Part shown: piece by piece, positions 1-38,878 of the stretch
How positions within the stretch are numbered: the first letter of the stretch is position 1
Layout: each line of letters begins with the position of its first letter
Source: Rhodothermales bacterium
GTDB lineage: Bacteria; Bacteroidota; Rhodothermia; Rhodothermales; Bin80
Direction of reading: 5' to 3'
Length of the DNA stretch: 38,878 nt
Assembly: GCA_022821875.1 (NCBI GenBank)
Contig: JAJECV010000145.1
Location: 1-38,878 of the forward strand
The notes under the pieces: generated by a model
What the model saw: the letters and a program-made list of their open reading frames with translations, nothing else
Database searches by the model: none
Told to the model about the DNA's origin: nothing
Program-made: the position numbers and the translations under genes

Positions 1-233
1 GCAATGAGAATCACATTGTCCCCATTAACGTCTTCAAGAGTGATACCTAATGCGTCAGACAGTAGGCACGGTGAGGTTATTGTGCAAAGATCGCCGCTAC
101 CATTGACTAGGTCCACATAGTAGTCAGCCGTACCCTGTGAAGATGCACTGCGAGGAATGACCAGAACGGTCAGCAGTGCTAGAAGTGTCAGAAGGGAATT
201 ATCCCCCCCCCCCCATTTTGTAATGTGTTTCAT
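1..233 (-). CDS. Exported protein with poly-G tract, N-terminal part (runs off window)
   Basis: Read from an ATG at 233-231, the frame stays open for 77 codons to the window edge. Residues 1-7 are followed by three Gly codons made by the G tract, then a hydrophobic core (LLTLLALLTVLVI) and a polar stretch ending ASS-Q, which together look like a signal peptide with cleavage before the Gln. The mature part starts with TADYYVDLVNGSGDLC and continues with acidic, Gly/Asn-rich sequence and two Cys, reminiscent of the first strands of secreted beta-helix or adhesin-like proteins; this last point is an impression, not a family assignment. No clear Shine-Dalgarno site precedes the ATG. The gene is divergent from the repair operon starting at 738. 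The 12-G run between start and hydrophobic core suggests slipped-strand on/off switching. The function is unknown because the rest of the protein is outside the window. Confidence 0.6.
   Translation of the reverse strand, partial: MKHITKWGGGDNSLLTLLALLTVLVIPRSASSQGTADYYVDLVNGSGDLCTITSPCLLSDALGITLEDVNGDNVILI
203..214 (-). repeat. Homopolymer (G)12 tract inside the start of the exported-protein gene
   Basis: Twelve consecutive C on the plus strand (G on the coding strand), beginning 18 bases downstream of the ATG. With 12 G the frame continues into the signal-peptide core. With 13 G a TAA follows the tract at once; with 11 or 14 G a TGA follows after four further codons. Both alternative registers therefore abolish the product. 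It is by far the longest homopolymer seen in the window, and its position just after a start codon is typical of phase-variable surface genes. Confidence 0.75.
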
Positions 234-737
234 ATGTTTTGGGCCTCGCCCGTTTGGTTTGGCTGGATAATATACGAAAGAGCAGGCAATTAAAATTAGA
301 TGACATAAAGTGGAGCGTCAGGCTAACTGGTAAAATATAGCGGGTGAAAGTTCTATGCTATGAAACTATAACCGAGTACATATCTCCGCAAGTCATGCGC
401 GTCTGTTCGTGAGGGCAGATGTGAAATGTTGACAGCGGCATATGTGGCCGGGGCTATCCAGTACCAAAGAGATATTATCGGGAACTGCTGACTTCCCGGC
501 CATACAACGGGAACATCAACTGGGCGGTCAGGGATAATTCTATGGGCTTAGGAGGTAACTGCATCAAATAAGGTATATTTCAGTTCAGGGTCGAGGGAAG
601 GAGCGGAAACACCAGATGCTATATTTGTTCAACGGAGCATCAGCCAAACGGAGATGTTCAGATTTTTCCAGTGCAATTTTCCGGTTACGGGAACCGATGA
701 ATATGAAACGCAGACTATTCCAGTCTGAACCCTTGTA
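234..737. other. Divergent intergenic region, no gene recognised
   Basis: 504 bases between the exported-protein gene (minus) and the AddB-like gene (plus). No RNA gene or recognisable gene relic was seen. It must hold the two divergent promoters, but no pair of promoter boxes stands out: a TTGACA occurs near 429 without a convincing partner. Confidence 0.5.
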
Positions 738-3482
738 TTGATTCCAATTTCCGAAAATGATTTTACGGGATATCCATCATTCGTTCAACGACTCTTGCGG
801 ATCATGGTGACGATAACAGCAACGGATCGGCTGGCGCGGGCGCGTCATCAGGAATATGATTGGCAGCAGCAGGAAAAAGGGGATCGTACATGGATGACTG
901 CATCCGTCAAAACGCTCAATGCATGGCTGTCCGAGTTGTGGGAAGAAGGGATGTATGCGGCTTCCAATTCGACACTCCTTCGTCCGCTTCGCCCCGCCGA
1001 AGAGCAAATTATTTGGGAGAATATTCTGCGCTCAGATATCCGGAATCCCCCCCTTGATGTGTCTGCAACTGCTGAACTGGCGCGTACATCATGGAAACTT
1101 CTCTGTGATTGGCATCTGCCGTTGGAGGGACCGGAATGGGCTGTTTCCGAGGATGCGCGTGCCTTCCAGAAGTGGGCGGCGGAATTTCGTGGACGATGTA
1201 AAAAGAAGGGGTGGTTCTCGGCTTCCGAACTGTCCCGTCAGGTGATCCGCCTGATCCGTGAAGGGCAGGTGGAGGTCCCGGATCAAATGGAACTTGTCGG
1301 ATTTTTGGAGCAGACCCCCGCGGAGAAGCACTTCTTTGAAACGCTGCAAATGCACGGTACACGCATCCAGGAAACGCCTCCCCCGAATCACCAGGGGCAG
1401 GTGTTCCGTTTACCGGTCATTGATGTCCTCCAGGAGATGCGTGTTGCTGCAGGGTGGGCCCGCCAGATTATGGAGACCGATCCAGGGGCGGAGCACAAGT
1501 CCTTTCGTATTGGGGTTATTGTGCCAGGAATCGTCAATCTGCGCAGTCAGATTGAGCGGATATTTTCAGAGGTTTTTCATCCGCAATCAAGGCTTCAGCC
1601 GGATCATGATTCGAAACGTCTCTTCAACATTTCCCAGGGACTCCCGGCAGGGGACTATCCGATCATTCAATCGGCATTGCAGATTCTTTCAATAGATCCC
1701 CGAGAGATTCCTGTAGAAGAGGCCGGCCGTCTCCTTTTATCACCTTTTCTGCCAGCATTCCATGAGGAACGATCTTCACGTGCCCTTCTTGATGTAGATT
1801 TGCGTGGGCGGGGCGAGCAGTATGTGACCTTGAAAGATCTGATTTATCTGGCAACAAAGAGGAAGGACTGTCCGGTACTTGTTTCGATTCTTGTTGCATG
1901 GCAGGCGCAGTATTCAGATCTTCAGGGGAGGAAACTTCCTAGCGAATGGGCGAAGTCCTTCTCACGGCTATTGCAGTCAGGGAAATCAAACATACCGCCG
2001 GATAACGGGGATACGTCGGACCATGCCGTCAGCATTGGCTGGCCGGGATACTGGAAACAAACCAGTACGGAGTATCAGACCTACACCGTCTGGGAAGAAC
2101 TAATGTCGGCGCTGGTGGAGTTGGATGGGGTATGCGGGCGCATTACCTCCGGTAAAGCCGTCACCGTACTTCGCCGGATGGCCTCCGGTAAGGTGTTCCA
2201 GCCCGAACATGAACCTGCACCAGTACAGATATTAAGCGTGGGCGAAGCGGTTGGCATCTCCTTTGATCATCTCTGGGTGATGGGGATGCATGACGATATC
2301 TGGCCGCCTCCTTGTGCGCCAGCCCCGTTTGTACCGATCCTGCTGCAGCGCAGGAAAGGATTGTGGCGTTCCACGCCGGAGGGGATGCTGCTGCACGCCA
2401 GAGAACTTGCGGATCGACTATTGAAGAGTGCGCCATTGGTCATCGTCAGTCACCCCCTGCGGGAGGGGGATGCGGATCGGAGAATTAGTCCAATGTTTGC
2501 CGGACTGCCAGAAGTTTCTGAGGAGGATCTGGGCATTGAACCCCCTCAAACCCTCGGTGAGCAGGTTCAATCCTCCTCAAAGCTGGAAATCATCCGAGAT
2601 GACGAGGGACTACCCTGTGGCGAAGGGGAAACTCGCGGAGGGACCTATCTATTCAAGTTGCAGGCGGCATGCCCATTCCGGGCATTCGCAGAGCTGCGCC
2701 TTGGTGCGGTTCCACTTGCTAGTGCCCAGTCGGGGCTGCATGCAATGGACCGGGGCAGAATGATGCACCACATATTAGACATCCTCTGGCAGCAGTTGGG
2801 GACGCAGGCGGCATTGAACGTCCTGTCAGAGCAGGAGGAAGATCAACTTGTGCGGATAATTGTGGAGGAGCAGCTTGTCAACAGGGTACCATTTCGGCGG
2901 GTCCTTCAAAGCGAACGGTTTTTTGAAATTGAGCGGGATCGACTGGTGCGAATCACGCGGGAATGGCTTGCCCTTGAGCGGAACCGCCGCCCCTTTACGG
3001 TTCTTGAGCAGGAGGAGAGACAGCATGTCATTGCAGGGGGGCTTGAAATTCGTATTCAGGAGGATCGCGTGGATCAGCTTGAAAATGGGGAGCGGTTTAT
3101 CCTTGACTATAAGACGGGCAATTGCAGTCCTAATCATTGGAACGGGGAACGTCCGGATGACCCTCAGTTACCGATTTATGCGGCTGTCACGGATTCGCCG
3201 GTTGCGGGCATCGCCTTTGGCAGCCTGCGGAAAGGGAGTATGCGGATGAAAGGGGTCGCAAATCAGGATGTCGGCAATAGCGGGGTGAAAAACCCCCGGA
3301 AACCTCTGCCGGAACTTATTCATGACTGGCGGGAAATGCTCAATAAACTGGGACAGGATTACAAAGCGGGCCATGCACTGGTGGATCCCAAAAACCCGAT
3401 GCAGACATGTAGGTATTGCAGACTGACTTCGCTTTGTCGAGTCGGGAGTGATCCCGCAGCCCCACAGGATTCAGATGAGTAA
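738..3482 (+). CDS. AddB-like PD-(D/E)XK nuclease with Fe-S cluster cysteines
   Basis: 914 aa protein of the AddB-like 'probable DNA repair protein' type, the usual partner of an AddA-like helicase in processing double-strand breaks for recombination. The C-terminal third carries a RecB-type nuclease domain: conserved H677/H678, then D790-Y-K792 in the ILDYKTG motif. Cys645 before the nuclease core and Cys891-x2-Cys894-x5-Cys900 after it reproduce the four-cysteine arrangement that binds a 4Fe-4S cluster in AddB nucleases. The N-terminal half is the inactive helicase-like part; no Walker A motif was seen. The listed start is TTG; an ATG at 804 (reading MVTITATDRLARA) fits the usual N-terminus of the family and may be the true start. 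The 3' end overlaps the helicase gene by 8 bases (ATGAGTAA), so the two are one operon and probably translationally coupled. Confidence 0.85.
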   Translation: MIPISENDFTGYPSFVQRLLRIMVTITATDRLARARHQEYDWQQQEKGDRTWMTASVKTLNAWLSELWEEGMYAASNSTLLRPLRPAEEQIIWENILRSDIRNPPLDVSATAELARTSWKLLCDWHLPLEGPEWAVSEDARAFQKWAAEFRGRCKKKGWFSASELSRQVIRLIREGQVEVPDQMELVGFLEQTPAEKHFFETLQMHGTRIQETPPPNHQGQVFRLPVIDVLQEMRVAAGWARQIMETDPGAEHKSFRIGVIVPGIVNLRSQIERIFSEVFHPQSRLQPDHDSKRLFNISQGLPAGDYPIIQSALQILSIDPREIPVEEAGRLLLSPFLPAFHEERSSRALLDVDLRGRGEQYVTLKDLIYLATKRKDCPVLVSILVAWQAQYSDLQGRKLPSEWAKSFSRLLQSGKSNIPPDNGDTSDHAVSIGWPGYWKQTSTEYQTYTVWEELMSALVELDGVCGRITSGKAVTVLRRMASGKVFQPEHEPAPVQILSVGEAVGISFDHLWVMGMHDDIWPPPCAPAPFVPILLQRRKGLWRSTPEGMLLHARELADRLLKSAPLVIVSHPLREGDADRRISPMFAGLPEVSEEDLGIEPPQTLGEQVQSSSKLEIIRDDEGLPCGEGETRGGTYLFKLQAACPFRAFAELRLGAVPLASAQSGLHAMDRGRMMHHILDILWQQLGTQAALNVLSEQEEDQLVRIIVEEQLVNRVPFRRVLQSERFFEIERDRLVRITREWLALERNRRPFTVLEQEERQHVIAGGLEIRIQEDRVDQLENGERFILDYKTGNCSPNHWNGERPDDPQLPIYAAVTDSPVAGIAFGSLRKGSMRMKGVANQDVGNSGVKNPRKPLPELIHDWREMLNKLGQDYKAGHALVDPKNPMQTCRYCRLTSLCRVGSDPAAPQDSDE

Positions 3483-6400
3483 TCAGGTTCCAGACCACGC
3501 CCAGCGGCTCCAGGCATTGGACCCGAATGCCTCATTTATTGTGCAGGCCCCGGCGGGTTCAGGCAAGACCGAACTTCTGATCCAGCGATTCCTTGTTTTA
3601 TTAGCCCGGGTAAAACTCCCTGAGGAGATTGTTGCGATCACGTTTACACGCAAGGCGGCGGCCGAAATGCGCCACCGAATTATTCGTGCGCTCCAGAGAG
3701 CTGCAGGACAGGCACCGACTGTCCCGCACGAAAAGCATACATGGGATCTGGCTCGATTGGCCCTGGAACGCAACGACAGGCGGGCTTGGAATCTTCTGGA
3801 TAACCCGCTCCGGCTTCGGATTCAGACCATTGACTCCCTTTGTTCGCTACTGGTCCGAAGGATGCCCTGGGTTTCCCGCATGGGTGCACTGCTCAGGCCG
3901 GAAGAGGATGCACGCCATCTGCATCAAAAAGCTGCGCGCCGCACACTGGAGTTTTTATACTCGGTTCAGGCACATCCGAATGTGGTCCAGTCGATTGCAG
4001 TTTTACTGAGGCATCTGGATAACGATATGAGAAGGGTGGAGCAACTGCTGGGCGCAATGCTGGGCAGTCGGGATCAGTGGATCCGTCATGTGGATGGCAT
4101 GGAACATGAACCGGCGAAGACACGGGCGGCACTGGAGTCCGCGTTAACGCATATTGTTGAATGTACGCTGGAACGGATGGTCGCAGAGTTTCCAGAGAAT
4201 CACGCAGAAGATGTGGTTGAATTGGCCCGGTTTGCCGCTGAAAATCTACGTAATGAAGGAAAGGAAAGTGGAATTGGTGTCTGCGCAGACCTTCGGGGCC
4301 TCCCAGGCTCCTCGGTGGCGGATCTTCCCTGTTGGCTGGGGATTACAGAGTTGTTTCTGACGGGTGCAGGAACGCGTCGCAGGAGGTATTCAGTCCGTGA
4401 AGGATTCCCGGCCGGAGAGCGGGATGCGAAAGAGCGCATCCAAGGTCTCCATCTTGCAGAGGAAACGATCACACAGCTGAAGGAACTGAGACAGTTACCG
4501 TCATCCTCCTATGAAGAGAGCCAGTGGGAGGTTTTGGCCGCCCTGATGTATCTTCTGCCCGCGGCAGTTGCACAGCTTCGTAAAGTCTTTCAGGAGGATG
4601 GGAGTGTGGATTTTACAGAGATCGGGATCGCCGCACAGGAAGCCGCAAAGGCGCATATGCAGTCCGATAGCCAGGGGGGGATGCTCGATATCGCGACTCG
4701 ACATCTACTGGTTGATGAATTCCAGGATACGTCCCAGAGCCAGTACGAGTTGTTTGAACGGCTCATCCATGACTGGAAGGAGAGTGGCAGGACGCTGTTT
4801 CTGGTCGGTGATCCCATGCAGTCAATCTATGGTTTTCGGGAGGCAGATGTGAGCCTGTTCTCACGAACCCGAACAAGTGGAATCGGCCCCATTCGTCCCC
4901 GGTCACTTGTATTAGAGACAAATTTTCGCTCCAGTACAGAGATTGTAAGTTGGGTCAATGAAGCCTTAGGGGCGGCCTTTCCGGAAGTGGAGGACATGGT
5001 AACCGGTTCCGTCGTATACAGCCCTTCCACTGCATTCAGGACAGACCTCAAACAGAGCAAGGTTATGATCCATCCGTTCTTTTCCAATGATCTGGATGGG
5101 CAGGCCGAAAAGGTGGCACAGATCATTGCCGAAACCCAATCCCGACAGCCGGATGCGACCATTGCCGTGCTGGTTCAGGCACGCAGGCATTTACTGCAAA
5201 TCATTTCCGTGCTTCGTGAGCGCGGGATTGCGTTTCGGTCGGTAGATATTGATCCACTTGGCGAGCGTCCGGTGGTCCGTGATCTGATCGCATTGACGCA
5301 GGCGCTCCTTCATCCAGGAAACCGCATTGCATGGTTGTCGATCCTGCGAGCCCCGTGGTGCGGGCTTCAACTGGCCGATTTACAGAGATTGGTGGGCAAT
5401 GATCTAAAAACTCCCATGATGGATCTTCTTGCCAGACATGCGACAAGGATGTCCACGGATGGCAGGCAGCGGGTTGAGCGGATCCTTCCGACGCTTCAGG
5501 ATGCGTATGCGTTGACGGGCAGGCTTCCGGTGCGCCGGTGGGTTGAAGGCGTATGGCTGGCACTGGGCGGGCCTGCGTGTCTTGAAAAATCGGCACACCT
5601 AAATGATGCCATGGCATATCTGGATCTTCTGGAGGAGTCGGTAGAGGGGGTTGACTTGCGGGATGAGCGCAAATTCATGGAGGATGTGGAACGCCTGTTT
5701 GCCCCCTCGGATCTAGAAGCGGGTGCAGAACTGCAGTTACTCACTACCCATAAAGCCAAAGGACTTGAATTTGATACGGTTATACTGCCTGGTCTGGGGT
5801 ACCGCACCAGAGGAGATGCGCAGCGCCTGTTAATGTGGCGAGAGTATAATGATGGTGATCAGCCCCATTTACTGCTGGCACCAATCCGGGAGACGGGAGG
5901 CAAAGAAGACCTTGCCTATAATTACTTGTATAATGTTGAGCGAAAGCGACGAGATCACGAGGGAACCCGTCTTCTGTATGTGGCAGCCACAAGAGCCCGA
6001 AAGGATTTGCATCTAATCGGTCATATTTCTCAAAACGCTGAAGATCCAGAGTTAAAACCGCCGGATCCGCGAACCCTTTTGTCCAAAATCTGGAAAGTGG
6101 CAGAACCGGAATTTTCAAAGGCATGGGAGAACCATCCGCAGGAAGAGAATGCAGAAGATGTTCATGAGCAGGCAGGAGTCGGTGTCCCTTTACTTCGTTT
6201 GTCCACGCAGTGGAAACCCGTAGATCTGCAGGATGAGTTAATTTGGAAGGCGAACAAGGATCGGTCTGAAGACGAGAAAGAAGATCGTGAGCCGGTGTTT
6301 AAGTGGGTGGGGGATCTGCAGCGGCGGGTCGGGATTGTGATCCATCGGATGTTACAGGGGATGCGGTTTCCAGACCGGGTGGGTTTTAGCGAGAACATTC

Positions 6401-6840
6401 TTCGCAATGCACTTGCTCACGAGGGTTTGGATGGAGATAATCTGGAGGAGGCCCTGATCCAGGTGAAGCAGATCCTTAAGAGTGTGGTGGAGGATCGTCG
6501 GGGTCGCTGGGTTCTGTCAAAGCATGAAGAGGATGCATGGGAGTATGCACTCACTGCAGTGACTGGAGCGGGGGTGCGCCGATTTATTCTTGACCGAACG
6601 TTTGTCGAGGATGGCAGGCGCTGGATCGTTGATTACAAGACGAGTACGCACCTAGGGAGTGATGTAGACGATTTTTTAGATCAGGAAAAAAAGAGATATC
6701 AAGCCAAAATGGAACTCTATGCACGGGCGATGCGGGCCATAGATTCCAAGAGGCCGATTTTTCTGGGGTTGTATTTCCCTGCCCTGAAGGGGTGGCGGCA
6801 ATGGGAATACATTGATGCGAAGTCGGATGATCGGTCATGA
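3475..6840 (+). CDS. AddA-like UvrD/Rep helicase-nuclease
   Basis: 1121 aa superfamily 1A helicase with a C-terminal RecB-type nuclease. Motifs in order: Walker A GSGKT at residues 28-32, motif Ia ITFTRKAAAEM, motif II VDEFQDT (D414-E415), motif III VGDPMQSIYGFREA, motif IV ETNFRSS, motif V TTHKAKGLEFDTV, motif VI LYVAATRARKDL, and nuclease motif VDYKTS with D1053/K1055. The protein should unwind DNA from broken ends and cut it together with the AddB-like partner encoded just upstream. The reading frame is open from 3448, but the ATG at 3475 overlaps the upstream stop in the usual coupled arrangement and places the Walker A motif near residue 28, as is normal, so it was chosen. Length is typical of the family and every expected motif is present. 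Confidence 0.9.
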   Translation: MSNQVPDHAQRLQALDPNASFIVQAPAGSGKTELLIQRFLVLLARVKLPEEIVAITFTRKAAAEMRHRIIRALQRAAGQAPTVPHEKHTWDLARLALERNDRRAWNLLDNPLRLRIQTIDSLCSLLVRRMPWVSRMGALLRPEEDARHLHQKAARRTLEFLYSVQAHPNVVQSIAVLLRHLDNDMRRVEQLLGAMLGSRDQWIRHVDGMEHEPAKTRAALESALTHIVECTLERMVAEFPENHAEDVVELARFAAENLRNEGKESGIGVCADLRGLPGSSVADLPCWLGITELFLTGAGTRRRRYSVREGFPAGERDAKERIQGLHLAEETITQLKELRQLPSSSYEESQWEVLAALMYLLPAAVAQLRKVFQEDGSVDFTEIGIAAQEAAKAHMQSDSQGGMLDIATRHLLVDEFQDTSQSQYELFERLIHDWKESGRTLFLVGDPMQSIYGFREADVSLFSRTRTSGIGPIRPRSLVLETNFRSSTEIVSWVNEALGAAFPEVEDMVTGSVVYSPSTAFRTDLKQSKVMIHPFFSNDLDGQAEKVAQIIAETQSRQPDATIAVLVQARRHLLQIISVLRERGIAFRSVDIDPLGERPVVRDLIALTQALLHPGNRIAWLSILRAPWCGLQLADLQRLVGNDLKTPMMDLLARHATRMSTDGRQRVERILPTLQDAYALTGRLPVRRWVEGVWLALGGPACLEKSAHLNDAMAYLDLLEESVEGVDLRDERKFMEDVERLFAPSDLEAGAELQLLTTHKAKGLEFDTVILPGLGYRTRGDAQRLLMWREYNDGDQPHLLLAPIRETGGKEDLAYNYLYNVERKRRDHEGTRLLYVAATRARKDLHLIGHISQNAEDPELKPPDPRTLLSKIWKVAEPEFSKAWENHPQEENAEDVHEQAGVGVPLLRLSTQWKPVDLQDELIWKANKDRSEDEKEDREPVFKWVGDLQRRVGIVIHRMLQGMRFPDRVGFSENILRNALAHEGLDGDNLEEALIQVKQILKSVVEDRRGRWVLSKHEEDAWEYALTAVTGAGVRRFILDRTFVEDGRRWIVDYKTSTHLGSDVDDFLDQEKKRYQAKMELYARAMRAIDSKRPIFLGLYFPALKGWRQWEYIDAKSDDRS

Positions 6841-7072
6841 CGGACCTCGGAGTAATTTCCGTCTCCATGCCGTTCTGCCTCTATTTCCATTGGACGTGAA
6901 AGAAGAGAATGTAAAAATTTTAGACTTCCTGTTTTTAGATGGTATAAAGTCATTTAATCAGATGAAATTCACAAATTCGATTAAATTTATTTTAAAAAAT
7001 TCTATTTTTAAGGTTTATTAAACATTAAAATTGGCCTTAAATGAAATTTCACGAATTTCTCTGAAGCGTTCG
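6841..7072. other. AT-rich spacer bordering the AbiE island
   Basis: 232 bases between the repair operon and the AbiE island, markedly A+T rich from about 6905 to 7040, unlike the preceding operon. The two converging genes end on either side. A short inverted repeat (GACGGA...TCCGTC) near 6839-6863 lacks a T run, so no terminator is claimed. The base composition resembles the leaders of the AbiE antitoxin genes and suggests the edge of a transferred segment. Confidence 0.5.
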
Positions 7073-7993
7073 TTAGTGGAATAATTTTTCAAGCGCCTTG
7101 CGCTGCCTTGTATGCTTTTCGCGGTTCATGAATTTAAGTTTTTTCAAGTTAAAGGCTTTCCAGCGAACCGCAGGAAGGTCTTCCGCTTCGGGGAGCCCAA
7201 TCAATTGAAAATCCGGATCGCCGTTATGAAGGGAGAGAAGAAAGGTTGCAATTGAACCTGAAAGCCGTGATGCAATATCTGAATGCAGGCGCTGAGCGGT
7301 TTCAATAAGTGTTTCAATCGGGATGGTTTTCCCGGTCATTCCTTGAAAGCAGAGATTATACAATTCCTTCAGGATATAATTTGATGGGGACAGTATTTTG
7401 TGTATCGGTTGGTTTGAACTGGCAACATAGACCAGAAATACGCGGAACAATTCATCTGTGATCTCCCCGTTCTTGTAGAATGTCATCAGATCGAATAGAT
7501 CCCGCGGATATTTACGTCGGAGGGCAGTATAGATTTTGCCCGCGTACGTATCCGCAAAAGAGGCAACATTCATCCGTATTGCTCCAAATTGTCTGGTTGC
7601 GGCATTGGAGGTTACCATTGAATCCGGAGGCAGTACGGTGCCCCGTTTAACCATAGATGTTTCAATCTTTATCCATGTATCTCCCTGAAACACAATGATC
7701 CGGGGGCAGGCAATCCTTTTTTGCGGCAAGTACTGCGCATAGACCCCGGAATGATTATCCATGATTGCGTCAGCGATGCGGCGGAGGGCATCCTCAGTAT
7801 TCCTGACCGCAATCTTTCGCTCCTCAACCGGTAACCATATGAGTTCAATACTCGCAGGTAACCTTGGCATATCCTGATGGAATATATTGATGGCGGTGCC
7901 TCCCCTGAGGGCAAAGTCTGATTCTTTGGCGACTTTGGGCAGTACCCGCATCAGCAGGGTAGTTCTCTCAAGATAATCACGAGACACACTCAT
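7073..7993 (-). CDS. AbiEii-family nucleotidyltransferase paralogue with broken motif I (probably inactive)
   Basis: 306 aa, homologous along its length to the intact toxin gene at 8242-9165 (shared GGTAINxF, QDMPR, PRDLFD, LFRVxLVYVASS, LPAVRWK). AbiEii toxins are type IV toxins with a nucleotidyltransferase fold, in which motif I pairs a Gly-rich turn with a D-x-D metal site. In the intact paralogue this reads SVDIDLTW; here it reads PASIELIW, so the first Asp is Ser and the second is Glu. The Lys/Arg-Asp region (AGKIYTAL...PRDLFDL) remains. The frame is open from an ATG at 8026, but alignment with the paralogue and the ATG-over-antitoxin-stop pattern place the true start at 7993; the upstream codons lie in a relic of an antitoxin gene. 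The loss of motif I fits a toxin whose antitoxin has decayed. A retained regulatory role cannot be excluded. Confidence 0.8.
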   Translation of the reverse strand: MSVSRDYLERTTLLMRVLPKVAKESDFALRGGTAINIFHQDMPRLPASIELIWLPVEERKIAVRNTEDALRRIADAIMDNHSGVYAQYLPQKRIACPRIIVFQGDTWIKIETSMVKRGTVLPPDSMVTSNAATRQFGAIRMNVASFADTYAGKIYTALRRKYPRDLFDLMTFYKNGEITDELFRVFLVYVASSNQPIHKILSPSNYILKELYNLCFQGMTGKTIPIETLIETAQRLHSDIASRLSGSIATFLLSLHNGDPDFQLIGLPEAEDLPAVRWKAFNLKKLKFMNREKHTRQRKALEKLFH

Positions 7994-8085
7994 CACAGTT
8001 CGGTAGAGGATGTCGATAGACTCCATAGATAATCCGCACCAGCCCCATGATTTACATAATCGTAATCAGAGTTTAAGTTTTGTCC
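7977..8085 (-). pseudogene. Collapsed AbiEi antitoxin relic
   Basis: Read on the minus strand, 8085 to about 8043 gives GQNLNSDYDYVNHG, which aligns residue for residue with GIDSKSIHYYVGQG of the intact antitoxin at 10257-11102. After a small frameshift the next segment reads GLVRIIYGVYRHPLPN against GWLERIIRGVYLRPVP. This runs directly into CDECVS and a TGA at 7979-7977, corresponding to the antitoxin C-terminus (EDECEF). About 210 central codons are therefore deleted, and there is at least one frameshift. The homology weakens beyond about 8110. The relic's stop overlaps the ATG (7993) of the following toxin-like gene as in the intact module, which fixes that gene's start. Confidence 0.7.
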
Positions 8086-8241
8086 TTGCCAGATCCCATA
8101 CATGGAGGTCTCTCAGAGATGATGCATTTGGTTTCTACCAGAGTAGTTCCATCACTGAATTCGTTGGGCAGTGCCAACAATCCGTGGTTTTGACCAGATG
8201 GATAAGCGTTGATTCTATCTGGCGCATTGCATAAACTTGTC

Positions 8242-9165
8242 TTATTGAAACAACCGCCGGATTGCCTCCCGCTGCTGTGCATGTTTTTTTGGTTGCTCCT
8301 TTTTGAGCCTTCCCAGATTCAGCAGTTTCCAGCGAACCGCGGGCAAATTTACAGCATCGGGGAATCCAATCAATCCGAAGTCCGGCTCCACATCATGGAG
8401 TGAAATCAGGAAGGTTTCAACTTCATCTGTAAATCTTGATCGAATATCTTCATGTAGCCGAAGGCCAGTTTCCGTCAGCGCTTTTAGCGAAACATTTCGA
8501 AGATCCATCCCCCTGAATTCCTCGTTGTAATATTCTTCTGCGACCGGTCGAGTTGGTGATATCGATTCATGTATTGTTTTTCTTGAGGATGCGACATATA
8601 CAAGAAGTACTCGGAAGAGCTGATCGGATATCCCTTCGTTCTCATAAAGCACCATGACATCAAACAGGTCTCGCGGATGTTTACGTTCAAGTGCTGCGCA
8701 GATCTTTCCACCATATACATCTTCAAAGGATACCAACTTCATGGTCACCGAGTTGAACTGTTCATTTGCAGCATTCGTCGTCTTCATTAGACGAAATGGC
8801 CTCACGGTGCCTCGTGCTATAGTGGATGTCTCAATTTTTATATCCACCTCGTCGCGTATTACATAGATTTGAGGGAGTCCAGTTCTTTGATTTGGATATC
8901 GTTTTGCAATGATTCCAGCATGCCTGCCCAGAATGGCGCTCGTAATGCGGTTAAATGCATGATCAATGTTTTTTAGCGCCGGTGCACGGTCCGTGATTGG
9001 CAGCCATGTGAGATCAATATCCACGGAATATCTTGGCATATCCTGATAAAACATATTGATGGCAGTGCCCCCCTTGAGTGCAAGGTCTGATTCCTCTGCG
9101 ACGGTTGGTAGAACCTCCATCAGCAACTGAACCTGTTTTCTGTAGTAGTCAAAAGATGCAGTCAT
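8242..9165 (-). CDS. AbiEii-type toxin, nucleotidyltransferase (intact)
   Basis: 307 aa member of the AbiEii/AbiGii toxin family, the toxin of AbiE type IV toxin-antitoxin systems that act in phage abortive infection. Motif I is complete: GGTAINMF at residues 32-39 followed by SVDID with D49 and D51. Downstream, IKIETS, then GGKICAALERKHPRDLFDV provides the conserved Lys and R-D..D residues of the family. The ATG lies inside the 3' end of the antitoxin gene (17-base overlap), so the two are translationally coupled with the antitoxin made first. Related toxins transfer nucleotides, in some cases to tRNA; the target here cannot be read from sequence. A diverged, motif-I-defective paralogue follows at 7073-7993. 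Confidence 0.87.
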   Translation of the reverse strand: MTASFDYYRKQVQLLMEVLPTVAEESDLALKGGTAINMFYQDMPRYSVDIDLTWLPITDRAPALKNIDHAFNRITSAILGRHAGIIAKRYPNQRTGLPQIYVIRDEVDIKIETSTIARGTVRPFRLMKTTNAANEQFNSVTMKLVSFEDVYGGKICAALERKHPRDLFDVMVLYENEGISDQLFRVLLVYVASSRKTIHESISPTRPVAEEYYNEEFRGMDLRNVSLKALTETGLRLHEDIRSRFTDEVETFLISLHDVEPDFGLIGFPDAVNLPAVRWKLLNLGRLKKEQPKKHAQQREAIRRLFQ

Positions 9166-9994
9166 CTACGTAGGATGTATCCACGATAAAGTCTGGAAGG
9201 GAGATGTGATAGGTGGAATGAAATTTTCCGCCTGGTACAAGTATGCGTGGCCCACTACCAAAATCAATCTGTTTGGGGTCAAGAAATTTTAACCAGTCAA
9301 AATTTTTCCGTTCGGCATAAACGAAAAACAGCCGCCGAACCTTAACACTGCGGCAAACCTTTAAGAGTCTCATGAGTAGTTGTGGTCTTAAATCCATCAG
9401 ATTCTCAAAGATCAGGTCCACATATTCAAAACTTAGGTTGTCTGGTAATTGGGCAATCATCTCAAGGATAGCACGTTCTGGACAGGATGCCTTTATTGGC
9501 CAACTCCATATACCTGATGTCCAAATTTCTTTGTAGGTGACAGGATGACTGTTAACAATCCCAACCGGATTTTTGCCAAATAGAGTAGACTTATGCGATA
9601 CGATCTTGTCTGTTGTAGGAAGACGTTTTAGCCAAGAGGGTACGTCTCCGTACAAATGAATCCTCTGTCCCTCTCCTATCCACCCATAATGGGCATGGCC
9701 GGCATGGTTTAGAGCATTTCTGTGACCTAAGTGTACATTATACCTCATCAGTTGTTGGAGCGATACAAGGACGGTCGGCCAGGACAGCCTTGGATCATCA
9801 TGTGCATTTTGTGGCAGTGTGCGACGATACACGCCGTGTATGACCCGCTCAAGCCATCCCTGATGGACATAGCGGTGTATAGAACTTGAGTCCGCCCCCC
9901 TTGCTTTCAACCATGCCGTATCCACGATGAACCCTGGGGGGATGTCATCAACAAGATTTTTTAATCTTGGTGTTATTTGTCGCTTATTGTTCAT
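9149..9994 (-). CDS. AbiEi-type antitoxin of the intact module
   Basis: 281 aa. The N-terminal part (about residues 8-75) looks like the winged-helix AbiEi antitoxin domain: PPGFIVDTAWLKARG, then IHRYVHQGWLERVIHGVYRR. The rest is the AbiEi C-terminal domain, ending GPRILVPGGKFHSTYHISLP. Such antitoxins neutralise the toxin without a stable complex and repress their own promoter. The gene overlaps its toxin by 17 bases. It is a clear paralogue of the antitoxin at 10257-11102, of identical length and with the same C-terminal motif. About 40 bases upstream of its ATG is a 62-base segment shared with the leader of that paralogue, a good candidate for promoter plus autoregulatory operator. Confidence 0.85.
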   Translation of the reverse strand: MNNKRQITPRLKNLVDDIPPGFIVDTAWLKARGADSSSIHRYVHQGWLERVIHGVYRRTLPQNAHDDPRLSWPTVLVSLQQLMRYNVHLGHRNALNHAGHAHYGWIGEGQRIHLYGDVPSWLKRLPTTDKIVSHKSTLFGKNPVGIVNSHPVTYKEIWTSGIWSWPIKASCPERAILEMIAQLPDNLSFEYVDLIFENLMDLRPQLLMRLLKVCRSVKVRRLFFVYAERKNFDWLKFLDPKQIDFGSGPRILVPGGKFHSTYHISLPDFIVDTSYVDDCIF

Positions 9995-10034
9995 GGAATC
10001 TATTAGATTTTAAAATTTTTTATGAAAATCCATT

Positions 10035-10096
10035 AAAAAATTCCCTGAAAAGTGTCTTCTGTCCATTAAAATCATTTAAAATCAAAATTGTTCCAG
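10035..10096 (-). promoter_or_regulatory. Duplicated AbiE leader, copy next to the intact module
   Basis: AT-rich segment 40 bases upstream of the antitoxin ATG (9994). It aligns with 11143-11204 upstream of the other antitoxin over 62 bases with a one-base gap, sharing blocks such as TCCATTAA and AAAATCAAAAT on the plus strand, at the same distance from the start codon. On the coding strand TTTTAATGGA occurs twice about 31 bases apart around this segment. Promoter and operator function is inferred from conservation and position. Confidence 0.5.
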
Positions 10097-10168
10097 ATTC
10101 AAGTCAAGATGGTGATCGAGCTAAGACAAACGGCCAGTGGCCTGGCTCTACAGGTCGGATAGAGCATA

Positions 10169-10273
10169 TCAATGATCGTATGACTCTATGTGTATGCATG
10201 AACTCCCTCTGATGGTTGCGAGCGTCTCCAGCATCCGCTGAACTGGACTGAAATCTTTAGAATTCACATTCAT
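10169..10273 (-). pseudogene. Stub of an AbiEii toxin gene after the first antitoxin
   Basis: An ATG at 10273-10271 overlaps the antitoxin stop in exactly the register used by the intact module (GATGAMTGY... then stop). The 34-codon frame begins MNVNSKDFSPVQRMLETLA; its DFSPVQRMLETLATI segment aligns with DYYRKQVQLLMEVLPTV of the intact toxin. Homology stops before the GGT motif, and the leader of the next antitoxin gene begins shortly after. This is the 5' remnant of a toxin gene lost by deletion. Confidence 0.6.
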
Positions 10274-11102
10274 CTTCGTAGGAAGTATCTACGAAGAGCT
10301 CTGGAAGGGAGATATGATAAGTGGGGTGAAATTTTCCACCCGGAACCAATGCACGCGGTCCGCTGCCCAGATCAAATTGATCAACGTCCAGATCTTCGCG
10401 CCAGGGGTGTTGATATAGATCTGCAAAGACAAAGAACAGCCTGCGCACCTTCACACTGCGGCATGCTTTCAGGAGTGCGATGAGAAGGTGTGGACGCAGT
10501 CCATCCAGTCTTCCGAAAACATATTCGATAAACTCAAAATCGGGGTTACCTCCCAGTTCATACATCAATTCAAAGAGGGCACGTTCCCTGCATGACACTT
10601 TCATTGGCCACCCCCAAACCCGAACCGTCCAGGTGATTTCCCGTTGTGGGGAAGTACGGTCAACAATCCCCACCGGGTCATCCCCAAATAGTGTAGACTT
10701 ATGCAAGATGATTTTATCAATTGTAGGGAGGCGCTTCAGCCAGGATGGTGCATTGCCGTAGAAATGGATGCGCTGTGATATTCCCATCCATTCATACGGG
10801 ATGCGTCCGGCGTATTTGAGGGCACTGATTCCACCAAGGTGTACGCTATGTCCCATGAGTTGTTGAAGCGACACGAGTACTGCCTCCCAGGATAGCTTGC
10901 GGCGGTTCGGAAGATCTTTTGGCACTGGGCGAAGATAAACCCCGCGAATAATGCGCTCAAGCCATCCTTGACCGACATAGTAATGGATAGACTTTGAGTC
11001 AATCCCTCTTGCACTCAGCCACGCCGTATCTATGATGAATCCCGGCGGGAGGTCATTCAGGAGATATTTCAGTCTTGGTGTTCGGGTTTGTTTTTTATCC
11101 AT
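10257..11102 (-). CDS. AbiEi-type antitoxin paralogue, orphaned from its toxin
   Basis: 281 aa, the same length as the antitoxin at 9149-9994 and similar throughout: PPGFIIDTAWLSARG, YYVGQGWLERIIRGVYLR, VSLQQLMGHSVHLGG, GGKFHPTYHISLP. It has the N-terminal winged-helix domain and C-terminal AbiEi domain. It is the first gene of the island and has its own leader (11143-11204). Its 3' end is followed not by a complete toxin gene but by a short stub (10169-10273). The protein looks intact, so it may still repress the AbiE promoters or counter the toxin-like genes downstream. Whether it cross-protects against the intact toxin cannot be judged from sequence. Confidence 0.83.
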   Translation of the reverse strand: MDKKQTRTPRLKYLLNDLPPGFIIDTAWLSARGIDSKSIHYYVGQGWLERIIRGVYLRPVPKDLPNRRKLSWEAVLVSLQQLMGHSVHLGGISALKYAGRIPYEWMGISQRIHFYGNAPSWLKRLPTIDKIILHKSTLFGDDPVGIVDRTSPQREITWTVRVWGWPMKVSCRERALFELMYELGGNPDFEFIEYVFGRLDGLRPHLLIALLKACRSVKVRRLFFVFADLYQHPWREDLDVDQFDLGSGPRALVPGGKFHPTYHISLPELFVDTSYEDECEF

Positions 11103-11142
11103 CTAATTAGACGAAAACAAAAATAATTCTCGGCAATTTATT

Positions 11143-11204
11143 GGAAAATTCTCGAAAAAATGTCGTATATCCATTAATATAAGAAAAAATCAAAATAGTT
11201 TCAG
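11143..11204 (-). promoter_or_regulatory. Duplicated AbiE leader, copy in front of the first antitoxin
   Basis: 62-base AT-rich segment 40 bases upstream of the ATG at 11102, homologous to 10035-10096. On the coding strand it contains TTTTGATTTTTTCTTATATTAATGGA. Its retention in two copies at identical spacing suggests promoter plus autorepression site for AbiEi, by analogy with other AbiE systems. No perfect inverted repeat was recognised. Confidence 0.5.
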
Positions 11205-11541
11205 TTTCCGTGATACACTCCCTTCGTTTTAGCGACAACCCCGATGAACGTCAGTCGCTCCCCCGTGGCTGGAAATTATCTCTTTATGGTAGCCCCGGTT
11301 ACACTCAATACCCTGGATGCAGGAGGTGTCGGAGGGGGCAATCATGGAGCCTGTTGCGGTGAGATCAATAGGGTATGCATGCACGGAGCAATAATAGGTC
11401 GCAGAATCCGTGATATTGAATCTGTCTGGACTACCATGATCGGTGTGCTGAGACACTGTGGAATTTCTCTTTTGCGCAATCAGGGCTCAGTGATTGCGTC
11501 CTGCAGTGGGATCCACGGCCGGGAAGCTAACGCCTGAATGG
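11205..11541. other. Intergenic region, nothing recognised
   Basis: 337 bases between the AbiE leader and the 3' end of the DUF1501 gene. Open frames on both strands (for example 11244-11537 plus, 11229-11456 minus) have no recognisable motif, and their composition gives no support for coding. Base composition returns to that of the rest of the chromosome here, so the right border of the AT-rich AbiE island lies near 11205. Confidence 0.5.
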
Positions 11542-12996
11542 CTAGGTCAGAAGGTCATGGACAACATTCCCGAAAACATCCGTCAGGCGGTAGCGCCGTC
11601 CTTGATGCCGGAAGGTTAGACGCTCATGGTCAACCCCAAGAAGATGCAGAATGGTTGCCTGAAAATCATGTACATGCACGGGGTCCCGCGCAATATTGTA
11701 TCCGAGTTCGTCGGTCTCGCCGTAGGAGAACCCTTTCTTGATTCCGCCGCCCGTCATCCACAATGTAAAACAGCGCGGATGGTGATCCCGCCCAAACCCT
11801 TCTCTGGTCAAGCGTCCCTGTGAGTAATTGGTCCGCCCAAATTCGCCGCCCCAGATAACGAGCGTATCCTCCAGCAGTCCGCGCTGCTTCAGATCCAGAA
11901 CCAGTGCGGCCGAGGCCTGGTCCGTTTCTCTGGCCTGATTCTGGATCGCACCATAGAGGCCGCCATGGTGGTCCCATCCCTGGTGGTAGAGCTGGATAAA
12001 GCGAACTCCGCGCTCGGCCAGTCGCCGAGCCAGAAGGCAGTTGGCGGCAAAGGTGCCCGCCTCTCTGGCATCCTCCCCGTAGAGCGTAAAGGTTGAATCG
12101 GTCTCATCCTCAATGGCCGTAACTTCCGGTACGGAGGTCTGCATACGGAAGGCCATCTCGTACTGTGCGATCTTGGTTTCAATCTCAGGATCCTGGAGCT
12201 TCTCCAGTTGTAATTCCTGGAGTTCACGCAATGCACGCATATGCCGCTCACGATCCCCCTGGGTAATCCCGGGAGGATTGCTCAGATAAAGCACGGGGTC
12301 TTTTCCGGCACGGAACTGGACTCCCTGATGTCTTGAGGGCAAAAACCCGTTCCCCCATAGTCTGGAGTACAGCGGCTGTCCCATCTTGTCTTTGGTGACC
12401 AGTACCACGAACGAGGGTAAGTTGGCATTCTCGCTCCCCAGACCATAGCTCAGCCATGAACCCATTGAAGGCCGGCCGGGCTGCTGTGCACCGCTTTGCA
12501 GGAAGGTGATTGCAGGGTCATGATTGATCGCATCCGTATACATGGAATGAACAAAACAGAGTTCATCCACCACCTGAGAGGTGTAGGGCATCAGATCACT
12601 GATCCAGACACCGCTATCCCCGTGCTGTGCAAAGGAGAAAGGGGATTGCACCATCGGGAAGCTCTTCTGGCCCGCTGTCATGCCGGTCAGTCGCTGCATG
12701 CCCCGCACCGATGGTGGCAATTCCTCCCCATGCTGAGATTCCAGAGCAGGCTTATAGTCAAAGAGATCCAATTGTGAGGGTGCCCCGCTTTGCAGCAGGT
12801 AAATCACGCGCTTGACCCGTGCGGGAAAATGTGTAGTTCCAAGGATTCCCGGTACGGGATCCCCGCTGATCTGTGCACCGGTGGCCGATACTGGATTGAG
12901 AAGTGAAGTCAGTGCTGCCGCACCCAGCCCGAGCGTCGTTCGCGTCAGAAAATCCCGGCGGGTATACTGCTGATCATAATTGTGACATTCGTGCAT
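11542..12996 (-). CDS. DUF1501 domain protein with Tat signal
   Basis: 484 aa. The N-terminus carries a twin-arginine export signal (TRRDFLTRTTLGLGAAAL, about residues 12-29), so the protein is exported folded. The body is a DUF1501 domain, with characteristic stretches such as VIYLLQSGAPSQLDLFDYKP, SWLSYGLGSEN, IQLYHQGWDHH, IWGGEFGRT and GRDHHPRCFTLWMTGGG. DUF1501 has an alkaline-phosphatase/sulfatase-like fold and is usually encoded beside DUF1553/DUF1549 cytochrome-type proteins; no exact reaction is established. The upstream DUF1553-type gene ends only 8 bases before this ATG, so the two form an operon. These pairs are best known from Planctomycetes and Verrucomicrobia but also occur in Bacteroidota that use complex polysaccharides. 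Confidence 0.88.
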   Translation of the reverse strand: MHECHNYDQQYTRRDFLTRTTLGLGAAALTSLLNPVSATGAQISGDPVPGILGTTHFPARVKRVIYLLQSGAPSQLDLFDYKPALESQHGEELPPSVRGMQRLTGMTAGQKSFPMVQSPFSFAQHGDSGVWISDLMPYTSQVVDELCFVHSMYTDAINHDPAITFLQSGAQQPGRPSMGSWLSYGLGSENANLPSFVVLVTKDKMGQPLYSRLWGNGFLPSRHQGVQFRAGKDPVLYLSNPPGITQGDRERHMRALRELQELQLEKLQDPEIETKIAQYEMAFRMQTSVPEVTAIEDETDSTFTLYGEDAREAGTFAANCLLARRLAERGVRFIQLYHQGWDHHGGLYGAIQNQARETDQASAALVLDLKQRGLLEDTLVIWGGEFGRTNYSQGRLTREGFGRDHHPRCFTLWMTGGGIKKGFSYGETDELGYNIARDPVHVHDFQATILHLLGVDHERLTFRHQGRRYRLTDVFGNVVHDLLT

Positions 12997-13004
12997 GGCG
13001 GTTT

Positions 13005-16000
13005 TTAACGTTTGGTATAGGCTTCATCATGGTTCAGGATAAGCTGTGCAACCATGGTTAATGCAGCCGTATTCGTGCGATCAAGGGATGCATCTGCAAC
13101 CAGTTCCCCAACAGCAAAAAGGGAGTCGATGTCGGAAGGACGTTCACGAAAGCGTTCCTGCTCCTCTGTGTACAGGTCGGTCATGAGTTTGACTTCCTTG
13201 CCACTGGGACGGCGCCCGGTCGCAAGCCGGAAACCATGCTCCACCTGGAGGGCTGGATCCCCGGGGAGCTCACGCTGGACACGTTCGGCCAGTGCGCGTG
13301 ATGCTTCAACAAATTGTGGATCATTCAGGAGGACCAGTGCCTGAAGCGGGGTGTTGGTGTTCTGACGCCGTACAAAACAGGTGGACCGGTCTGGTGCATC
13401 GAAAACCAGCATGGTTGGCGGCGGGGAGGTCCGCCGGATAAACGTATACAGACTGCGGCGATAGAGTGCCTCGCCCTCGTCCTGCTGATAGCGAAGCAGA
13501 AATTGCGAAAAATTTCCTTTCTCAATCCATAACCCTGGGGGCTGATAGGGTTTCACACTTGGGCCGCCGACCTGATGGACCAGCAGGCCGCTCGCAGCCA
13601 AGGCATTATCCCGGATCATTTCCGCACTCAGTCGATGGCGGGGGCCTCTGGCAAGAAGTGCATTCGCCGGATCCAGTTCCTGTAGCCCGGGGGATGCAAG
13701 GCTGGATTGACGATAGGTGGAACTCATGACCATTGATTTGACGAGCGCCTTGAGATCGTAGCCGTCGTTTACAAACGAGACGGCCAGATAATCCAGTAGT
13801 GCCGGGTGTGAGGGCAGTGCACCCTGATACCCGAAGTCTTCCGGCGTAGATACGAGTCCCTGTTCAAAGAACATCATCCAGTACCGATTCACTGTGACGC
13901 GTGCAGTCAGTGGTTGTTCAGGCCTGAAAAGCCACTCGGCGAATCCGAGGCGGGTAGGAGGCACATGATCCGGCAGGCTGCCAAGGACGGACGGGGTTCC
14001 CGGGGAAACCAGTTCACGAGGTTGATCATAGAGACCGCGCTCAAGGACATGGGTGGCCCTTGGCTCATCCATCTCTTCCATCACCATGACCTCCATTATT
14101 TCGTTGACTGCCGCCTCCTCATCTGCCCGCGCTTCCCTGAGTTTCTGCAGCAGTCTCTGGTAGGGATGATCGTAGTAATTTAAAAATACAGATAACTCAT
14201 CCCCTTGTACGGAGGTATGGGCCAGCGTTGCGATGTCAGAGTCTGTGAGTTGCCGGGCATAGATTCTTAACTCATCCATGTCTCCCAGAAAGATGCCGTC
14301 ATCGCCCCCGAATGCCCGGTAACTCCGCCCGATACGCAGTGGCCGGCTGGTGAGACGATAGAGTCCATCTACCGGCAGGATGCTCTTATAGAGATGATCA
14401 TATTCAATCCTGACCGGAACCTGCTGTCCCTGCAAATAAAGTTGAACACCGCTCGCCTGACTTGATCCGTCATACGTGAATGCGACATGTGTCCAGTCGT
14501 CAACTGCAACCGGTGTTTCGGAACGGATGTGGAGGTAATTATGTGGAAGTGCGTGAATGAGCCGGACGGACAGATGATTCAGACCGTCAAGGTATACCTC
14601 CCAGCCGCGCCAGTAGGTATTCTTGTGGAATGCATTGCCCACAATTCTTGTATAGGCCCCCAATGTGTCGGGGCGGATCCAGACGGTGACGGAAAATGGA
14701 TCAATCCGCTCAAAATTTCCTGCTTCTGCAACCTCAAGGAAATCGTAGTCGCTGTCAAAATTCACGGCATTGCCTGACAGGCCGTCAACCAAAGTCAGAG
14801 TGCCCCCTCCGATTTTGCCCTCTTTACCGTTCGGTGCCCTGTTTGGGGTTGCATCGCTTGACACCTGGTCAAACGGGAAATACGTAGCCAGTTTGACATC
14901 AAGTGCATTTGCAGGCATTTGCACCTCTAAATGCAGCGCTTTCCGGCGAATTTCCCTGGATCTTGTGCCCAACGCGGTCTCCAGTTCGTGAATTCGGTCA
15001 CGCTTTTCCTGAAGTATGGCTTCCTCATCAGGGGTGGGAATCATGAGCAGTGGTCCTGCATTGCCATCATCCCCCGTCATCCCCAGTTCATTTATGTTGT
15101 TGAAGAATGCAGAGAGCTGAAAGTATTCTGCCTGAGATACAGGATCAAATTTATGATCATGACAGCGTGCACATTCCATGGTGAGTCCCAGGAATGCCCG
15201 TGACGTTGTATTTGTACGGTCGGCGACATATTCCAGTCGATACTCTTCGTCAATGACACCGCCTTCAGCGGTCATGGGGTGGTTCCGATGAAATCCGGTC
15301 GCCAGAATCTGTTCGCGGGATGCATTCGGCAGCAGATCACCGGCCAGCTGCCAGATCACGAACTGGTCGTAAGGCATATTTTCGTTGAAAGCCTGGATGA
15401 CCCAGTCTCTCCAGGGCCACATCGTCCGGATCCCGTCTGCATGGTAGCCGTGGCTGTCGGCATATCGGGAAAGATCCATCCATTCGGTAGCCATACGTTC
15501 TCCGTAGGCATCCGAGCCCAGGAGGCGATCTACGACACGCTCATAACCACCCGGTGCAGGATCGTTCAGAAAACTGTCTATTTCTTCAAGTGTTGGAGGC
15601 AGTCCGGTCAGGTCAAGGGTTACCCGGCGTAACAGTCGTTCACGATCTGCTTCTCGGGAAGGATTGAGGCTTTCCCTCTCAATGCGCGCCAGTACGAAAC
15701 GGTCAATGTCATTTCTGGGCCATGTTGCATTTTGCACCGAAGGGAGTGGAGGCAGTGTGGGTGGAATGAATGCCCAGTGAGGCTTCCATTCGGCACCCTG
15801 CTTGATCCAGCGATCAATCAGGGCGATTTCGTAATCGGACAGGGTCAGATTAGATTCAGGCGGGGGCATAACGGTTTCGGGATCACGGGATGTGATACGG
15901 CGCATCAGTTCACTGCGTCCCGGCCTCTTCGGTACAACTGCACGACCGCCGGATTGCAGTTCAGTTACGAGTACCCCTTCTTCGGTATGCAGATGCAGGT

Positions 16001-16271
16001 CCGCTTCCCGTGCGTTGTCATCCGGGCCATGGCAGGCGTAGCATCGATCCGACAATAGCGGTTGAATATGAAAATTGTAATCCACATGATCGGGGAGTTG
16101 GGTATGCAGATCAGGATATGATTCAAGTCTGGAGGAGCAGGCTCCAACCAACAGCAGGAGGCAGATCAGGATGACATGTACTGGGGATTCACCACCTGTC
16201 CGTGCGGGCAAATGGCGGGCATTAGTGAGGCCTGATCGCATATTCGCAGAAAAATCGTAGGGTATAGGCAT
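13005..16271 (-). CDS. Cytochrome-c / DUF1549 / LamG / DUF1553 lipoprotein
   Basis: About 1088 aa. A hydrophobic stretch ending LLLLVGAC-SS is a lipobox, predicting an outer-membrane or periplasmic lipoprotein. It is followed by a planctomycete-type cytochrome c domain with the haem motif CYACH, then DUF1549 (DRFVLARIE..., MATEWMDLSRYADSHGY) with a second CxxCH (CARCHDHKFDP). A LamG-like jelly-roll sits in the middle (from about ATYFPFDQV to DMDELRIYARQLTDSDI), and a C-terminal DUF1553 domain (TARVTVNRYWMMFFEQGLV, LDYLAVSF, NTPLQALVLLNDPQFVEASR) closes the protein. The frame opens at a TTG (16283); the ATG at 16271 is used here, and an ATG at 16241 would give a shorter, more normal signal peptide. 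The gene is in an operon with the DUF1501 gene. Redox-assisted attack on polysaccharide or glycoconjugate is often suggested for the family but is not established. Confidence 0.87.
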   Translation of the reverse strand: MPIPYDFSANMRSGLTNARHLPARTGGESPVHVILICLLLLVGACSSRLESYPDLHTQLPDHVDYNFHIQPLLSDRCYACHGPDDNAREADLHLHTEEGVLVTELQSGGRAVVPKRPGRSELMRRITSRDPETVMPPPESNLTLSDYEIALIDRWIKQGAEWKPHWAFIPPTLPPLPSVQNATWPRNDIDRFVLARIERESLNPSREADRERLLRRVTLDLTGLPPTLEEIDSFLNDPAPGGYERVVDRLLGSDAYGERMATEWMDLSRYADSHGYHADGIRTMWPWRDWVIQAFNENMPYDQFVIWQLAGDLLPNASREQILATGFHRNHPMTAEGGVIDEEYRLEYVADRTNTTSRAFLGLTMECARCHDHKFDPVSQAEYFQLSAFFNNINELGMTGDDGNAGPLLMIPTPDEEAILQEKRDRIHELETALGTRSREIRRKALHLEVQMPANALDVKLATYFPFDQVSSDATPNRAPNGKEGKIGGGTLTLVDGLSGNAVNFDSDYDFLEVAEAGNFERIDPFSVTVWIRPDTLGAYTRIVGNAFHKNTYWRGWEVYLDGLNHLSVRLIHALPHNYLHIRSETPVAVDDWTHVAFTYDGSSQASGVQLYLQGQQVPVRIEYDHLYKSILPVDGLYRLTSRPLRIGRSYRAFGGDDGIFLGDMDELRIYARQLTDSDIATLAHTSVQGDELSVFLNYYDHPYQRLLQKLREARADEEAAVNEIMEVMVMEEMDEPRATHVLERGLYDQPRELVSPGTPSVLGSLPDHVPPTRLGFAEWLFRPEQPLTARVTVNRYWMMFFEQGLVSTPEDFGYQGALPSHPALLDYLAVSFVNDGYDLKALVKSMVMSSTYRQSSLASPGLQELDPANALLARGPRHRLSAEMIRDNALAASGLLVHQVGGPSVKPYQPPGLWIEKGNFSQFLLRYQQDEGEALYRRSLYTFIRRTSPPPTMLVFDAPDRSTCFVRRQNTNTPLQALVLLNDPQFVEASRALAERVQRELPGDPALQVEHGFRLATGRRPSGKEVKLMTDLYTEEQERFRERPSDIDSLFAVGELVADASLDRTNTAALTMVAQLILNHDEAYTKR

Positions 16272-16283
16272 GATCTTCTGCAA

Positions 16284-16707
16284 TAATATAAGATCAAGAC
16301 GGCATTGATGTAGAATTGAAGGGAGAATTGTGTTCAGTGCGGCCGCTGCAACCTCGCATGCAGGATATTTTTGTCATGCCTGAACTTGTCCTCTGGTGAG
16401 GATTGCAGGAGGGAAGTTCAGAGATAAGACACCAATACATCCATTTTGTTTTGCCCGGTTGCCCCGATAACTCACCGGTCATTTTGGTTGCCTTCTGGCT
16501 TCAACGGTTTGACGACCGGTTGTTTCTGAACCCATCGTTTTGGCGTTCAATAGTTCGATGTTTATCCGTCTTGCTGGTCTGCACTGCATCAAAGCCGGGC
16601 GAACATGACACACAGATCTGAATCCCAACGGAAACCTGTGTGCAGATTCTCCTGGTGGTAAGCGCCCCGTAACGTTGCCATATGTGTCTAGCGTCATTGT
16701 TTACGTC
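16284..16707. other. Intergenic region upstream of the DUF1553-DUF1501 operon
   Basis: About 420 bases between the sialidase 3' end and the DUF1553-type gene, both on the minus strand. Short open frames on either strand show no recognisable domain, and no RNA gene was seen. The operon promoter is expected in the left part. The gap suggests the sialidase is transcribed separately from the downstream pair. Confidence 0.45.
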
Positions 16708-17805
16708 CTATTGAAGCGCATCCAGCGGAATGCGTTCAAATGCAATTCCGTAGTAGCTATGCTGATGGTCTGGTCCGGCTTCGTAGAGCAGCCCAATCCG
16801 ATCATCAGGCAGCCGTACGATATCCGAATACGCGCTCATGCTCTCATGGACTACAAGTGAGACCGGCCAGGAGACCCCGTCATCAAAGCTGGCCCGGAGG
16901 GTCATGCGTTCGCGTCTGGTTTGGCTGGCAGGATTGGAGAACAGCAGTACATTCTGTCCTTCCTCTGCAAAGGAGTAGCGCTGCAGGCTGGCCTGACAAA
17001 TTGGCTCAACCAGCATGGAGTCTGCAACCAGGTCATTCCAGGTCATTCCACCGTCACTGCTGTGAGAAATCTTTCGATAGCGTTCGCTGGGAGTGTAGTT
17101 GCGCATATTCAGTAAGATGCGGCCATCACTTAATTCGGCAACCTCAGATTCATTCACCTGATGTTGCGGAGTCGTTCCGCCAAGTTCCCAGGTTTTCCCA
17201 TGATCATCAGAGTAGATAACATGGGAGTAGTAGTGTTTGGTTGCCGCTTCTATGTGATCACATGCAACCATTAACCGCCCTTTATGAGGTCCGCGTGTAA
17301 GTTGTATGCCGGATCCGGGGCCGGTAGCGTACCAGGTCCAATCCGGTTTCTTGATATCCTGTGTAATTTCCCTGGGGTCCGTCCATGTATGGCCGCTATC
17401 CATAGATGAGAGGACGAAGACGCGGCGCGTGTCCTCGGAGGTCTGATTGATGATGTCCGGCTCAGTATCTGTTCCCAGATTGTGCGTTGTCAGAAGAAAA
17501 AGCCCGCCGGTCTCCTGATCAACGACCGGTGCAGGGTTTCCAACGGTATACCCTTCTTTGTGCCAAAGGAGCTGGATCGGCCCCCATGTACGTCCCTGAT
17601 CAATGGATCTTCGAAATACAAGGTCAATATTGCCCGTGTCCGAGCAACTGTTTTTGCGCCCTTCGGCAAATGCCAGTACATCACCACTGGGGGCGACAAC
17701 GACTGCGGGAATTCTATAGCAGGCGTATCCTCCTTGCCCGCCGACAAAAATATAATCAGGAAAAGGAAACCAGAGTTTCGTCAGGAATATCAGGATAAGG
17801 AGCAT
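16708..17805 (-). CDS. Exo-alpha-sialidase (GH33-like, BNR/Asp-box protein)
   Basis: 365 aa six-bladed propeller sialidase. It has the FRIP-like motif YRIPAVV (R31), five Asp boxes (SIDQGRTW 67-74, SMDSGHTW 134-141, SDDHGKTW 199-206, SSDGGMTW 249-256, SFDDGVSW 306-313), Glu residues in NESEVAEL, the arginine in LNMRNY and the Tyr/Glu pair in SAYSDIVRL...LLYEAG expected of the nucleophile region. It should release terminal sialic acid from glycoconjugates (EC 3.2.1.18). A short hydrophobic N-terminus (MLLILIFLTKLWF) indicates export. It lies upstream of, and in the same direction as, the DUF1553-DUF1501 pair, supporting a role in using host- or environment-derived glycans. No sialic-acid catabolic genes are visible nearby. 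Confidence 0.85.
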   Translation of the reverse strand: MLLILIFLTKLWFPFPDYIFVGGQGGYACYRIPAVVVAPSGDVLAFAEGRKNSCSDTGNIDLVFRRSIDQGRTWGPIQLLWHKEGYTVGNPAPVVDQETGGLFLLTTHNLGTDTEPDIINQTSEDTRRVFVLSSMDSGHTWTDPREITQDIKKPDWTWYATGPGSGIQLTRGPHKGRLMVACDHIEAATKHYYSHVIYSDDHGKTWELGGTTPQHQVNESEVAELSDGRILLNMRNYTPSERYRKISHSSDGGMTWNDLVADSMLVEPICQASLQRYSFAEEGQNVLLFSNPASQTRRERMTLRASFDDGVSWPVSLVVHESMSAYSDIVRLPDDRIGLLYEAGPDHQHSYYGIAFERIPLDALQ

Positions 17806-18019
17806 GAGATGATGATCTGTGTGAATTCTGAAATCAGCATAAAAAGCGAATTAACCGAAACTGCAGCCCAAGATGAGACTGTTTTCCGGTCAGACGTATA
17901 GAACGGAGGCAATCGGGACACAGGATCGCTATCCCCAATTACCTGCGCAGCATCCTTCGCCTGATGCCATGCCCGTCAGGGATTGTAAGACAGAGTACGC
18001 CGAGGGTTCAGTGACACGG

Positions 18020-18480
18020 CAGTATGTAGACATCTGCTTTCTTCTGCGAGGCGACAAGATGCCCCCGCTTCGTTCCGGAATAAACTGGCGGGAGCCAACT
18101 GGTATCTCTGGAATGCTGCGCTGGCACAGGCAAAGACGTTCACAGTGAAACGGGGAAATCCTGAACTTCCCAGTTTGATCTCTGCAAGTGGTATAAAACG
18201 CACAGGGATACGGTTGCGGCATGGCTAAAGGAGTATTCGCCCGCTTTGACACATGCCGTAGTAAAGGGGTTTCAGATGCCTATAAGTAGTTCTTCAGAAG
18301 AAACATGGAAGCCCCAATCTGAAGAGGAAGCGCAGGTGAGAAAGAGTTTTTCCGCGGATGTATCGGCTGGATCAAGGTTCATCAAGAATATTTTTTGCAG
18401 TAAGGTGTCTCTCGGCTGGAATGGAATTTGTATCTTGGGCTGTACCTCAATGGGAATATCGCAGACGGATCCTGAATGAT
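18020..18480 (+). pseudogene. Decayed TnpB (IS200/IS605 OrfB) relic
   Basis: The pieces lie in three frames. From 18052 the frame reads RQDAPASFRNKLAGANWYLWNAALAQAK, matching the N-terminal region of TnpB-type proteins (LAG..R.vWN.AL). After a shift near 18170 it continues FDLCKWYKTHRDTVAAWLKEYSPALTHAVVKGFQ, then in a third frame SDAYK-stop-FFRRNMEAP, and finally IGWIKVHQ, in the order found in TnpB (LCK.., WLKE.PS.AL, DAYK.FF, GWIK). Multiple frameshifts and stops make it non-functional, and the C-terminal RuvC-like catalytic half is absent. No TnpA gene was recognised. The rest of the 17806-18609 gap holds no other recognised feature; the promoter of the downstream mod-res operon should lie in its last 120 bases. 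Confidence 0.6.
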
Positions 18481-18609
18481 TCGGATTCGTGCGGTGCGCA
18501 GGCCTCGGTCAAATACAAAATCCATGAAGGAAAATCTTAACACAAGTGTAGCATACCCATCTAAGTCTTTGGGCTATCCTGTTGTTTGCAGAGCATTGAA
18601 TAATGAATC

Positions 18610-20403
18610 ATGAGCGAGATCGTCTTTAAGGGCAAGGAGTTTGTCTACAATCACCATCTAGCAGTACCATTCAGACCACTTGAAATTCATCCTGACAAAG
18701 GAGTTGGAGAACCTAGTCTGACCGGGAATCTCATCATCCATGGCGATAATCTTCATGCATTAAAGGCACTTCTGCCCCAGTACGCCGGAAAGGTAGACTG
18801 TATCTACATTGATCCGCCCTATAATACCGGGCGTGAGAATTGGTGCTACAATGATAATGTAAATGCGCCCATGGTTCGTGAATGGCTGGATGCGAATCCT
18901 GTCGGCGTTGAAGATGGATTGCGACATGAGAAATGGTGTTGTATTATGTGGCCGCGTCTTAGGCTGTTGAACGAATTGCTTTCTGAAACCGGCGCGATTT
19001 TTGTTTCAATTGACGATCACGAACAGCATCGGCTGCGTGCGATGATGGATGAGATCTTTGGGGGTGATCAGTTCGTAAGCAATATCATCTGGCAAAAGAA
19101 ATACTCGCCGTCCAATGACGCAAAGGGATTTTCGGATGATCACGATTTTGTCGTCTGCTACGCCAGGCCCGGGTGGTCACGCCGCCTGCTGCCGCGGGGT
19201 GAAAAACAGAACAAGGCTTATGGTCACGATGACCAAGATGGGCGTGGCCCTTGGCAATCCGGAGATTTAAGCGTTAAGACCTATTCGGCGGCCTATGACT
19301 ATGAGATTGAGAATCCAGAGACCGGGGAAAGGCATCGTCCACCGGCCGGTAGATGTTGGGTAACGAGTAAAGAAACTGTGAAGGAGTGGATACGGCAAAA
19401 TCGCATTTACTTTCCTTCAGGCGGAAATAGTGTGCCGCGATTAAAACGTTATCTAAGCGATGTTCAGCAAGGCGTAGTTCCACGTACAGTCTGGCCCTAC
19501 ACAGAAGTTGGGCACACTGACGGAGCAAGGAAACTGCTCAAAGAAATTTTTCATGATCAGGAAGTCCTGTTTGATAATCCCAAGGCACTCGGACTCCTGG
19601 AGCGGATCATTAGCATCGGGGCGGACAAGAATGCACTTATCCTTGATTCTTTCGCAGGATCTGGAACGACGGGCCATGCAGTCCTGTCCCTAAATAAAAA
19701 GGATGGAGGAGACCGCAGGTTTATTCTCGTGGAATGCGAAGACTATGCGAACCGAACGACGGCTGAACGTATTCGAAGGGTGATTCATGGATATGACTAC
19801 ACCGGTGTACAGAAGACGGAGTTGATGCGGGAAAACATTACATGGACAAAGTTGAAGAATTCAAGTAAGCTGATTGACCGGGTTGCATCAATTGAAGATA
19901 TGCACCATCATGAATATGATCGTATCGGTAAGAAGGTGATTGGAAGGGAACTCATCGTGGTCGGTGAGAAAGAGATTGAGGGGCATAGTGAAGGATTGGG
20001 AGGCATGTTTACTTTTTGCAGGCTCGGTGATTCTTTGAGTGTAGAGAAACTGTTAACCGGAGAAATACTGCCCACCTTTGTGGGAATTGGTTCAGTATTG
20101 TTCCATATGGCTACGAACCAAGTTCTAGATGTAGGGGGAGTGCAGGAAAAAGAATTTTATCTTGGAACCACCGGTGATCAACATGTCTGGTTACTATACA
20201 GACCTGATCTGGATTGGCTGAAGTCCCCGGAAGCCGCACTCACACTTTCCCGCGCCAGAGGATTTGCATCTCACGACCAAGATAAACGACATCTAGTTTT
20301 TGCTCCTGCTAAATATGTGAGTCAGAAAATGTTGACAGAGCAAAAGATTCCGGTTGAATTCGTGCCGTTGCCATTTTCACTTTATGAAGTTCCGCAGAAT
20401 TGA
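18610..20403 (+). CDS. mod: Type III restriction-modification methyltransferase subunit (Mod)
   Basis: 597 aa N6-adenine DNA methyltransferase of the beta group. The catalytic motif DPPYNTG (D68-P-P-Y71) precedes the AdoMet-binding motif DSFAGSGTTG (from D346), the order that defines the group. The long variable segment between them (about residues 130-320) should contain the target-recognition domain. The Mod subunit recognises a short asymmetric site, methylates one strand, and forms the complex with Res for cleavage. Res starts 6 bases downstream, so the two form one operon. A decayed TnpB relic lies just upstream, consistent with acquisition by transfer. No simple repeat that would make the gene phase variable was seen in the frame. 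Confidence 0.92.
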   Translation: MSEIVFKGKEFVYNHHLAVPFRPLEIHPDKGVGEPSLTGNLIIHGDNLHALKALLPQYAGKVDCIYIDPPYNTGRENWCYNDNVNAPMVREWLDANPVGVEDGLRHEKWCCIMWPRLRLLNELLSETGAIFVSIDDHEQHRLRAMMDEIFGGDQFVSNIIWQKKYSPSNDAKGFSDDHDFVVCYARPGWSRRLLPRGEKQNKAYGHDDQDGRGPWQSGDLSVKTYSAAYDYEIENPETGERHRPPAGRCWVTSKETVKEWIRQNRIYFPSGGNSVPRLKRYLSDVQQGVVPRTVWPYTEVGHTDGARKLLKEIFHDQEVLFDNPKALGLLERIISIGADKNALILDSFAGSGTTGHAVLSLNKKDGGDRRFILVECEDYANRTTAERIRRVIHGYDYTGVQKTELMRENITWTKLKNSSKLIDRVASIEDMHHHEYDRIGKKVIGRELIVVGEKEIEGHSEGLGGMFTFCRLGDSLSVEKLLTGEILPTFVGIGSVLFHMATNQVLDVGGVQEKEFYLGTTGDQHVWLLYRPDLDWLKSPEAALTLSRARGFASHDQDKRHLVFAPAKYVSQKMLTEQKIPVEFVPLPFSLYEVPQN

Positions 20404-20409
20404 ATAAAA

Positions 20410-23028
20410 ATGAGATTTCGCCATTTGGAATATCAGGACCGGGTGCTTAATGTACTTGACACGCATCTCCGTTACCTGAAGGAGGAGAAGCAGGAGACGG
20501 ACAAGACTGCGAAAGTTGCGGCCGAAAATCCAGATGTGAGAATTTCTGTTCCGGATTTTACCCGGCAGGCTTGGCAGAGGATGGAAAAGGCGGGCAGCCT
20601 GCCCACTTCCCGCACACACATCCCCTATTCAGAGCGGAAAGATGGATGTGGGAATGCAGTTCCAAATGTGGTACTCAAGGTGCCAACAGGAGGTGGCAAG
20701 ACGTTTCTGGCTGTATCTGGTGTGTCCAAAATTATGGGCCAATATCTTTCATCGAATTCTGGATTTGTATTGTGGATCGTCCCCAATGAGGCGATTTATA
20801 CGCAGACGCTGAAGGCATTTAAGAATCGTCAGCATCCATATCGGCAAATGCTTGATCGCGCCGCCGCTGGACGCGTCAAAATCATGGAGAAGATGTCTCC
20901 TCTCAATGCACGGGATTTAGAAGGTAATCTTTGTGTTATGCTCCTGATGCTGCCATCCGCAAATCGAAGGAACAGGGAGTTATTGAAGATTTTTCGGGAT
21001 CGGGGAGATGTGCATGGATTTTTCCCGCCAGAAGGCGAAGAGCAGGCGCATAGACAACTTAAAGTTGAGATCCCAAATCTCGAAACCTACGGCGGGGATA
21101 TTTTTCTGCGAGTGAAAGACTCACTTGGGAATGCACTGCGGATCATTCGTCCCGTGGTGGTTGTGGACGAAGGGCATAGAGCAATTTCTGAACTTGCCTT
21201 TGAAACCTTATATGGGTTTAATCCGTGTTTTGTGCTTGAACTCACGGCAACCCCGAAGGACGTAAAGCCGCGTGGTGGGCGAAATCCAAGATCTGGGCGA
21301 TATGCCAATCTTTTGGTTGAGGTTACCGGGCGTGATCTGGATCGTGAAGATATGATCAAGATGCCGCTTACTCTCAATCCATGTCAAGGTAATGACTGGC
21401 GTAGCACGTTGAATGTGGCATTAACCAAACTCAAAGAACTTCAGGTTCATGCTGACCAATTTCAGGCAGATACGAACCGCTATATCCGACCAATTTTGCT
21501 TGTTCAGGTGGAACGCACAGGGAAAGATCAGCGGGAGACCAACTATGTTCACAGTAATGAAGTGAAAGAGTGGCTTCTGACAACCGGCTTTGATGAGGCC
21601 GAGATCGCGATCAAGACATCTGAGCAGAATGACCTGAGTAAGCCGGAGAATCAGGATCTGTTATCTCCGGCAAATCAGACTCGAATCATTATCACAAAGC
21701 AGGCCCTGCAAGAGGGATGGGACTGCCCCTTTGCCTATATCCTGTGTACCCTTGCTGCGAGTTCTAACCAGAATGCGTTAACACAACTGGTTGGCCGTAT
21801 CCTTCGCCAGCCGGATGCAGTGAAGACGGGAAACCAAGCACTGGATGAATGCTATGTGGTTACGCATTATGCGAAGACCGCCGAAGTCATCAGTGCGATC
21901 AAGAAGGGGTTGGAGAAAGATGGACTGGGGGATCTTTCCATTCAGGTAAGTCAGGATCATAATGACAGTTCAGAGACTGGACTGAGACGGATTGGTCGCC
22001 GTCCCAAGTTTCAATCCATGGAAATATTTTTGCCGAAGGTTATGGCAGTGGACAGAGGTGAGGTACGCGAACTTGACTATGAGGCAGATGTACTGGCGCA
22101 AATTAACTGGCATGGATATAGCCCTGATTCTATTGCAAGGGCCATTCCAAAGAATGCACAACCTGTTGATGCGCAACTGCAACGGATAAGTTTAACGGAT
22201 GATGAAGAACTAATTCGATCCGAGGGGATCACTTCAAGTTCTGGATATACGGCCCTTGATCCAGTTTATGCAGTTCAGAGAATTTTGGATATTGTCTGGA
22301 ATCCCTTCGTGGGACGTGAGATTATAGGCCGATTACTTGACGGTCTTCGCAGCCGGAATTTCGATAACGAAATGCTTGGGGGGATCTCCGCACTGATTAT
22401 TGAAGAATTGCGTCGGGAGTTAGAAAAGGAACGTGATCTGCAGGCAGAATCAATCTTTAAGAGGCGGGTTAGGGATGGGGAGATTCAGTTTCGTTTGCGC
22501 CTTGACGGGCATAACTGGAAAATGCCCCGAAAAATTCCCGCAAGCCTGTCAGGTGGTAAGAAGTTACTTGCCAACAAACATGGTGGGCTTCTGGAAAGGA
22601 GTCTGTTTGAACCGGTGTATGAGTCAGAATTCAACCAGGAGGAGAAAGATGTCGCCGTATATCTTGATGGAGAAACAGCATTAACATGGTGGCATCGCAA
22701 TGTTGCCCGCTCGGATTACGGACTTCAAGGGTGGAAGAAAGGCAAGGTGTATCCTGACTTTATTTTTGCTGTTCAGAGTGGAGGCCATGATTCACGCATT
22801 ACTGCTATCGAGACCAAAGGAGATCACCTTGACAACCTTGATACAGACTACAAACGGGAATTGCTGAATTTCCTGTCCAGCAGTTATGCCTGGGAAAATA
22901 GTACGCCCGCAGGCGAACTGGAGCTGGTTACAGACAGCGGGCAGACAATGCATTGCGAACTGGTCATGATGAGTGAATGGAAGACCCGGTTGCCATCTAT
23001 GCTGGGCAGTACTGCGAAGGAACCCTGA
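20410..23028 (+). CDS. res: Type III restriction endonuclease subunit (Res)
   Basis: 872 aa superfamily 2 translocase-endonuclease. Walker A is PTGGGKT (residues 92-98), motif II is DEGH (D253-H256), motif III is ELTATPKD, and late helicase motifs are QEGWDCPFAYILCTLA and QLVGRILRQP. At the C-terminus P782-D783 and E801-T-K803 (YPDF...AIETKGDHL) form the PD-(D/E)XK nuclease site. Together with Mod it cuts foreign DNA carrying two inversely oriented unmethylated sites after ATP-dependent communication along DNA. The length is in the usual range, all motifs are present and no frameshift was found, so the system looks functional. Confidence 0.92.
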   Translation: MRFRHLEYQDRVLNVLDTHLRYLKEEKQETDKTAKVAAENPDVRISVPDFTRQAWQRMEKAGSLPTSRTHIPYSERKDGCGNAVPNVVLKVPTGGGKTFLAVSGVSKIMGQYLSSNSGFVLWIVPNEAIYTQTLKAFKNRQHPYRQMLDRAAAGRVKIMEKMSPLNARDLEGNLCVMLLMLPSANRRNRELLKIFRDRGDVHGFFPPEGEEQAHRQLKVEIPNLETYGGDIFLRVKDSLGNALRIIRPVVVVDEGHRAISELAFETLYGFNPCFVLELTATPKDVKPRGGRNPRSGRYANLLVEVTGRDLDREDMIKMPLTLNPCQGNDWRSTLNVALTKLKELQVHADQFQADTNRYIRPILLVQVERTGKDQRETNYVHSNEVKEWLLTTGFDEAEIAIKTSEQNDLSKPENQDLLSPANQTRIIITKQALQEGWDCPFAYILCTLAASSNQNALTQLVGRILRQPDAVKTGNQALDECYVVTHYAKTAEVISAIKKGLEKDGLGDLSIQVSQDHNDSSETGLRRIGRRPKFQSMEIFLPKVMAVDRGEVRELDYEADVLAQINWHGYSPDSIARAIPKNAQPVDAQLQRISLTDDEELIRSEGITSSSGYTALDPVYAVQRILDIVWNPFVGREIIGRLLDGLRSRNFDNEMLGGISALIIEELRRELEKERDLQAESIFKRRVRDGEIQFRLRLDGHNWKMPRKIPASLSGGKKLLANKHGGLLERSLFEPVYESEFNQEEKDVAVYLDGETALTWWHRNVARSDYGLQGWKKGKVYPDFIFAVQSGGHDSRITAIETKGDHLDNLDTDYKRELLNFLSSSYAWENSTPAGELELVTDSGQTMHCELVMMSEWKTRLPSMLGSTAKEP

Positions 23029-23504
23029 TCCGAATGAGTGGCCAATTACAATACACTATGCACAGGATGGTATTGAATCAAAGCCTGCATATGGCGCAGC
23101 GGGCAGAGAAGGATGTGTTCTACATGCAACGCAGTAATACTGAAAGCAAATTCTGCCACAATAGGCCGCATCTCAAGAAACATGACCTGATTAAGGGCAG
23201 TGCGGTGAATAGAATGCCGAAGCAGGTTCGGATCAATACTCACGATAAAACATGAAGATCACAGCAGGGAAAATCTCTGTTCAGAATTGGGCAGCGGGTC
23301 ATGGAAAGGGCGGGGAAGGCCGGGCGGGAATTCCCCAGGCGATGAGAGGTGCCAGTCTGAATTCGTGTCATGGCGGGGTACCATCCGTTGCGGTTTTGCA
23401 AAGCACCTTGCTCCTCCATACAGACAGAAACCAAAGAAATAAACTTGCCAGCGCAGTGCTGACTAAGTTGGAGTCAACTACAGAATCAATACATCAGATA
23501 CATT
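23029..23504. other. Intergenic region between res and acs
   Basis: 476 bases with no recognised gene. A short frame at 23252-23512 has no domain and overlaps the acs start. A GGGGAA...TTCCCC inverted repeat at 23312-23336 (13-base loop) has no T run, so it is not called a terminator. The acs promoter should lie in the last 100 bases but was not identified. Confidence 0.45.
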
Positions 23505-25472
23505 ATGTCTAACCCCAAATCCGAACCCCCGGCCGATCTCTATCCCCCCTCTGCTGATTTCAGTAGAAGGGCGCATGTGCGTTCCCAGGATACATATTTG
23601 GCAAAATATAAAGCGTCAATTGCCGATCCCGAGCGATTCTGGAGCGCAGAGGCGCGTGCGCGAATTGATTGGTTCAAGCCGTTTACCCGCGTACGGGATG
23701 TATCCTATGCATCCTCGGATGTCCATATCCAATGGTTTGAAGATGGCGAGTTAAATGCATCCTATAATTGTCTGGATCGTCATCTAGCGGATCGGGGAGG
23801 GCAGGTGGCCCTGATTTGGGAGCCGGATAATCCTGAGGAGGATCCGCGGTATTTGACGTATCACGAACTTCACAGCGAGGTGTGCAGACTCAGTAATGTT
23901 CTGAGTTCTATGGGAGTTAAGCGAGGGGACCGCATCACAATTTATATGCCGATGATTCCCGAAGCGGCCGTGGCGATGTTGGCCTGCAGCAGAGTCGGGG
24001 CGGTACACTCGGTCGTCTTTGCAGGGTTTTCGCCAGAATCGCTGGCAGATCGAATTCTGGACTGCGATTCCACCTTTGTGATTACGGCGGATGAGGGATT
24101 ACGGGGAGGGAAGCGGGTACCTCTGAAGAAAAATGTGGACGCGGCATTAAAACGCTGCCCGGAAGTGGAATCTGTCCTCGTCGTGCAGCGGACGGGGGGC
24201 AAAATTTCGTGGGAGGCCGGCCGGGATCACTGGTATCACGAACATGTGCCCGCGGCAAGCACAGAGTATGTGGCGCAATCCATGAAGGCGGAAGATCCTC
24301 TGTTTATCCTCTACACGTCTGGATCCACCGGAAAACCAAAGGGGCTGCTTCATACGACAGGCGGCTATTTGGTGTATACATCCATGACCCATGAACTTGT
24401 ATTTGACTATCACGCCGGGGATGTCTTCTGGTGTTCGGCGGATGTAGGATGGATTACAGGTCACTCCTATATTGTGTACGGGCCGCTCCTCAACGGAGCA
24501 ACACAGGTGTTCTTTGAGGGCATACCGACCTATCCAGATGCGTCCCGCTTCTGGCAGGTCGTAGACAAGTATCAGGTAAATCAGTTTTACACGGCCCCCA
24601 CGGCCATCCGCGCACTCATGAGCAAAGGGAATTCATTTGTAGAACAGACAAGCCGATCCTCCCTGCGTCTTCTGGGATCAGTCGGTGAACCGATCAATCC
24701 CGAGGCCTGGCGCTGGTACCACGAGGTTGTCGGGAATGGGCAGTGTCCGATTGTGGATACCTGGTGGCAGACCGAAACCGGCGGGATCATGATTACGCCG
24801 CTGCCCGGTGCAATTCCCACGAAGCCAGGCTCCGCTACCGTTCCCTTCTTTGGGATTCAGCCGGAAATTCTGGATAACGCCGGTACGGTGCTGAAGGGGG
24901 AAGCCGCAGGCGTTCTGGCAATTAAAGACTCATGGCCGAGTCAGGCCCGTACGGTGTATCGGGATCATGACCGGTTTGTGCAGACCTATTTTTCCACATT
25001 CGAAGGAAAATACTTTACCGGCGATGGCTGCAGACGGGACACGGATGGATATTACTGGATCACCGGCAGAATTGACGATGTGTTAAATGTAAGTGGCCAC
25101 CGAATGGGGACGGCGGAGATTGAAAGTGCACTGGTTTCGCATAAAAGTGTCGCCGAGGCGGCCGTGGTTGGTTTTCCGCACTCGATCAAAGGACAGGGAA
25201 TTTATGCCTATGTTACGCTCAATGCAAGTGATGCCCCCTCGGATGCATTGCACAAGGAATTGGTTGCGCATGTTCGTACTCAGATTGGCCCGATTGCAAA
25301 ACCGGATTTTATTCAGTTTGCACCGTCGTTACCCAAGACGAGAAGTGGAAAGATCATGCGTCGTATCCTTCGTAAAATTGCGGAGAATGATTACAGCCAG
25401 TTAGGAGATACTTCTACACTGGCAGACCCTACGGTGGTTGACTCCCTGATTGAAGAGCGCCAGAATCGGTAG
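23505..25472 (+). CDS. acs: Acetyl-CoA synthetase (acetate-CoA ligase)
   Basis: 655 aa, full length for AMP-forming acetyl-CoA synthetase (EC 6.2.1.1). It has the N-terminal ACAS segment ([30 protein letters not shown]), the P-loop [19 protein letters not shown], the adenine motif WWQTETGG, the hinge region [22 protein letters not shown] and the C-terminal [17 protein letters not shown]. In the last motif K616 corresponds to the catalytic lysine regulated by acetylation in other bacteria. It activates acetate through acetyl-AMP for entry into the TCA cycle. It is monocistronic as far as can be seen; its 3' end overlaps the convergent sugar-kinase gene by 44 bases. The ATG at 23505 gives the usual N-terminus. 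Confidence 0.95.
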
Positions 25473-26382
25473 ATTGCCGCATGGCAATCTGAACTGCGCC
25501 CTCTGCAGGGGTGGCCTGGGGAGCAGCAAACTTTGCGATAGGCCAGATCGTTTGCATGGCTGCAGAGAGATGCTCTACGTAAAAATCGTTGTTACTCAGT
25601 CCCCCAATGACTGTGTATCGGGGAGGCAGGGCTGGATGTCTCATGAGCATCCACTTTGCCTGTCGGGCTAGCCGTTCGGTTTCCTGTTGCACAATCGAAG
25701 TGGCCACATGATCTCCATGTTCGGCCGCCTCCAGGGTAAGGGGAGCCACCTTTTGGAATTTCCAGTCCGACCGGCCGATTGTATACAGAAGAGAATGTCG
25801 GTCATAAATGTTCAGATGCTGCTTGACGAATTGGGTGAGCAGGGTTTGAGGGCCGCCATCCAATGCATGTCCAATGGCGGCCAATGCACACCTGCCAATG
25901 GAATGTCCGCTGCCCTCATCCCCAATTACATGTCCCCAGCCTCCGATATGGTCAAAGTCCGAGCCCCCGGGGCCCGTCCGGGCCATCACCCCACTTCCTG
26001 TGCCGGCAATGAACAGAAGGCCGTTTTGTCCGGCGAAAGCCCCCTCTAGTGCAATCACACCATCATGGGATATGGTCAGATAAAAAGAATGCTCAGACTG
26101 GATGAGCGGGCGGATACGATAAACCAGATCTTTCTGGATTGCTGGATCACTGGCACCGGCAATTCCGGCATGAACTGCTCGCAAGGTTCCCCCGGAGAGC
26201 CTGTTCATGGCATCATTAATAAGCAAAGACAGAACGGAAGCGGTCTGTTCTGCGCCTTGCCGAAGAACATTGGCCGCACCTCCGAGGAGTTCCAGGGTTT
26301 CGTCACCTGCACTTGAACAGGCGCAGAGACGTGTTTTGGTTGCACCCGCGTCAATTCCAAAATACCAGTCATTCAGTATCAT
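25429..26382 (-). CDS. BadF/BadG-type ATPase, probable N-acetylglucosamine-type kinase
   Basis: 317 aa ASKHA-fold protein. Phosphate-1 motif [10 protein letters not shown] (about residues 9-18), the [13 protein letters not shown] phosphate-2 loop and [17 protein letters not shown] match the BadF/BadG/BcrA/BcrD ATPase family, in the branch containing N-acetylglucosamine kinases. It probably phosphorylates an amino sugar in the cytoplasm; the exact substrate is not determined by the motifs. Its ATG lies within the last codons of the upstream acylase-like gene (14-base overlap), indicating translational coupling. Its 3' end overlaps the convergent acs gene by 44 bases, so antisense effects between the two are possible. 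Cell-wall or glycan amino-sugar salvage would fit the pairing, as inference only. Confidence 0.8.
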
Positions 26383-28171
26383 CCGGCACGAGAACTGTGG
26401 AGTCTAGATGCGGGGCGGGTAGCGAAAATACAGAATAATCAGCATGATCAAAAAGATACCGTCCAAACGGCTGATGCAGGTTCAGGCGCTGCCTGCGTAT
26501 AAAATAAGGGGTGCCAGATTCATCCCGTGTCCAGCCTTCCCAGATGGCCGGTGCAGCGGCAGCACGATTCCCGCCCCAGTGCATCGTTGATTGGTGCCCG
26601 ATCAGGGGGAAGGTCAGCGGTGCATGTATCCTGCTGCCGGAACGGCCATGAAGCGTGAACAGATAGTGACCGGTGTGCACGCGCTCCCAGCGCCACTGGC
26701 TTTGATCGGTTCCAAACCTTTGTGCCAACTGATCTACAGCACGATAGAACGCAATTTCCCGCGTTGATCCCTCAGAGATACTCCACTGGTTATAAATGGT
26801 CGCGCCAATACTTTGCCCTTCAAACGTATGGTTCCAGTTTTTAAGATAGACCAGCGCAGACTGAACCAGAGGCGGTGCATTTTCGGGAATGCGCAGAGAA
26901 TCCAGTTCTTCGGATAAGGTGTTTTCGACCCATGCGCTCCAGGTGTCGGTAATCCAGTCCGATGGGTCGGTTAAGTCGGGATCTGTCTGATTGAGGTAGT
27001 AGGCACTGTATGCAGCGGAAGAGTCATTGCTGATCACGAAGCCGGAACGATGGAGAGGAAACACGAAATTTGGCGCACCGAGCACCGTCCAGGAACTGTC
27101 TGAAGACATGAGAATCCCGTCTCCACGCCAGAGTTGAAAACCGGCCGGCTGATTGCGAAACAGCGCAAACCAAGTTTGAGCATCCGTTCCGGTTCCAAAT
27201 CCACTCCAGGCCAATTCTTTCGGTGCGCCATCTATGCGAAGGGTACTGTCAGATTTCTGGTAGTATACGATTTCTTCTCGATCACGAAAAGAGAAACGTC
27301 GTTCACGTTTCAATCCAGAACCAGCAGGTTGAATTGTTTTCGGGGAATGCAGGAGAATGGACCAAGCACGGGTTCCCATCTTTCCCGCAGGGAAAAACGG
27401 GGTTCCAATCAGTGAAGCACCGTACACCTCCGGTTCATTGGCAATCTTCAGAGCAACATCCTGAAAAACCGGTGCAGTCGAGTTGCCGAGTACATGGCGC
27501 TGATAAAATACTGCCCCCCGTGAAGTGGGAAGAAGCCAGGCACTGCTGGATGCCAGGCCATGCACAAGAATCATAGAGTCAAGCCTGGCGGTGCCGGCGC
27601 AGATGGGTTCTCCAAGTAGACACAGAGAGTCAGGAGAGGTACTCATCCAGGCAATCAACCGTTCGACCACCAGCGCATGCCACGGCTCCCAGGGTTCAGG
27701 ACGGATGTTCTGTAAAAAAAAGTTGTGCATAGAATCGGTATCCTGCCATGCAAGATCAATCCCTTTTCCGAATGAGGCCATCAGGCCTGCTTCCTCAGGG
27801 GGCAGATGTCGGCTGGCATTCTGTGCATTTCCCGATAGATCCAGAAGCTGAACCAGCCGGTCCGCTTCAATTGCATCCGCCCCATACCAGTCACTTAATT
27901 TTCCCAGAGCCGCCTGTCTCCACAGGGCAATCGTCCAGCCGTTCAGTCGTCCCTGCACATAGCCAAGTCCTACCAGTGCATCCGAGAGTGAATTCGCCTG
28001 AATTTGAGCAGTGTCAAATTCGCCCCATTGAATTTCCACGGGAGATTCCAGACCGGCGATTTCCAGTTGATCGGGGAAGCGTGATTTCCAGTCATACATT
28101 TTTCGCCATACTCCACCGATAACGGCAAAGAAGATAATACCCCAGAAGAAGATCCAGCCGACCAGTCTCAT
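26369..28171 (-). CDS. Divergent penicillin-acylase-family protein, membrane anchored
   Basis: 600 aa from the ATG at 28171; the frame is open from a TTG at 28192, but the ATG puts a hydrophobic anchor (WIFFWGIIFFAVIGGVW) right at the N-terminus. The alpha-chain part follows the penicillin acylase pattern (VEIQWGEFDTAQIQANS, DALVGLGYVQGRLNGW, AALGKLSDWYG). The usual G-S-N-x-W at the autocleavage site appears as ASSSAWLLP near residues 207-213: the nucleophile Ser may be present, but the Asn is replaced. The later G..GxPxxxxGHN segment reads GTPFFPAGKMGTRAW, lacking His-Asn. The C-terminal part (WNHTFEGQS, WGGNRAAAAPA) still fits the family. It may be a poorly active or repurposed N-terminal-nucleophile hydrolase facing the periplasm. 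It is coupled to the downstream kinase by a 14-base overlap. Confidence 0.75.
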   Translation of the reverse strand: MRLVGWIFFWGIIFFAVIGGVWRKMYDWKSRFPDQLEIAGLESPVEIQWGEFDTAQIQANSLSDALVGLGYVQGRLNGWTIALWRQAALGKLSDWYGADAIEADRLVQLLDLSGNAQNASRHLPPEEAGLMASFGKGIDLAWQDTDSMHNFFLQNIRPEPWEPWHALVVERLIAWMSTSPDSLCLLGEPICAGTARLDSMILVHGLASSSAWLLPTSRGAVFYQRHVLGNSTAPVFQDVALKIANEPEVYGASLIGTPFFPAGKMGTRAWSILLHSPKTIQPAGSGLKRERRFSFRDREEIVYYQKSDSTLRIDGAPKELAWSGFGTGTDAQTWFALFRNQPAGFQLWRGDGILMSSDSSWTVLGAPNFVFPLHRSGFVISNDSSAAYSAYYLNQTDPDLTDPSDWITDTWSAWVENTLSEELDSLRIPENAPPLVQSALVYLKNWNHTFEGQSIGATIYNQWSISEGSTREIAFYRAVDQLAQRFGTDQSQWRWERVHTGHYLFTLHGRSGSRIHAPLTFPLIGHQSTMHWGGNRAAAAPAIWEGWTRDESGTPYFIRRQRLNLHQPFGRYLFDHADYSVFSLPAPHLDSTVLVPDDTE

Positions 28172-28184
28172 ACAGATAAGAGGT

Positions 28185-28261
28185 TCTTGCAAAATTAATA
28201 ATCCAGACTAAAAGCGCTCTTGGGTGAACAAAAAACCATAAAGATTGAGAATTTTGCAAGA
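28185..28261. repeat. 12-bp perfect inverted repeat flanking the acylase promoter region
   Basis: TCTTGCAAAATT at 28185-28196 and its exact complement AATTTTGCAAGA at 28250-28261, separated by 53 bases. It sits immediately upstream of the acylase-like gene start (28171, minus strand). It could be a regulator-binding pair, the base of an RNA stem-loop in the leader, or ends of a lost mobile element; nothing in the 53-base interior decides between these. Confidence 0.5.
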
Positions 28262-28644
28262 GGCCAGATCATTGTCTGGAATAATCACGTAGCAGGCAAG
28301 ACAGGCAGATGTATCTGCATATTGCTCGGTTGCAGGTTCCCGACCGGCAAAAACCTGGCAATTCACCGGATTCACGGTTATTTGGCGATGGATTCTCTTC
28401 GGGTCTGTCATCTAAGTCATAGCAGTACGGATACAAATTTCAGAAAACTATGTCTGTATATGATAACGGGTGATCTGCTTGTCCGTTCATCGGGGGCAAG
28501 GCTTCTTTTCCAATCCTTGCCCTTACCGGGTGCGTCCGGTGGCCGAAAGGGAACCTTACGCGGTGATCTATCGGAGTACAAGACATGTCAAATTCTTCCT
28601 GCAGTATCGGCTTGGAGGGTTGATGTATAGGGTACATGCGGCCT
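28262..28644. other. Region downstream of the truncated ATPase, no intact gene
   Basis: About 380 bases. A plus-strand frame (28220-28630) shows no known domain and lies opposite the likely 3' remnant of the ATPase gene ending at 28645. On the minus strand a frame at 28440-28658 continues past the ATPase stop but has no recognisable motif. It is probably decayed sequence. Confidence 0.4.
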
Positions 28645-29238
28645 TCAGGAGCGGTCACGCGTCTCGGCGCACCAGTCCGGTATCCAACGGAGATTGTGTC
28701 CCCGGCGGTTATGGGGGAATCTCTCGGCCACGGCCATACTCGTCCGCGAACCAGCTACGCATGAATGGGATCGAAACAGGCAAACTCCCTTGCGCATGTC
28801 CAGTATTTCACGGCGGAGGGCGGTCTGGACGACCGTCTCTGTCTTGCCCTGATCCTTAAGGTGAACCGTGATTGTTTTCACCAGATCATTCCATACAAAG
28901 TCAGTTTTCGCTCGGATTAGGTTAAGAAAATGCGTGATGGCTGCCCGCTGCAGCAATACATTCGTATGCCAAAAGGCGCGTGATTTGATACGGGCGGTCT
29001 GCCATTGTTTTGCCTCCGCAATGCGGCGACATTCGGCAGGCAGTGCGGTCTTGCCGGAACGGAGCACACCCAGAATCAGGAAGATCGCACCCCCATTTGT
29101 CCCCGTAGCTTCGTTCATCCTGTCAGCAGACTTTTGCAATTCCTCTGTACGTCCGTGAAAATATTTGGCGGCATCCCGGTCAGATATAGGTGACAGGGAG
29201 CGGAAACATCGGATTGCGTGCTCATGGGACGGTGACAT
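28645..29238 (-). pseudogene. Truncated P-loop ATPase
   Basis: About 197 aa from the ATG at 29238 (the frame is open from a TTG at 29262). The sequence DRDAAKYFHGRTEELQKSAD, then AIFLILGVLRSGKTALPAEC with Walker A GVLRSGKT, then ARIKSRAFW, resembles a family of stand-alone ATP-binding proteins of Bacteroidota that start with an FHGR.. motif and have G.PG.GKTALL.EC. Full members are, from memory, around 400 residues with Walker B and sensor motifs. Here the sequence turns low-complexity and Arg/Ser-rich after about residue 145 (RKGVCLFRSHSC...), and no Walker B is found, which suggests a frameshift followed by decay. Function in the intact family is unknown to me. A short functional protein cannot be excluded. 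Confidence 0.55.
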
Positions 29239-29462
29239 GCGGCTACGGATCGGGTTAGACAATGTTAGGACGTACGGGTTCCCCTCCCTAACCCGTGGTT
29301 ACGCACAGACATAGTTTCCCGATTTTATGGATTCCCCCGCGAATGGATCGTTCCAAATAGAATTTTCCGGTTTATCTTATGCGGACTGGATCCATTTTCC
29401 CGCACAGCGGTTGCAGGGTCCGGTTACCTCCATGACCTTATCGCAGACAAGATAAAATCCTT

Positions 29463-31103
29463 ATGAATACGCACACGAAAATAGTGTTTGGTGTCCTGGT
29501 GTTGGCTGCCGGTGTACTGCTGGGCATGCAGTTGGAGTCCAGTTCGTCAGACGATACGAGGGATGCGTTGAAAAAACTTGAACATGCATTCCTTGTGATT
29601 AGTGAACGCTATGTAGAGGATGTAGATTCGGGGGCACTTGCCGAACATGCTTTGAAAGGAATGCTCGACGAACTGGATCCGCATTCGGTCTATATTGATG
29701 CCGAGACGATGCGTCGTGTGGAGGAAGATTTCAGCGGTGGCTTTGAGGGAATCGGAATCTCGTTTGAGTTTATTGAGGGAGTGGGCGGTCAGGATACGTT
29801 GATTGTGCTCAGTGTGGTTCCAGAGGGGCCAAGCGAGGAGGTGGGACTCCATTCAGGAGATCGAATCATTGAAGTGGATGGACAGAGCACGATAGGCTTT
29901 GAGACGGAGGATGTGCAGCGCACACTGAAAGGGCCGCGCGGCACCTCGGTAGATATTGTGGTGATCCGGCCCGGGTACCCCGATCCAATCCATTTCACCA
30001 TTGTACGTGACCGCATACCGCTGTATGCGGTGGATGTGGCGTATATGATTGATGATATCACAGGATTTATTAAGATTAACCGCTTTTCTGGAACAACACA
30101 CCGAGAATTTCGCCAGGCGGTCCATCGCCTCAAGTCTCAGGGGATGCAGCGCCTGATGCTGGATCTGCGTGGAAATTCGGGCGGATACATGGAGATGGCG
30201 GTGAGACTCTCCGATGAATTTCTTCCAGACGATGCACTGATCGTGTCTCAGAAAGGGCGCATTCGAGATGCCAATCATTCATTTTATGGTACGGACGAAG
30301 GGCTTCTTGAAGATGCGCCGATTATGGTCCTGGTGAACGAGGGGTCAGCATCGGCCAGTGAAATTGTCGCCGGGGCCCTGCAGGATCATGATCGTGGATT
30401 GATTGTCGGGCGGAGGACATTCGGGAAAGGACTTGTACAACAACAGCACCTTTTGCCGGACGGGAGTGCAATGCGTGTAACCATTGCCAGATATTATACG
30501 CCGTCGGGAAGATTAATCCAAACCCCGTATGCAGGTGGTGACCGCGAAGAGTATTTGACTTCAAAGCGTGAGATGCAGGCGAACACTGCGCTATTGAGTG
30601 CGCAGGAGATCATGGAGAGTATTCCAGATTCCCTGATCTACGAAACGGTCAGCGGACGGGCTGTGATGGGAGGCGGGGGCATTCTGCCGGATTTTATCGT
30701 GGATGTGGATACCGCATCGCTTTTTGTGCGTGAGGTTTTGAGCCGTGATGTTGCGAATACGTATGCCCGTATGTGGTATGACCGTGAAGGGGAGGCACTG
30801 GCGGATCGCTGGGGAAGTCAGCGGGATGCCTTTTTTGAGTCGTTTGAAATTCCAGAGGCCGAATATCAGGGCTTTCTGGAGTATGCACGAGTACGGGGAA
30901 TTTCTATCGGTACACAGGAAGATGCGTTTGATAATGCGGAAATAGAACTGGATAGGCCGTATATTGAGGCGCGGATAAAAGCCAGACTGGCGGTGCGTCT
31001 TTTTGATCTTGAAGCATTTTACCCTGTGATGCATCCAGAAGACCGTACCTTGCAGGAGGCCTTGAAACTTTGGTTCGAAGCGGAAAGTCTTGCACAGAAA
31101 TAA
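29463..31103 (+). CDS. S41 C-terminal processing peptidase (CtpA/Prc-like)
   Basis: 546 aa exported serine protease. The N-terminal hydrophobic segment (IVFGVLVLAAGVLLGM, residues 7-22) is a signal peptide or anchor. Next come a helical segment (FLVISERYVED, LKGMLDELDPHSVYID) and a PDZ domain (about residues 90-175: GFEGIGISFEF...GLHSGDRIIEVDG). The catalytic core has Ser297 within GSASASEI and Lys322 in TFGKGLVQ, 25 residues apart as in Prc. The C-terminal 150 residues form the extra domain common in Bacteroidota homologues. It should cleave periplasmic proteins near their C-termini for envelope quality control. It stands alone: the ExbB unit downstream has its own promoter. Confidence 0.92.
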   Translation: MNTHTKIVFGVLVLAAGVLLGMQLESSSSDDTRDALKKLEHAFLVISERYVEDVDSGALAEHALKGMLDELDPHSVYIDAETMRRVEEDFSGGFEGIGISFEFIEGVGGQDTLIVLSVVPEGPSEEVGLHSGDRIIEVDGQSTIGFETEDVQRTLKGPRGTSVDIVVIRPGYPDPIHFTIVRDRIPLYAVDVAYMIDDITGFIKINRFSGTTHREFRQAVHRLKSQGMQRLMLDLRGNSGGYMEMAVRLSDEFLPDDALIVSQKGRIRDANHSFYGTDEGLLEDAPIMVLVNEGSASASEIVAGALQDHDRGLIVGRRTFGKGLVQQQHLLPDGSAMRVTIARYYTPSGRLIQTPYAGGDREEYLTSKREMQANTALLSAQEIMESIPDSLIYETVSGRAVMGGGGILPDFIVDVDTASLFVREVLSRDVANTYARMWYDREGEALADRWGSQRDAFFESFEIPEAEYQGFLEYARVRGISIGTQEDAFDNAEIELDRPYIEARIKARLAVRLFDLEAFYPVMHPEDRTLQEALKLWFEAESLAQK

Positions 31104-31198
31104 CGGAGGTGTATTGAAAATTCCGTTGAAAACATTAACTTTAGTGAAAATCCTTGATGGATCTGCCCTGCATGCAACTGTCTGGTTTCGAAAATCGT

Positions 31199-31228
31199 TT
31201 GGCAGGATTGTTGAATAGGTAGTATATT
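31199..31228 (+). promoter_or_regulatory. Probable promoter of the exbB-exbD-exbD unit
   Basis: TTGGCA at 31199-31204 and TATATT at 31223-31228 are separated by 18 bases, each matching five of six consensus positions of a housekeeping promoter. They lie 57 bases before the exbB ATG. A GGAGG at 31273-31277, 8 bases from the ATG, is one of the few clear Shine-Dalgarno sites in the window. Confidence 0.5.
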
Positions 31229-31285
31229 AGGGAACGTTTGCACTTAACACTTAAAACTCTAATCAATTTTCTGGAGGATTAGTCC

Positions 31286-31972
31286 ATGAAGCTTTTCGGG
31301 AATGTCATGTTGGCTCAGGATGCAGCAGCTGCTGCAGATGAGGGCATGATTAATGTACTGGTAAACTATTTCAATCAGGGGGGCGAGTTTATGTGGCCCG
31401 TACTGATCATTCTGATCATCGGCCTTGCGATTGCATTTGAGCGGGTGATTCAGTTAATTCTTGCCGATGTGAACACGCGCAAATTCATTGTAAGTGTCAA
31501 GGAGGCATTGCAGGAGGGCGGGGTATCCGCTGCGGAGGAGATCTGCTCTGCGACACGCGGACCGGTCGCTGCGGTGTTTCAGGCCGGTTTAATGCGCTCG
31601 GATGAAGGGATTGAAGCGGTAGAGAAGGCTGTCGTTGCCTATGGCTCTATTGAGATGAGTTTTCTGGAGCGCGGTCTGGTGTGGCTGTCCCTCTTTATTG
31701 CATTAGCCCCCATGTTTGGGTTCCTGGGAACCGTGATCGGGATGGTTGCGGCGTTTGATGCGATTGAGGCGGCCGGAGATATCTCCCCCAGCCTAGTGGC
31801 CCGAGGCATCAAAATCGCACTCTTAACCACCGTATTCGGCCTGATTGTTGCCATTATTCTTCAGTTCTTCTACAATTACGCGGTATCCAAAATTGACCGG
31901 ATCGTTGTTGAGATGGAAGAGGCATCCATTGAGTTGATTGACTCTCTTGTTATGAAGGAGTCATCCTCTTAA
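31286..31972 (+). CDS. exbB: MotA/TolQ/ExbB proton channel family protein
   Basis: 228 aa inner-membrane protein with three helices: about residues 37-57 (FMWPVLIILIIGLAIAF), 130-158 (WLSLFIALAPMFGFLGTVIGMVAAF) and 172-194 (IKIALLTTVFGLIVAIILQFF). The APMFGFLGTVIGM motif is the signature of ExbB/TolQ proteins. With ExbD it forms a proton-driven motor that powers TonB-dependent uptake or Tol-type envelope functions. A good ribosome-binding site (GGAGG, 8 bases upstream) supports the start. It is the first gene of a four-gene unit with a small membrane protein and two ExbD proteins. The start MKLFGNVMLAQDAAAAAD is longer than in E. coli ExbB but usual for Bacteroidota. Confidence 0.9.
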   Translation: MKLFGNVMLAQDAAAAADEGMINVLVNYFNQGGEFMWPVLIILIIGLAIAFERVIQLILADVNTRKFIVSVKEALQEGGVSAAEEICSATRGPVAAVFQAGLMRSDEGIEAVEKAVVAYGSIEMSFLERGLVWLSLFIALAPMFGFLGTVIGMVAAFDAIEAAGDISPSLVARGIKIALLTTVFGLIVAIILQFFYNYAVSKIDRIVVEMEEASIELIDSLVMKESSS

Positions 31973-32017
31973 GAGGGATCATTAATCGGGGGCTTGATCC
32001 CCAAAAACCAAGAATTC

Positions 32018-32281
32018 ATGCTTAACATTGCCCTCTATATCGTTTTTGCACTGATCGGCCTCGGTTTGCTGGTCATGCTGGCATCTGGAGTCCGCAGTTT
32101 GATGTTTGGTAAGGTGAAGATGACATCGCTTGCGTTTATTGCGGTCCCGCCGGTATTATTCCTGATTCTGGGGCTTGCATTGCCGACCTGGACGGATGCA
32201 GGCATTATGACCATCGTCATTTCGCTTGTACTGACACTTGTTGCACTTCTGGTCTCAGGAGTAAAGAACCTTGTTTCCTGA
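32018..32281 (+). CDS. Small three-helix membrane protein in the exbB-exbD unit
   Basis: 87 aa from the ATG at 32018 (the frame is open from a TTG at 31994). Three hydrophobic stretches: residues 3-22 (NIALYIVFALIGLGLLVMLA), 40-56 (SLAFIAVPPVLFLILGL) and 64-83. It sits between exbB and the first exbD with gaps of 45 and 19 bases, so it is co-transcribed. No family was recognised. Its constant company with the motor genes suggests an accessory membrane subunit; this is inference. A GGGG...CCCC mini-hairpin precedes it at 31988-32002. Confidence 0.7.
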   Translation: MLNIALYIVFALIGLGLLVMLASGVRSLMFGKVKMTSLAFIAVPPVLFLILGLALPTWTDAGIMTIVISLVLTLVALLVSGVKNLVS

Positions 32282-32300
32282 TCTTTAGACGCGTATCGCA

Positions 32301-32861
32301 ATGAGTATACTTGCCAAGAAAAAGAAGCGACAGGGTGCGGAAATCCCCACATCATCAATGGCGGATATCGCCTTTTTGCTTCTCATCTTTTTCCTGGTCA
32401 CCACGACGATTGACGTAGATACCGGGATTGGAATGACCTTGCCGCCGGAACCGGATGAGACGACACCGCCGCCGCCGGTGAGTGACCGGAACATGCTGAA
32501 GATTCTCATTAATGCACAGGGGCAGGTTCTTCTGGAGGATTTACCCTCGTCGGTTGCACAGATCCGCAGTGAGGTGCTGACCCACGTTCAAAATAATGGC
32601 GCGGATGCACGCTATTCGGACTCTCCCTCCAAGGCGGTCGTGTCGATCAAAACGGACCGTTTAACCCCGTACAATCTCTATATCCAGACACTTGATGAGG
32701 TATGGATGGCATATTTCGAGATTTGGGATACGGAGGCCCGATCCATGGGGCATGCCAATTATGTTGAGTACCGGTCTAATCTGGAGGGCGGTACGGAAAA
32801 CGAGATCCGTGAGAAGTGGCCGGCACAGGTTTCGCTGGCCGAACCGGATCCTGGAAACTGA
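32301..32861 (+). CDS. exbD: ExbD/TolR-family protein 1
   Basis: 186 aa with a basic cytoplasmic N-terminus (LAKKKKRQG), one transmembrane helix at about residues 21-37 (ADIAFLLLIFFLVTT) containing the proton-binding Asp22, and a periplasmic domain. The periplasmic part is longer than in E. coli ExbD and includes an extra C-terminal segment (LDEVWMAYFEIWDTEARSMGH...), as in Bacteroidota homologues. A Pro-rich stretch (EPDETTPPPPVSD) follows the helix. It is paired with a second ExbD at 32876, suggesting heteromeric ExbD pairs in the motor. Confidence 0.88.
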   Translation: MSILAKKKKRQGAEIPTSSMADIAFLLLIFFLVTTTIDVDTGIGMTLPPEPDETTPPPPVSDRNMLKILINAQGQVLLEDLPSSVAQIRSEVLTHVQNNGADARYSDSPSKAVVSIKTDRLTPYNLYIQTLDEVWMAYFEIWDTEARSMGHANYVEYRSNLEGGTENEIREKWPAQVSLAEPDPGN

Positions 32862-32875
32862 ACCTGAAGAGTATC

Positions 32876-33328
32876 ATGGCTCATTTTGCAAAAAAATCTA
32901 AAGCTAAGCCCGAGATTTCTACGGCATCACTGCCGGACATTATCTTTATGCTGTTGATCTTTTTCATGGTCACAACCGTGTTGCGGGAGCAGGAGGTTCA
33001 GGTGCGAACCATTCTGCCGCAGGCGGAAGCCCTGACGAAGATTGAACAAAAACGCTACGTATCCTATGTATGGATGGGGCCGGAGAAATTGCCGGGAAAC
33101 CGGGTTGGTGAAACGAAGGTGCAGATTGATGATGCCGTCATTGAAGATATGACCAACGTACGGTCCATCATGTACCGGAAATTGAGTGAGCAGCCGAGAC
33201 TGATCGTGTCGCTCCGTGTGGATGAGGAATCAGAGATGGGGGTGGTAACGGATGTGCAGGGCGAACTCCGAAAGGCCGGAACGCTCCGGATCAGTTACTC
33301 ATCCAGACGGGATATATCGAATATTTAA
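32876..33328 (+). CDS. exbD: ExbD/TolR-family protein 2
   Basis: 150 aa. The ATG at 32876 was chosen, although the frame is open from 32816, because it gives the typical basic N-terminus (AHFAKKSKAKPE) directly before the helix, starts 14 bases after the first exbD stop and avoids overlap. The single helix (IIFMLLIFFMVTTVL, residues 22-36) follows Asp21, the conserved protonatable residue. The periplasmic domain has the usual RLIVSLRVDEESEMGVVTDVQGELRKAGTL-like end in which each step uses ExbD family positions. It is the last gene of the unit; a strong terminator follows. No TonB gene is present downstream. Confidence 0.88.
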   Translation: MAHFAKKSKAKPEISTASLPDIIFMLLIFFMVTTVLREQEVQVRTILPQAEALTKIEQKRYVSYVWMGPEKLPGNRVGETKVQIDDAVIEDMTNVRSIMYRKLSEQPRLIVSLRVDEESEMGVVTDVQGELRKAGTLRISYSSRRDISNI

Positions 33329-33381
33329 ATCGCCAGGTGTTCATATCTACAGGCTGGATATGTCGGTTGGCTGGAGTCTTC

Positions 33382-33420
33382 AGGGTAGCGGTGCAAGTGT
33401 GTGCCGCTACCCTTTTTCTT
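33382..33420 (+). terminator. Intrinsic terminator of the exbB-exbD-exbD unit
   Basis: AGGGTAGCGG at 33382-33391 pairs perfectly with CCGCTACCCT ending at 33413, with an internal loop of about 12 bases that can extend the stem. It is followed by TTTTTCTTT. It lies 54 bases after the second exbD stop and 48 bases before the dehydrogenase gene, which is therefore a separate transcription unit. Confidence 0.85.
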
Positions 33421-33467
33421 TGTGTTTCATTGTCAGCAGTGCCACCTAATCAACAGTTTTATTTGAG

Positions 33468-34484
33468 ATGTACACAATCACCCTGGTGCCTGGAGACGGA
33501 ATTGGCCCCGAAGTCACGGAAGCTACCTGTAAAGTGATTGCGGCAGCAGGAGTGAATATACGCTGGGAGCGGTTTGAAGAAGTGGGCTATGCCGGGATCG
33601 AGAAACAAGGGCAGCCCCTGCCGGACGAGGTGCTGAATTCCATTCACAGGAATCGCCTTGCATTAAAAGGGCCTGTCACGACTCCGGTGGGCGGGGGATT
33701 CCGCAGTGTCAATGTATCACTCCGCCAGAAGCTGGATCTGTTCGTCAATCTGCGCCCGTGCAAGCGGCTGCCCGGGATTAAAACTCCGTTCCCGGACACA
33801 GATCTTGTGATCTTTCGCGAAAATACCGAGGGACTCTATTCGGGAATTGAGAGTTACGACGAACGTCTTGAAATTGCAGATTCAATTGCAAGGATTACCC
33901 GCAGGGGATCGCAGCGTATCCTGCGCTATGCATTTGAGTGGGTGACGGCCAATCAGCGCAGGCGGCTGACGGCAGTCCATAAGGCAAATGTGCTGAAACT
34001 TTCCACAGGCCTCTTCCTGGAGGAAGCCCGCAGTATTGCACAAGACTACCCGGGGGTTCAGTTTGATCATCTGATTGTGGATAACATGGCCATGCAACTG
34101 GTCATACAGCCGGATACATTTGACTGTATCGTAACAACGAATCTTTTCGGGGATATTTTGAGTGACCTTTGTGCGGGTCTAGTTGGAGGGTTAGGGATTG
34201 TTCCGGGTGCGAATATTGGAGAGGACGCGGCTGTATTTGAGGCGGTTCATGGCAGCGCTCCAGATATTGCGGGGCAGTCCAAAGCCAATCCTACGGCACT
34301 CATTCGCACCTCCGCGCTTTTATTGCATCACATGGGGGAGGCGGAGGCGGCAATGCGAATTGAACGGGCAGTATGGCGCGCCTATGCAGAGGGGACGAGT
34401 CTGACCCCGGATGTTGGAGGCACGGCATCCACCGAAGGTATGACAGATGAAATCGTACGGCTAGTTACCGATCATTGTGCATGA
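33468..34484 (+). CDS. NAD-dependent isocitrate dehydrogenase (isocitrate/isopropylmalate DH family)
   Basis: 338 aa beta-decarboxylating dehydrogenase. The substrate motif is S80-V-N82-V-S-L-R86, typical of isocitrate rather than isopropylmalate enzymes. Catalytic Tyr124 (EGLYSGIE) and Lys172 (VHKANVLK) are present, as are metal-binding Asp residues in NLFGDILSD. In HGSAPDIAG the residues after Pro are Asp-Ile, the NAD-type pair, rather than Lys-Tyr of NADP enzymes. The protein therefore most likely oxidises isocitrate to 2-oxoglutarate with NAD in the TCA cycle (EC 1.1.1.41). It is preceded by a terminator and followed by an unrelated transposase relic, so it stands alone. Confidence 0.88.
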   Translation: MYTITLVPGDGIGPEVTEATCKVIAAAGVNIRWERFEEVGYAGIEKQGQPLPDEVLNSIHRNRLALKGPVTTPVGGGFRSVNVSLRQKLDLFVNLRPCKRLPGIKTPFPDTDLVIFRENTEGLYSGIESYDERLEIADSIARITRRGSQRILRYAFEWVTANQRRRLTAVHKANVLKLSTGLFLEEARSIAQDYPGVQFDHLIVDNMAMQLVIQPDTFDCIVTTNLFGDILSDLCAGLVGGLGIVPGANIGEDAAVFEAVHGSAPDIAGQSKANPTALIRTSALLLHHMGEAEAAMRIERAVWRAYAEGTSLTPDVGGTASTEGMTDEIVRLVTDHCA

Positions 34485-34577
34485 CGTATTCGCAGTTGAC
34501 TGCCCGGTGATGCTTCGGGGAGCGTCAATTCAGTCTGCCATTTAGGAGATGGAGGCCGTCTACAGGAACATGCCAAT

Positions 34578-34961
34578 CTATTCTGGCGCGGCGTTACTGC
34601 GGTGATCGTCTGTTGGTACCGTGACCTCCGGTTTGGTATGTTCAAAGGAATGGGTGAATTGGCTGGATTCATCTCCCCAGGGGACTTTGACGACCTTGAT
34701 TCCTGTGGGGGATTTAATTCGTGGAATCTGACAATGGATAAAGCATTTGTATTCCCACAGATCTACATGTTGCCATATACGCTCCAGGGTATGATCATGC
34801 GGCCCTACTTTCTGGCCGGTCTCAGGGCATGTCAGTAATTTGCCGGAATGCGAAATGTATAAGAGGACAGACTGCTGTTCAATATTGAACAGTACCTGAT
34901 CAATAATCCAGTCGCTCCCTAAATTTAGGCTATCCTGGATTTGGGGAATTAAAATGTCCAT
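34578..34961 (-). pseudogene. ISL3-family transposase, N-terminal fragment
   Basis: 127 codons on the minus strand. LLTCPETGQKV, then DHTLERIWQHVDLWEYKCFIH, RIPRIKSPTGIKVVKVPWGD and SSQFTHSFE follow the N-terminal (zinc-ribbon-like) region of ISL3 transposases: 'CP..G', 'R.WRHLD..QYK.Y.H.R.PR.K...G...V.VPW'. The frame then runs into unrelated sequence and stops; the helix-turn-helix and DDE catalytic domains are missing. The second half of the zinc-ribbon cysteines is also absent, as in some family branches. No inverted repeats or target duplication were recognised. The 93 bases between its stop and the dehydrogenase gene hold nothing recognisable. Confidence 0.7.
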
Positions 34962-35312
34962 GGATGTGGATGTCTCTCGCTGGTCTGTTTACAGAACTCC
35001 CGGGCTGGCAAGTTTGTGTTTCCGTAGGCCTGTAGATTGCATGGCCGGCTGATACAGCGGGATGTGAACTAGGTTGCAGATCAGGCTTTGACTGGAAGAT
35101 GAATCGGATGGATAATGGAAAATATTCATGGCGGCAGGCCGTCAACAGGGATCTGAATGGAAACAGATTGCCTGCGTTTTGGGTAGACAGCGAAAATGTC
35201 TGCAATTCCACGCAACTTCGAACCAACCGATTTAATGGACCCCTTTGCCGGATCGCTTCAAACCGTGATTTTACAGGGGGACCGGGAATGAGATTAAAAT
35301 TTTCGTGATCTG
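34962..35312. other. Intergenic region upstream of the DUF4293 gene
   Basis: 351 bases. A short plus-strand frame (35099-35308) and a long minus-strand frame (34930-35454) have no recognisable domain, and the latter is antisense to the DUF4293 gene. No RNA gene was seen. It probably contains residual insertion-element DNA and the promoter of the DUF4293 gene. Confidence 0.45.
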
Positions 35313-35720
35313 ATGGGACATACCCACACAGTTTTTCTGGTTTTATCTGCACTGGCCTTTTCGATTCTGTTTTTTGATCCTTCCACATCTTCTGGCGATA
35401 CGGTTCAAGTGGTTGAAATCGGGTTGATGCTGATGGCTCCCGTTCTTCTGACAAGCCTTCTGTTTCATGGGAGCCCCGGGAGACAGGCAGGCGTTCTCAA
35501 AATCGTACGGATCCTGATTGTGCTGCTCTTGATCCTCTACTATTATCTGCTGTGGAATGCGGGAGCACTGCGGGGATGGTCGGATCAGGATGGACAGTCT
35601 TTGGAATCCATTTTGTTCAGGTTTTCGCCGATGCTGGGGTATATTTTTCTCACCTTATCCGTACGTGTACTGGCTCAAAACCTCAAGCGACTGCGTCAAA
35701 TGGATCGCTTACGCGGCTGA
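35313..35720 (+). CDS. DUF4293-type membrane protein
   Basis: 135 aa with four hydrophobic segments: about residues 5-21 (HTVFLVLSALAFSILFF), 34-50 (VEIGLMLMAPVLLTSLL), 63-81 (IVRILIVLLLILYYYLLW) and 107-121 (LGYIFLTLSVRVLAQ). The C-terminus (LKRLRQMDRLRG) resembles the basic tail typical of DUF4293 proteins (..DE.LVRS.DRLR). The family is nearly restricted to Bacteroidota and has no known function. Its stop overlaps the start of the next small ORF (TGATG), indicating coupling. Confidence 0.7.
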   Translation: MGHTHTVFLVLSALAFSILFFDPSTSSGDTVQVVEIGLMLMAPVLLTSLLFHGSPGRQAGVLKIVRILIVLLLILYYYLLWNAGALRGWSDQDGQSLESILFRFSPMLGYIFLTLSVRVLAQNLKRLRQMDRLRG

Positions 35721-35956
35721 TGCAAGGTCTGACGGAGCGGATAGATGTCATTTCTTTGGATGCTGTGTCATTGGTTGGGCGGTATCTGACGGTTACGGCG
35801 GTGGTGCGACAGGGCAGGCGAAGAACGTGTTCAGACAGCGGAGCAATGGGAGAGGATTTCAGGGCAGCCGCCATGGAGCGGGTTCATCGGGAAATGGAAT
35901 GCTCAAATTTTTCCGGAGGCAGATCGGAGAAGCGGCGGCGCCTCATGAGCAGGTAA
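35720..35956 (+). CDS. Small basic protein coupled to DUF4293 gene
   Basis: 78 aa, with its ATG overlapping the upstream stop (TGATG at 35718-35722). The first 60 residues (MQGLTERIDVISLDAV..., LVGRYLTVTAVVRQGRRRT, MGEDFRAAAMERVHREM) have protein-like composition and fill a gap that would otherwise be empty. The last 24 codons overlap the convergent glycosyltransferase gene, running antisense to its C-terminal RRRRFSDLPPEKF region, so part of this frame is constrained by the other strand. No family recognised. It is a moderately supported gene. Confidence 0.45.
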   Translation: MQGLTERIDVISLDAVSLVGRYLTVTAVVRQGRRRTCSDSGAMGEDFRAAAMERVHREMECSNFSGGRSEKRRRLMSR

Positions 35957-36912
35957 TCCAGAAGAATTCGCCCCCGGTAGGAGGGACGTGCTGTTACGTG
36001 GGCTGGCGGAGAATACTGACACTTCATTTTATGTGCGTCAAGGTAGCCTCGGAGGACGGCTAGTGCCTGTGGCCATTTCCCGGTCAGCAGCCAGACAAGC
36101 CCGATGGAATAGTCCAGAATAATTCTTTGAAAGAATACGGTTCTGAACTGTGCGGGGGAGAGATTCTTGTACAGCATGAGGATGCTGTTACGAATGTTGT
36201 AGTAGAGTTTGCGATGGCTGGTTCTTGCCAGGGTGGCGCCGCCGATATGAAAAACTTTGCTTTCGGGAACGACTCCAATTTCGTACCCTGCCCGGCGGAG
36301 TCGCCAGCAGAGATCTATCTCTTCCATATGGAGTCCAAAAAACTCATCCAGGAGCCCCACTTTATCCAGTGCACTTCGTCGTAACAAAAGGGCGGCCCCG
36401 CTGGCCCAGTCAATCTTTGCCGGGGTATCGTATTGCCCCGAATCCTCTTCGGTGTGCTCAAAAATACGGCCGCGTGCAAGGGGGTATCCAAGCCGGTCAA
36501 GAAATCCGCCACAGGCTCCGGCGTACTCAAAATGCTCTCTGCGCTTAAACTGTAAAATTTTTGGCTGAAGTGCTGCAACGCGGGAAGAGGCTTCGGCATA
36601 CATGATCAGAGGGGCCAGCCAGTCGTCCGAAACGGCGACATCATTGTTCAGCAGAACCACATAGTCGCATTCAATTTGGCGGATCGCTTCATTGTTGGCA
36701 CGGCTGAACAGCCAGTTGTCCGGGTTTGAGATGACTTGAATATCGGAGAACTGCTCGTTTACCCAGGCAGCAGAATCGTCCGAGGAGTGATTGTCTACAA
36801 AGACAATTTGCAGATTGTCCCATTTCGTTTGCACAACGGATGGAAGACATTCCTGTACAATGGGGAGTCCGTTGTAGGAGACGATGATGACGGCGACCCG
36901 TGGTGTCTTCAT
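35884..36912 (-). CDS. Family 2 glycosyltransferase (rhamnosyltransferase-like)
   Basis: 342 aa GT-A fold transferase. N-terminal VAVIIVSYNG (residues 6-15), VDNHSSDDS (39-47), the metal/nucleotide-sugar motif LLNNDV (87-92), WASGAALLLRRSALDKVG, and LHMEEIDLCWRLRRAGYEIG with the acidic acceptor-site residues place it in the WbbL-like branch that adds rhamnose or related sugars to surface polysaccharides. The C-terminal region has membrane-associating hydrophobic stretches (YSIGLVWLLTGKW). It is the last gene of a minus-strand group with the DUF4296 and DUF4837 genes (20-base gap), and its 3' end overlaps the convergent small ORF by 73 bases. Donor and acceptor cannot be read from sequence. 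Confidence 0.87.
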   Translation of the reverse strand: MKTPRVAVIIVSYNGLPIVQECLPSVVQTKWDNLQIVFVDNHSSDDSAAWVNEQFSDIQVISNPDNWLFSRANNEAIRQIECDYVVLLNNDVAVSDDWLAPLIMYAEASSRVAALQPKILQFKRREHFEYAGACGGFLDRLGYPLARGRIFEHTEEDSGQYDTPAKIDWASGAALLLRRSALDKVGLLDEFFGLHMEEIDLCWRLRRAGYEIGVVPESKVFHIGGATLARTSHRKLYYNIRNSILMLYKNLSPAQFRTVFFQRIILDYSIGLVWLLTGKWPQALAVLRGYLDAHKMKCQYSPPAHVTARPSYRGRILLDYLLMRRRRFSDLPPEKFEHSISR

Positions 36913-36932
36913 GTGGTCTGGATCGGATTGTG

Positions 36933-37262
36933 CTAATATCCGGAGACCAGCCGGGCATCCTGTCCGATGCGCTCGGTTACCTTATTCAAGACGGCCAGAT
37001 AAGTGTCGGGATGATCGGTATAGAAGGTGATCCGGTGGTCGTAGTCCTTTCGGGAAAGGCCATGTCGGGCAATGATTGTATCCAGCGGCAGTTCACGGCC
37101 TCCATATCCTAGTTCAGCACGTGCATTGATCAGATGAATATCCACCATAATCTCAATCATCAGGCTGTCGGCCGGCAACGTTCCCAGTTCTTTCGGCGCG
37201 GGAGAACAACTGCTCATACCCCCGAGGACAATGAGGGTAAGGGAGCGGCTAACCACGCTCAT
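36933..37262 (-). CDS. DUF4296-type lipoprotein
   Basis: 109 aa from the ATG at 37262. The frame is open further upstream (37400), but that part is antisense-like sequence inside the DUF4837 gene, whereas this ATG gives a clean lipoprotein signal (SLTLIVLGGMSSC-SP). The mature part (PADSLMIEIMVDIHLINARAEL, ARHGLSRKDYDHRITFYTDHPD, VLNKVTERI) fits the DUF4296 pattern of Bacteroidota, a short helical domain of unknown function. The start overlaps the DUF4837 stop by 14 bases, so the two are probably translationally coupled. Confidence 0.75.
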   Translation of the reverse strand: MSVVSRSLTLIVLGGMSSCSPAPKELGTLPADSLMIEIMVDIHLINARAELGYGGRELPLDTIIARHGLSRKDYDHRITFYTDHPDTYLAVLNKVTERIGQDARLVSGY

Positions 37263-38370
37263 CTTCCTGCTCTTCAAGGGTGCGGAACGTATATGCAATG
37301 ACCTCCATCTGTCGCATAAATTCACGCTTGGGGAAGTTCGGCGCAAACACCATCCCGTCAATGAGATAAAGTCGCCGGCTGGATTCATCATAGAAGGCAT
37401 AGGTTACGAAGGGGCCTCCCATCCCGAAGGGAAATTTACGTCCATTCTCCTCGCCGACCATGTGCCAGAGTCCGCGCAGTTCAATGGCAAATCGTTCCTT
37501 GAAGTTGATTTCCTGCGCCGTCAGCGGCCGGCGGCCGTCCACTTCGATCCATCCTCCTGCGGTACCGCCTATATAGCGCTGTGTCAGTGCATCCCGGGCG
37601 GAAACGATCCATTCTGCATTCAGTTTTGATGGATCGGCATTCTCCTCGTAATAGACAAACAGGCTTCGCCATGTATCGGTAAGGGAGCGGCGAAGCCATA
37701 CAAATTGCGTGGTGTCAATGGCAATAAAATAATCATGTTGCCCATGGACCGCAAATCCATGCCGATTCATCAGGGTCTGTTCAATACTGTGTTGACGGCC
37801 AATATCAAACATGTCCCGATGAAGACGAGAGCGGGAGACCAGATTGTAATGATATCTGAGATCGTCCGAATTTGTCTCGATGGATCGAATCAGGTCCTCT
37901 TCGGACCCGGCCACCAGGTAGTAGACAAGCTGGTTTCTGCGCCAGTGATTCGGTCTGGCAACCAGAGCAGGGGAGCCCGCCATGATCGTCTGCCGCAGAG
38001 AGTCATTCTGAAACAGGATGTTCAGATATTCGCTTTCAGGAGTATTCTGCTCAGAGGTTGAGTCCGTAATCAATCCCACGAAAAGCACATTCTTGCGGTC
38101 TTGGGCCATATCCAGAGCGGTCTGCGAGGCGAGCCTGACCGGTTCCAGATCAAATTCCGGTTCTATGGACGGAAGCGTTTCAATTGCACCGCCCACATGA
38201 TTCCGGAGCGCCTCACCAGTCGGGCCACTCCACAGAGAGGAATCAATCACAACGGTAATCTGCCCTTCAAGGCCGGTCGCATCAGGCCGGTAGTCTCCTC
38301 CAAGGAGTCCACCATCCCCACAGCCCAGTAATGCGAGAATCGGGGCAATCAGCAGAATGGAGCGGTGCAT
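37249..38370 (-). CDS. DUF4837-type lipoprotein
   Basis: 373 aa. The N-terminus SILLIAPILALLGC-GD is a lipoprotein signal. The body contains the features of DUF4837: GQITVVIDSSLWSGPTGEALR, LFVGLITDST, NHWRRNQLVYYLVAGSEEDL, FVWLRRSLTDTWRSLFVYY, and RGLWHMVGEENG with GGPFVTYAFYDESSRRLYLIDGMVF-type C-terminal core. The family is limited to Bacteroidota and its role is unknown; envelope location is predicted. It is the first gene of the group with DUF4296 and the glycosyltransferase. Upstream lie a relic of trpA and then trpA itself on the same strand. Confidence 0.82.
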   Translation of the reverse strand: MHRSILLIAPILALLGCGDGGLLGGDYRPDATGLEGQITVVIDSSLWSGPTGEALRNHVGGAIETLPSIEPEFDLEPVRLASQTALDMAQDRKNVLFVGLITDSTSEQNTPESEYLNILFQNDSLRQTIMAGSPALVARPNHWRRNQLVYYLVAGSEEDLIRSIETNSDDLRYHYNLVSRSRLHRDMFDIGRQHSIEQTLMNRHGFAVHGQHDYFIAIDTTQFVWLRRSLTDTWRSLFVYYEENADPSKLNAEWIVSARDALTQRYIGGTAGGWIEVDGRRPLTAQEINFKERFAIELRGLWHMVGEENGRKFPFGMGGPFVTYAFYDESSRRLYLIDGMVFAPNFPKREFMRQMEVIAYTFRTLEEQEDERG

Positions 38371-38388
38371 AATATTTATGGTTTCAGA

Positions 38389-38555
38389 TTATTTGAGGGA
38401 GCGCACAAACCGTGCCGGAAGTCGATTGCGCCTGATTCGTAAGAGGGCGAGAATAATCCAGAGTTGTTTCATCCGCCTGATCACCTCGGGTTCAACGATA
38501 AGCCTAACCGGATGTTTTGACAGATGTCGTGCATCTGTCAACGACAATAATAACT
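38389..38555 (-). pseudogene. Diverged duplicate of the trpA 3' end
   Basis: On the minus strand the frame ending in TAA at 38391-38389 reads LTDARHLSKHPVRLIVEPEV, then IRRMKQLW, and ends RFVRSLK. The real trpA end reads QEDAQRLSKHTDGFIVGSAV, then IKQIEQLW, and ends QFVHSLK. The two DNA copies align without gaps over most of about 155 bases with an offset of 305 bases. The copy lacks the rest of trpA and the conserved GSA loop is changed, so it is not a functional enzyme. The remaining sequence up to 38693 shows no other recognisable gene. Confidence 0.7.
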
Positions 38556-38693
38556 TTATTTTTCCGACTGCTTAAGCCAGCCCCCGGCCGAGCATTCTGA
38601 ATGATCTCCTTCCTCCAGACTGGTTCCAATATCCCTACCTGAATCAGGGCAATCACAAATACATCCCCGTCCGCTGTCCATGATCAAAACCAT

Positions 38694-38878
38694 TTATTTG
38701 AGGGAATGCACAAATTGGGCAAGAAGTCTGCCCCGCTCGGTTAATGAGAGGTCAGGGCGTGCCCAGAGTTGTTCAATTTGCTTGATTACGGCAGACCCGA
38801 CAATAAAGCCATCCGTATGTTTTGACAGACGCTGCGCATCCTCCTGTGTCTGAATCCCGAACCCCACCAGAAGCGGGT
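38694..38878 (-). CDS. trpA: Tryptophan synthase alpha subunit, C-terminal part (runs off window)
   Basis: The last 60 codons and stop (TAA at 38696-38694). PLLVGFGIQTQEDAQRLSKH followed by TDGFIVGSAVIKQIEQ is the conserved C-terminal beta/alpha unit of TrpA: the VGFGI strand and the GSA(V/I) phosphate-binding loop that holds the indole-glycerol phosphate. The enzyme cleaves indole-3-glycerol phosphate to indole and glyceraldehyde 3-phosphate in tryptophan synthesis (EC 4.2.1.20). The rest of the gene and any neighbouring trp genes are outside the window. A diverged second copy of its 3' end lies 305 bases downstream. Confidence 0.9.
   Translation of the reverse strand, partial: PLLVGFGIQTQEDAQRLSKHTDGFIVGSAVIKQIEQLWARPDLSLTERGRLLAQFVHSLK

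Follow-up and report, generated by a model that had tools for sequence, protein, structure and literature searches.

A poly-G tract in the leader of a T9SS surface-protein family as a proposed slipped-strand switch in an uncultured Rhodothermales lineage

The window and its poly-G tract

The window, which here denotes the whole analysed stretch of 38,878 nucleotides, is contig C88 of a 3.68 Mb Rhodothermales MAG of 147 contigs. Near its beginning, an open reading frame on the minus strand starts from an ATG at 233-231 (ATG1) and exits both the window and the contig end at position 3 (Table 1). The N-terminus reads M-K-H-I-T-K-W-G-G-G-D-N, followed by a hydrophobic core, and inspection by eye indicates a candidate Sec signal peptide with a typical n-region, the hydrophobic core, and an SASSQ end. 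A continuation of this gene was sought in the rest of the bin, where only paralogs were found. The short G/C-rich element 5′ of ATG1 recurs 5′ of family starts across the genus (GGGCGGAGGCCC...ATG). Elsewhere in the window, two consecutive and similar minus-strand ORF pairs (7073-11102) resemble AbiEii/AbiEi toxin-antitoxin pairs by eye, and neighbouring ORFs at 18610-23028, which carry no poly-G, resemble a DNA methyltransferase (DPPYNTG) and a type III restriction helicase, likewise by eye.

The sequence-only reading had reported a run of 12 G between the start codon and the signal-peptide core, and the run is present there. Its frame arithmetic, in which 12 G keeps the frame open and 11 or 14 G brings a TGA four codons on, was recomputed and proved correct. 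In an in-silico frame table of the window copy, ATG1 is open at n = 12; neither start is open at n = 13, where the ATG1 frame hits an immediate TAA; and only a second, candidate start (ATG2) is open at n = 11 or 14, where ATG1 reads ATA ATT CCC TTC TGA. A change in tract length thus switches the frame of an otherwise intact gene, as in slipped-strand loci.

The frequency of long runs expected by chance was obtained from a first-order Markov estimate with the window composition, and the genome tract counts were obtained from pattern searches. Apart from this tract, G or C runs in the window reach at most 7 bases, and 0.010 runs of at least 12 are expected per window. Genome-wide, 7 runs of at least 12 were observed versus 0.98 expected, and 5 of at least 14 versus 0.075 expected, so that the tract, like those of contingency loci, is longer than chance predicts. 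The idea that every 10-G run is remarkable was rejected, because runs of at least 10 show no excess (13 observed, 12.8 expected); the excess lies in length and placement.

Table 1. Positions of the features of the window copy, tract states of the family leaders, and further long tracts (plain number ranges are window positions)
Feature	Location	Strand	Tract and frame	Basis
(G)12 tract, proposed slipped-strand switch	203-214	minus (C on plus)		direct count; lengths in 13 related leaders
5′ end of T9SS-type surface protein gene	3..233	minus	77 open codons	ORF scan, paralogs
Signal peptide MKHITKWGGGDNSLLTLLALLTVLVIPRSASSQ, tract between charged n-region and hydrophobic core	135..233	minus		sequence inspection
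Short G/C-rich element GGGCGAGGCCC, directly 5′ of ATG1	241..251	minus		compared start contexts
ATG1, ancestral start	231..233	minus	in frame at 12 G	homologs without poly-G
Candidate start ATG2, in which A and T are completed by the first tract G	214..216	minus	body frame at 11/14 G, not 12	frame table
Leader, own genome	C136		G10; ATG1 open, at least 756 codons	
Leader, own genome (window copy)	C88		G12 + extra A; ATG1 open	
Leaders, own genome	C73, C70, C18, C2		G9; ATG1 closed	
Leader, own genome	C139		A5 + G10; both starts closed	
Leaders, sister species	G004		G9 (four), ATG1 closed; G8 (one), both starts closed; A5 + G9 (one), open	
Type III mod gene, with the endonuclease gene res downstream	C98, L040:5324-5336		G13, in frame	
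Type ISP R-M gene	C69, L038:727-737		G11, in frame	
Type ISP R-M gene	C147, L035:5378-5391		G14, out of frame	
Another N6/N4 DNA methyltransferase gene	C63, L042:5158-5167		G/C tract	
Exported Big_12 and fn3 proteins, tract before signal core	C113, L031:6520-6534; C30, L036:6420-6435			
Lipoprotein-like gene, tract before signal core	C90, L039:5195-5208			
Exported or lipoprotein-like ORF	C64, L037:1159-1174			
IS110-type elements directly after G run	sister JAJECE010000002.1 L139:6664-6692; own C133 L032:302-312; G014 L201, L205, L212, L213, L215		G8-15	

The leader family and its two start codons

Thirteen 5′ ends of the family have the common leader ATGAAACACATTACAAAAT-G(n)-(A)TAATTCC. The leader is found on eight contigs of its own genome, of which C18, C2, and C20 have exactly 141 nt in common, which matches the overlap that assembly at k = 141 would leave; C20 is therefore regarded as a collapsed continuation shared by C18 and C2, which brings the count of 5′ ends to seven. 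The other six leaders belong to G004, a sister-species Rhodothermales MAG (JAJECE records). Tract lengths in relatives, which had been proposed as a check, are non-uniform among the paralogs and the sister species: lengths of 8, 9, 10, and 12, together with an A4/A5 change, occur among the 13 leaders, including single-step variation between copies and species, and ATG1 is in frame in three of them and out of frame in ten. In G004, C35 (G8) and C78 (G9) match throughout 251 nt of flanking sequence (131 nt upstream, 120 nt downstream) and differ by one G; the two are separate loci because their more distant upstream sequences differ. Differences of the G8/G9 kind between MAG contigs could reflect strain mixture.

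The conserved and unbroken downstream frame that the sequence-only reading called for is borne out, since no stops occur in any downstream frame that can be followed. The C20 copy, an ATG1-closed paralog, has 1655 open codons after the tract, and C73 and C70, whose first 200 nt beyond the tract are 96% and 94% identical to the window copy, are open for 119 codons up to their own contig ends. Most copies stop at contig breaks, as repeats do, and a protein search placed family 3′ ends at further contig ends. Pairwise dN/dS is 0.14-0.40 in most copy pairs, including those with ATG1-closed copies, and 0.42-0.47 in two 66-codon comparisons involving the window copy; one very short pair of 119 codons gives 1.32, but its sequences are too nearly identical for this value to be informative. 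Judged by these ratios, most copies are under purifying selection. An assembly artefact or decay of the gene copies might be suspected in a MAG of 147 contigs with copies ending at contig breaks and a truncated window gene, but this explanation is scarcely credible, as the leader is found at numerous loci and recurs in a species whose genome was assembled independently, the frames are intact over the lengths given above, and dN/dS is well below 1 except in the one short pair.

Family homologs were found in all nine same-genus genomes examined, the most distant of which match in the C-terminal part only. A poly-G tract was sought in the more distant homologs of the genus and is absent; these homologs start with MKHFTKFFGLGCVAL or MKYITNFLGVGCVAL, aligned with ATG1. 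Because the tract-less homologs begin at the aligned position, ATG1 is, on this comparison, the ancestral start. The possibility that translation begins after the tract, named in the sequence-only reading as an objection to switching, is disfavoured by this alignment, although ATG2 at the tract edge could serve as a start. ATG2, which the sequence-only reading had overlooked, lies 17 bases downstream of ATG1 in a different frame, and with this second ATG the tract has three frame states rather than two. The slipped-strand design proposed from the sequence thus holds insofar as lengths vary and frames are intact, whereas a plain on/off switch is too simple.

A two-start, three-state switch would refine the slipped-strand explanation: ATG2 would function, lengths of n = 0 mod 3 (G9 type) would yield MGGGNSLLTLLALLTVLV without a positive n-region, at another level or with poorer export, and the third phase alone would be fully off. 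ATG2 is in the body frame and ATG1 is not in 8 of the 13 leaders, and this state is modal in both species, so that labelling these copies "off" is premature; the G9 copies without the extra A keep ATG2 in frame and hence may not be off. ATG2 is located in an A-rich stretch and would need no Shine-Dalgarno motif: such motifs were seen before just 2 of the 19 genome starts inspected, and because of this scarcity their absence before ATG2 means little, and a Shine-Dalgarno argument in favour of ATG1 was dropped. Furthermore, lic2A is cited as a two-start precedent (Dixon 2007, via PMC6479036). On the other hand, the start conserved in tract-less homologs is ATG1, the modal G9 is explicable by shared ancestry alone, and the predicted ATG2 product lacks lysine or arginine before the hydrophobic core. 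Absence of positive charge before the core usually weakens Sec signal peptides. The two-start refinement is therefore put forward tentatively, at somewhat less than even odds.

The proposed switch and its genomic context

The complete 3′ ends of sister paralogs encode a T9SS type A sorting domain (PF18962, 38.8 bits, cut-off 27; TIGR04183, 37.7, cut-off 23); the domain was read in paralogs, the C-terminus of the window gene lying outside its contig. The T9SS translocon gene SprA is present in the genome (SprA_N, 273.9 bits at C126). A Pfam scan of the family protein P0001 detected DUF4397 above cut-off near the C-terminus, and the Pfam scan of the family protein gave no match to an outer-membrane-porin family. 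The predicted model of C20 residues 20-720, based on a 12-sequence alignment, is beta-rich with a mean pLDDT of 70.7; a fold search with this model returned nothing beyond weak resemblances to beta-solenoids (best E 0.034), and no mature fold is claimed because these matches are weak.

The tract is interpreted, with a probability of about 0.85, as a slipped-strand contingency switch on translation of this T9SS surface-protein family, Opa-like in design. DNA polymerase slippage, presumably reversible, would add or drop single Gs between the start codon and the signal-peptide hydrophobic core; at 12 G, ATG1 would read through into the full secreted protein, at frame-shifting lengths the ATG1 product would end within about 15 codons, and tract length would in this way affect expression and the cell surface. 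Because copies in the same genome differ in length, each protein is probably switched on and off at random, and with at least seven loci carrying the same leader and each slipping on its own, the subset of large T9SS-secreted proteins on display would vary within a population. A missing mismatch-repair gene was considered as a cause of slippage and rejected, since MutS is present in the genome.

Alternatively, tract length might be irrelevant if the frames were mixed at every length, either by ribosomes shifting frame on the G run or by RNA polymerase slipping there. Transcriptional slippage can arise at long G runs, and constant low expression would also explain why out-of-frame copies are under purifying selection. 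This account is nevertheless very improbable in view of the one-base length differences between otherwise identical copies and the reappearance of the design in exported and restriction-modification genes that are unrelated, a pattern shared with established contingency loci.

Further G/C tracts of 10-16 occur in methyltransferase genes and 5′ of exported Ig/FN3 proteins of the same genome (Table 1). For the methyltransferase tracts, which measure 10-14, phase-variable methylation is possible, judging from tract position and frame. In the exported or lipoprotein-like ORFs (C113, C30, C90, and C64), runs of C14-C16 lie between possible starts and the signal-peptide core, with the strands swapped relative to the family design, and the tract lengths of the C30 and C90 genes differ in their sister-species orthologs. 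Exported-protein genes and R-M genes of type III (mod) and type ISP are the usual company of phase-variable loci, and the long tracts in them support the slipped-strand proposal. As separate observations, the G run in most long tracts of this genome and in L185-L199 is usually preceded by A4-6 and then T/TC on the G strand, with either strand coding, and the sister species carries an in-frame G11 (L197:2316-2326) inside a class II ribonucleotide reductase gene, expected to be a housekeeping gene.

Throughout the family, G runs of at least 10 are numerous, and some of them are part of IS110 elements. The opposite end of the IS110-type elements, for which identity by Pfam applies to the G014 element only, also carries 5-7 Gs, and such elements may target poly-G. 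The tract could accordingly be regarded mainly as a target or junction for these elements or for paralog recombination, with frame changes as a by-product: IS110 elements of a related genome are bordered by G runs on either side, and one element end of the sister species lies exactly in a family leader tract (ATGAAATACATTACAAAAAT-G8-ACTCTCTACC...), the leader passing from G8 directly into the element. This explanation is hardly tenable, because all leaders seen but one enter an intact family gene without an element, and single-base length differences require slippage rather than insertion. A broader scheme joins the slipped-strand switch to these elements, namely a genus-wide phasome of uncultured Rhodothermota in which a three-state poly-G switch of the T9SS family, with a second start built from the tract, would be linked to phase-variable methyltransferases of type III and type ISP, and in which IS110 elements could insert into the switch tracts; this scheme is speculative and rather unlikely as a whole.

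Comparison with known contingency systems

Most descriptions of homopolymer phase variation come from pathogens with small genomes. The present proposal concerns a multi-locus homopolymer system in an uncultured Rhodothermales lineage, acting on type IX secretion cargo; if it is true, these bacteria vary their surface at random, a behaviour that pressure from phages or hosts would be expected to favour. A literature search of non-subscription papers found no pairing of Rhodothermales with phase variation, and for phase variation acting on type IX secretion cargo it gave only a general review.

In the opa genes of Neisseria, CTCTT repeats are located in the region coding for the leader peptide (PMC3960869). 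In design, both systems comprise a multicopy, scattered surface-protein family in which the frame depends on the length of a repeat within the part of the gene that encodes the signal peptide, whereas the repeat unit here is one G instead of five bases and the products are large T9SS cargo rather than outer-membrane barrels. Poly-G/poly-C contingency genes of Neisseria and Campylobacter, such as hmbR (PMC3786947) and those of phasomes (PMC6321876), share with the present system G/C homopolymers in coding sequence at many loci, including surface proteins and DNA methyltransferases; here, by contrast, the phylum is another one, secretion is through the T9SS, and the system is described from assembled sequence. 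Haemophilus lic2A, as represented in the citing paper, has several initiation codons that are functional and may differ in expression (Dixon 2007, via PMC6479036); to that extent it likewise offers alternative possible starts 5′ of the repeat and more than two states, whereas the putative second start here is partly made of the tract itself. Phase-variable type III mod genes (phasevarions), e.g., modH of H. pylori (PMC5700931), resemble the C98 mod gene with its own tract and adjoining res, although that gene is separate from the surface-protein family. The slipped-strand mechanism is a known one, while the lineage and the cargo appear to be new relative to the literature searched.

Follow-up and report, generated by a model that had tools for sequence, protein, structure and literature searches.

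What becomes of spare copies when a toxin-antitoxin module is multiplied? AbiE, which is cited among the most abundant phage-defence systems (PMC11375011), is usually handled as a two-gene module, whereas the genus described here shows modules that have been multiplied, stripped and partly kept. The question is posed by a locus within a 38,878-nucleotide stretch of a Rhodothermales bacterium (GCA_022821875.1, contig JAJECV010000145.1; the window, genome G000). The first-pass annotation of this DNA had described two antitoxins, a toxin, a motif-defective toxin paralogue, an antitoxin relic and a toxin stub, a composition that Pfam and frameshift-aware tests confirmed. On the minus strand the order is A1, toxin stub, A2, T2, antitoxin relic and T3, with the following features:

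11103–11208, minus strand: A1 promoter block, homologous to the block upstream of A2.
10257–11102, minus strand: A1, a full-length AbiEi antitoxin/repressor without a toxin of its own (Pfam, PADLOC).
10159–10273, minus strand: toxin stub corresponding to AbiEii residues 1–39, with one frameshift (anchored frameshift-aware test).
10133–10146, minus strand: terminator-like hairpin, GCCAGGCCACTGGC then CGTTTGTCTT; weak, with 1 found against 4.0 expected by chance.
9995–10100, minus strand: A2 promoter block, homologous to the A1 block.
9149–9994, minus strand: A2, the AbiEi antitoxin of the complete pair (Pfam, PADLOC).
8242–9165, minus strand: T2, an AbiEii nucleotidyltransferase toxin with the full set of catalytic motifs (Pfam, motif alignment, AlphaFold).
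8089–8241, minus strand: T2–T3 spacer (similarity to the spacer of G278, a member of the same genus).
7977–8088, minus strand: collapsed antitoxin relic (frameshift-aware profile score, nucleotide test).
7073–8026, minus strand: T3, an AbiEii paralogue of full length that lacks both motif II aspartates; homologous start, ATG at 7993.
7844–7852, minus strand: T3 motif II, where Ser-Ile-Glu replaces Asp-hydrophobic-Asp.

A second species, G392, carries the array at the same position with its elements in the same order, which excludes an assembly artefact. A1 and A2 are 59% identical, and both are full-length AbiEi proteins above the Pfam cut-offs for AbiEi_3 and AbiEi_3_N. T2 and T3, both full-length AbiEii proteins, are 50% identical. 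An Rfam scan of the region returned nothing credible, its one sub-threshold snoRNA match being taken as chance.

A2 and T2 form a complete AbiE type IV toxin-antitoxin pair, with antitoxin-toxin order and genes that overlap by 17 nt (9149–9165). A2 also exceeds the Pfam cut-off for AbiEi_4, is recovered by PADLOC as AbiEi (3.7e-74) and carries the winged helix-turn-helix (wHTH) and C-terminal antitoxin domain expected of AbiEi. T2 (Pfam AbiEii, 1.6e-34) retains GGTAIN, R, S, DID, KIE, K/R and RDLFD, and thus all AbiEii motifs I–IV of the pol-beta nucleotidyltransferase site; the top PDB match of its AlphaFold model (pLDDT 92.8) is MenT4. The locus shares with AbiEi/AbiEii of Streptococcus agalactiae (PMC3985639) the protein families assigned by Pfam and PADLOC, the overlapping antitoxin-toxin order, motifs I–IV in T2, and the wHTH and C-terminal antitoxin domain in A1 and A2. 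It differs in that the known AbiE is bicistronic, whereas here four full genes derive from at least three modules, among them an antitoxin without a toxin (A1) and a toxin without motif II (T3); the A1 and A2 promoter blocks also hold no clear classical AbiEi inverted-repeat operator. The nearest solved folds to T2 and T3 (6y56, 6j7n, 6y5u) are those of MenAT3/MenAT4 (TglT-TakA) of Mycobacterium tuberculosis, at a sequence identity of only ~11–17% (PMC7205606, PMC11375011, PMC10435456). The locus is a variant of AbiE/MenAT toxin-antitoxin systems and no new class.

T3 scores above the Pfam cut-off for AbiEii (6.7e-23) and falls inside the toxin clade of the genus. The toxin paralogue had been called motif-defective, and its motif II indeed reads SIE instead of DID, so that both metal-binding aspartates are gone. 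The Asp-hydrophobic-Asp signature is kept in 130 of 132 surveyed relatives, and both exceptions belong to the T3 lineage: the sister toxin in G278 (G278_Tb) has NID, having lost the first aspartate, and has also lost the KIE acid. T3 itself retains motif I, the motif II arginine, KIE, the motif III K/R and RDLFD. Judged from its sequence, T3 descends from AbiEii as a paralogue, but lacking motif II it is not classed as an AbiEii toxin. Its AlphaFold model shows an intact fold (pLDDT 94.1), for which MenT4 and MenT3 are the nearest solved structures. The serine two residues before the first aspartate, which is phosphorylated in MenT3 (S78), is kept in T2; T3 has a proline there as well as lacking the aspartate pair, and so neither catalysis nor MenT3-type phosphorylation control should work in T3. 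The catalytic loss is older than the split of the two species G000 and G392.

An origin from repeated antitoxin-toxin (A-T) modules, as had been proposed, is borne out by three antitoxin 3′-ends, by the toxin stub and the antitoxin relic, and by G278, where an A-T-A-T array is intact. The same ATG-over-stop overlap had been noted at each junction, and it measures exactly 17 nt at all three antitoxin-toxin junctions. The ATG at the A1 junction is weak evidence by itself, because it arises in part from the conserved residues at the antitoxin C-terminus (D-[DE]-C). Both relics align to the genes from which they were said to derive. The antitoxin relic matches antitoxin profile positions 32–62 at DNA positions 8088–7998 with one frameshift (QGQNLNSDYDYVNHG/GLVRIIYGVYRHPLPN), with a frameshift-aware score of 60.1 against 23.1±3.3 in shuffles (maximum 38.5, 0/300), and a nucleotide test likewise gave 0/300. 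Residues ~32–62 are joined directly to an antitoxin-like C-terminus (..DECVS*) that overlaps the homologous start of T3. A first nucleotide test against the window's own antitoxins was negative, because the relic is closer to other members of the genus than to these; the evidence for the relic is decisive. For the toxin stub 3′ of A1 (10273–10159), a plain nucleotide search and an HMM search were both non-significant, and an unanchored frameshift-aware test was marginal (5/300). Anchored at the ATG overlapping the A1 stop, with the 17 overlapping bases kept fixed in the shuffles, the test gave 30.0 against 10.2±2.6 (maximum 22.4, 0/400). The stub is real, though it comprises only ~39 codons with one frameshift.

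The second toxin of the G278 array is the relative of T3, which supports a multi-module ancestor. In G278 a T2-like module precedes a T3-like one, as it does here, and both have an antitoxin of their own; the first 175 bases of the T2–T3 spacer resemble the spacer upstream of its intact second module (50 against 28.0±4.9, 0/500). The homologous start of T3 lies 248 nt past the T2 stop. The toxins of the genus form a single clade (99%), which argues against arrival of the toxin copies from distant AbiE clades, an outcome that would have contradicted the first-pass annotation. The T3 lineage is likewise a clade (99%). The antitoxin tree is poorly resolved. Sisterhood of the two G278 antitoxins is rejected (AU p=0.0001) and that of A1 and A2 is borderline (AU p=0.0496), so that a simple in-place triplication is too simple. 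AU tests on the intact-antitoxin lineage of A1 singled out neither a placement with G278_Ab (p=0.15) nor one with G396_A (p=0.10). Array forms within the genus comprise intact A-T-A-T, A-A-T, A-A-T-T, and antitoxins beside broken toxins (G207 and G167), and no multi-copy array was seen outside the genus in the surveyed loci. Orphan upstream antitoxins also occur in G270, where the pair are sisters, and in G395; a toxin stub 3′ of these was sought and not found, so that their A-A-T arrays have a different history. A common array site across species was rejected, since only G000 and G392 share their flanks.

The modules had further been described as being in different states of decay, which holds for the stub and the relic but not for T3 and A1, both full-length and under purifying selection. 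Since its motif loss, T3 has accumulated 19.5 nonsynonymous changes against 29.7±3.0 under neutrality (P=0.0007), in tests for which a closely related pair of genomes (44 differences) and one distant relative were available. A1 shows 9.5 against 24.2±2.7 and, with an omega of 0.10, the strongest constraint among the four genes. The N-terminal catalytic region of T3 is relaxed, with an omega ratio to T2 of 3.2 (95% CI 1.5–7.5) for a boundary (residue 125) picked after the motifs had been seen; outside it there is no relaxation (0.86, 0.41–1.68), and the C-terminal part has an omega of 0.08 between G000 and G392. The faster change in the N-terminal part would equally be expected from slow decay. 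Purifying selection makes both genes look like retained components and not like plain decay. From these sequence data, A1 looks like an extra repressor or antitoxin and T3 like a non-catalytic pseudo-toxin, flanking one complete AbiE pair.

We lean towards the view that the locus passed through at least three overlapping modules and was then cut down, with A1 and T3 retained as regulators around A2-T2. Expansion within the genus would have given the AbiE locus three or more overlapping A-T modules, and internal deletions would then have reduced the array. What remains is the complete A2-T2 pair, an A1 that has outlived its toxin, and a T3 without its antitoxin and catalytic aspartates, with purifying selection on A1 and T3. 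By analogy with AbiEi/MenA biology, A2 would repress the A2-T2(-T3) operon and neutralise T2, and A1, expressed from a near-copy promoter, could repress this operon in addition to A2 and stand in as its antitoxin. As with MenT3 and MenT4, the activity of T2 is probably that of a tRNA nucleotidyltransferase, which may be set free once antitoxin control breaks down, for instance in a phage infection. T3, a folded non-catalytic AbiEii, would act by binding: most likely it engages antitoxins, setting how much free A1 and A2 is left for T2 and the promoters, or else it competes for the target of T2. We suggest only tentatively that T3 works in this way, titrating antitoxins or shielding the target of T2, which would make the locus a four-protein AbiE system of two repressors/antitoxins, a single toxin and a toxin-derived modulator. 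Should T3 prove to be a working pseudo-enzyme, a toxin family can draw regulators from among its own paralogues, and annotation tools scoring each AbiEii gene as a toxin overcount.

That three duplicated modules were simply redundant, with A2-T2 alone functional and A1 and T3 disappearing leftovers, appears rather unlikely. The stub and relic show deletion operating, the antitoxins beside broken toxins in G207 and G167 fit such a course, and so does the relaxed catalytic region of T3; yet A1 and T3 remain open, full-length and under purifying selection after orphaning and inactivation, and the constraint on the T3 C-terminal part also speaks against decay. It seems distinctly unlikely that the leftovers serve anti-addiction or immunity, with A1 neutralising foreign AbiEii from plasmids, phages or rival arrays and T3, as a decoy, drawing off antitoxins or phage factors directed against T2. 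Orphan upstream antitoxins of differing histories in G000/G392, G270 and G395 would suit this role, related modules at a different site in each species make meetings with related toxins likely, and the A2 middle (~9300–9800), where G000 and G392 carry divergent alleles, differs as if swapped between lineages; the retention of a dead toxin, however, is not explained by the model itself.

Glutamate can bind metal in related folds, and with the other motifs of T3 kept, it might be imagined that T3 still transfers nucleotides through an atypical metal site (Ser/Glu for Asp/Asp). This is very improbable, as D67A, D69A, D67E and D69E each abolish the toxicity of S. agalactiae AbiEii (PMC3985639), D82A inactivates MenT3 (PMC7205606), and the sister toxin G278_Tb also lacks the first aspartate, and the KIE acid besides. 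Scarcely credible is an insertion of A2-T2 between the halves of one original pair, A1 and T3. A1 (97%) and T3 (94%) are closer between G000 and G392 than T2 (89%) and A2 (81%), but the extra divergence is limited to segments within A2 and T2, and G278 has each of its T2-like and T3-like modules with an antitoxin in the same order. A1 is followed by a toxin stub of its own, T3 is preceded by the relic and C-terminus of its own antitoxin, and these two independent relics largely refute a nested insertion.

The preferred reading, in which A1 and T3 are retained regulators, has a works-like analogy in HipBST, where a toxin-derived protein is a non-toxic third partner; HipS corresponds to the N-subdomain 1 of HipA (PMC10627512). 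The families differ, as HipBST belongs to an unrelated kinase family and HipS is a split-off domain, while T3 is a paralogue of full length with impaired catalysis. Surveys of toxin-antitoxin systems score antitoxin genes that have no toxin partner as orphans, for example AbiEi-like genes in Mycoplasma mycoides (PMC8562856). A1 resembles these in that its own toxin is absent, with only the ~39-codon stub downstream, but unlike them it is the immediate upstream neighbour of a complete pair of paralogues and has a near-copy of that pair's promoter, and its upstream-antitoxin layout recurs within the genus. Because an intact relative, a stripped form and both relics are available, the fate of spare toxin-antitoxin modules is testable here.

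The A1 and A2 promoter blocks are homologous (53 against 19.9±3.1, 0/500 shuffles) and lie in one 954-bp HSP, which is compatible with a regulatory network of leftovers but proves nothing. A promoter-like CTGAAA-17-TATATT is found upstream of A1 at 11204–11176, the only place where a −35/−10-like site was seen, and the A2 block contains two imperfect 19-nt direct repeats 23 nt apart.

The AbiE island lies between a UvrD/AddA-like helicase gene and a DUF1501 gene, and carries four full-length AbiE genes on the minus strand in the order A1-A2-T2-T3, with two remnants between them.

3448-6840, UvrD/AddA-like helicase gene, flanking the island on one side
7073-8026, minus strand, T3, AbiEii gene
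7977-8088, antitoxin relic before T3
8242-9165, minus strand, T2, AbiEii gene
9149-9994, minus strand, A2, AbiEi antitoxin gene
10159-10273, toxin stub after A1
10257-11102, minus strand, A1, AbiEi antitoxin gene
11542-12996, DUF1501 gene, flanking the island on the other side

All four proteins exceed the Pfam cut-offs (AbiEi_3 and AbiEi_3_N at 1.2e-29 and 3.5e-20 for A1, and at 3e-35 and 3.9e-19 for A2; AbiEii at 1.6e-34 for T2 and 6.7e-23 for T3), and PADLOC matches A1 and A2 to one AbiEi model and T2 and T3 to one AbiEii model. A1 and A2 are 59% identical, and T2 and T3 50%. About 106 bases 5′ of A1 are homologous to those 5′ of A2, so the duplicated unit took in its promoter. The recurring ATG-over-stop overlap described in the first-pass annotation is confirmed: each of the three junctions has the same 17-nt overlap, as do the two junctions of the related genome G278. 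About 7.5 kb from the island is a type III restriction-modification pair, with the methyltransferase at 18610-20403 and the restriction subunit at 20410-23028. The DUF1501 gene (11542 in the window; loci L173-L179) is conserved, while the cargo on its 3′ side, possibly an insertion hotspot, differs in every species of the genus.

The collapsed antitoxin sits in the 215 bases separating T2 from T3. In a frameshift-aware comparison to a profile of the genus's antitoxins, it aligns significantly, as had been proposed (60.1 vs. 23.1±3.3 in dinucleotide shuffles, maximum 38.5, 0/300), over antitoxin positions 32-62 with one frameshift. The sequence then skips to an antitoxin-like C-terminus, DECVS*, and the stop codon there shares a 17-nt overlap with the homologous start of T3 (ATG 7993). 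Over its first 175 bases, this spacer is similar to the one preceding the second, intact antitoxin in G278 (50 vs. 28.0±4.9, 0/500). The proposed toxin stub, the first 39 toxin codons with one frameshift, was harder to detect: nucleotide and HMM searches gave no match and the unanchored frameshift-aware test was marginal (5/300), but anchoring at the ATG overlapping the A1 stop, with the overlap held fixed, gave 30.0 vs. 10.2±2.6 (maximum 22.4, 0/400). The anchored test found no stub at the equivalent positions of G395 and G270. Between this genome and the second species of the genus (G392), the A1-A2 stub spacer (10101-10256) differs at 2/156 positions, dS in A1 being 0.15, and a single synonymous change falls in the 34-residue stub frame; a conserved regulatory element may lie within this spacer.

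Eight of the 10 genomes of the genus have AbiE genes of this subfamily or their remnants. G392 has the A1-A2-T2-T3 order at the same site, in DNA 93% identical; among the other species the flanking genes differ. G278 carries an intact A-T-A-T array (first toxin 66% identical to T2, second 59% to T3), G270 and G395 have A-A-T, and G396 a single A-T pair. G207 retains an antitoxin and a broken toxin, and G167 parts of both; an antitoxin followed by a stop-containing toxin fragment (L057:7200-8330, L058:8540-8660) makes these two further cases of an antitoxin outlasting its toxin. Of the 136 loci surveyed, which lie mostly outside the genus, 124 are simple A-T pairs, and no multi-copy array from outside the genus was found among them. 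A second broken toxin C-terminus, with ~75% DNA identity to T3, occurs elsewhere in this genome and in G392 (L063:9541-9791, i.e., C93:21541-21791 in this genome; L064:7663-7922, on G392 contig C38). This genome also has three more AbiEii genes of more distant subfamilies (L062, C93:4000-6354; L065, C58), two being neighbours on C93.

The first-pass annotation had derived the copies from one array, as opposed to arrival from distant AbiE clades. A tree of 77 toxins unites all nine from this genus in one clade (SH-aLRT 99), within which T3, the T3 of G392 and the second toxin of G278 form another (99), thus excluding distant origins for the toxins. A simple recent triplication does not hold, since a sister relationship is rejected for the two antitoxins of G278 (AU p=0.0001) and is improbable for A1 and A2 (p=0.0496). 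Within DNA otherwise 93-99% identical between this genome and G392, identity falls to 51-78% in A2 (9300-9800) and 74% in T2 (8500-8600), and central A2 (residues 128-215) is nearest the G278 antitoxin G278_Aa in this genome and the G207 antitoxin G207_A in G392, a pattern resembling recombinational exchange of antitoxin and toxin alleles between lineages.

Of 132 AbiEii proteins surveyed, 130 have motif II, the Asp-hydrophobic-Asp pair of the AbiEii catalytic site; the exceptions are the T3 of G392, which reads SIE like that of the window, and the second toxin of G278 (NID). Toxicity of Streptococcus agalactiae AbiEii is abolished by each of D67A, D69A, D67E and D69E (PMC3985639), and that of MenT3 by D82A (PMC7205606). 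MenT3 is phosphorylated at serine S78 (PMC11375011), whose counterpart, judged from position relative to the Asp pair, is S47 in T2 but a proline in T3. The AlphaFold model of T3 is of high confidence (pLDDT 94.1, pTM 0.91), and its nearest solved folds, as for T2, are MenT4 and MenT3.

Because SIE is common to both T3 proteins, all differences between them postdate the motif loss. These comprise 19.5 nonsynonymous and 24.5 synonymous changes, where neutral simulations yield 29.7±3.0 nonsynonymous ones (P=0.0007; few genomes, all fragmented), and the frame is unbroken in both, whereas a stop arose in 71% of the simulations. Compared with G278, the N-terminal 125 residues of T3 have an omega ratio of 3.2 to the same part of T2 (95% CI 1.5-7.5), and the remainder is unchanged at 0.86 (0.41-1.68), the boundary having been set after inspection. 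T3 is not just decaying, and among the four genes omega is lowest in A1 (0.10). The locus comprises one complete AbiE pair, a constrained spare antitoxin and a constrained AbiEii paralogue lacking the catalytic aspartates.

The earlier picture of modules in different states of decay holds for the relic and the stub but not for T3 or A1, and plain decay of the island, although the likeliest of the rival explanations, is unlikely given this constraint. Anti-addiction immunity is slightly less likely again. Residual activity in T3 would have to coexist with SIE at motif II and is improbable, and nested insertion, set beside the relic and the stub, is the most remote of the four.

For the complete pair with its two constrained partners, known systems suggest how the parts most likely work. 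AbiEi represses its own promoter and neutralises the toxin through its C-terminal domain (PMC3985639, PMC7319586), MenA3 works by inducing phosphorylation at the toxin active site (PMC11375011), and MenT toxins modify tRNA 3′ ends (PMC10435456). T2 would be controlled by A2, A1 could supply added repression and antitoxin, and T3 might modulate the system through binding. The spare antitoxin A1 has a near-copy of the promoter of the A2-T2 pair.
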